Source: Deltaproteobacteria bacterium (GTDB taxonomy: Bacteria > Myxococcota > SpSt-1050 > JACRCP01). From it: a stretch of DNA of 41,510 nucleotides. Below are positions 1 through 41,510 of the stretch, in pieces. The stretch spans positions 1 through 41,510 of the forward strand of contig JACRCP010000080.1 in the NCBI GenBank assembly GCA_016218965.1, given 5' to 3'. Made by a program: the position numbers and the translations under genes. Below the pieces are notes generated by a model that worked only from the letters and a program-made list of their open reading frames with translations, was not told the origin of the DNA and searched no databases. Numbering within the stretch: position 1 is the stretch's first letter; each line of letters begins with the position of its first letter.

Positions 1-1
1 C

Positions 2-124
2 CAAATCCTGCAGATTCTCAGCTTGAACCTTTTCGAGAAAATGCCGATTGCGCAGGCACTTGCGGACGAGAGCTTCTCGGAGTACGACGACGTGGCGCGC
101 AACCAGTTGGAATTGTTCACTTAA
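2..124 (+). pseudogene. IS4-like transposase, C-terminal end (partial)
   Basis: The frame is open from the left edge to a TAA at 122-124 and gives 40 residues. The segment ILQILSLNLFEKMPIAQAL followed by a tail ending in NQLELF resembles the extreme C-terminus of IS4-superfamily transposases. The catalytic part lies outside the window, so I cannot tell whether the element is intact. It probably marks an insertion sequence adjoining the giant lipoprotein gene. Family assignment is from motif recall only. Confidence 0.6.
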
Positions 125-180
125 CATTGGGACAGCAGTGGTATAGCGTCGTAACTCAAAATCTGTCGTGTGAAGTGGCG

Positions 181-201
181 GGCGTACGTGCCACGTACGC
201 C
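181..201. repeat. 21-bp perfect palindrome
   Basis: Ten-base arms GGCGTACGTG and CACGTACGCC flank one central base, 57 bp after the transposase stop and 60 bp before the -35 box of the next gene. It could be part of the insertion-sequence end, an operator, or a cruciform-type site. The one-base centre and lack of a T-run argue against a terminator. The rest of 125-261 shows nothing recognisable. Confidence 0.6.
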
Positions 202-261
202 GGACACGCCCTCTGCGTTTAGGAAAACCCAGTCTCTACGGTATCTACCCAAAAAAACCAA

Positions 262-290
262 TTTACTTTCATCGTCCCTCCCACTATTAT
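262..290 (+). promoter_or_regulatory. Putative sigma70-type promoter for the giant lipoprotein
   Basis: TTTACT (262-267) and TATTAT (285-290) are separated by 17 bp. This predicts a start near 297 and a leader of about 30 nt that ends in a GGAGGA ribosome-binding site at 313-318, seven bases before the ATG at 326. Based on consensus matching only. Confidence 0.45.
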
Positions 291-325
291 CTATCGAGGT
301 ACTTCGCTCAATGGAGGATTTTTCA

Positions 326-3300
326 ATGAAATACCTGACGTGGACTGTGTTCGTCCTGTTGTTCGGGTTCGCCATCGTTCTCGGCGGCTGCGACTGTGGC
401 GGCGGTGCCGCAGCAGTCGGGGAGACGTGCGAATCGACCGATGACTGCGAGGACGGGCTTCGTTGCGTCGGTCAGATCTGCCAGAAACCGTCCCCGACAT
501 TGCCAGGTGCCGACGTTGGCTTGCCGAGCCACGATGCGGGAAGAGACGCGGGAAAGGATGGCGGGAAGGACGGTGGGAAAGATGGGGGAGGCGATGCCGG
601 CTTCGACGCGTCGGTCGATGTCGGGTTGGATACGGGTTTCGATGCGGGTGCTGACACGGGGTTCGACGCCGGCGACACGGGAATACCGGACGCCGAAGTG
701 GATGGTGGTGCCGATGCCGAAGTCGCGGACGGAGGGCCTGACGTCGAAACTCCCGACGGCGGTGCCGATGTTGAAGTGCCTGACGGCGGGATGGACGGGG
801 CCGTGGAAGACGCTGCTGAAGACGGGGGAACCGATGCCGAGACTCCGGACGGCGGTTCCGACGGCGGCGCGGATGGCGGCACGCCCGGATTGGTCCTGAC
901 CGGCTGCCCCGACGAGTTCTCCAATCTCGTCGAAGTGACATTCGGTTTCACCAGCGACGACCCGGCGGCTGAGTTCGACTGCAAACTGGATAAGGGTGGG
1001 TGGGTGGCCTGTTCGTCGTCGGTGACGGTCCCGACTCCTCCGGACGGGGATTTTCCGGCGCTTGACGACGGTGAGCACACGTTCGGCGTTCGAGCCAAGA
1101 TCAACAGCGTGCCGGTGGCCACGGCTTCATGCACGTGGAACAGGGACACGGTCGTCCCGGTCAGCACGATCACGCCGGACCCGGGCAACAGGTGCAACTC
1201 AAGGTCGGCGACATTCGGTCTCGACTGCACGGATGCCTCGAAACCCTGCTCGTTCGAATGTCAGCTCGACAACAGCGGCGTGTGGACGGTGTGTGCAACA
1301 CCCGCGACGGTCGACAACCTCGGCGAGGGTTCACATACCCTGCTTGTCAGGGCCACAGACAAGGCGAAGAACGTGGAAACCGCGCCGAAGGCGTCAGTGT
1401 GGACCGTCGATACCATTCCGCCCGACACGACAATCACCGACGGCCCCGCGGATCCGACTTCGGACACAAACGCGTCTCTTGCATTTACGTCATCCGAGCC
1501 AGGGGCGTCCTTCGAATGCCATCTTGACGGCGCGCCGCCTCAGAGTTGTCCCGGTCAAATTTCCTATTCCGGTCTTCAAAACGGATCGCATACGTTCGAA
1601 GTGGTTTCCATCGATGCGTGCGGGAACAGCGATTCGGAGGCGGCGACCCACACGTGGACCATCAATACGCTTTTGCCGCTGGTGGTCATTGACTCCGGTC
1701 CGGACAGCCTGACCAACATCACCAGCGCAAATTTCGTCTTTCGGTGTGAACACGCCACGGGATGTTTTGCGCAGTGCAGGATGGACGGTGGCCCCTGGGC
1801 GCCGTGCACTTCACCCATTTCTGTCGGCGGGTTGACGGAAGGGCCGCACGTCTTCGAGGTCAGCGGGACCGCCGGGACTGGCATGACCGCCGGAGATTCG
1901 GACGCGTGGAACATAGACACAACGCCACCGACCGTTGCGCTCGACCCGTTCGGCCTGCCGGCGAACCCGACCAACGTAGTCGCCGCATCGTTCAAACTGA
2001 CTTGCAGCGAATCGGGGACATTCGAGTGCCGGTTCGATGCCGGGAACTGGGCGTCGTGTTCGTCGCCGATGAACTACAACAATCTCCCGGATGCCACGCA
2101 TACATTCGAAGCAAGGTGTACCGACCTTGCGGGGAATCTCAGCGCAAACACGGCAAGCCACACGTGGCGTGTCGATGCCGCCGCGCCCGTTGTAACTTTG
2201 AGCGCCACCGGACTGCCCGTTGATCCGACGAAGCTCACGTCGGCCACGTTCTCCTTCACCTGCAGCGAAGCGGGCACGTTCACTTGCAGTCTCGACACCG
2301 CTCCGTTCGGTTCCTGCTCCTCGCCCGCGACGTATTCCGGTCTCGGTGACGGACAGCATATGTTCAGGGTCACGTGCAAAGACCAGGCGGGAAACGAGGA
2401 CGCCACCCCCGGTATTCACTCGTGGACGATCGACACTGTTCTTCCGGTCACGGCGATCTACACTGGACCGACAAACGGCGACTGTAGGACCGCCGGCTCG
2501 GCCGATTTCACGTTCGGTTGCAACGAGAGCGTGTGCGTCTACGAATGCCGTCTGGATTCGGGCGCGTGGACTTCGTGCGACAGCGGGTCGAAGAGCTACG
2601 GTTCGCTCAATGACGGAACCCACTCTTTCGAGGTCAAGGCGACCGACCGCGCCGGCAATGCCGATGCGACCCCCGAGGCGAGGACGTGGAATGTGGACAC
2701 CGCGCTCCCGGTTTCGACGATCGACACGATGCCGCCCACTCTATCGAGGGAGGCTTCAGCGGCCTTCACGTTCCATGCCAGCGAGGCGACCCAGCGCTTC
2801 GAGTGTCAGATGGACGGCTCGGCATGGAACAACTGCGTGTCCCCGGCCACCTACAGCCTGGCGGATGGCCAGCACATGTTCGGTGTGCGCGCGGTGGATT
2901 CATGCGGCAACACCGGCGGTGCTTCGACGTACACGTGGACAATCAACACCCAGGCTCCGGAAACGAAGCTCGTCCAGGCGGGGCTGCCCTCGAACCCGAC
3001 AAACAGCACCTCGGCGACCTTCGCCTTCACGTGCGAGAAGGGCGGCATTCCGGTTCAGGCGACGTTCGAGTGCACCTTCGATTCCGCGCCCGTGGCCTGC
3101 GATTCGCCCAAGACGTACACGGGGCTTTCCGAAGGCGCCCACGTTTTTTCCGTGAGTTGTACCGATCAGTTCGGAAATGCGGACCCGCAACCGCCGGTCT
3201 TCTCTTGGGCAGTCGATGTCACACCGCCCGAAACGTCAATTTCGTCCCCGGCCCCCGTGTGCAGCTCGTCTTCCCAGTCGTTCACGTTCTCGGCGACCGA

Positions 3301-6300
3301 TTCTGGGGCGCCGTGCCCGACGTGCGCGTTCGAGTGCAAGATGGACGGCGATCCGTGGGCGGCGTGCACATCTCCAAAGGGTTACTCAGGTCTCGGAGAG
3401 GGCGCGCACACGTTCGAGGCGCGCGCCACCGACGCCGCCGGTAGCACGGACTCCTTGCCGGCCTCGCAGACATGGACCAAGGACACTACGCCGCCCGATA
3501 CGACCATCACCTCGAAGCCGAGCAATCCGAGCGGGAACAGCACGGCGGTGTTCGCCTTCTCGGCGACCGAAACCGGCTCGACGTTCGAGTGCAGCATGGA
3601 CGGCTCGCCATTTGCCACCTGCACTTCGCCGAAGTCGTACACAGGGCTTTCAAACGGCTCGCACACCTTCTCGGTCAAGGCGACTGATCCCTGCGGCAAC
3701 GGCGACGGCAGCCCGTCGACCTATGGCTGGACTGTCGACACTTCCCTCATCGAAACCACCATCGACTCGGGCCCGACCAACCCTTCGAAATCCGCCGACG
3801 CCGCGTTCGAGTTCAGTTGCAACAAGGCAAGCTGCACCTATGAATGCAAGCTTGAGGATGCGGGGACATGGGCCGCTTGCTCATCCCCTCAGTCATACGC
3901 AGGCCTCTCTGAAGGCGCGCACAAGTTCTTCGTCCGCGCGACCTATTTGGGCAACACCGAAACGCCGCCGGCAGAGTACGAATGGACAATCGATCTCACT
4001 CCGCCCGTCACCTCGATCAACGGCAAACCGGCCCTGCTCACCAACATCAGGGATGCCGCGTTCACGTTCAGCGCCACTGATTCCGGCGCGCCGTGCCCGT
4101 CGTGCACGTTCAAATGTCGCCTCGACGGCGGGGCGTACGCGGACTGCACAACGCCCAAGGTTTTCCCTGGTCTTCCAGACGGCCTGCACACACTCGACGT
4201 TTATGCTGTGGACCAGGCCGGGAATGAGGACTCGACGCCCGAGACGTACAACTGGACGGTGGACACGGTTTCACCCGACACTTCCATCGGCGGCAAGCCC
4301 AACGAGTTCACAAACAGCACGTCGGCAACCTTCACGATGGGGTGCAGCGAAGCCGGCACGTACCTTTGCAGCCTGGACGGCGCGGCGTGGGTTCCCTGTT
4401 CCACGCCTCAGAACTATTCGGGGCTTTCCGAAGCGACTCACACGTTCCAGGTCAGGTGCACCGACGGCGCCGGGAACACCGATCCGACCCCGGCGACCTG
4501 GACATGGACTGTCGATCTCACGCCCCCGGATTCGACCATCACGGCGAAAGACCCGGCCGGCAGCCCGACCTACCGCACGGACATGACGTATTCGTTTGCC
4601 TGCAACGAACCGGGCACCGCGGACTGCAGGCTCGACGGCGGCGCGTGGTCTGCGTGCGCTTCACCCAAGACATTCAACGGCATCGCCCCGGACGGCGCAC
4701 ACACGGTGTACGTCCGGTGCAAAGACAGGGCAACAAACGTAGACGCGACGCCGGCGGAGTATTCCTGGATCATCGACACGTGCGAACCGCAGACCCAGAT
4801 CACGTCGCTCCCGCACGGCTGCACCAACTCCACCTCGGCATCGTTCGCGTTCCTCTACACGGTCTGCCCGGACGGAGGTTCGTTCGAGTGCAAGCTCGAT
4901 TCCGGAAACTGGGGGCCGTGCGGGTCACCAAAAGACTATGCCGGCCTCACTGACGGTTCGCACGTTTTCCAGGTCAGGGCGATCAGTGTCGCCGGGAAGC
5001 CAGATTCGACCCCGGCCTCGGAAACCTGGACCGTGGACACGACGGCACCCGACACCTCGATAACGTCCGCTCCACCGCTTTTCTCGAATTCCACGAGCGC
5101 CACTTTCGCCTATTCTTTCTCCGACACCGGGTGTGGAAATGCCACGTTCGAGGTGAAGCTTGACGGCGGCGGGTGGCAGGCGTGGGCTTCCCCCAAGACA
5201 TACAACAGCCTTTCCGAAACGACGCACACCTTCCAGGTCCGCGCCGCGGACGCGGCCGGGAACACGGATGGATCGCCCGCCTCCCGCACTTGGACGGTGG
5301 ACGTGACGCCTCCGGATACGACGATCACCGTCAATCCGCCGCAATATTCCAACAACAAGAACCCGTCGTTCAGCTTCACTTGCCAGGACTCGAACCCGGG
5401 GACCTTCGAGTGCCGGCTGAACGCCGGCGCCTGGGAGGTTTGTGCCTCGCCCAAGGCGTACGCCAACCTTGCCGACGGCAGCTACACGTTCAACGCGAGG
5501 TGCACCGACCTTGCCGGCAACGTGGATCCCGTGCCCGCTGCGTACACATGGATGGTTGATACGACTCCTCCTGATACGACAATAACGTCGGGACCTCCCG
5601 TTTTGCCTCAGTGCGCCGGGTCGACGACCGCCGCTTTCGACTTCTCCTGCGCGGACGGCGGGAGCGGCGCAGGGTCGTACGAGTGCAAACTGGACGGCGG
5701 GTCGTACGGCGCCTGCACGTCTCCCAAGACCTACTCGGGGCTCTCGACCGGCAGCCACACGTTCTATGTCCGGTGCACCGACCGGGCCGGGAACACCGAT
5801 CCTTCGGCGGCGGTATGGGTGTGGACAATCGACAACACGCCGCCCAACACGACGATCTCGTCGGGTCCCGCCGACCCGACGGCCGAGACCTCAACGGTCT
5901 TCTCGTTCACGTCCAGCGAGGGCAACTCGACGTTCCTGTGCCAACAGGAAGGAGGGAGCTGGAACGTATGCACAACGCCGGTGACCATTCCGGGTCTCGT
6001 AGAGGGTGCGCACAACTTCTGTGTGAAGGCCGTGGACTGCGGTGGAAACGCCGACCCGACGCCCGCGTGCTGGAACTGGTACGTCGACCTCACGCCGCCC
6101 GACACCGTGAGCCTCATTGCGAATCCGCCGGCCGATCCCACGAACTCGACCACGGTGACGTTCACGTTCTCGTGCGCTGAGGAACACAGCACGCCGTGCT
6201 CATACGAGTGCTCGCTCGACGGGAGTGGGTGGTCCGGCTGCTCCGCGCCGAAGACGTATTCGGGTCTGGCGGACGGGACGCATCTTTTCAAGGTCAGGGC

Positions 6301-9300
6301 CAGGGACCAGGCGGGCAACACAGATCCCTTCCCGGCCGAGCGCTCGTGGACAGTTGACACCGACCCGCCGGAGACCAGCATCGTCTCACGGAATCCAGAC
6401 TTGCCCGATCCGCCAAAGCGCACAAACCAGACCACGATGACGTTTGGTTTTTCCTGTGACGAGGCTTCATGCACCTTCGAGTGCAAGCTCGATTCCGGGT
6501 CGTGGGCGCCATGCAACTCGCCCAAGCAGTACTCTGCACTCGGCGAAGGGTCGCACACCTTCTATGTGAGGGCCACGGATGCGGCGGGCAATCTTGACGT
6601 TTCAGCCGCCCAGTACACGTGGACCGTGGACATCACACCACCGGATACGACCATAACATCCAAGAACCCCGCCACGAGTCCGACCAACTCAACTTCGATG
6701 TCTTTCTGGTTCCAGTGCAGCGAGACGGGAACGTTCGAATGCAAGATTGATGCCGGACCGTGGACTTCTTGCACGTCTCCAAAGAACTATTCCGCCCTCG
6801 CAGACGGCAGCCACACGTTTGCCGTTCGTTGCACCGACGAAGCCGGGAATACCGACTCATCGGAAGCTATGTACACTTGGATTGTGGACACGATTGCGCC
6901 CGAGACGACCATTTCATCCGAAACGCCGCCTGAAACCCCGACGAAATCGACTTCCATGGAGTTTGCATTCTCGTGTGCTGAGTCAGGGACAACGTCATGC
7001 CGGCTTGACACAGGTTCATGGGCCGCGTGCACCTCACCAAAACTTTACAACGGGCTTGCCGATGGGTCTCACACATTCTACGTCAAGTGTACGGACCAGG
7101 CAGGGAACACCGATGCCTCACCCGCGACGTACACCTGGGCCGTCGACACATTGCCGCCGGACACGCTCATCGATTCGAATCCGCCCTCGCTTACAAACAG
7201 TAGCTCGGCGTCCTTCACATTCCATGCGACGGACTCCGGCGCACCGTGTCCGACCTGCACATTCGATTGCAGCATCGACGGCGGAGCGTGGGGGGGGTGC
7301 TCGTCTCCAAAAGACTACTCCGGCCTGACCGAAGGTAACCACACCTTCAGCGTCCGCGCGAAGGATCAGGCGACCAACGCAGACCAGACCCCGGCGACGT
7401 ACACATGGAAGATAGACACCGTCCCGCCCGACACCAACATCCTCACGGGCTTCTTCTCGGGGAACAAGACGAACTCGACAACCGCCTCTTTCACTTTCGA
7501 CGCAACGGATTCCGGCCAGCCGTGCCCGACGTGCTCATTCCAGTGCAAGATCGACTCGGGGAGCTGGGGTGCATGCACCTCACCCAAGTCGTACAGCGGA
7601 TTGATCGAAGGACCTCACACGTTTTACGTGAGATCGACCGATCAGGCGGGTAACACCGACCAGACCCCGGCTGACTACTCTTGGACAATCGACATCACCG
7701 CACCAGACACAAGCATCACGTCCAAACCGAATGATCCAACCAATACGACGACCGCCACATTCGGATTCACGTCCGACGACCCCGGCGCGACGTTCGAGTG
7801 CAAACTCGACGCGGGTTCCTGGCTTTCGTGCACAACGCCCAAGACGTACAACGGCCTCACGGCGGGGTCGCACACGTTCAACGTCCGGGCCATCGACGAC
7901 GTTGGAAACACAGACCCGACGCCGGCCCAGTACACATGGAAGATTGACGTGATGGCACCAGAGACGTACATCGACGCGAGAGACCCGAACCTTCCGGACC
8001 CCCCCAAGAAGACGAACCGGACCGACATGACGTTCTCGTTCTCGTGCAATGACGACCCGAGCCCGTCGTACCCGTGCACATTCCAGTGCCAGATGGACGG
8101 CGGGGGCTGGCAGTCGTGCGCGTCGCCCAAGGCGTACACGGGATTGTCCGAAGGCACGCACACGTTCTATGTGAGAGCCACCGACAACGCCGGGACCACT
8201 GACGTGAGCGCGGCGAATTACTCGTGGGAGACTGACTACACCCCGTGCAACACGGAGATATCTACCAAGCCCTTCAACCCATCAAGCTCCGCGAACGCGA
8301 CGTTCGAGTTCTACATGGACGAGCCGCCCGGCACGTTCGAATGCCGGCTTGACGGCGGGGTCTGGGGCGCATGTTCTTCGCCAAAGTCGTACACCAGTCT
8401 CGCCGACGGTTGCCGTTCGTTCGAGGTGCGGTGCATCGACCAGGCGGGGAATGTTGACCAGTCGCCGGCGGCGTACGCATGGCGGGTCGACACTGACAAG
8501 CCCGAAACCTCCGTTTCGTCCAAACCGCCCGCGCTCACCAACAGCAGCACCGCCACATTCGAGTTCACGTGTGACGAGACGGCCTCGAACATCTGCGGCG
8601 GAATCGAGACCGGCGGGTGCACGTTTGAGTGCTGGCTCGATTCCAGCGGGTGGACGCTTTGCGGCTCGCCGCAGCAGTACACCAACCTCTTGGACGGTGC
8701 CCACACGTTCTATGTGCGCGCCAAGGACAAAGCGGGGAACTACGACGCCTCGCCGGAGACGTGGAACTGGGCCATAGATACCGTGCCGTGCAACTGCAGC
8801 ATAACCCAGAAGCCGAACAACCCGAGCATGTCCACCACCGCCCTCTTTGACTTTTCAGCGACGGATTCCGGCCAGCCGTGCCCGACCTGTACCTTCGAAT
8901 GTTATCTTGACGGGAGCGGCTGGTCGTCATGCTCGGCGCCCAAGACGTACACGGAGCTTTCGGACGGCCTGCACAACTTCAGCCTGCGGTGTACCGACCA
9001 AGCGGGGAATACCGACCCGACGCCGGCGAACTGGGCGTGGAACGTCATGACGTGGACGACCGAGGCGGTCGACGCGCCGAAGTACTTCACGAACTTCTAC
9101 AACCGCGCCATCACGCTCGACGCGCTCAACCGGCCGCACATCGTCTACGGCGGCGACAACCTGTACCACCGGTACTGGAACGGCTCATCCTGGAGCGTCG
9201 AGACCGTGGACGACTCGCACGGCGTCGGCCAGTATGCGGCGATCGCCTTCGATTCCGACGGGAAGATTCATATCAGCTACTACGACGAGACGAACGGCGA

Positions 9301-11035
9301 CCTCAAATACACCAGCAACGTGACCGGGTCGTGGCTCAAGTACAACATTGACTCGTCCGTTGATGTCGGCCAGTACACCTCCATTGTCCTCGACTCGAAC
9401 AACAAGGTCCACATCAGCTACTACGACGTGACCAACGGGGATCTCAAGTACGCGACTAATGAAACCGGCAACTGGGATGTCATCGCGATTGATGCCACGG
9501 GAGATGTGGGGCAATACTCGTCCATCGCCAGGGATGCAAGCAACCACATCCACATCAGCTACTATGATGTGACGAACACGCGGCTGAAATACGCGACCAA
9601 CGCGTCGGGCTCTTGGGTAACCTCCGAAGCCGACAACAGCACCGACGTCGGGCAGTACTCGTCTATCGCTCTCGACTCGAACGGCAAGGCGCATGTCAGC
9701 TACTTCGACGCGACGAGCGGCGACCTAAAGTATGCGACCAATGCGGGCGGAAGCTGGGTTTCGTCTTTGGTGGACAGCGGCGGCTATGTCGGCCGATTCA
9801 CGTCCATCGCGGCCGATTCTGGCGACAAGGTCCATATCAGTTATTTCGACGGGTCCAATGGTCAACTCAAGTACGCGACGAATGCTGGTGGGAGCATGGT
9901 CGCTGCTGCAGTCGACAGCTCACCCAACGTTGGCCAGTACACGTCGATAGCGCTTGATTCCGGCGGCAAAGTGCACATTAGTTACCAGGACTTCGACATC
10001 GATAGCGACACGATCAAGTACATCACCAACTCAAGCGGGAGCTGGGTGCAGTCGACGCTCGATGCCTTCCGGGATGTGGGCGCATGGGGCACCGATATTG
10101 CCCGTGACTCGAATGGCAAGCTCCACATCAGCTACCACGACCAGGAAACCGGAGACCTCAAGTACGCATCGAATGTCGGCGGGACCTGGGTGGCAACCAT
10201 CGTAGACAGCAACGGATACGTCGGAACATTCAGCTCAATCGCAATCGATTCGAGCAACAAGGCGCATATAAGCTACTATGATGCATGGAACGGCGACTTG
10301 AAGTACGCGACGAACGTGTCCGGAAGCTGGGTGTACACAACTGTCGATAGCGGCGGCTGGGTCGGGATGTTCACTTCAATAGTCCTCGACGCCAGCGGCA
10401 AGGCGCATATCAGCTGCTTTGATTCGACGAACTTCGACCTGAAGTACGCCACGAACTCTTCTGGAAGCTGGGTGACGACGACTCTGGACAACGTGGGCGA
10501 CGTGGGCGTCTCCAGCGGGATCGCTCGCGACTCGACTAACAAGATTCACATCAGCTACTATGATTCGACGAACGGTGACCTCAAATATGCTACCAACGCG
10601 TCAGGGAGTTGGGTGTATTCGGTGGTCGATTCGGCAGGTGCCGTGGGCACCGACACCTCGATCGCCGTCGATTCGAATGACAAGCTCCACATCAGCTACT
10701 ACGACAACACGAACCATGACCTTAAATACGCGACCAATGCGTCCGGTAGCTGGTCGACAACCGTCATTGACACCACAGGCGACGTCGGCGAGTACACGTC
10801 GATCGCGGTCGATTCCGGGAACAAGGCGCACATCAGTTACAGCCAGTACGACTGGCCGAACCGTCACCTGAAGTATGCCACAAACGCGTACGGCGCCTGG
10901 CAGTCGTTCACGATCGACGATGTCGGCTGGGTGGGCGAGTGGACTGGAATCGTGCTCGATTCCTCGGGCAAGGCACATGTGAGCTACTACGACGCATCGA
11001 TGCGGGACCTCAAGCACGCGACGAACGCGCACTGA
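326..11035 (+). CDS. Giant lipoprotein with 31 Ig-like modules and 14 propeller-type repeats
   Basis: A 3,569-aa predicted surface lipoprotein. The ATG at 326 is chosen over upstream in-frame starts because GGAGGA lies seven bases before it and it opens directly into a signal peptide ending in lipobox LGGC (Cys22). A short Cys motif ([13 protein letters not shown]) follows, then an Asp/Gly-rich linker (about residues 69-187). About 31 tandem modules of roughly 85 aa follow (188-2909), built around FECKLDGG..W..C.SP, HTF.VR.TD.AGN and a W-x-[VI]-D-T-TPPDTTI junction. Most modules carry two Cys that could form a disulphide. Residues 2910 to the end hold 14 repeats of about 47 aa with HISYYD, DLKYATN and SW cores, consistent with beta-propeller blades. 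By analogy this is an adhesin-like stalk with a distal binding or sensing head; no enzymatic motif was seen. The gene stands alone, with its own promoter and terminator. Confidence 0.9.
532..882 (+). repeat. Low-complexity Asp/Gly linker repeat
   Basis: Degenerate short DNA repeats built on gatgcgggn and gacggcgga encode a DAG/DGG-rich linker between the lipobox region and the first Ig-like module. Such acidic linkers are common after lipoboxes in Myxococcota-type surface proteins and probably serve as flexible spacers. The periodicity makes the tract prone to length change. Confidence 0.8.
887..9052 (+). repeat. Array of 31 Ig-like coding modules
   Basis: Thirty-one diverged units of about 255 bp, counted at the protein level by the W-x-D-T junction. 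Units are similar but not identical, so the array is old and not a recent amplification. Several units carry an insertion with the motif DSGAPCPTC (for example at about 3300, 4080, 7230, 7510 and 8870), which adds a second Cys pair. Confidence 0.85.
9053..11032 (+). repeat. 14 tandem blade-like repeats
   Basis: Fourteen units of about 141 bp encode beta-strand-rich repeats with the pattern SW...VD..G.VG.(Y/F)[22 protein letters not shown]. The first and last units are the most diverged. The count of 14 would suit two seven-bladed propellers, which is an inference; the fold itself is not proven here. Confidence 0.8.
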
Positions 11036-11069
11036 CGAAACGGTTCAGTGTCGACTTCTGGAGGGATTG

Positions 11070-11297
11070 TCATAGGGCGTGGCCGGTTACACGGCGCGCC
11101 CTTTTTCTCTTGAAGAACTCCTTCAACACCGCGGCGCATTCGGCTTCGAGGACGCCGCCCGTGACGGCGACGCGGTGGTTCAAGCCTGCGGTCGCGCACG
11201 ACATCCATGAGCGTTCCGCACGCGCCGGCCTTGGGGTCGGCGCAGCCGTAGACGAGGCGGGAGACGCGGGCGTTCACCATCGCGCCCGCGCACATGG
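11070..11297 (-). pseudogene. Truncated, frameshifted tadA copy
   Basis: Minus-strand translation gives [20 protein letters not shown] and on to DVVRDRRL. A one-base insertion then shifts the frame and [20 protein letters not shown] continues to a TGA at 11070-11072. This matches the C-terminal half of the intact tadA at 23821-24402 ([20 protein letters not shown]..., NHRVEVTSGVMREECSSILK). The N-terminal half with the catalytic HAE is absent, so it cannot be functional. Nucleotide similarity to the intact copy is clear but imperfect, which suggests an old duplication or a fragment from a related genome. Confidence 0.85.
11074..11107 (+). terminator. Rho-independent terminator of the giant lipoprotein gene
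   Basis: Stem AGGGCG/CGCCCT with an inner GCCG/CGGC stem, followed directly by TTTTT (11102-11106). It lies 38 bp after the stop codon. It overlaps the 3' end of the tadA remnant on the other strand. Confidence 0.8.
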
Positions 11298-11360
11298 TTT
11301 TTGAAAAACCTCGGGGGACCCGCGCGTGCCGCCCTGGCGCGACACCCGGTGCGAATTCCG

Positions 11361-11389
11361 TTGAAAACAGGCCCCGATTGCAATAACAT
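11361..11389 (+). promoter_or_regulatory. Putative promoter of the four-gene fibre/kinase operon
   Basis: TTGAAA (11361-11366), a 17-bp spacer and TAACAT (11384-11389) precede the ATG at 11428 by a predicted leader of about 32 nt containing GGAGG at 11418-11422. The -10 match is only moderate. The rest of 11298-11427 contains no gene; a GGTTTTT/AAAAACC palindrome sits at 11296-11310. Confidence 0.4.
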
Positions 11390-11427
11390 ATTTGCCGCAT
11401 CGCGAATCCGCAATTCTGGAGGTGGGG

Positions 11428-12288
11428 ATGTTTTCACGTGTCGGCACCGTTTCTTTCCTTTTCCTTGCGGCCTCGTTTGCGCCGGCACCGGCTATCGGAG
11501 CCGACTTGCCCGGCGCGGACCCGAAGGCCGACGACCTTTTCGGATCGCTGAAAAAGCACTATGATGCCAACGAGTTGGATAGGGCATCGGGGTACGTCGA
11601 TCGGCTGGAGACGGCCCGCGATTTGAGCGAGGCCCAACGGACGGACGTCCTGCAATACAAGGCGTTCATCCAGGTGCTTACCGGCAGGGACGATGAGGCC
11701 GCGAAAACCATTGGGACAATTTACGAGCGGAAGCCCGAGTACGCTCTGCCGGCAGGCACCTCGGAGAAAATCCAGGCTGCCTTCGCAAAACACAGACCGT
11801 CCCCCAAAAAGGACGAAACACGCACGATCTCGGCCGTCCCGGTCGGACCGGCCGCGGGGCCCGCCCCCGTCGCGGAGACGGGACGGGTCGTGGACTTCGC
11901 CAAGAAGAACTGGCTCTCGCTGATCTCGGGTGGTTGTGTCGGTGTGGGCCTTGGACTCCTGGCGTCCGGCATAGCGATCGCTGCCACCGCGGACGCCGAG
12001 CGCGCGCGGCTCGAGGACGCGCCCAGAGACGACGCGGGCCGGCTCATCCGCGTCACGTACGAGGACGCGAAGCTCATGCAGGACGAGGCCGACCGCAAGG
12101 CGGTGACGGGGGGAATCCTCATCGGCGCAGGGTCCGCGGCCATCGTCGGCGGCGTGACCACGTTCATTCTCTACTACTGGAAAAAACCCGATGGCTCCAA
12201 GAAGGACGGCGCCAAGAAGGCCGAAGGGACGTTTGACGTCAAGATGTCGCCGGACGGGGTCCTAGTCGGCGGCGCGTGGGACTTCTGA
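11428..12288 (+). CDS. Exported two-TM hypothetical protein, first gene of fibre operon
   Basis: A 286-aa protein. ATG at 11428 is preferred over an upstream in-frame ATG at 11392 because GGAGG lies five bases before it and a signal peptide ([20 protein letters not shown], cleavage near AIGA) starts there. The mature N-terminal 100 residues are helical and charged ([20 protein letters not shown]) and resemble a degenerate TPR unit. Two hydrophobic segments follow (about residues 166-188 and 225-248), separated by a charged loop and followed by a Lys-rich stretch ending [14 protein letters not shown]. Proteins of this layout, TPR-like region plus two TM segments, are common in Myxococcota genomes next to PEGA or kinase genes. 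Function unknown. It ends 20 bp before the next gene, so it is probably cotranscribed with it. Confidence 0.8.
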
Positions 12289-12308
12289 TGGAACAAAGGA
12301 GACCGATC

Positions 12309-12851
12309 ATGCGGCGACGCTTCGGTTATGTCGCGGTTCCTGCTGCGGTCATCTGGCTCGCCTCGTGCGCGGACCTGGGCATCGACGATTTCAAGTATGC
12401 CTGCCAGCGCGACGAGGACTGCGGCGAGGGGTTCACCTGCGACCGGCTCAAGGGTTGCGTCCGCGTGGCAATGCCGACCGACGCCGGAGGAGTAACCCGC
12501 TTCCATCCGCGCGACGCCGGTCCCCGCGATGCGGGGCCGCACTTCAAAGACGTGGGCGTGGTCTTTTTCCGCCTGCCCAGTGTCTACGACCATTCCGTCG
12601 GGACCCCGGCCCCGGACGGCGGCGTGCCGGCAGGCGGCGGAATCGTCGCCCGGTCGGTGACCGGGTGGAGCGCCGCGCCCTCCATGGTGGGCGACGCCCC
12701 CGACGGCGGGAAGATGGTTCTTCGCCGGACGATGATGTTCTCCCGCCCGGCGGTTTCCGCCGACGGCGGTAACGACGGCGCGGGTGACGGGGCGACCGAT
12801 GGGGCGAGCGACGGGAGCGAGGAAACCAACGACGGCGGAGGTGACATATGA
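12309..12851 (+). CDS. Small Cys-motif lipoprotein, second gene of fibre operon
   Basis: A 180-aa protein with ATG at 12309, preceded by AAAGGAGA at 12295-12302. Signal peptide ends in lipobox LASC (Cys20). A four-Cys motif (CQRDEDCGEGFTCDRLKGC) follows, resembling the one after the lipobox in the giant lipoprotein at 326 and the IgGFc-type lipoprotein at 30511. The remainder is low complexity: DAGPRDAGP, and a C-terminal Gly/Asp/Ala tail. No known domain is recognised. Its TGA overlaps the ATG of the fibre gene (ATGA at 12848-12851), which implies translational coupling and suggests the two products act together, for example as an outer-membrane partner or secretion helper of the fibre. That role is inference. 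Confidence 0.8.
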   Translation: MRRRFGYVAVPAAVIWLASCADLGIDDFKYACQRDEDCGEGFTCDRLKGCVRVAMPTDAGGVTRFHPRDAGPRDAGPHFKDVGVVFFRLPSVYDHSVGTPAPDGGVPAGGGIVARSVTGWSAAPSMVGDAPDGGKMVLRRTMMFSRPAVSADGGNDGAGDGATDGASDGSEETNDGGGDI

Positions 12852-15800
12852 GAAAGACAATGTTGGGAACGATTCCGGTGATGGCACTGCTGGTCTTGGG
12901 AATGGTGGCGGCTCCGCAGGATGACCGGCCCCCGCCAACGATCAACTTCCCGTTCGTCCTCGTCCACCAAGGATACATCACCGACGAGAACAACCAGCCA
13001 CGAACTGGGGAATACAACTTCGTGGTGACGCTGTACGAAACGCTGGACGGCGACACGCCCGGGCCGTCGGAGACGATCGGTCAGGTCCGCGTGGCCGACG
13101 GCTTCTACAGCTTCGAGATTGGAAAGGCCAATCCGGAGATCATTCAGTATTTCGCCGCTCACAGCGAGGTGTACCTCGAGCTGCAAATCGAGGGGAACAA
13201 GTTGGGCCCAAGGCAGAGGGTCGGGGCCGTCCCCTATGCCTACGTGGCGTATGACGCCGTGGGAGACATCAATCCCGCGAGCGTCTCGATCCAGGGCAAG
13301 ACGGTCATCAACGAGAGCGGCCAATGGGTGGGCGGCATAGATGGAATCAGGGACTTCACTGTCGAACCGCAAGGGCAGGACGCGATGACCGTCAGCCAGA
13401 CGACGGACCAGATGGGTGTCCACGTGAAGCTCAATATTCATCCGGCGACCGAATTCACCGATGGATACATGCGCAAGGAGACCTACCGGTTCTTCGATTC
13501 GAAGCAGGATCCTCTCCAGGCGCAATGTGCCGCGGGCGAGGCCCTGAACGGTTTCGAGAGAGATGGGACCAGCCTGTGTGTGTCGGTTGTGCCGAGGAAT
13601 GAACCAGGCGCGATCGGTTCCGACATGATCAAGGACGGCGCGGTGACGTTCGCGAAGCTCCAGGACATGAGTTGCGTCGACGGCGAAGTAATCAAGTGGT
13701 TCGAGAGCGAGGGCCTTTGGAAGTGCGGCGCCGACTATGGCGAAGAATACAGCGCCGACTCGAACAGGGACGGGATTCTGATCGACAGCACGAATCGAAT
13801 CTCGCTCCTCAAGAACTGCTCCGGCAACCAGGCGGTTCTCAAGTGGGATGGCACGAAGTGGGGCTGCGGGGTTGACGAGAATGCCGGCGGGACGGTCAAG
13901 AATATCACGGCGACCACCCCGATTTCCGTGAGCGAGGCCAACGGCATCGTTACGATCAGTATGCCGAAGTCGGACGGCTCCAAAGCCGGTTTCCTCGATG
14001 TCAAGGAGTACGGGGAATTCAAGGGGAAGCAAAACCGCGTGAGCGACTCGTGCAAGCCAGGCGAGTTTATGCAGTCCGTCGGCGTCGACGGTTCTGTCTC
14101 ATGTGCGTCGGACCGGAACACCGTCTACAACGAGGGGAACGGAATCGAAATCGATGCGAACATGAACATCTCCCTTGACCAAAGCCACTTCGACGGGTCG
14201 GCGTACGACGCGTTGTTCGTCAACGAGAAGCAGGCGGACAGCGTCGAATCCCACATGATCAAGGGCGCGGCCGTCACAAAGGAAAAACTCGGCCCTTCGG
14301 GATGCGCAGATCGCCAGTTGCTCAAGTGGGACGACAACTTGTCCGTTTGGTATTGCGCAAACGATGACAACACGGGGACCCAGTTCTCCCCTGCGAGCGG
14401 TTCCGGACTCGCGCTTGAAAACGGCACCCAGTTCACCCTCCTCAAGACCTGTACGGCCGGGAACATCCTGAAATGGGACGGCGCCAAGTGGGATTGCGCG
14501 AGCGACCAAAACTCCGGCGGGACGATAACGTCGGTTGGCGCGGACCTGCCTTTGACCGCGACGGCGGTCGGCGGCCGGGTGACTGTTGGAATGGCCAAGG
14601 CTTCGGCGGCCGGTGACGGTTACCTCGGGAAGGACGATTTTGGCCGGTTTGACGCAAAGCAGGTCCGTGTGGCCGCGTCATGCCTCGGCGAGAGCGCCAT
14701 CAAGCAGATCAACGTCGACGGGACTGTGGTCTGCGAGTCCGACGACAACACGGTTTACACCGCAGGACCCGGCCTTGCGCTGGCCAACAACGCTTTCAGT
14801 CTGGACCCGGCCTACCTGGGCGGGAGCGCCTTCGACACGCGCTTCGTCAACGAGGGACAGACGGACGCAGTGACCGCACAGATGATTGCCGCCGGGGCCG
14901 TCACGACCGACGAGATTGCCAACGGCACGATCCTGTTCGGCGACCTCGCCGCGAACTCGTGCAATGCAAACGAGGTGATGAAGCGGAACGGCGCGAACAC
15001 CGCATGGGTTTGCGCGGGGGACAGCAACACGACGTATTCCGCCGCGGCGGGCTCGGGCCTGGCTCTCAACGGCACTGAGTTCGGCCTCACACAGGCGTAC
15101 CTGGATGGCTCGCCCTATGACGGCAGATTCGTGAACGAGGGCCAGTCTTCCAGTGTCAGTACGGCCATGATCCAGCCCGGGGCGATCACCTCCGACCGCC
15201 TGGCCAACTTTGGCTGCGTGGCCGGGCAAGTCATCAAATGGACCAACAGCACTTGGGCCTGCGGCGACGACAACAACTCGGGTCCCGGCTACACCGCGGC
15301 AAACGGGATTGTGCTTCAAGGGACGCAGTTCGGGCTTACTCCGAGTTACCAGGACGGCTCCGCGCACGACGGGAGGTTCATCAATGAGGGCCAGGCCGGG
15401 GGCGTGACCAGCGCCGTGCTCGCCGACAATGCCGTGACCACTGCCAAGATAGCCGACGGGACGATCACGTTTTCCGATCTGGGTGCGAACTCGTGCGGGG
15501 CCAGCCAGGTCATCAAGCGAAACGCGTCGGGGGCTGCCTGGGTGTGCGGGACCGACGATAACACCGTCTACTCCAGTGGGACCGGCTTGGATCTTTCCCC
15601 CGGGAACCAGTTCAGTCTGGCTGCGGGCCACCAGGACGGTTCGGTATTCGACGGGCGATTTGTGAACGAGGGCCAGACCGGCGGTGTCACGACCGCGATG
15701 CTCGCGGACGGGGCGGTGAGCGCCGCCAAGATCGCCAACTTCGGATGCGCGGCCGGTCAGGTCATCAAGTGGTTGAATGGCGCGTGGACCTGCGGAGAAG

Positions 15801-18800
15801 ACGACGACTCACTCGGCACCGTCACGAGCGTTGCGACCGGGGCCGGGCTGACCGGCGGACCAATCACGGGCTCGGGCGTCATCAGCATCGACACCGGCGG
15901 CGTGACGGGCCAGATGATCGCCGACGGAACAATCACCTTCAGCGACTGGGCTGCCAGCGGATGTTCGGCCAGAAAGATTCCCAAGTACAACGGCACGGCA
16001 TGGGAATGCTCGGACGACCTGAACTCGGGCGGCGACATCACGGCGGTCAACCCAGGGACCGGCCTTACCGGCGGAGGATTGTCCGGCGCGGTCACATTGA
16101 GCGCGGACACATCCTACCTCCAGCGCCGGGTGGCCTCCACGTGCGCGGCAGGCAGCGCCATCAGGGCCGTCAACGCCGACGGGACGGTGACCTGTGAAAC
16201 CGACGACGGGCAAAACTTCACGGCGTCCAACGGCGTCGTGCTTGTTGGCACCGACCTGCAACTCAGCACCACCGGATGCGCGATTGGCTACGTCTGGAAG
16301 TACAACGGCGCGAGCTGGACGTGCCTCTTGGACGCCGACTCGGGCGGCGACATCACGGCCGTCACGGCGGGCCCCGGTCTCACCGGAGGCGGGCTGACAG
16401 GGCCGGTGACGCTCGATGCCGCTTTCGCGGGCAGCGGCGCGGCCAGTACTGTCTCACGGAGTGACCACGGCCACGTCGGCGCGTACGAGCCTGCCATCGC
16501 GGCGGGGGCCAACAACCAGTACTGGCGGGGCGACAAGACCTGGCAGACACTCAACACGACCGCCGTCAGCGAGGGGGCCAACCTCTACTACACCGACGCC
16601 AGGGCCAGGGCCTCGCTGTCCGGCGCCGCGCCTGTAACGTTCAACCCCGTGACGGGCTCGATAGGCGTCGCCACGAACTCGTCCTCCTCGGCCGGTATCG
16701 TGGCCTCGGGAGCGGGCCAGGCGGGCAAGGTGTGGAAAACGGATGTGGGCGGCAACCCGGCGTGGCGGGACGACACCGACTCGGGCGGCGACATCACAGC
16801 CGTCAACCCAGGGACCGGCATCACGGGTGGCGGCACCTCCGGCGCGGTGACGATCACGGCCGATACCGCCTACCTCCAGCGCCGTGTCTCCGCGTCGTGT
16901 GTCGCGGGAACCTACATGAGGGTAGTCAATGCCGACGGAACAGTGCAGTGCCAGAATGACGCCGACACCACGTATTCGGCGGGGCCGGGGTTGGCGCTCA
17001 ATCTCGGCACAAAACAGTTCTCCCTTGACGAAACCGGCTGCGCCGCCTACGAGGTTCTGAAGCGCAACGCGGGCAACAACGGCTGGGAGTGCGTTGCCGA
17101 CGACGACACGAAGTACTCCGGCGGAAGTGGCATTTACATCTCGCCGGCCAACGTCATCTCGCTGCCGGTTACGTGCGGCGTGAACAAGATACTCAAGTAC
17201 GACGGCAGCAACTGGACCTGTGCCGACGACGCCGACACGAACTCGGGTGGCACGGTGACGAGCGTCACCGCCGGTTCGGGGCTCGCCGGGGGAACGATAA
17301 CGACGTCCGGCACGTTAAGCGTGGCGAGCGGCGGCGTGACGGGCGCCATGATTCAGGACGGTGCCGTCACGTCCGCGAAGATCGCCGATGCCTCGATCCT
17401 GTTCGGTGACATCGGCCAGAACGGCTGTGCCGCGAATCAGGTAGTGAAGCGAAACGCCGGCGGCACGGCGTGGACGTGCGCGGCCGATGGGGACCACACC
17501 TACCTCGCCGGCGCGGGGATGAAACTCACTTCGGACACGTTCAGCGTTGACGACACGGGCTGTTCGGCGTTCGAGGTCCTGAAACGTAATGCTTTGAACA
17601 ACGGATGGGAGTGCGTCGCCGACAGCGACACCACTTACGTCCAGGGTTCCGGGATCCAGATCACCGGAACGACGATCTCGCTCCCGCTCGGGTGCAATCC
17701 CGGAAAAATCCTTGAGTGGGACGGGTCGGCATGGAACTGTGTCGACGATTCCAACTCTGGCGGCACCGTGACGAACGTTTCAACGGGTGCCGGCCTTACC
17801 GGCGGTCCCATCACCTCCACCGGCTCGGTCAGCATCGCCGCCGGTGGCGTGACGGGCGCCATGATCCAGGATGGCACTGTCACCTTTGCGGACTGGTCGT
17901 CGAACTCGTGTTCGGCCGGGCAAGTGCCCAAGTGGAACGGCACGGCGTGGGCTTGTGCGGCGGACGCCGCGTCGGGCGGCACCGTGACGCAGGTGAGCAC
18001 GGCTGGACCGATCCAGGGCGGGCCGATCACCGGGAGCGGAACCATCTCGATCACCCAGGCGACTTCCACCACCGATGGATACCTCTCGTCGGGCGACTGG
18101 GGCGTTTTCAATGGCAAGCAGACGCGGGTCCTCGGCAGTTGCGGGTTGAACCAGTGCATCGTCAAGGTGAACCAGGATGGATCGGTGGACTGCGACGCGT
18201 GCGGGGGCGCGGGTACGGTCACCAGCGTCGACACGGGTCAGGGCCTTGCCGGGGGACCGGTCACGACATCGGGCACGATCCGCCTCGATGACGCGCATTT
18301 CACCGGCACGTACTACGACCCCGTCTTTGTGAACGAAAACCAGATTGACGGCGTTACCACATCGATGATCGCCGACAGGAACATCACCCGGCAGAAGCTC
18401 GCGAAGAACGAATGCACCGACGGCCAGATACTGAAATGGAGGAACGCGGACAACGCCTGGAAGTGCGAGAACGACGTCGACACGTACGGCTCGTACGGGG
18501 CCGGGGCTGGCGGCGGGCTGGAGCTGAGCGGGAGTTCATTCTACATGCTCCGAACGTGCGCGGCCGGTCAACTCCTCAAGTGGAACGGGGCGGCGTGGAC
18601 TTGCGCCAACGACATCGACACCGACACCAACTCCGGCGGCACGGTCACCTCGGTGTCAGCCACCGTCCCCCTGTACAGCACCGGAGGTAACTCGCCCAAC
18701 ATCTACATGAACCAGGCGAATTCCGTGACGACGGGCTACCTTACATCGTCGGACTGGAACACTTTCTACAACAAGCAGGCCCGCGTCTGGCAATCATGCT

Positions 18801-21154
18801 CGGCCGGGAACTCGATCAGAGTCGTCAACTCCGACGGTTCCGTCACTTGTGAGCCCGCTTCGCAGTACTCGGCCGGACAGGGGATTACGATCGCCAGCAA
18901 CCAGATAAGCCTCGACACGACGTTCGCCGACAACAGGTATGTGAACGCGAACGGCGACACCGTGACCGGAACGCTTTTCATAAACGCAAACGGCCTGAAC
19001 GTGGGCACGACTCAACTCGTTGCGGCGAACGGCAATGTCGGCGTGGGGACCAACAGCCCGAGCGAAAAGCTGGAGGTCGGAGGCGAGGCATACGTCACAA
19101 CGCAACTTCAGGTCGGGAGCTTCAAGGCTGGCACAGACGTTTTTGGCCGCATTGCGGCCACAGGAAACAACGCCGAGATCTCGCTCTCCGACCGCAACGC
19201 CGCGACGTGGGCAGACTCGACGCGGTGGGTCATCTACTCTCCCGACGGCAAGCTCAGGACGTGGCGGAACGGAAGCGACAAAGGCTGGGCAATCGACACC
19301 GACGGGAACGTCGGCGTCGGCACGACTTCGCCTCTTTCGACCGCCAAGTTGTCCATCCCCGTCGGCGACGTGTACCTCGGCGAGTACTGGCAAAGCGGCG
19401 TCAACGCCCCGTCCAAGATCAGGTGGGACGACAACTTCAGCAACCACTGGATCGGGTACGACCCCACGACGGGCGCATGGCTCAATCTGGTCAACGAGCC
19501 GTCGGGCGGTTTTTCGTTCAGCAACACTTCGGACGGCACTCTCGTCCAGATCGGCGGTTCGTCCTCGACGATCGGAAAGGGCGTCTACATGGCCGGGAAC
19601 TTGGGCGTCGGAACGACGCCGCAGATCGGATACCCCGTGGCTGTCGCGGGCAACATCAAGTTCTCCGGGGCGGGGAGCTACATCGAGTTTCCCGACGGGA
19701 CGCGGCAGTACACCGCCGACAGCGGGACGTACTGGGTATCGAGCGGGAACGATATCTCGAACTCGAACCCCGGGAACGTCGGCGTGGGGACTTCTGCGCC
19801 CGACACGCTCCTTCACGTGCGAAATTCCGGCGACAACGGAGGCGCGATCCGGGTGGGCGGCAACGCGATTGCCACGGGAGTGGACAAACGCGTCCTGTTC
19901 GGCGACTCGGACTACGTGGCGGTCGGCGAGTATGCGGGCGTGGACAACACGCTTGAACTCAAGGGCACCAGGCTCTACTTGAACGGGGACGTCGGCGTGA
20001 AGACCACGACCCCCGGCTATCCGCTCGACGTCAACGGCGCCATCAGGTCCTCGTCGGGCGGCTTTGTCTTTCCGGACGGCTCGATTCAGACCGTGGCCGC
20101 GGGCGCCAGCATGTGGGCGTCGGCGGGGTTCAACATCTACAACCTGAACGCCGGGAACGTGGGGATCGGCACGTCGGCGCCGACGCAGGCGCTCGATGTC
20201 AAGGGCAACGTCAAGGTATCGGGAACGCCGTTTGTCAACTACATGGAATTCCCGGACGGAACGAAGCAGTTTTCCGCCGCGGGGGCCAGCTTCTGGTCCT
20301 CCGCCGGATCGAACATCTTCAACAACAACGGCGGCTATGTCGGAATCGGCACGTCGACACCGGATCAGTTGGTGCAGATCAAGAACTCCTCGAACAACGG
20401 CGCCGTCGTGCGCATCGGAGGGAACGCCATCCAAACCGGTCTCGAAAAGCGCCTGCTGTTTGGCGACAGCGACTACGTGGCCGTTGGCGAGTACAGCGGT
20501 GCCGACAACACACTGGAGTTGAAGGGGACGAGATTGTATGCGAATGGAGACATGGCCATAGGGACCTCCAACCCGTCAGGCTACAAGCTGTATGTGAATG
20601 GGACGCAGTACACGAACGGGACGCAGTACGTCAACGGGTCAATGTATGTGTACAGCACGAACGCCTACAAGTATGGCAGCAGTACTTGGACGGTCCTGTC
20701 CGACATGAGACTCAAGAGGAACGTGCAGCCGCTGGACGGCGCGTTGGGCAGGCTGCTGCGGCTCCGTGGCGTCAATTTTGAGTGGAAGGATCCGAAGAAC
20801 CACGGCAACCTAACGGGAGTGCGGACCGGCATGCTGGCTCAGGACGTGGAAAAGGTGTTCCCGGAGTGGGTGGACACAAACGCGGAGACCGGGTACAAGC
20901 AGATCACCTACGACGGTTTTGAGGCGCTCACGGTCGAAGCGGTTCGCGAGCTCAAGGTCGAGAACGACGTTGTCAAAGCAGAGAACGCTGAGTTGAAGAA
21001 ACGAATCGATGCCATAGAAAGGTCACTGGCCCGCGGCGAGAAGCTGGGTGGCGGCGGTGTCGACTTCGGTCATTGGGTGACGCTCGCGGGGCTAGTCTCG
21101 CTCTTTGCCGCTGGAATCGTCCTCATGAGGACGCAGGGAAGGAGACGCGACTGA
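12848..21154 (+). CDS. Giant tail-fibre-like protein with S74 chaperone and C-terminal TM
   Basis: A 2,768-aa protein. A signal peptide (residues 1-22) precedes an N-terminal domain (about 35-160; LVHQGYITD...GFYSFEIG...PRQRVGAVPYAY) shared with the genes at 37856 and 41023. Eleven or so phage-fibre-like modules follow, each with SGGTVTSV...G.GLTGGPI and a C-x(12-15)-C pair near KWNG.AW.C. From about residue 2020 the sequence changes to beta-helix/stalk modules (GNVGVGTTSP, YIEFPDGTRQY). Residues 2618 onward form a peptidase-S74 intramolecular chaperone: Ser2618 and Lys2623 in SDMRLK, then GMLAQDVEKVFPEWV. A coiled coil (RELKVENDVVKAENAELKKR) and one TM helix (about 2743-2762) ending in QGRRRD follow. 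In S74 proteins the chaperone trimerises the fibre and self-cleaves before the Ser. Here cleavage would leave a 151-residue membrane stub. Start codon overlaps the upstream stop; the kinase starts 33 bp downstream. Confidence 0.9.
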   Translation: MRKTMLGTIPVMALLVLGMVAAPQDDRPPPTINFPFVLVHQGYITDENNQPRTGEYNFVVTLYETLDGDTPGPSETIGQVRVADGFYSFEIGKANPEIIQYFAAHSEVYLELQIEGNKLGPRQRVGAVPYAYVAYDAVGDINPASVSIQGKTVINESGQWVGGIDGIRDFTVEPQGQDAMTVSQTTDQMGVHVKLNIHPATEFTDGYMRKETYRFFDSKQDPLQAQCAAGEALNGFERDGTSLCVSVVPRNEPGAIGSDMIKDGAVTFAKLQDMSCVDGEVIKWFESEGLWKCGADYGEEYSADSNRDGILIDSTNRISLLKNCSGNQAVLKWDGTKWGCGVDENAGGTVKNITATTPISVSEANGIVTISMPKSDGSKAGFLDVKEYGEFKGKQNRVSDSCKPGEFMQSVGVDGSVSCASDRNTVYNEGNGIEIDANMNISLDQSHFDGSAYDALFVNEKQADSVESHMIKGAAVTKEKLGPSGCADRQLLKWDDNLSVWYCANDDNTGTQFSPASGSGLALENGTQFTLLKTCTAGNILKWDGAKWDCASDQNSGGTITSVGADLPLTATAVGGRVTVGMAKASAAGDGYLGKDDFGRFDAKQVRVAASCLGESAIKQINVDGTVVCESDDNTVYTAGPGLALANNAFSLDPAYLGGSAFDTRFVNEGQTDAVTAQMIAAGAVTTDEIANGTILFGDLAANSCNANEVMKRNGANTAWVCAGDSNTTYSAAAGSGLALNGTEFGLTQAYLDGSPYDGRFVNEGQSSSVSTAMIQPGAITSDRLANFGCVAGQVIKWTNSTWACGDDNNSGPGYTAANGIVLQGTQFGLTPSYQDGSAHDGRFINEGQAGGVTSAVLADNAVTTAKIADGTITFSDLGANSCGASQVIKRNASGAAWVCGTDDNTVYSSGTGLDLSPGNQFSLAAGHQDGSVFDGRFVNEGQTGGVTTAMLADGAVSAAKIANFGCAAGQVIKWLNGAWTCGEDDDSLGTVTSVATGAGLTGGPITGSGVISIDTGGVTGQMIADGTITFSDWAASGCSARKIPKYNGTAWECSDDLNSGGDITAVNPGTGLTGGGLSGAVTLSADTSYLQRRVASTCAAGSAIRAVNADGTVTCETDDGQNFTASNGVVLVGTDLQLSTTGCAIGYVWKYNGASWTCLLDADSGGDITAVTAGPGLTGGGLTGPVTLDAAFAGSGAASTVSRSDHGHVGAYEPAIAAGANNQYWRGDKTWQTLNTTAVSEGANLYYTDARARASLSGAAPVTFNPVTGSIGVATNSSSSAGIVASGAGQAGKVWKTDVGGNPAWRDDTDSGGDITAVNPGTGITGGGTSGAVTITADTAYLQRRVSASCVAGTYMRVVNADGTVQCQNDADTTYSAGPGLALNLGTKQFSLDETGCAAYEVLKRNAGNNGWECVADDDTKYSGGSGIYISPANVISLPVTCGVNKILKYDGSNWTCADDADTNSGGTVTSVTAGSGLAGGTITTSGTLSVASGGVTGAMIQDGAVTSAKIADASILFGDIGQNGCAANQVVKRNAGGTAWTCAADGDHTYLAGAGMKLTSDTFSVDDTGCSAFEVLKRNALNNGWECVADSDTTYVQGSGIQITGTTISLPLGCNPGKILEWDGSAWNCVDDSNSGGTVTNVSTGAGLTGGPITSTGSVSIAAGGVTGAMIQDGTVTFADWSSNSCSAGQVPKWNGTAWACAADAASGGTVTQVSTAGPIQGGPITGSGTISITQATSTTDGYLSSGDWGVFNGKQTRVLGSCGLNQCIVKVNQDGSVDCDACGGAGTVTSVDTGQGLAGGPVTTSGTIRLDDAHFTGTYYDPVFVNENQIDGVTTSMIADRNITRQKLAKNECTDGQILKWRNADNAWKCENDVDTYGSYGAGAGGGLELSGSSFYMLRTCAAGQLLKWNGAAWTCANDIDTDTNSGGTVTSVSATVPLYSTGGNSPNIYMNQANSVTTGYLTSSDWNTFYNKQARVWQSCSAGNSIRVVNSDGSVTCEPASQYSAGQGITIASNQISLDTTFADNRYVNANGDTVTGTLFINANGLNVGTTQLVAANGNVGVGTNSPSEKLEVGGEAYVTTQLQVGSFKAGTDVFGRIAATGNNAEISLSDRNAATWADSTRWVIYSPDGKLRTWRNGSDKGWAIDTDGNVGVGTTSPLSTAKLSIPVGDVYLGEYWQSGVNAPSKIRWDDNFSNHWIGYDPTTGAWLNLVNEPSGGFSFSNTSDGTLVQIGGSSSTIGKGVYMAGNLGVGTTPQIGYPVAVAGNIKFSGAGSYIEFPDGTRQYTADSGTYWVSSGNDISNSNPGNVGVGTSAPDTLLHVRNSGDNGGAIRVGGNAIATGVDKRVLFGDSDYVAVGEYAGVDNTLELKGTRLYLNGDVGVKTTTPGYPLDVNGAIRSSSGGFVFPDGSIQTVAAGASMWASAGFNIYNLNAGNVGIGTSAPTQALDVKGNVKVSGTPFVNYMEFPDGTKQFSAAGASFWSSAGSNIFNNNGGYVGIGTSTPDQLVQIKNSSNNGAVVRIGGNAIQTGLEKRLLFGDSDYVAVGEYSGADNTLELKGTRLYANGDMAIGTSNPSGYKLYVNGTQYTNGTQYVNGSMYVYSTNAYKYGSSTWTVLSDMRLKRNVQPLDGALGRLLRLRGVNFEWKDPKNHGNLTGVRTGMLAQDVEKVFPEWVDTNAETGYKQITYDGFEALTVEAVRELKVENDVVKAENAELKKRIDAIERSLARGEKLGGGGVDFGHWVTLAGLVSLFAAGIVLMRTQGRRRD
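19778..20551 (+). repeat. Internal 213-bp duplication in fibre stalk
   Basis: Segments 19778-19990 and 20339-20551 have equal length and encode near-matching 71-residue units containing GGNAI.TG..KR.LFGDSDYVAV and DNTLELKGTRLY. A third, shorter repetition of NGTQY units follows at about 20594-20650. Tandem growth of the stalk just before the chaperone is the likely origin. Confidence 0.75.
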
Positions 21155-21187
21155 CACGCTGAACCGACGAAGGCGGCACACAGGACG

Positions 21188-23707
21188 ATGGCGACCCGTC
21201 TGAGGGAATACGAGCTTCTGGAGTCTCTCGGAAAGGGGGGAATGGGCGAGGTCTTCAAGGCGCGGAACACGCTCCTTGATGACGACTACGTCGCGATCAA
21301 GGTTATCAGACGGGACCTTGTCGATAATCCTGAACTGCGCAGGCGTTTCCTGCAGGAAGCGAAAGTCCTTCTAAAACTGGATCACCCGTGCATCACCAAG
21401 TTCCGGCACATCTTCGAAGAACAGGGTCAACTCTATCTCGTAACTGAACTGCTCAGCGGCCGGACTCTGCAGGACGAGTTGAACCGGCGTGCGCGGGTTT
21501 CGTTGAACGAGGGGATGGAGTGGCTCAGACAGATGACCTTGGGCATCGCGTATGCCCACAAGGCAGGGGTGATACACCGGGACCTCAAGCCCGCCAATAT
21601 CCTCTTGATGACGAGCGGAGGGCTCAAGGTACTCGATTTCGGGCTGGCGAAGGAACTCGGGATGGGCAGCAGTGGAGGGGCGACGACGTCCAGCCAGATC
21701 ATCGGGACGCCTCCATACCTTCCCCCCGAAGTGGTGACGGGGAACGTGGCGGTCAAGGACATGGGCCCGGAGGGAGACGTCTACGCATTGGGGGTCATTG
21801 CGTACAGGATGTTCGGCGGGAAACTCCCGTACGGGATTGACGAAAACGAGTCGTCTTTCAAGTTGCTTTCGACCCTCATCCGGCTGCACGTTGCCAACAC
21901 TCCGATCGAACATGTGGGGAAGCTTCGTCCGGATCTGCCTGTCGTGTTCTGCCAGGCGCTCATGACCGCATTGCAGCGGAAACCCACTTTGAGGCCGTCA
22001 GACGCCCAGACATGGCTGGAAGTGCTGTCGGCCAGTGTCGGCGGGCCGCCGGAGCACGGAGTCGAACAACGAAAAACCTGGCCAGTTTCGAGCGGGACCG
22101 CGAAGGTCGGCGAAACCTTGTATGAGACTCCCGAACCCGACAGAAACAGAACTCACCCGCAACTCGAAATAACGCTGCACGCGGGTGCGATCTTTCCGCC
22201 GGCAAGACCGGATGTCGCGGAGCCGGCGGCGGATGGCACCGAGACAACCCGTCCGGGGTTCCCACCGGGCGATCTGCAAACGAATGACGTCGACGGCGTT
22301 TCCGATGAAGCGACGTCTGTCGATGCGGCACGGCTTCTGCACCCCCCGTCGTCACTGATGAACAGATACGAATTCGAAGGCGAGAAGGGAAAGCGCGACG
22401 CCCGCTGGGGAGTCGCGGACAACTACCTCGAATCCGCCGGAAACCTTCCCGTTTCCTACACCAAGACCTGGGGAGTTTTGAAGTCTGCGAACCGGACAAC
22501 GTGGATCGTCGCATTGGCCTGCGTTGCTGCGGGTGTCGTGATTGCGTTTGCTTTTCGTTTTGCCGACCGGGGCGGGGAACGAGAGAAGACCGGGCCCCCA
22601 GGCGCCTTGGTCGTCGCCGCCCGGCCGGCAGATGCCGAGATGTTCATTGACGGCAAGGTGTACGGAAACTTGATCATCGAAACCGATCCGCCCGGGGCGG
22701 TAATCACGATGGACGGCGCCGTGCTCGTGAACACGACTCCGCTCAAGTATGAAAAGTTGCTGGCCGAGGTGGATCACACGGTCGTGGCGGAGAAGACGGG
22801 TCTCAAGACCGTGACACAAAAAGTCCGCGTCAAGGAGGGCGAAACAACGATCATCAGGATTTTCATGGGCATGAGTCGGGCGAAGCTGGCGGTATCCAGT
22901 TCGCCGCAGGGCGCGCAGGTCTATCTCAACAACGAAAAAAAGGGAACGACGCCCGTCGAGATCTCGGACCTCGACACCAGCCGCGAGTACACACTCCGCC
23001 TGATCAAGACCGGGTACGAGGAGGAGGAGACGATCGTCAAGTTCGAAAGTCCCGAGGACAAGTGGGTGTCGCTCACGCTTCAAAGGCCGTCCACCAAGGT
23101 CGGGGCGGTCAAGGAAAAGGAAAAAGAGAAGGAGAAGGAAAAGGAGAAAGAGAAGGAGAAAGAGAAGGAAAAGGTCGGAGAGAAGGTCAAACCGGGCGGC
23201 ATGGGATTCCTCAGCGTCAACTCGACGCCATGGTCCTACGTTTTCATAGACGGGAAAGACACCGGAAAGACCACGCCGCTAGTCGAGTTCCAACTGGCGT
23301 CCGGCTCCCACTGGGTCACGCTGAAGACCAAGGACGGGAAGGAGAAAACCCAGAAGATCACGATCAAAGCGGGCGAGGCGATTTTTATCAAAGAGAGTTT
23401 AGCTGAAAGTATCCCGATGCCCCACACCTTGGACCCATCGCAGGTCAGCGGCTTGGTGAAGTCGAAGTACCCTGCGATAAAAATATGCATGGAGAAACAG
23501 GAAGTGTCAGGGAAAATGGTGGTCTTGTGGACGATACAAAGAAACGGCAGGGTTTCCGATATTGAAGTCACTACTCCCGGGTTTGCGGGGACGCCGGTTG
23601 CCACGTGCGTTGCGGCAGTTATCGCGCTGATGCAGTTTCCCGAATTTTCCGGGGAACCGATACCCGTGAAGTGGCCGTTTAACTTGAATGTACTTGGCAA
23701 ACGATAG
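21188..23707 (+). CDS. Transmembrane Ser/Thr protein kinase with PEGA and AgmX/PglI-type C-terminus
   Basis: An 839-aa kinase, last gene of the fibre operon. The kinase domain (about 8-280) has GKGGMGEVF, VAIK (Lys38), HRDLKPAN (Asp132), DFG (150-152) and GTPPYLPPEV, so it should be active. A 150-residue linker leads to one TM helix (about 438-458). The C-terminal part, predicted outside the cytoplasmic membrane, has PEGA-type beta domains (about 472-560, 565-632, 671-738) split by a Lys-Glu spacer (642-662). Residues 750-835 (YPAIKICMEK, GKMVVLWTIQRNGRVSDIEV, FPEF) match the AgmX/PglI C-terminal domain known from myxobacterial gliding and polar-growth proteins, which is related to the TonB C-terminus. 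PEGA and AgmX-type domains suggest envelope or peptidoglycan sensing. Cotranscription with the fibre suggests it monitors or controls fibre assembly; this is inference. The ribosome-binding site is weak. Confidence 0.92.
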   Translation: MATRLREYELLESLGKGGMGEVFKARNTLLDDDYVAIKVIRRDLVDNPELRRRFLQEAKVLLKLDHPCITKFRHIFEEQGQLYLVTELLSGRTLQDELNRRARVSLNEGMEWLRQMTLGIAYAHKAGVIHRDLKPANILLMTSGGLKVLDFGLAKELGMGSSGGATTSSQIIGTPPYLPPEVVTGNVAVKDMGPEGDVYALGVIAYRMFGGKLPYGIDENESSFKLLSTLIRLHVANTPIEHVGKLRPDLPVVFCQALMTALQRKPTLRPSDAQTWLEVLSASVGGPPEHGVEQRKTWPVSSGTAKVGETLYETPEPDRNRTHPQLEITLHAGAIFPPARPDVAEPAADGTETTRPGFPPGDLQTNDVDGVSDEATSVDAARLLHPPSSLMNRYEFEGEKGKRDARWGVADNYLESAGNLPVSYTKTWGVLKSANRTTWIVALACVAAGVVIAFAFRFADRGGEREKTGPPGALVVAARPADAEMFIDGKVYGNLIIETDPPGAVITMDGAVLVNTTPLKYEKLLAEVDHTVVAEKTGLKTVTQKVRVKEGETTIIRIFMGMSRAKLAVSSSPQGAQVYLNNEKKGTTPVEISDLDTSREYTLRLIKTGYEEEETIVKFESPEDKWVSLTLQRPSTKVGAVKEKEKEKEKEKEKEKEKEKEKVGEKVKPGGMGFLSVNSTPWSYVFIDGKDTGKTTPLVEFQLASGSHWVTLKTKDGKEKTQKITIKAGEAIFIKESLAESIPMPHTLDPSQVSGLVKSKYPAIKICMEKQEVSGKMVVLWTIQRNGRVSDIEVTTPGFAGTPVATCVAAVIALMQFPEFSGEPIPVKWPFNLNVLGKR
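23111..23174 (+). repeat. 64-nt uninterrupted purine tract in kinase gene
   Basis: Only A and G occur on this strand, in alternating aag/gag codons for about ten Lys-Glu pairs. The peptide is a charged rigid spacer between the second and third PEGA regions. Homopurine runs can form triplex structures and slip; changes in multiples of six keep the frame and alter spacer length. Confidence 0.9.
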
Positions 23708-23820
23708 CGCATCCGAGTGGGATGGCGAGCGTACTTCCGATCTCTCTGCTGCCGGTTTCGCGGTGTCGGAAGGGAACCAGATGAGGACTGAAAAATGCGA
23801 TGGGGTCTGGGATTCCCGGC

Positions 23821-24402
23821 TCAGGACTCGGGACTTCGCCCTGCGGACACGAGTGGGCGTTTCTTTCGCTGCTTTCTGAAAAAGGCCTTGAGGATTGACG
23901 AGCATTCCTCGCGCATCACTCCCGATGTCACCTCGACGCGGTGGTTTAGGCGGCGGTCCTGCGGAACGTCGAAGAGCGTGCCGCACGCGCCGGCCTTGGG
24001 GTCGGCGCAGCCGAAGACGAGGCGGGAGACGCGCGCGTTCACCAGCGCCCCGGCGCACATCGGGCAAGGTTCCATCGAAACGTAGACGGTGCAGCCCGTC
24101 AAACGCCACGATCTCTGCTTCGCGGCGGACTTTCTCAGGGCGAGGACCTCGGCGTGGGCGGTGGGGTCGCCGGTGGTCTCGCGCAGGTTGTGCGCGCGGG
24201 CGAGGATCTTCCCGTCGGCGCCGACCACGACGACACCGACGGGGACCTCGCCCTTTCCCGCGGCCTTTTGGGCTTCGCGGAGGGCAAGGGACATCAGGTG
24301 CTCGTCCACGTCCGCCGGCCGCGCGTGGCGGGCCGGCTCCGCAGACACGGGCGGATTCCGCTTCGCTTCAGCCGCCCCTACACCGGCGGCCCCTACACTC
24401 AT
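23821..24402 (-). CDS. tadA: tRNA-specific adenosine deaminase
   Basis: A 193-aa protein of the cytidine/deoxycytidylate deaminase fold that converts A34 to inosine in tRNA-Arg(ACG), allowing decoding of CGN codons. Zinc and catalytic motifs are complete: HAE (His83, Glu85) and PCPMC (Cys113, Cys116), with the usual [18 protein letters not shown] and NHRVEV.SGV segments. The first 30 residues are Ala/Pro-rich and atypical; a GTG start at 24309 (residue 32, VDEHLMSLALREA) would give a normal-length TadA and is a serious alternative. It lies 24 bp downstream of pgi on the same strand, so is probably cotranscribed. Convergent with the kinase gene; 23708-23820 shows no gene and no clear terminator. 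A broken second copy lies at 11070-11297. Confidence 0.93.
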   Translation of the reverse strand: MSVGAAGVGAAEAKRNPPVSAEPARHARPADVDEHLMSLALREAQKAAGKGEVPVGVVVVGADGKILARAHNLRETTGDPTAHAEVLALRKSAAKQRSWRLTGCTVYVSMEPCPMCAGALVNARVSRLVFGCADPKAGACGTLFDVPQDRRLNHRVEVTSGVMREECSSILKAFFRKQRKKRPLVSAGRSPES

Positions 24403-24426
24403 GCCTGACGCCTCATGCCTCGTGCC

Positions 24427-25806
24427 TCAATGTCCGGGCTTTCCGAGCTTCTTGTACATGATGTTCTTCCCGTGCTCGACGCCGGGCTGGTCGAACGGGT
24501 TTACGTTGTACAGCCCGCCCGCGAGCATCGTCGCGAACTCGCAGAGCATTATGAACTGGCCCACGTTAAACGCGTTCACCTCGGGGAAAACGACCTTGAA
24601 GCTCGGACGCCCGGCGGCGAGCAGGGACTGCTCGGTCGCCTCCTGTTCGTAGGCGATGAGCTGGTTGAGCGTATGCCCGCCAAGGTAGCTTACGTCGGCG
24701 AATTTTTCGAGACCCTTCGGGATGGCGACCTCGCACGCGAAACGGTCGACAGCCAGGAAGCACACGAGCTTGTCCTGCGGGCCCTCGACGTACATTTGGA
24801 GCTGGCTGTGCTGGTCGGTCACGCCCAGCGCGCGGATCGGCGTGCTCCCCGTCCCCGCGGGCTTGCCGTCGAGCGCCACCTTCTTGCCCAGGCTTTCGGC
24901 CCAGAGCTGCTGGAACCATTCGGCGAAGTCCAGGAGCGCGTCGGCGTAAGGCATCATGACGAGCATGTTGCGCCGCTTCTGCGTGTCGGCGAGCCAGCCC
25001 AGCGCCGCAAAAAGGGCCGAAGGGTCGGCGATCGCCGACGACGAACGGATTCGCTTCTCCATGGCCGCGGCGCCGGCGCACAGCTCCTCGACATCGAGGC
25101 CCGTCGCGGCCGCGGGGAGAAGCCCCACGGCGCAGAGAACCGAGAAGCGTCCGCCCGCGTTGGGCGGCACCGGGAGCGTGCGGAGTTTTTCTTCCTCGGC
25201 GATCTTCCGAAGCGTCCCCTTTTTCGGGTCGGTGACCGCCACCATCCGGGCGCGGTAGCCCTCGAACCCGAGACGCTCGATGAGCTTGTGCCTCGCAATC
25301 ATGAACTGAGACATCGTCTCGACGGTCGAGCCGGACTTGGTCACGGCGGCAAAACACGTCCGCTGGAGGTTTGCTGTCCCCAATACCGACGCGAAGGTCA
25401 CGGGGTCGACGTTCTCCATGACGTGCAGGCGAAGCCCCGGCCCGCGGACCTTGCGGTCGAGCATGTTGTGCAGGGGGTGTCCCAGCGCCGAGAGCAGGGC
25501 ACGCGGACCCAGGGCCGACCCGCCGATGCCCAGGAGGACGAGATCGTCGAACTCGGCCTCGAGCTGGCGGCCAAGCTGGGCGGCCGTGGCGATCTGGTCT
25601 GTGTCGTGCGGCAGGGAAGGAAAGCCGTACTCGCCGGCGTCCGCCTTCTTGAAAAACTCCCTTTTTACCTCGTCAAGCCGCGGGCCGATGGAATCAAGCT
25701 CGCCCTTTGTGAAACCGGATGTCCCGAGCGAAGCATCCGTGGCGCAAGAAGTGTCCAGCCTCAACTCGTTCTGCGCGGCCCATCTCTTGTCTTCCCACCG
25801 TCGCAT
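24427..25806 (-). CDS. pgi: Glucose-6-phosphate isomerase
   Basis: A 459-aa cytoplasmic enzyme interconverting glucose 6-phosphate and fructose 6-phosphate in glycolysis and gluconeogenesis. Length matches the short (about 450 aa) bacterial type. Visible motifs: GIGGSALGP (93-101), TKSGSTVET for phosphate binding (156-164), GGRFSVLCAVG (signature 1, 218-228), WAESLGKK (302-309), DQHSQLQMY (331-339, with conserved His333) and NPFDQPGVEHGK (signature 2, 436-447, with conserved Lys447). Start confirmed by a strong AAGGAGG (complement of 25811-25817) four bases before the ATG. First gene of a pgi-tadA pair. A housekeeping gene of ordinary composition. Confidence 0.97.
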   Translation of the reverse strand: MRRWEDKRWAAQNELRLDTSCATDASLGTSGFTKGELDSIGPRLDEVKREFFKKADAGEYGFPSLPHDTDQIATAAQLGRQLEAEFDDLVLLGIGGSALGPRALLSALGHPLHNMLDRKVRGPGLRLHVMENVDPVTFASVLGTANLQRTCFAAVTKSGSTVETMSQFMIARHKLIERLGFEGYRARMVAVTDPKKGTLRKIAEEEKLRTLPVPPNAGGRFSVLCAVGLLPAAATGLDVEELCAGAAAMEKRIRSSSAIADPSALFAALGWLADTQKRRNMLVMMPYADALLDFAEWFQQLWAESLGKKVALDGKPAGTGSTPIRALGVTDQHSQLQMYVEGPQDKLVCFLAVDRFACEVAIPKGLEKFADVSYLGGHTLNQLIAYEQEATEQSLLAAGRPSFKVVFPEVNAFNVGQFIMLCEFATMLAGGLYNVNPFDQPGVEHGKNIMYKKLGKPGH

Positions 25807-25832
25807 GTGCCCTCCTTGAAAAACCCACCGAC

Positions 25833-25860
25833 TTCATACCACAACCACCGGCGCGGGCAA
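25833..25860 (-). promoter_or_regulatory. Weak putative pgi promoter
   Basis: On the minus strand TTGCCC (complement of 25855-25860), 16 bp, TATGAA (complement of 25833-25838). Matches to consensus are poor; it is listed because of its position just upstream of the pgi ribosome-binding site. Confidence 0.25.
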
Positions 25861-25984
25861 GGGCGGGGCCGACGAACATCGGAGGATCGAGTCCTCACTC
25901 CGCGGAAACGAGGCATATTGATCGCGACTGTGGCCGGTGATATCGTCCTGCCACTCAGGCGCCAGACTTGGAGTAGACACCGAC

Positions 25985-26510
25985 ATGATGACTCTTCGAC
26001 TCTTTTCATCCGTCCCTGAGACGATTCCGGCCGCGACGTCGTGGTACCTCACCGACCTCGGCGAGTTCAAGGGGCGGCAGGAAATGTTCACCAGGCAGTC
26101 GCCTCAGAAGCTCAAGTTGTTGCGCGAGCACGCCATCATCGAGAGCGCGGTGTCGTCAAACCGCATCGAGGGGATCGAGATCGATCAGAAGCGGGTGGGT
26201 GTCCCACGACCCGTGGCCGTTCGTGAACTACGTCCTGTTCATCCTCAAAACGGCGTACAAGGAATTCGAGCGGCGCGTGGGACAAGTGAAAAGCCCACGG
26301 GGGGCGAAGACGGAGTTGGTGCTGTCGGCAGTGTCGGCCTTTTCCGGCGAGTTTACGCTGGTTGAGCTGGAGCGTGCGTGCCCGGGCGTGAGTCGAGACA
26401 TGATCCGGCAGATACTGAAGGACTTGAAGGCCAGCGGCGGCGTTGTCTGCCTTGGACGCGGTCCGGGGACCCGTTGGAGGAAAGAGGGTAATACCTCCAA
26501 AAGAGGGTAA
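25985..26510 (+). pseudogene. Fic-family gene with internal deletion of the catalytic core
   Basis: The N-terminal part (25985 to about 26196) encodes TSWYLTDLGEFKGRQEMFTR, then KLKLLREHAIIESAVSSNRI and EGIEIDQKRVG, the typical start of Fic/DUF4172-type proteins including the inhibitory-helix-like SSNRIEG segment. The frame then shifts by one and the C-terminal part (about 26199-26510) encodes HDPWPFVNYVLFILKTAYKE, then SPRGAKTEL and a winged-helix-like end (GVSRDMIRQILKDLKASGGV). In full-length relatives roughly 200 residues lie between these blocks, including HPFxxGNGR, which carries out AMP transfer. All of that is missing, so the gene is dead. The junction is at about 26194-26202. Confidence 0.88.
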
Positions 26511-26522
26511 TAAAGAGGGTAT
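26481..26522 (+). repeat. Three copies of AAAGAGGGTA(A)T
   Basis: Copies at 26481-26492, 26500-26511 and 26513-26522. The first two encode the last residues of the Fic remnant (KEGNTSKRG, stop 26508-26510); the third lies just beyond. Spacing is irregular (19 then 13 bp). A short slipped duplication at the gene end is the simplest reading. Confidence 0.6.
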
Positions 26523-26533
26523 TAGGGCGATGT

Positions 26534-27724
26534 TCAGGCGGTGAAAAGCGTCTTGGGGTCGGTGCCGAAGAATTCTTCGAGCGGCATGCCGCCGCTGCCG
26601 GCGATGAAGGGCCTCGCCTGCGGGAATTTTGCGAGGAACGGCGCCAGGCCGCGGGCGGTGCGCGGGCGGCCGCTTTTGACCTCCACGCCCCAGATGGCAT
26701 CGCCCGAGCGCACGATGTAGTCGACCTCGTCCTCGCGTTCACGCCAGTACGCGATCTCGTATGCCAGCCCCGCCAGGTTGTTGAGCAGATGCGCGCCTAC
26801 GGCGTTCTCGACGAGCCGGCCCCATACGGCGTGGTCGCTCCTTGCCTGAGCGAACGTCCGCAGCCCCGCCGCTGTCACCAGCGCGTTGTTCCAGAGGACG
26901 AGTTTGGGGCTGGAACCCTTTGCCCTGACGGTTCCCAGCGTGAATCGTTCGAGTCCGGAAACGAGAAACGCGGTTTCGAGCAGACGAAGGTAGTGGGCGA
27001 GCGTGGTGGTGTTTCCCGCGTCTTGAAGCTGGCCAAGCATCTTGTTGTACGAAAGGATCTCGGCGGCGTAGCGTGAAGCCAGCGCGAAGAGTTGGCGGAG
27101 GAGGGCGGGTTTGGCAATCGTCTGGAGCGCCACGACGTCCTTTGCCAGAACCGATTCGACGAGGGAGTCGTTTACATACGATCGCCACGATGCCTCGTCG
27201 TCGGCAAGCGCCGCCGCGCCGGGGTATCCTCCGAAATAGAGCCAGCGGTCGAGGTCCCAACCGAACGCTTCGCGGCACTCCGAAAACGACCAGTGCGGGA
27301 GCCTGTGAAGGAAAAACCTGCCGGCGAGGCTCTCCGCCGAGCCCTTCGTCACCAGCAGTGCCGACGACCCCAAAAGCAGGACCGCCGGGCCGCCTCCCTT
27401 TGCGCGGTCCGCGTCCCAGAGAGATTTCACGGACTCGCCCCAGCCCGCCACCTTCTGGATCTCGTCGATTACCAGCAGCGGTCTCCCGCCCCGGCCGGCG
27501 CGCCTCGCGGTCTCCCAGTGGTGGATGATCCATTCGTGACCGGGCGGGATGGGATTGTCTGCGGCCTCAAAAAACACCGGTCCTTCCCAGTTTCCGGCTA
27601 TCGAAACCGCGATTGTCGTCTTGCCGACTTGCCTGGCACCGACCACGATTTGAACAAAATCCGGGGGGTTCGTCAGGCGTTTGACGATGTTTCCAAGGTG
27701 TTTTCGAATGAAGCGGGTTCCCAT
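26534..27724 (-). CDS. AAA-type ATPase with DUF4143-like C-terminus
   Basis: A 396-aa protein from the ATG at 27724. Walker A GARQVGKTT (29-37) and Walker B LLVIDEIQ (83-90) mark an AAA_14-type P-loop ATPase. The C-terminal half fits the DUF4143 family and ends in an EVDYIVRSG...GVEVKSG segment that resembles a PD-(D/E)xK nuclease-like core. The family is widespread in archaea and bacteria, often on mobile or accessory DNA; its role is unresolved. An ATG four codons upstream (27736) exists but overlaps the -10 box, so 27724 is preferred. The transcript would be almost leaderless. It lies between a dead fic gene and surface genes, which fits recent acquisition. Confidence 0.85.
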   Translation of the reverse strand: MGTRFIRKHLGNIVKRLTNPPDFVQIVVGARQVGKTTIAVSIAGNWEGPVFFEAADNPIPPGHEWIIHHWETARRAGRGGRPLLVIDEIQKVAGWGESVKSLWDADRAKGGGPAVLLLGSSALLVTKGSAESLAGRFFLHRLPHWSFSECREAFGWDLDRWLYFGGYPGAAALADDEASWRSYVNDSLVESVLAKDVVALQTIAKPALLRQLFALASRYAAEILSYNKMLGQLQDAGNTTTLAHYLRLLETAFLVSGLERFTLGTVRAKGSSPKLVLWNNALVTAAGLRTFAQARSDHAVWGRLVENAVGAHLLNNLAGLAYEIAYWREREDEVDYIVRSGDAIWGVEVKSGRPRTARGLAPFLAKFPQARPFIAGSGGMPLEEFFGTDPKTLFTA

Positions 27725-27734
27725 ATTTACAATC

Positions 27735-27761
27735 ATTATCAGATAGATAGCCGCTTGTCAA
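27735..27761 (-). promoter_or_regulatory. Promoter of the DUF4143-type ATPase
   Basis: Minus strand: TTGACA (complement of 27756-27761, perfect), 15-bp spacer, GATAAT (complement of 27735-27740). Transcription would begin near 27728, four bases before the preferred ATG. The spacer is shorter than the usual 17 bp, which may reflect dependence on an activator. Confidence 0.55.
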
Positions 27762-27764
27762 CAA

Positions 27765-27806
27765 TTTACTCAATCACTGAGTATTTTTACTCAATCACTG
27801 AGTATT
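27765..27806. promoter_or_regulatory. Two perfect 21-bp operator-like direct repeats
   Basis: Units 27765-27785 and 27786-27806 are identical. Each contains the dyad ACTCA-ATCAC-TGAGT (27768-27782 and 27789-27803). They sit directly upstream of the -35 box, and 21 bp equals two helical turns, so a dimeric regulator could bind the same DNA face twice. No regulator gene is adjacent. Confidence 0.6.
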
Positions 27807-27812
27807 TTGTCT

Positions 27813-27827
27813 TGGCGCTGAGCGCCA
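27813..27827 (-). terminator. Possible terminator hairpin after the IgGFc-type lipoprotein
   Basis: A perfect 6-bp stem TGGCGC/GCGCCA with a 3-base loop lies just after the stop at 27830 on the minus strand. There is no U-tract, so it may only stabilise the 3' end. Confidence 0.35.
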
Positions 27828-27829
27828 GT

Positions 27830-30511
27830 CTACTCGTTGAGCGGGAGCAAGTTCAGGCCGCCGGGGTACATGTATGACGTGTAGCTCGCGTAGCCGTAGA
27901 CGACGATCCCGACAAGCTCCGGCGAGTTGATCGTGTGCTGGCCAGGCTGGAGCTGGATCTTGGCCACGGAGTATGCGCCGGAGCCGACGGGTGTGAAGCC
28001 GGATACGGGCTGGCCGTCGAGCGTCACCGCCGCCCCCGCCGGCGCGGTGATGTTCACGAACGATTCGGTGTACGTGGCGGGGGTCAAAAAGTTGTAGTAC
28101 GTGCGGTACTGCTCGACGGGAACGCCCAGTGACAACGACGGATCGCCCACGTCGGCCGTCGGAGTGCCGTTGTAGTTCTCGCCCACCATGAGCTGGCCCA
28201 CGGCAAAGCCCATGGTGCCCGTCAATTCGAAATCCTTGTCCGTCGAGAACTCGATCCATCCGCCCTTGTCGAGTATCACGTCGGCATGGACGCTTGCCGG
28301 GTTGAACGTCACCTTGTTTCCCGCCGAAGCGGAGATGATCCGGTACAGGTTCGGTTCCGCGGGGCTCTGCTTGGGGACAGTGTGCGTAAGTATGTAGTGG
28401 TTGCCCCAAGTCTCGACGGGGAACATCTGCTCCTCCATGTGATCGCAGGCCCAGCGGTTGTACGGGACGAAGGCGCAGTTGTGTCCCGAGAAGACGGCGA
28501 CCGGCTTGTCTGCGCTGATGCTCGACCCCGTCACGTCGTAGTTCTTGCCGACGTTGCAATAGTAGTCGGTGGCGATCGGCTGAAACGGGTCTTTTTCCCA
28601 GTTCGAGCACGTCGTCGGCACCGCCGATCCGATCTGGAGGACCTCGCCGCGTCCAAGCGAAAACTGGACCGTCTGCCCGGGCGTGTACGTGCCGACCCCG
28701 CCCTGGCCGGGGAGGGTGTTGCACGAGGACTTGACCGTGACGGTGGTCCCCGCCTGGGTTCCCACGACGGCGAAGATGGATGGCGAGCCGCCCCTGAACG
28801 TGACGGTGAGGAAGATCTTCTGGCCGACAACGAGACTCTGGTACGCGAGCGCGTAGTAGCTGGTCGAAAGCACGTGGGTCGGAAGGAGGAGCGACGCGTC
28901 ATTGGAGTACGAGAACACGCTTCCCGCCTGGAACTGCAGCGGGTTGAACTGATACACCGTGACGGGAACGCTGCTCTTCAAGACGTACGCCCCGTCGGCG
29001 AGCTTGAGCGATGTCTCGCTCTGGAACGTGCCCTTGAGCTCCGGCACCCACGGCAGCACTATGGTCTTCACCTCGCCGGGCGCAACCGTCTCGGTCGCCA
29101 CCGTGGACGCCCCCCGCGTCACCGTCACGCTCGCGGTCGCCGTATGTGTGTTCGACACGGCCACGGCATAGTCGAAGCCGTCGGCGAGCTGGGTGTTCAT
29201 GGTCACCGTCGGCCAGTACTCGCAGCCGATGTATGCCTTGGTCATTTCGGCCTCGGTGCACGCGTCCATGCAACGGCCGAAGACGCAGTGGTTCCCGACG
29301 TTTTGGGGGTCCGAGCAGGTCTCTTTTTCCGTAAACGCCGTGCCTTGGGCGTTGCACTCGACGATCTTGTCGCCGTCGCACTTGGTGAAGCCCGCCGAGC
29401 AGACCTTGGGGACGCACTTGTCGGCTATGCATATCGTCGCGGCGCCGCAGCCCTTGAGGTCGCGGGCGGTCCCCTTGTCGTTGCAGACGGTGGTCGTGGC
29501 CGTGTCGGCGGCGGTGCACAGCGGGGCGTCGGCGTCGGTGCAGCACTTGACCTCACCGGGGGTGCAGATTTGCTGGACACACGCCGCGTTCTCGCAGATG
29601 AATCCCTGGACGCACGGAGTATCGATCCACGCAGTGCCGCCGCCGTTGCACTCCTGCACGGCGCCGTCGCCCGGCGCGCAGCGCTTTTCTCCCGGGGCGC
29701 ATGTCTGCGACAAACACATGTACACGGACCCGCCGTCCACGGTCATAACGTCGCAGTATGACCCCACGCCGCACTGCACCTGGTCCCATGCCGTCCCGAC
29801 GCTGTTGCACGTGTTGAGGATGGTGCCATTGTCGGTGCACTTTGTCTCGGCCGGGCTGCAGATGATGTCCTTGCACGTGTCTATCTCGCAGATCTGCCCG
29901 CCGGGGCACTTTTCGGACGCAAACCCGGTCCCCATGTCGTTGCACGTCTGGACAGACCCGTCGCCGGCGCAGCGCTTTTCGCCCGCGTTGCAGATGACGC
30001 CCATGCACTTGCTGTTGACGCAAATCCTCCGCTCGCCGCACTCGGTCTGCACCCAGGTCGAGGTCGCCGGATCGCACGACTGGAGCAGGCCCTCTGCGGT
30101 GCACTTGCGCTCGCCCGGGGTGCAGCTTGGCGTCTTGCACTCGCCGCCGCGGCAGACCATGCCTTCGGGGCAGTACTGGCGGACCCAGGCCGATCCCTCG
30201 GCATTGCAGACCGAGAGGTCGTCGCCGACGCAGGACTTCTCGCCGGGGGTGCACTTGCGTGTGCCCGGGTCGGTTCCGCCGTCGCCCTCGGAAACGCAGA
30301 CGCCCGCAGCGGTGTCGCAGACCTTGCCCGAGGGGCACTCGCCGTTGGTCTTGCACGTCGTCCCCTGCGTCGAACCGTCCGCCTCTCCGAGCGCGCCTTC
30401 CCCGCACCCGGCGGCGGACAAACCGGCGACCGAGAGCAGAAGCAGCAGCGCGGCAGCTCTTGCCACAGAGAACACAGAGTACACCGAGAGACTAATCATG
30501 GATTCCACCAT
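27830..30511 (-). CDS. Cys-rich lipoprotein with IgGFc-binding-type domain
   Basis: An 893-aa predicted outer-surface lipoprotein. A hydrophobic leader (AALLLLLSVAGLSAAGC) ends in a lipobox. About residues 50-412 hold roughly eight Cys-rich repeats of about 45 aa (C.PGE..C.....V..CN..GT.W....C..G..C....C). Residues about 420-890 resemble the N-terminal domain of IgGFc-binding proteins, with VAVFSGHNCAFVPYN and CDHMEEQMFPVETWG as diagnostic segments. In bacteria this combination is common in Myxococcota-like genomes; its ligand is unknown. An ATG at 30499 is an alternative start with GGTGG before it. The DNA encoding SVYSVFSVA is a 9-bp repeat (30462-30488). Divergent from the DUF2341/Big_1 gene. 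Confidence 0.88.
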   Translation of the reverse strand: MVESMISLSVYSVFSVARAAALLLLLSVAGLSAAGCGEGALGEADGSTQGTTCKTNGECPSGKVCDTAAGVCVSEGDGGTDPGTRKCTPGEKSCVGDDLSVCNAEGSAWVRQYCPEGMVCRGGECKTPSCTPGERKCTAEGLLQSCDPATSTWVQTECGERRICVNSKCMGVICNAGEKRCAGDGSVQTCNDMGTGFASEKCPGGQICEIDTCKDIICSPAETKCTDNGTILNTCNSVGTAWDQVQCGVGSYCDVMTVDGGSVYMCLSQTCAPGEKRCAPGDGAVQECNGGGTAWIDTPCVQGFICENAACVQQICTPGEVKCCTDADAPLCTAADTATTTVCNDKGTARDLKGCGAATICIADKCVPKVCSAGFTKCDGDKIVECNAQGTAFTEKETCSDPQNVGNHCVFGRCMDACTEAEMTKAYIGCEYWPTVTMNTQLADGFDYAVAVSNTHTATASVTVTRGASTVATETVAPGEVKTIVLPWVPELKGTFQSETSLKLADGAYVLKSSVPVTVYQFNPLQFQAGSVFSYSNDASLLLPTHVLSTSYYALAYQSLVVGQKIFLTVTFRGGSPSIFAVVGTQAGTTVTVKSSCNTLPGQGGVGTYTPGQTVQFSLGRGEVLQIGSAVPTTCSNWEKDPFQPIATDYYCNVGKNYDVTGSSISADKPVAVFSGHNCAFVPYNRWACDHMEEQMFPVETWGNHYILTHTVPKQSPAEPNLYRIISASAGNKVTFNPASVHADVILDKGGWIEFSTDKDFELTGTMGFAVGQLMVGENYNGTPTADVGDPSLSLGVPVEQYRTYYNFLTPATYTESFVNITAPAGAAVTLDGQPVSGFTPVGSGAYSVAKIQLQPGQHTINSPELVGIVVYGYASYTSYMYPGGLNLLPLNE
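30462..30488. repeat. Three 9-bp CACAGAG-type units in signal-peptide DNA
   Basis: Plus-strand units GCCACAGAG, AACACAGAG and TACACCGAG. Strings with this period are a familiar dispersed intergenic repeat in several environmental bacterial groups. Here one lies inside the 5' coding end of the IgGFc-type lipoprotein. Confidence 0.6.
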
Positions 30512-30538
30512 CCCCGTCCAAGGATTCTCATTGTCATA

Positions 30539-30567
30539 CTATAGCAGAATGGCGCCCGATGTTGAAA
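30539..30567 (-). promoter_or_regulatory. Putative promoter of the IgGFc-type lipoprotein
   Basis: Minus strand: TTCAAC (complement of 30562-30567), 17 bp, TATAGT (complement of 30539-30544). The -10 is strong and the -35 weak. Predicted leader is 20-35 nt depending on the start used. Confidence 0.4.
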
Positions 30568-30626
30568 ACCAAATTCAGATCGGTCACAATGCGCGGAGAG
30601 ACAGTCCGGAATCGCGGAGGTGGGCC

Positions 30627-33600
30627 ATGAGAGGTGTTGGGTTGAGCCGGAGTTGCAGGTGGGCCGCGGCGGCCGCGCTCGTGACGCTTCCGCTTCTGGT
30701 GAGCGGGGCGCCCATCGTCGACACGACGCAGTTCACCTACGATGCGAACCTCGGCCCGTACCAGAGCGGGACCTACGCGCCGACGGTCGGCGCCGAGCTT
30801 GTGGGCGGGTTTGCTAGGCTCAGGACGAGGGGCATGTGGGACCCCGCGCACGACCCGAACTGGTACAACGAGGCCGGGCTGGAGTACGACGGGTGGAAGT
30901 ACCGTATTCCAGTGACGGTCTCGAACCCGAACTCCGTCGCGTTGGCCGAGTACCAGGTCACCGTGTCGTTCACGCCTTCGCACACCGACTTCTGGAGCGC
31001 GGTCGGGACCTCACCCGCGGCCATCCGGTTTTCGGACTCCGACGGCGTGACGAGAATCGACCACTGGACCGAGTCCTTCGACTCCGCCGGGAAGAACGCA
31101 CTCTTCTGGGTCAAGGTCCCCAAGGTCGAGGCTCAGGCGACCTGGACCGGGTTCGTGTATTTCGGCTACGCCGCCTCTGTCATCATGCCGATCGACAGGA
31201 GCAACGAGCTCGCGGTCTTCAGCTACGCGGACAAGCGGAAGACGGCATATGTCTTGTCGGACGTTGCGGCCAACGCCGACATGGATGCGACGGGTTTCAT
31301 CAAGACCAACTACTTTTCGGTGGCGAGCTTCCTTCCGTGGGAGTCGGGGAATTTCGACCCCGGCACGGTGGTGACCGTCCCCAGCCTAAACATCGATCCG
31401 GGGAGCAGGGTTTCGCCCCACGGGCCCATCAGCGGCGGGTTCAACGCCATCGGCACGAGCACGATGCTCCCGATGGCGTTCCAGGGGGCGCAGTTCGTCA
31501 TGGTCAACGACGGGCCAAACGAGAACATGAACAGGCAGTTCTTCCTCGCGCCGCACGCGGCCGCCGAGGTGACGGTGTACGAAGGCGGCCTCACAAACGC
31601 GGTGGACACGTTCACGCTCAATGTCGACGCCTCGACCCCGCGCATGCCGGACGTGGCGGTGGGGAATGCAGAGTTCATAGTCGCCAAGGCGCCCGTACTC
31701 GTCGAGCACGTCACACTTGACGGCCGGCGGGGACGGCCGCTCGTTCCGCCTTCATCGGAGTTGTTCGGCGTCGCCTCGACGCAGGCGTACGTGGTGGTCT
31801 ACGAGGACAATACGCGCATCGACGCGTACTTCTCGAACAACACGGCGCAGACGTTCATCCTCAATCAGGGCGAGTACAAGGTCTTTGAGTTCGGCGGCGT
31901 CACCGATGCACAGGGGATGGCGCCCGCCGTCCACGTCGTCGGGACCGTCAACGGGAGCAGCCGGACGGCGCTCATCGCGGGGCACCAGGCCCGTGACGGC
32001 GACGGGACCTCGGCCGTGACCATGCTGCCGCCGCAGGAGCTTTCGTCGAGCTACTATCTTCCGCGCGAGGCCCAGTACGTTTCGGTCGCCACGCTCGACC
32101 CCAAGACGACCTGCTCCCTGATGACCGGGAACCTCTACGTCCCGACCAGTGCTCCGCCCAACCAGCCCAACCCGCAGACCTCGGGCACGCTCGCGCGGCC
32201 GTTCCCCAACAAGATTTACTTCGGATGGCCCGCGGTGCTTCAGCGGACGGGTTCGTCGAGCAAGTGCCAGGACTTCCAGGCCGGCCAGAGGATTCCGGCG
32301 GGTTCGGTCCTCTCGTGCGACCGGCCGGTCTTCGCCTACTACGAGGACTGCGTGATAAACGGCATGATGTTCGACCAGCCGTCCGACGAAGAGCGCAACC
32401 TCTTCACGACGAAGCAGAACCGCCAGCGGGCCGAGCGCAGTCCATCGGTCTCGACGGGGGGCATCCAGACCGTGTATCTCGCCGGCGACCGGCAGTACGT
32501 GGATTCCCCGACGTTCCGTCCGGCGGGCGGCCCGTACTACGGCATCGCGAAGCTCCTTTCGTTTGCCGAAACCGCGTCAAAGCCCGCCGGGACCGCGCTG
32601 ACGTATCAACTGTCGGGCAACGGGACCGACTGGCGCTACTGGAGCGGCACCGCCTGGGTCTCGACCTCGGGGAACCTCGCCAACGCCAATACCGCCGCTG
32701 AGGTGACCGCCAACGTCCAGGCGTTTGATACCTCGAACAACACGCTTGTCCTGCGGGCCATCCTCGCTTCGTCGTCCGGCCTCTACAGCCCCAGGCTCGA
32801 CACGGCGGCGTTCGAGTACCACCCGCTCGAGGGCCTGCACCACTTCTCGTTCGACCCCGTCGGATCGCCCCAGAAGGCCGGGACGGGCTTTGCCGTCAAG
32901 ATGTACGCCAGGGACGTCAACAATTTCCTCTACACGCCGTTTGACGGGAACTCGTGCAACGGGAGCGCCTGCACCGTGTTCCTCTCCGACCTCACCGGGA
33001 CCGTCTCACCGACGCAGTCGGGCACGTTCAGCAAGGGCGTGCGTTCCGAGACGGCGACGGTGTGCGGCGTGCGGGACGGCGATGTGATAACGGCGACGTA
33101 CTTCGGCGGGATGATCGAGACGAGCGGCGCAAGCGGCGCGTTCAACGTGACCGCCGGCAGCCCCTCGACCATCTCCAAGCTGCAGGGCGACACCCAGACG
33201 GGGGCGGCCGGGTCGCTCCTCCCGCTGTCGCTTAGGGTGCTCGTCAAGGACTCGTGCGGGAACGCGGTCCCGGGCGCCCCGGCGACGTTTGGCGTCACCT
33301 CGTCCGGCCTGCACGGCGACGCAAGACTCGACGGCGCCGCAGGGCCGGTCACAAAAAACACCGCTGCGGGCGGCCAGGCCGAGATCGCGATGACGCTTGA
33401 CACGAAGGCCGGGACAAACACCGTGGAGGCCTCGGCCGCGGGCGCCTCAAGCGTCACGTTTTCCGAAACGGGGGTCGCCGGCGCCGCCTCGCAGTTTGTG
33501 ATGGTGTCGGGGAACAACCAGACCGCGCACCCGGCGGACCTGCTCGCGACCCCGCTCGTCACGTCGGTGCAGGACCAGTATGGAAACGGGATTCTGGGAT

Positions 33601-34520
33601 ACAACGTGACGTTTTCGGTGACGCGCGGCGGGGCCGACGGCGCCGCGGTGCAGGAGGTCCAGCCGGTCCAGACGGACGCGGCGGGGCTGGCGACGGCCAC
33701 CCTCAAGGTCGGGAGCAAGGTCGACCGGAACGACGTCGAGGCCGGGTGCAACCCGGCGCTCCCCGGAAGCCCCAAGGTCTTCTCGGCCTACGTCGTCGCC
33801 GGCGACGCCACGCGGATTGCGATGGTGAGCGGCGACGGGCAATCCAAGACCGTCGGCGCGACGCTCGACGACCCCTTTGTGGTGTCCGTGAGCGACGCCT
33901 TCGACAACGCAGTCGAGAACGTCCCCGTGACGTTCCTCGTGATCGCCGGTGACGCGAACTTTTCGGGGGAGGCCGAGACCACGGTTGCGACGGGGGCGAA
34001 CGGTCAGGCGGCGGCGGCGCTCACGCTGGGAACCGCGGCGGGAGGGGTCTCGGTTCACGCCATCGGCACCGGGCTTTCGGGCTCGCCGGTCGAGTTTTCG
34101 GCCACCGCGCTCCCCGACGTCCCCGACGGCGGATACCCAGACGCGATCGATCTTGACGGCGGTGATGGAGGGACGGCGGACGACGCGTCGCACGATGCGG
34201 AGACCACGGACGGAGGGGGAGACGCGGGGATGGACACAGGCACCGACGCGGGGACGGACGCAGGGGACGACGCGGAGACAACGGATACAGGCGCAGACGC
34301 GGGGACAACGGACGATACGTCGCATCCGTCCGATGTGTCCCATCCGTCCGATACGTCCTATGACGCCGGCGAAGACGCGGGCAAAGGTGCAGGTCCAGAC
34401 GCGGGGACGACTGGCGACGCGGGGACGAAGGGACGCGGAGACGCGGAGCGTCCCGCCGAGGATTCGGGCGGGGCCGGTTTGGAGGCTGTCGGAGGCGGGT
34501 GTTCTTGTTCGGTCATCTAG
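30627..34520 (+). CDS. Secreted DUF2341/Big_1-type surface protein with Asp-rich tail
   Basis: A 1,297-aa protein. ATG at 30627 follows GGAGG at 30616-30620; the frame is open far upstream, but only on the antisense of the neighbouring gene. Signal peptide: residues 1-28. Residues about 89-195 match DUF2341 (WKYRIPVTVSN, IRFSDSDGVTRIDHWTESFD, ALFWVKVPKV). A long middle region (about 200-850) is beta-rich with no firm family. Three tandem Big_1/invasin-like Ig domains follow (about 850-1160), each with QDQYGN- or DAFDNAV-like and TVEASA- or TATLKV-like segments. A tail of about 120 residues rich in Asp, Thr and Gly ends in GGGCSCSVI. Likely an adhesin or matrix protein. The Cys-containing end recalls bacterial C-terminal sorting signals but lacks the hydrophobic helix and Arg cluster. 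Confidence 0.88.
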   Translation: MRGVGLSRSCRWAAAAALVTLPLLVSGAPIVDTTQFTYDANLGPYQSGTYAPTVGAELVGGFARLRTRGMWDPAHDPNWYNEAGLEYDGWKYRIPVTVSNPNSVALAEYQVTVSFTPSHTDFWSAVGTSPAAIRFSDSDGVTRIDHWTESFDSAGKNALFWVKVPKVEAQATWTGFVYFGYAASVIMPIDRSNELAVFSYADKRKTAYVLSDVAANADMDATGFIKTNYFSVASFLPWESGNFDPGTVVTVPSLNIDPGSRVSPHGPISGGFNAIGTSTMLPMAFQGAQFVMVNDGPNENMNRQFFLAPHAAAEVTVYEGGLTNAVDTFTLNVDASTPRMPDVAVGNAEFIVAKAPVLVEHVTLDGRRGRPLVPPSSELFGVASTQAYVVVYEDNTRIDAYFSNNTAQTFILNQGEYKVFEFGGVTDAQGMAPAVHVVGTVNGSSRTALIAGHQARDGDGTSAVTMLPPQELSSSYYLPREAQYVSVATLDPKTTCSLMTGNLYVPTSAPPNQPNPQTSGTLARPFPNKIYFGWPAVLQRTGSSSKCQDFQAGQRIPAGSVLSCDRPVFAYYEDCVINGMMFDQPSDEERNLFTTKQNRQRAERSPSVSTGGIQTVYLAGDRQYVDSPTFRPAGGPYYGIAKLLSFAETASKPAGTALTYQLSGNGTDWRYWSGTAWVSTSGNLANANTAAEVTANVQAFDTSNNTLVLRAILASSSGLYSPRLDTAAFEYHPLEGLHHFSFDPVGSPQKAGTGFAVKMYARDVNNFLYTPFDGNSCNGSACTVFLSDLTGTVSPTQSGTFSKGVRSETATVCGVRDGDVITATYFGGMIETSGASGAFNVTAGSPSTISKLQGDTQTGAAGSLLPLSLRVLVKDSCGNAVPGAPATFGVTSSGLHGDARLDGAAGPVTKNTAAGGQAEIAMTLDTKAGTNTVEASAAGASSVTFSETGVAGAASQFVMVSGNNQTAHPADLLATPLVTSVQDQYGNGILGYNVTFSVTRGGADGAAVQEVQPVQTDAAGLATATLKVGSKVDRNDVEAGCNPALPGSPKVFSAYVVAGDATRIAMVSGDGQSKTVGATLDDPFVVSVSDAFDNAVENVPVTFLVIAGDANFSGEAETTVATGANGQAAAALTLGTAAGGVSVHAIGTGLSGSPVEFSATALPDVPDGGYPDAIDLDGGDGGTADDASHDAETTDGGGDAGMDTGTDAGTDAGDDAETTDTGADAGTTDDTSHPSDVSHPSDTSYDAGEDAGKGAGPDAGTTGDAGTKGRGDAERPAEDSGGAGLEAVGGGCSCSVI

Positions 34521-34555
34521 AATTTGGCTTGCAGGACGCCTTGGTCGGTGCTATT

Positions 34556-34579
34556 GACCCCGGTGTTGATCACCGGGTC
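34556..34579 (+). other. Hairpin before the OmpA-family gene
   Basis: Arms GACCCCGGTG and CACCGGGTC pair with one bulged base across a TTGAT loop. It lies 36 bp after the DUF2341 stop and 6 bp before the OmpA ribosome-binding site. There is no T-run. It may act as an RNA-stability or attenuation element between the two genes. Confidence 0.4.
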
Positions 34580-34595
34580 GATTCCAGGAGGGACC

Positions 34596-36164
34596 ATGGT
34601 TTGGTACCGTAGCATCCTTCCATTGTTGGTTCTCTTTGCAATCCTTGCCGCTGGAGGGACCGCGCTTGCCGCCGACGGCTACGACGGCCTCGTGCTCAAG
34701 CCGCAGATGGTGACGCGCGGGGCGGCGGCCACCATGGGCGCCACCGTCCCCGGCTATCTCGACGTCGAAGGCGGGATGTTCCTTGACGTCATGGGGCCGT
34801 CGCTCAAGCTCGTCCAGAACGGGGGCGAGGAACAAATCGTCGGTACGGCGCTCACGGTGAACGTCATGAGCGCCGTCGGCCTGTGGTACGGCACCGAGGC
34901 GGGGCTTGTCGTCCCGATCGTGCCTTTCCGCGCCGTGTCCGACAAGTACGGCCTGAACTCCGCGGCGATCGGCGACATAGCCCTGAACTTGAAGTACCAG
35001 ATCCTGGGCCACGCCCCGGACGACTGGAAACTTGGGGCCGGTCCGGTCCTGTTCTTCCCGACGGGCAGTCTCGAGCAGCTCACCGGGGCGGGGAACTTCG
35101 CCTTCGCGCTGATCGTCGCGGGCGAGAAGTCCTTCGGGCCGGTGACCGCGATTGCCAACCTGGGTTACCACTACCGGCCGACCGCGACGTACCTGAAAAC
35201 CGAGACCGGGATGACCATACCGGTCCGGGCAGCGGTCGAGTACTGGGTCCTCCCCGCGTCGCTGGCGGTGTTGGGCGAGGTCAACAGCGCCATCGGCTTG
35301 AAGGGCGGAACGCCCGCCGAGGGGTATCTCGAGGCGAAGTACAACCTTGGCTTTGCCCCGTTGACGCTCCTTGCGGGCGGCGGCGCGGGCTTCACAAGCG
35401 CGCTCGGTGTGCCGCCGTGGCGGGCGTTTGCGAGCGCCGTGTACACGTTCAAGAACGAGCCGGCCCCCGCCGCGCCGCCGGGCGAAGTCAAGATGGAGCC
35501 GCCCAAGTGGATGATGAAGGACGCCGACAACGACGGCGTCCCCGACGACGTGGACAAGTGCCCCGAGGCCGCGGGCCCGAGCGAAGCGCACGGGTGCCCT
35601 CCGGGTGCGCCGGCGGCCCCTGCGCCCGCCCAACCCGCGCCGGGGGTTTCCGTCCAGCCGGCGCCCGCAGCGCCTCCGCCCCCGGCAAAACCGGCTGTCG
35701 ACGACTCCCTCCCGGCGCTCGGAATTCCCGACAAGGACAAGGACGGCATCCCCAACGACAAGGACGAGTGCCAGGAGCTGGCCGGGCCCGAGTGGAACAA
35801 GGGCTGTCCGGTCAAGTTCGACAAGAAGGTGCTGTCCTTCAATACGATCGTCTTCGGCAAGAACAACGCGGACATCCTCCCCGATTCGTTCAAGGTCCTC
35901 GACGCCGTGGTCCAGGCGCTCAGGGACAGCCCCAAGGTCAAGGTCCGCATCGAGGGACACACCGACAACGTCGGGGACTCCGGGAGGAACATCACGCTGT
36001 CGAATGAGCGGGCGCTCAACGTGATGAGCTATCTCATCGCCAAGGGTCTCGACCCCGCGCGCCTCTCGTACATCGGCTACGGCGGCTCCCAGCCGGCCTC
36101 GGCCCTCAAGACCGAGGAAGGGCGGAGGCAAAACCGGAGGATCGACTTCCGGGTGATGGAATAG
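34596..36164 (+). CDS. OmpA-family outer-membrane protein with TSP3-like repeats
   Basis: A 522-aa protein. The ATG at 34596 follows AGGAGGG (34586-34592) and opens a signal peptide (cleavage near TALA-A, residue 26). Residues about 27-290 are beta-barrel-like. Two Asp-rich calcium-binding-type repeats follow (DADNDGVPDDVDKCP at about 308, DKDKDGIPNDKDEC at about 378), separated by a Pro/Ala linker. Residues about 409-522 form an OmpA/MotB peptidoglycan-binding domain: IEGHTDNVG and the NxxLSxxRAxxVxxxL signature in NITLSNERALNVMSYL. It should tether the outer membrane to the cell wall. It may be cotranscribed with the DUF2341 gene upstream (75-bp gap). Confidence 0.93.
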   Translation: MVWYRSILPLLVLFAILAAGGTALAADGYDGLVLKPQMVTRGAAATMGATVPGYLDVEGGMFLDVMGPSLKLVQNGGEEQIVGTALTVNVMSAVGLWYGTEAGLVVPIVPFRAVSDKYGLNSAAIGDIALNLKYQILGHAPDDWKLGAGPVLFFPTGSLEQLTGAGNFAFALIVAGEKSFGPVTAIANLGYHYRPTATYLKTETGMTIPVRAAVEYWVLPASLAVLGEVNSAIGLKGGTPAEGYLEAKYNLGFAPLTLLAGGGAGFTSALGVPPWRAFASAVYTFKNEPAPAAPPGEVKMEPPKWMMKDADNDGVPDDVDKCPEAAGPSEAHGCPPGAPAAPAPAQPAPGVSVQPAPAAPPPPAKPAVDDSLPALGIPDKDKDGIPNDKDECQELAGPEWNKGCPVKFDKKVLSFNTIVFGKNNADILPDSFKVLDAVVQALRDSPKVKVRIEGHTDNVGDSGRNITLSNERALNVMSYLIAKGLDPARLSYIGYGGSQPASALKTEEGRRQNRRIDFRVME

Positions 36165-36191
36165 ACTTCGAACCGGCTGCGATACACATCG

Positions 36192-36647
36192 GTGAAAGCG
36201 GGCAACAACAATGCGTCCGGATTGATTCCCCCACTGGGGAAAATGCTGGCCGAGGACGACCGGGTAGTAGCCGCGTATTTGTTCGGGTCCTTTGCGAGGG
36301 GTTCGCTGCGCCCGGACAGCGACATCGATCTGGCGCTTGTCTACAGGGACGATGAGGCCCGGAGCGCTGTAGAAACGGACCTTCTGACGATGCTGGGGAG
36401 GCTGGCCGTTGCCGCCGGTCGCGACGTTCACGTAGTGGACCTCGAGCGGGCCGGGCACGTGCTGCGTTTCCAGGTCTTTCAAGGGGGGGCCGAGCTTTTC
36501 AACAAGCAGCCCGAAAAGACCAAGCGCCTGCTCGAGCACACCGTGATCGAGCGTTTCGACTGGGAATACGCAATGAAAGTGATGGACCGGGCGTATGCGG
36601 CGCAGACATTGAACGGCGCCGGATCGGGGCAGGGTACAGATGGTTGA
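36192..36647 (+). CDS. mntA: MntA-type nucleotidyltransferase antitoxin
   Basis: A 151-aa protein of the minimal nucleotidyltransferase family. The catalytic motif GSx10DxD is complete (Gly32, Ser33, Asp44, Asp46 in GSFARGSLRPDSDIDL), with a third acidic residue in DVHVVDL. Family knowledge: MntA antitoxins AMPylate the Tyr of the RX4HXY motif of the partner HepT and so silence it. The GTG at 36192 gives full length; the ATG at 36243 (MLAEDDRVVAAYLFGS), preceded by GGGGA, is a plausible alternative that keeps the active site. It overlaps hepT by eight bases, so the two are translationally coupled. The gap from the OmpA gene is only 27 bp, with no evident promoter. Confidence 0.9.
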   Translation: MKAGNNNASGLIPPLGKMLAEDDRVVAAYLFGSFARGSLRPDSDIDLALVYRDDEARSAVETDLLTMLGRLAVAAGRDVHVVDLERAGHVLRFQVFQGGAELFNKQPEKTKRLLEHTVIERFDWEYAMKVMDRAYAAQTLNGAGSGQGTDG

Positions 36648-37071
36648 TCGCGACATCCTGCGTGCAAAGAGCGCCGCCATCAAACACCACGTCGGTCGAA
36701 TCCGCTCCCGGCTGCCGTTGGAAGCGGCGACGCTCGAGTCCGACGAGGACCTGCGCAACGTGGTGTTGATGGACCTGCAACAGGCGATACAGGGGGCCAT
36801 CGACATGGCCGTCCACGCGTGTGTCGATGACGGTCTCGGACCGCCAGAGGGTCCCGCGTCGGCCTTTGCCGCGTTGGCTGGGGCCGGCTACATGTCGAAC
36901 GATCTTGCCGTCCGCCTGGCCGGCGCGAGCGGTTTCAGGAACCTGATCGTCCACCGGTATGGGGATCTCAAGATGGACATTCTGATCGCCACGATGGAGA
37001 AGGGTCTAAACGACCTTGAAGAGTTTGTTGCCGCCGTCTGGCGCCGCGCCGGCGAGCCGCGGGAAAAGTGA
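36640..37071 (+). CDS. hepT: HepT-like HEPN ribonuclease toxin
   Basis: A 143-aa all-helical HEPN protein (DUF86/HepT type). The RNase motif RX4HXY is intact: Arg100, His105, Tyr107 in RNLIVHRY. Such toxins cut RNA (tRNA in characterised cases) and are neutralised by AMPylation of the motif Tyr by MntA, which is encoded immediately upstream with an eight-base overlap. Length is typical. Both partners look functional, so this is an intact type VII-like toxin-antitoxin module. Confidence 0.92.
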   Translation: MVDRDILRAKSAAIKHHVGRIRSRLPLEAATLESDEDLRNVVLMDLQQAIQGAIDMAVHACVDDGLGPPEGPASAFAALAGAGYMSNDLAVRLAGASGFRNLIVHRYGDLKMDILIATMEKGLNDLEEFVAAVWRRAGEPREK

Positions 37072-37268
37072 CTGCTGATTTCCAGTGCGGATGTCTCGAA
37101 GGGGGATCGCCGGTGAAACCGAAGGCGCATACCCTGATTGTCGTGGCACAGATTGTGGCCACTTTCGGGATTGCAGCGCACGTCGCCTCGTGCCATTGCG
37201 GAAACCCATCCCCGCCTCCCGAGCCGCGCGCGTCAGCAAGCGGTGCCCCAGACGGCGCTGAGGCGGTC

Positions 37269-37291
37269 CCCCCTCTTGGAGCAAGAGGGGG
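37269..37291. repeat. Hairpin repeat 1 (CCCCCTCTT/AAGAGGGGG)
   Basis: A nine-base perfect stem with a five-base GGAGC loop, inside the degenerate lipoprotein gene. Too GC-rich and without a T-run to be a normal terminator. Reads like a dispersed palindromic element. Confidence 0.65.
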
Positions 37292-37365
37292 AGAGGGGGA
37301 GTTACGCTCCTTCCGCTCCGCCCTCACGGCTTCCGCCTCCTCCGACGCCGACTTTTTGACCGCCA

Positions 37366-37391
37366 TCCTCCTTCGCCAAGGCTACGGAGGA
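37366..37391. repeat. Hairpin repeat 2 (TCCTCC...GGAGGA)
   Basis: Outer arms TCCTCC/GGAGGA enclose CTTCGCC and GGCTACG blocks with an inner GCC-AA-GGC hairpin. The CTTCGCC/GGCTACG blocks recur in inverted orientation in repeat 3, showing one repeat family. Confidence 0.7.
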
Positions 37392-37407
37392 CAGGACCGC
37401 GGGCTTG

Positions 37408-37436
37408 CCCTGCGTAGCCCGAAGGGCGAAGCAGGG
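37408..37436. repeat. Hairpin repeat 3 (CCCTGC...GCAGGG)
   Basis: Outer stem CCCTGC/GCAGGG and inner stem GCCC/GGGC, both perfect, separated by gta and gaa. The reverse complement carries CTTCGCC...GGCTACG, the core of repeat 2, so the two are inverted members of the same dispersed family. Confidence 0.7.
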
Positions 37437-37555
37437 TACGGCATCGAAAAGGGGGACGGCTGGCAAACGACGACGAGCCTGCCATCAGCAAGAGACAAAC
37501 ACACGGTTGTTGTCAGCAATGGACACATGTACCTGATTGACGGCTCATTGGGCAC

Positions 37556-37723
37556 ATGGAAGGCCTGCCCGCCGGGATCGGCGGCGGGGCGGGCGTGGGG
37601 TTCGACCTGAACCGGAGTTTCCGCCTTTTTGCCGAAGTCCCGGTCGAGTACTTCATCGGAGCCGAAAAGGGGCTCGATTCGGTCGTCGTCCTTTTCGCCG
37701 CAGGCGTGCAGGTGAGGATGTAG
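37556..37723 (+). pseudogene. C-terminal remnant of an outer-membrane beta-barrel protein
   Basis: An ATG-initiated 55-residue frame encodes GIGGGAGVGFDLNRSFRLFA, then EVPVEYFIG and VVVLFAAGVQVRM-stop. Alternating hydrophobic residues and a final amphipathic strand are typical of the last strands of a beta-barrel. No upstream barrel sequence exists in this frame; it overlaps the end of the degenerate kelch lipoprotein. It is best read as the tail of a deleted gene. Confidence 0.55.
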
Positions 37724-37771
37724 GGGACGCCCGTCCGCGTTCGCTCCCGGCCGTTTTCGTCGTTTCGTTGT

Positions 37772-37800
37772 TTGACACCGTTTTTCCCGTCTGCCATAGT
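37772..37800 (+). promoter_or_regulatory. Promoter of the second fibre gene
   Basis: Perfect TTGACA (37772-37777), 17-bp spacer, CATAGT (37795-37800). Predicted start near 37807 gives a leader of about 49 nt with GGGAGGA at 37842-37848. Confidence 0.65.
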
Positions 37801-37855
37801 CCTTCAAGAAAAAGCCTTATGCGAAACCGCTTCGAGCGGAAGGGAGGATGTCGCC

Positions 37856-40243
37856 ATGACGCGAGTTTTTTTGTTCGCCACGTTGACGATCGCGATGTCT
37901 GCTTCTTTTGCGACTGCGCTTGCCGACGTCCCCGGGGTCCTTGTGCATCAGGGATACTTGACGGACAAGGCGGGGAGTCCCGTCAACGGCGGCGTGGGCG
38001 TCGTCGCGGGCATTTACACAAGCCCTACGGACGACGGCGGTCTCCCGGTCTGGGAAGAGGACCTTGGGGAGGTCCTTGTAACCAACGGGTTCTACTACGC
38101 CGAGATCGGGAAAAAGATCACGGGACTCGCGGGCGTCTTTTCCGCGCACGGCAATCTGTATCTTGAGATCAAGGTCGGCGGCGACAAGCTCTCTCCGCGC
38201 CAGCTCGTGGGCGCGGTGCCGTATGCGCAGGTCTGCCAGGACGCGACCGGGGACATTCATGCGAAGAGCGTGTCGGTCGGGACGACGCAGGTTATCGACT
38301 CGGCGGGGAAGTGGGTGGCCGACCCTTCCAACGTGCCCGGCGTGAAGTCAGTCGGGACGGCGGCGCCGCTTTCTGGCGGGCCGATCACGGATTCGGGCAC
38401 GATCTCGCTGTCCAAGGCGGACGCAGCGACGAGCGGGTACCTTTCGAGCACGGACTGGGCGGCGTTCAACGAGAAGCAGAACCGGGTGACGGGCGTGTGC
38501 CCCGCCGGGACGTGCGCCGTGTCGGTTGACACGAACGGGACGCTCATCTCCGAGGCGTATTCGGTTGGGGATATTTCGAGCATCCTGGCCACCGCGCCGC
38601 TTGCCGGCGGAGGCTATGCCGGCGACATAACGCTGGGTTTGACCAAGGCGACGGCGGCGAGTGACGGGTACGTGTCGAGCGCCGACTGGAGCGCCTTCAA
38701 CGCCAAGCAGGGCCTTGTGACCGGGACGTGCAACCTTGGTTATTCGATCCGTGTGATCAACCCCGACGGCACGGTCCAATGCGAGGCCGACGACAACGCC
38801 GGCGGGACGGTGACCAACATCGCCACCGGCACCGGCCTGAGCGGCGGCCCGATCACAGGGACTGGCACCGTTGCTCTCGCCGCCACCTACGCCGACGGCT
38901 CGGCGTACGACGGGCGGTTCGTGAACACCGCCGGGGACAACATGACCGGCGCCCTCGGCCTTCCGGCCGACGGGCTGAGCGTCGGGACGGACCAACTGGT
39001 GTGTAAGGACGGATTCGTTGGATTCGGTACTGCGAGTCCCATGAGTAAGATCGATATTAGAAATGGAGGATTGAGAGTTGCCCAAGGCCTCGGGTCAGCG
39101 TTTTATTTTGAGCCTCTGTCGACTGCCGCGTTGGGAATAGGTGTGGATCCGGTAAACGGAAACGGTGTGACGGTACTCAACAACGGCAACGTGGGCATTG
39201 GGACGACGAACCCGTCGTTCAGACTTCACGTCTCTCAGAACGCCCCGACGATCGCCTACTACGGTTTTCAAAACACGAGCCCTGCCGGCGGAAGAGCCGT
39301 CCTGTTCGTGTCCAACAACGATCTTGCCGGCGGAGACGCCTACGTGAGGACGGATAGCAGGGAACAGTCTTTCACTTTCGGGACGCTCACGAACGGCGAT
39401 TTCGCCATCACTGGTTCTAGCGAAGTGTCCGATGCATTCAAACGTCTGGTCATTCAAAAGGCGACCGGCAGAGTCGGAATTGGAACTACTGCTCCTGAAA
39501 ACACCTTGCACGTACAAACGACTACCGAAGCCGTTGCTGCGAAGGCTACGAATCTCAACACCGGATCCGTGGATGCCTATGGAGTAATCGGTACGTCCCA
39601 AGGGGCAAAAGGGGGTGGCTACAGAAACGTTGGGGTGTATGGTTATGCCACTGGTGCCCCTCAAAACTACTCGTTCTTGGGCGAAGGTGGCTGGCTGTAC
39701 AACCAAGGCAATGTTGGAATCGGTGTGCCGCAACCTCAGTACCAACTGCACCTTTCCGCCGACAGCGCGGCGAAACCGGGGACGAACACGTGGACCATCG
39801 ATTCGGACGTCAGGCTCAAGAAAGACGTCAAGACGCTGGACGGCGCGTTGGACAGGATGCTCCGGCTCCGCGGAGTGACGTTCAGATGGAAAGAACCTGA
39901 GAAGCAGGGGAACAGGACCGGGGTCGAGATGGGAATGATTGCCCAGGAGGTCGAGAAGGTGTTTCCGCAATGGGTGGGAACCAACAAAGACGGGATGAAG
40001 GATCTCACCATCGGTGGCTTCGAGGCGCTGACAGTCGAGGCGATGCGGGAGTTGAAGGCCGAGAACGACGCACTCAAGGCGGAATCGCGGGAGATCCGAG
40101 GGGAACTGTCGGTCTTGAGAAAGACCCTTTCAGGCAAACCGCCAAGTTCCCCCGGCCCGGCGGGTGGCATTGGTCTCGCGGGAACGATTTGGGCGCTGGC
40201 GGCGGTCGCACTTGCGGCGGTCGTCGCGAGGGGGTTTGGATGA
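37856..40243 (+). CDS. Tail-fibre-like protein with S74 chaperone and C-terminal TM
   Basis: A 795-aa paralogue of the giant fibre. ATG at 37856 follows GGGAGGA by seven bases. Signal peptide (1-23) precedes the shared N-terminal domain (about 25-155; VLVHQGYLTD, GFYYAEIG, PRQLVGAVPYA). Three fibre modules follow with LSGGPI or SGYLSS.DW segments, then a stalk/tip region (about 380-640) of more AT-rich DNA, including YVRTDSREQSFTFG and GNVGIG repeats. The S74 chaperone starts at Ser650 with Lys655 (SDVRLK), then GMIAQEVEKVFPQWV. A coiled coil (RELKAENDALKAESREIRGE) and a TM helix at the very C-terminus follow. Auto-cleavage before Ser650 would separate fibre from a 146-residue membrane stub. 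It lacks the RRR end of the larger paralogue. It has its own promoter. Confidence 0.92.
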   Translation: MTRVFLFATLTIAMSASFATALADVPGVLVHQGYLTDKAGSPVNGGVGVVAGIYTSPTDDGGLPVWEEDLGEVLVTNGFYYAEIGKKITGLAGVFSAHGNLYLEIKVGGDKLSPRQLVGAVPYAQVCQDATGDIHAKSVSVGTTQVIDSAGKWVADPSNVPGVKSVGTAAPLSGGPITDSGTISLSKADAATSGYLSSTDWAAFNEKQNRVTGVCPAGTCAVSVDTNGTLISEAYSVGDISSILATAPLAGGGYAGDITLGLTKATAASDGYVSSADWSAFNAKQGLVTGTCNLGYSIRVINPDGTVQCEADDNAGGTVTNIATGTGLSGGPITGTGTVALAATYADGSAYDGRFVNTAGDNMTGALGLPADGLSVGTDQLVCKDGFVGFGTASPMSKIDIRNGGLRVAQGLGSAFYFEPLSTAALGIGVDPVNGNGVTVLNNGNVGIGTTNPSFRLHVSQNAPTIAYYGFQNTSPAGGRAVLFVSNNDLAGGDAYVRTDSREQSFTFGTLTNGDFAITGSSEVSDAFKRLVIQKATGRVGIGTTAPENTLHVQTTTEAVAAKATNLNTGSVDAYGVIGTSQGAKGGGYRNVGVYGYATGAPQNYSFLGEGGWLYNQGNVGIGVPQPQYQLHLSADSAAKPGTNTWTIDSDVRLKKDVKTLDGALDRMLRLRGVTFRWKEPEKQGNRTGVEMGMIAQEVEKVFPQWVGTNKDGMKDLTIGGFEALTVEAMRELKAENDALKAESREIRGELSVLRKTLSGKPPSSPGPAGGIGLAGTIWALAAVALAAVVARGFG

Positions 40244-40311
40244 GACGTCGGTGGTTGCAGATGACGGAGGAACGCATCGAAGCCCGCGAGGCGCGAGAGT
40301 CGCCCGTGCGT

Positions 40312-40695
40312 TCAGAGTCTCGTGAAAGACACGCGACGACTCCGGTCGTTGAAACAGACTTGGAATTGGTCGAAAACTCCGGTGCGACCCAACAGATTGA
40401 AGCCCACTCCCAGGCGGTCCGAGAAACCGATTGGCGCCACAACCTGCCAATCACCGATTTGGATCGTGAGGTCGTGGAAACGGACAGGGATGAAACTTCC
40501 GTCGCCGACGACGACCATCTGGAGACGCCCTTTTTTCCAGTCGAGATCGATTCGGGGAGCCTCTGCCGCGTTGAAGATGCTGAATGTCGCGCCGGAGTCA
40601 GCGAATGCCCACAGTCGATGGTCTTTTATGCCGACAGGGATGATGGGCAGCGCAAAGCCTTTGTGAACCGCATATTGGAATTCTACAGAAGGCAC
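40312..40695 (-). CDS. Retropepsin-like aspartic protease
   Basis: A 127-aa protein. GTG at 40695 is chosen because AGAGGA lies about six bases upstream and codons before it are out of character. The active-site motif is ADSGATFSIF (Asp33), and a hydrophobic-Gly segment (FNLLGRTGVF) occurs near the C-terminus as in single-domain retropepsins, which act as dimers. Family knowledge: bacterial members are poorly characterised; substrate unknown. It overlaps the end of the DUF5678-like gene by 13 bases, so the two are translationally coupled. It is convergent with the second fibre gene; 40244-40311 shows no clear terminator. Confidence 0.82.
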   Translation of the reverse strand: MPSVEFQYAVHKGFALPIIPVGIKDHRLWAFADSGATFSIFNAAEAPRIDLDWKKGRLQMVVVGDGSFIPVRFHDLTIQIGDWQVVAPIGFSDRLGVGFNLLGRTGVFDQFQVCFNDRSRRVSFTRL

Positions 40696-40892
40696 GCCAT
40701 GTCCTCTTCCCGCGGCACGCGAAGCACTGAAGGGATCTTTTCGGGGTCCAGTTCCCGGGCCTTCGTTTCGACTTCGGACGGGGAGTCTCCCACGGCCACC
40801 AGTGTTTCGTTCACGACAGCGACGTATTTTCCAGCGTACTTGTCGACCAATTCGCTGAAGTGGTCGACTATCCAACGATCATCATTGCCCAT
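40683..40892 (-). CDS. DUF5678-like small protein
   Basis: A 69-aa protein. ATG at 40892 follows AGGAG (complement of 40900-40904) by seven bases and is preferred over the in-frame ATG at 40919. The sequence FSELVDKYAGKYVAVVNETL followed by VAVGDSPSEVETKARE resembles DUF5678, a small alpha/beta family of unknown function. It is coupled to the downstream retropepsin-like gene through a 13-base overlap, an arrangement I recall from other bacteria. The pair may form a substrate-adaptor and protease unit, but this is not established. Confidence 0.75.
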   Translation of the reverse strand: MGNDDRWIVDHFSELVDKYAGKYVAVVNETLVAVGDSPSEVETKARELDPEKIPSVLRVPREEDMACLL

Positions 40893-40948
40893 GAGTATTC
40901 TCCTGCTGCCGGCCGCCATGGTGCTGCCGGCCGAATCTCACGCGACTC

Positions 40949-40977
40949 AGTATACGGGGGACTGCTGTGGATGACAA
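40949..40977 (-). promoter_or_regulatory. Promoter of the DUF5678/protease pair
   Basis: Minus strand: TTGTCA (complement of 40972-40977), 17 bp, TATACT (complement of 40949-40954). Both boxes match consensus in five of six positions. Leader of about 50 nt. Confidence 0.6.
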
Positions 40978-40999
40978 GTGCGGAGCGATGAATTATGAA
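40971..40999 (+). promoter_or_regulatory. Putative promoter of the third fibre gene
   Basis: ATGACA (40971-40976), 17 bp, TATGAA (40994-40999). Its -35 overlaps the -35 of the divergent DUF5678 promoter on the other strand. Predicted leader is only about 17 nt, nearly all ribosome-binding site. Confidence 0.4.
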
Positions 41000-41022
41000 C
41001 CGGACAAGGGAGGAGGTTCCCA

Positions 41023-41510
41023 ATGAAAGTTCGCGGCTGGATGGTGATGTTCGTTGCCTTGGTCATTTCGGCTCTTGCGTCTTTCGCATTTGCCGACGTC
41101 CCCGGGGTCCTTGTGCATCAGGGGTACTTGACGGACAAGGGAGGGAGTCCCGTTACCGGCGGCGTGGGCGTCGTGGCGGGCATCTACGCAAGCCCGACGG
41201 ACGACGGCGGTCTCCCGGTCTGGGAGGAGGACCTTGGGGAGGTCCTTGTCACCAACGGATTCTACTACGCCGAGATCGGGAAGAAGACCACGGGACTCGC
41301 CGGCGTCTTCTCGGCGCACGACAATCTGTATCTTGAGATCAAGGTCGGCGGCGACAAGCTCTCTCCGCGCCAGCTCGTGGGCGCGGTACCGTATGCGCAA
41401 GTCTGCCAGGACGCGACGGGCGACATTCACGCCAAGAGCGTGTCGGTCGGGACGACGCCGGTTATTGACTCGGCGGGGAAGTGGGTGGCGGACCCGGCAA
41501 ACGTCCCGGG
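41023..41510 (+). CDS. Third fibre paralogue, N-terminal part (cut by window edge)
   Basis: ATG at 41023 follows a very strong AAGGGAGGAGG (41006-41016) by six bases. The 162 visible residues comprise a signal peptide (MKVRGWMVMFVALVISALAS) and the complete shared N-terminal domain (VLVHQGYLTD, GFYYAEIG, PRQLVGAVPYAQV, GKWVADPANVP). From the first codons of the mature domain (GCCGACGTCCCCGG at about 41092) the DNA is roughly 93% identical by eye to the gene at 37856, while the signal peptides differ. The rest, presumably fibre modules and an S74 chaperone, lies outside the window. Confidence 0.9.
   Translation, partial: MKVRGWMVMFVALVISALASFAFADVPGVLVHQGYLTDKGGSPVTGGVGVVAGIYASPTDDGGLPVWEEDLGEVLVTNGFYYAEIGKKTTGLAGVFSAHDNLYLEIKVGGDKLSPRQLVGAVPYAQVCQDATGDIHAKSVSVGTTPVIDSAGKWVADPANVP

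Follow-up and report, generated by a model that had tools for sequence, protein, structure and literature searches.

The self-cleaving S74 chaperone, MAT-type fibres and MYRF are all known systems. Phage members of the S74 family trimerise without a transmembrane (TM) helix, and the membrane-held, self-releasing chaperone of MYRF has been described as a phage domain put to a new use in eukaryotes. To our knowledge, eukaryotic MYRF is the only described case of a membrane-tethered self-cleaving trimerisation device. Self-cleavage of the ICA domain releases MYRF from the ER (PMC3742443). The Bdellovibrio MAT protein Bd3182 cleaves itself at Ser782 of its S74 domain and the S782A change blocks cleavage; Bdellovibrio MATs are displayed at the surface (PMC10769870).

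The window analysed here is a stretch of 41,510 nucleotides from a bacterium of the Myxococcota. The unusual property of its fibre proteins is a C-terminal TM helix on a bacterial S74 fibre. A search of open-access papers turned up no account of a bacterial S74 protein with a TM helix.

Layout of the fibre genes

Fibre gene 1 encodes a signal peptide, an N-terminal domain, a long repetitive beta fibre, the S74 chaperone, a coiled coil and a TM helix, in that order.

12848..21154, + strand: fibre gene 1, a 2768-aa protein (ORF, translation, S74 Pfam match)
12848..12913, + strand: probable signal peptide MRKTMLGTIPVMALLVLGMVAA, residues 1-22 (translation; putative cleavage site)
12941..13315, + strand: N-terminal beta-sandwich domain, VLVHQGYITD...AVPYA (iterated HMM, hhalign, AF2 model)
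13316..20698, + strand: fibre shaft of repeats (translation), ending in a putative stalk (GVGTSAPD.., YKLYVNGTQYTNGTQYVNG) immediately 5′ of the chaperone
20699..20872, + strand: S74/ICA chaperone core (Pfam PF13884, dyad, AF2)
20699-20701, + strand: Ser2618, with predicted cleavage before it; Lys2623 is at 20714-20716
20918..21046, + strand: C-terminal helix of the chaperone, a coiled coil, residues 2691-2733 (AF2 helix 144-186, heptad count)
21068..21139, + strand: C-terminal TM helix (HWVTLAGLVSLFAAGIVLM and flanks) after the GEKLGGGGVDFG linker (Kyte-Doolittle, shuffles, AF2 helix 194-217)
21128..21151, + strand: basic, Arg-rich C-terminal tail RTQGRRRD (translation)
21188..23707, + strand: neighbouring Ser/Thr kinase gene with PEGA repeats and an AgmX/PglI-type C-terminal domain, 34 bp downstream of gene 1

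The hydrophobic N-terminus has a Kyte-Doolittle value of 2.08, and the linker between the coiled coil and the TM helix is Gly-rich. The stalk is proposed by analogy with the stalks of phage tail fibres, and the kinase gene is possibly co-transcribed with fibre gene 1. The span 20699-21154, given for the C-terminal module by an earlier sequence-only reading, is exact: codon 2618 of the 2768-aa ORF starts at 20699, leaving a C-terminal piece of 151 residues. A misread gene end was ruled out by a GC3 that stays coding-like in the tail (0.68-0.73) and by the presence of the design in four paralogues.

Two further fibre genes lie downstream in the window.

37856..40243, + strand: fibre gene 2, 795 aa from the ATG (mechanical ORF from 37772), in the order signal peptide ending at ALA/DVPG, N-terminal domain, shaft, S74, coiled coil, TM helix
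39803..39976, + strand: S74 core of gene 2, with Ser at 39803-39805 (Ser650 from the ATG) and Lys five residues on
40046..40129, + strand: coiled coil of gene 2 (RELKAENDALKAESREIRGELSVLRKTL; heptad count)
40169..40225, + strand: TM helix of gene 2 (IGLAGTIWALAAVALAAVV; Kyte-Doolittle, shuffles)
41023..41510, + strand: fibre gene 3, cut by the end of the window, with signal peptide (AFA/DVPG) and a match to the N-terminal domain

The numbering Ser650/Lys655 assumes a start at the ATG at 37856. Gene 3 has an identical overlap of 38 bp with contig C177, whose protein ends with S74 and TM, and it very probably continues as that protein. A fourth S74 fibre gene is found on contigs C113 and C181, which overlap by 141 bp. 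The C177 S74 domain is placed apart from the other three of the genome, in a clade with Planctomycetota sequences (support 0.92), and still has the TM helix.

The S74 chaperone

Both complete proteins match Pfam Peptidase_S74 (PF13884), at residues 2618-2675 in gene 1 (E 1.8e-14; 54.2 bits) and at residues 678-735 of the second ORF (E 1.6e-16; 60.7 bits), the curated cut-off being 22 bits. The Ser-x4-Lys spacing of the catalytic pair, as first read from the sequence, is present in both SDMRLK (gene 1) and SDVRLK (gene 2), and all four S74 proteins of the genome retain an intact dyad. It is kept in more than 95% of aligned S74 proteins. In the non-gap rows of the HMM alignment, the dyad Ser is found in 99/102 other Myxococcota, 106/106 genomes and 93/93 viruses; this count is independent of the selective tail regex that was used to place the Ser.

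The AF2 monomer of the C-terminal region of gene 1 has pLDDT >90 across most of the chaperone and its C-terminal helix. It draws a 43-residue helix, a break, and then a separate helix of 24 residues at the C-terminus. When the model is compared with the PDB by Foldseek, the best match is the human MYRF ICA (7dc3, E 1e-5), followed by 3gud and 3gw6. That the MYRF ICA ranks ahead of the phage ICAs is counted in favour of membrane-held assembly and self-release. A PDB profile search returned a long tail fibre distal subunit (6f45), a tail fibre (8jov) and MYRF 7dc3, with E 4e-7 for the MYRF ICA.

In the best 28-residue window of the coiled coil, 75% of a/d positions are hydrophobic, compared with 20-25% elsewhere. 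The order S74, coiled coil, TM helix claimed for the C-termini of both complete fibre proteins is borne out by Pfam, heptad count, Kyte-Doolittle values and AF2. It should be pointed out that S74 proteins normally have a coiled coil after the chaperone; only the TM helix is unusual.

The C-terminal membrane helix

The best 19-residue Kyte-Doolittle mean is 1.89 in gene 1 and 2.27 in gene 2, and shuffles of the same residues reach these values in 43/2000 and 6/2000 cases, respectively. The gene 1 helix is the weakest among the four, with a sum of +1.4 on a rough insertion scale. By the positive-inside rule, its basic tail is predicted to lie on the cytoplasmic side.

The sequence-only reading had proposed a survey of S74 proteins for a TM helix after the chaperone. 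Such a helix is found in 4/4 S74 proteins of this genome versus 0/98 of other Myxococcota (Fisher 2e-7). In addition, this genome encodes seven sister fibres that share the N-terminal domain but have non-S74 tips, and none has a C-terminal TM helix. The helix therefore goes with the cleavable chaperone. Judged by the same fibres, export in general does not require it, and the idea that it belongs to fibre export was rejected.

These comparisons also bear on whether the fibre is simply anchored, with a chaperone that either has no activity or remains bound once it has cut, and a TM helix that keeps the fibre permanently at the inner membrane. The helix and basic tail do resemble an ordinary type I anchor, and in the Micavibrio-like relatives described below both ends appear membrane-anchored. 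However, all four proteins keep the dyad, as do almost all of their relatives; the sister fibres that lack S74 carry no anchor; and an inner-membrane anchor fits a 2768-aa fibre poorly. The chaperone-fibre interface of phage T5 is, moreover, weak and mostly hydrophilic (PMC4690869). Permanent anchoring is thus unlikely.

The tripartite look of the tail, with its Gly-rich linker, TM helix and Arg cluster, raises the question of a sorting signal cut by a sortase-like enzyme, whether of the MYXO-CTERM, GlyGly-CTERM/rhombosortase or PEP-CTERM/exosortase type or an undescribed one. Four MYXO-CTERM proteins score above the cut-off in this genome, which also encodes three CPBP-family membrane proteins and one rhomboid. 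However, no exosortase was found in the genome, and the sole rhomboid, at 33.7 bits, falls short of the rhombosortase cut-off of 84. None of the S74 tails is matched by the MYXO-CTERM model, and they do not have the Cys motif of genuine MYXO-CTERM tails. Such tails are rare (12 of 428 sampled genes, four of them S74 and two MYXO-CTERM) and absent from the sister fibres, and after S74 cleavage the signal would be on the discarded stub. A removed sorting signal is disfavoured as the role of the S74 tails, and we regard it as improbable.

Outside this genome, the statement that phage S74 fibres are without a membrane anchor holds for 78 of 79 viral tails, and fails for one on a phage contig (L193). 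The S74-coiled-coil-TM arrangement is also found in Micavibrio-like Alphaproteobacteria (33/42). Its occurrence there and in the phage contig points to a recurrent bacterial design. The idea that these proteins and the Micavibrio-like family inherited the anchor from a common ancestor was rejected: the S74 tree (FastTree) does not group them, although deep supports are low.

Proposed mechanism

As the parts stand in the same order as in MYRF, each fibre probably stays at the membrane until folded and then cuts itself free. Assembly of a membrane-held trimer, followed by self-release from an anchored stub, is the best explanation of the sequence data and a reasonably probable one. Points in its favour are the S74 matches and intact dyads, the confinement of the TM helix to S74-tipped fibres in this genome, its presence on the differently placed C177 S74 and its recurrence in Micavibrio-like Alphaproteobacteria; the weakness of the gene 1 helix counts against it, as does the N-terminus of the Micavibrio-like proteins described below. 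The signal peptide would take the chain into the periplasm, and the C-terminal helix would halt translocation, fixing the chaperone at the inner membrane while the Arg-rich tail stays cytoplasmic. Once anchored, three chaperones would come together through their coiled coils and serve as template for the stalk of the fibre. Ser2618 and Lys2623 may be aligned only in the folded trimer, whereupon the chain would be cut before Ser2618; the fibre would depart and the 151-residue chaperone-TM stub remain. The TM helix could thus act as a retention and quality-control tether that is relieved by cleavage, following a MYRF-like logic in the opposite membrane orientation.

Perhaps the TM helix is only a nucleator of trimers that concentrates chains in the membrane, with release incidental. 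No TM helix is found in 98 other Myxococcota S74 proteins and 78 viral tails, and in phages the family is known to form trimers without it. On the other hand, long tandem-repeat chains would benefit from a nucleator, and T5 folding has been proposed to begin at the C-terminal triple helix (PMC4690869). As the sole role of the helix nucleation is quite improbable, but it is compatible with tethered assembly and self-release.

Taken jointly with self-release, the fibres are rather likely to be MAT-like secreted trimeric fibres whose S74 chaperone gained a membrane anchor. More tentative is the broader proposal that bacteria may have evolved the membrane-tethered self-cleaving trimerisation device of MYRF more than once (in this Myxococcota lineage, Micavibrio-like Alphaproteobacteria and at least one phage), where it would serve as a checkpoint on folding, letting giant fibres leave the inner membrane only once they are trimers.

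Comparison with known systems

Like the Bdellovibrio MAT S74 subfamily (e.g. Bd3182; PMC10769870), the proteins have a signal peptide, here read directly, a conserved beta-rich N-terminal domain (~110-130 aa in MATs) and a C-terminal S74 tip. MATs are long, repetitive, trimeric fibres with an autocleaving C-terminal S74 carrying SDxxxK; trimer and cleavage are predicted here. By iterated HMM, the N-terminal domain is common to fibre proteins of many phyla, including Bdellovibrionota. Its profile matches the Bdellovibrionota N-terminal domains at 97.4% in hhalign (E 1e-11), and one single Bdellovibrionota sequence (L156) at 37%. The AF2 model of the domain is a beta sandwich, with no significant match in a fold search of the PDB. 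The Bdellovibrionota S74 proteins analysed (L130, L149, L156, L165, L166, L175, L180, L186) differ in having no C-terminal TM helix. By their sequences, the gene products appear closer biologically to MAT-type surface fibres than to MYRF, and display after release is therefore at least as likely as shedding. The analysis suggests a quality-control step for MAT-like fibres.

With phage S74 tail fibres and tailspikes (endoNF K1F, T5 pb1) the proteins share the chaperone family, the dyad, the coiled-coil end and, putatively, an upstream beta-helical stalk. Phage S74 fibres as a rule have no signal peptide and no TM helix, whereas the bacterial proteins have both.

The Micavibrio-like proteins (L132, L179, L340-L388), of up to 5730 codons, are similar in their S74 domain, long coiled coil, linker, single TM helix and basic tail. 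Their N-terminus, however, is a pilin-like hydrophobic helix (GNVFFTLFGAV) rather than a signal peptide and MAT-like domain, and their S74 domains are placed elsewhere in the S74 tree. Since this N-terminus is also a hydrophobic helix, cleavage at S74 alone would not free the fibre from the membrane. No published description of these S74-coiled-coil-TM proteins was found, and they are marked here as an undescribed family of giant S74 proteins.

The same order of parts in bacterial fibres, S74-specific and recurrent in distant bacteria, offers a simple system for testing why a self-cleaving trimeriser should be membrane-anchored. A bacterial anchored S74 is also relevant to the question of where eukaryotes acquired the anchored form, from phages or from bacteria.

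The MYRF-like design first proposed for these proteins stands in part. As in MYRF and MrfA (PMC3742443, PMC8326128, PMC3828593), an ICA with Ser-x4-Lys is followed by a C-terminal coiled coil, trimeric in MYRF and predicted to be so here, and one TM helix, and the 7dc3 fold match, the intact dyad and the S74-specific TM helix agree with the likeness. Orientation and cargo do not. The MYRF N-terminus is cytosolic (type II), whereas the bacterial N-terminal part would be exported; MYRF has a large lumenal C-terminal part, and the bacterial proteins a short basic tail predicted to be cytoplasmic. Self-cleavage frees the N-terminal part of MYRF, with a DNA-binding domain as cargo, and in the bacterial protein would release a fibre. 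Pfam reports no Ndt80-type DNA-binding domain or MYRF C-terminal domains, only Peptidase_S74 and one sub-threshold chance match (P0001). The fibre proteins would thus appear to work like MYRF without being members of the MYRF family.

The S74 fibre genes

All S74 (Peptidase_S74/ICA chaperone) proteins of this genome, four in total, are accounted for by four fibre genes:

12848-21154 (+): fibre gene 1, an ORF of 2768 aa (translation, Pfam S74 match, AlphaFold2)
37856-40243: fibre gene 2, identical in plan to gene 1
41023 to window end: fibre gene 3, cut by the window edge; the gene end shares 38 identical bases with C177, another contig of the genome, which codes for an S74-TM end
Split between contigs C181 and C113 (141-bp overlap): fourth fibre gene

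The gene 1 product has, in order, a hydrophobic signal-like segment, a beta-rich N-terminal domain, a long repetitive fibre shaft, S74, a coiled coil, a Gly-rich linker, a transmembrane helix (TM) and RTQGRRRD; TM and signal peptide assignments are based on hydropathy, inspection and a monomer structure model. ORF translation agrees with the coordinates, residue numbering and 151-residue C-terminal stub proposed for gene 1 by the sequence-only reading, and Pfam, heptad and hydropathy analyses bear out the S74-coiled coil-TM ending of genes 1 and 2.

The best 19-residue hydropathy of the four S74 tails is 1.89-2.76, which shuffled residues equal in 43, 6, 2 and 11 of 2000 trials; gene 1 has the weakest helix. 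On a second, rougher scale the tails range from +1.4 to -1.8, whereas no value below 6.5 occurs among 100 S74 tails of other Myxococcota. The AlphaFold2 model of gene 1 separates a chaperone helix (2691-2733) from the terminal helix (2741-2764).

Other genes in the window are:

170-11035: 3621-aa protein, chiefly Ig-like (Big_13) repeats, N-terminal part Asp/Gly-rich
21188-23707: Ser/Thr kinase carrying PEGA repeats and, at its C-terminus, a domain of AgmX/PglI type; it starts 34 bp past fibre gene 1
27830-30511 (-): protein with IgGFc-binding domain, near the fibre genes
34524-36164 (+): OmpA protein carrying thrombospondin type 3 repeats, likewise near the fibre genes
36192-37071: toxin-antitoxin gene pair of MNT/HepT type (nucleotidyltransferase and HepT-like), lying upstream of fibre gene 2

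Distribution of the terminal helix

A Pfam search of 195 Myxococcota genomes found S74 in 70. The TM is present on 4/4 S74 tails of the window's genome vs none of 98 distinct Myxococcota tails from elsewhere. The TM is the sole unusual part of the ending; S74 domains are normally followed by a coiled coil (T5; PMC4690869). Two of 80 loci from named bacterial genomes have the TM, namely L132 and L179, and both belong to Micavibrio-like Alphaproteobacteria. S74 is present in 57 of 142 genomes of that order, and a TM ends 33 of the 42 tails examined, a non-random sample with one doubtful member (L353).

That phage S74 fibres have no membrane anchor holds for 78 of 79 viral tails but fails for one, L193, a viral contig whose genes, by inspection, include tape-measure-like and tail-like ones. 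Its S74 fibre (2561-4363) combines a Sec-like signal peptide with a C-terminal TM.

The genome contains 15 copies of the fibres' N-terminal domain. A C-terminal TM is absent from the seven sister proteins whose ends are complete and of non-S74 type (C116, C180 twice, C206, C178, C146, C40); by our arithmetic, the split of 4/4 vs 0/7 has a chance of 1 in 330. A lone terminal TM is found in 12 of 428 sampled genes of the genome, four being the S74 proteins and two MYXO-CTERM proteins. Given this rarity and the TM-less sisters, the TM is tied to the cleavable chaperone and not to fibres or secreted proteins at large. The C177 chaperone falls in a different clade of the S74 tree from the other three, which suggests that selection gained or preserved the anchors, although deep supports in the tree are weak.

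The helix might instead be a sorting signal that is removed. This is not supported: the genome yielded no exosortase and no rhombosortase above cut-off, and inspection of its rhomboid (L005) indicates an ordinary member of that family. There are four MYXO-CTERM proteins in the genome; the S74 tails are missing from the MYXO-CTERM matches and lack the Cys motif. The tails could serve an undescribed sortase, yet a sorting signal of any kind appears unlikely.

Possible function

In published S74 proteins the chaperone trimerizes via its C-terminal helix and templates the stalk, and its Ser-Lys dyad cleaves only in the trimer (PMC4690869, PMC8326128). Because a signal peptide lies in front and a TM with basic tail behind, the inner membrane would retain the window proteins up to the point of cleavage; the fibre would then be free and the chaperone stub would remain in the membrane. 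As the sister fibres have no TM, retention would affect S74 fibres alone, and those only before they are cut; this speaks for a role of the TM as a retention checkpoint. The analysis shows the sequence elements, their conservation, the fold prediction and the TM-S74 coupling; membrane insertion, trimer formation, cleavage, release and display of the window fibres are inferred.

Comparison with known systems

Micavibrio-like fibres differ in also beginning with a pilin-like helix, so cleavage there would free the C-terminal end only, which weakens a universal 'release' reading. This S74-coiled coil-TM family (L132, L179, L340-L388) reaches 5730 codons, with the N-terminal helix GNVFFTLFGAVAVVGVLGA and, in some members, YadA-head repeats; no published description was found in the open-access literature.

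One mosaic adhesive trimer (MAT) fibre of Bdellovibrio, Bd3182, self-cleaves at the S74 serine, which S782A blocks (PMC10769870). The window proteins resemble MAT fibres in signal peptide, N-domain (hhalign 97.4%) and S74 tip, the partners compared being Bdellovibrionota metagenome-assembled genomes; the membrane anchor is the new element. About ten further fibre proteins of the genome (C116, C180, C206, C178, C146, C40, C312) share the N-terminal domain and have other tips, with collar-like SETRPVNANLNYIIKY or beta-rich ends. As in the MAT family, the fibre set is a tip-swapped repertoire.

In MYRF, S74-type self-cleavage detaches the N-terminal portion of the protein from the ER (PMC3742443). 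The window S74 profile and predicted fold both match the MYRF ICA, whereas Pfam finds no MYRF DNA-binding domain in the window proteins. The window protein would work like MYRF, yet it is no MYRF.
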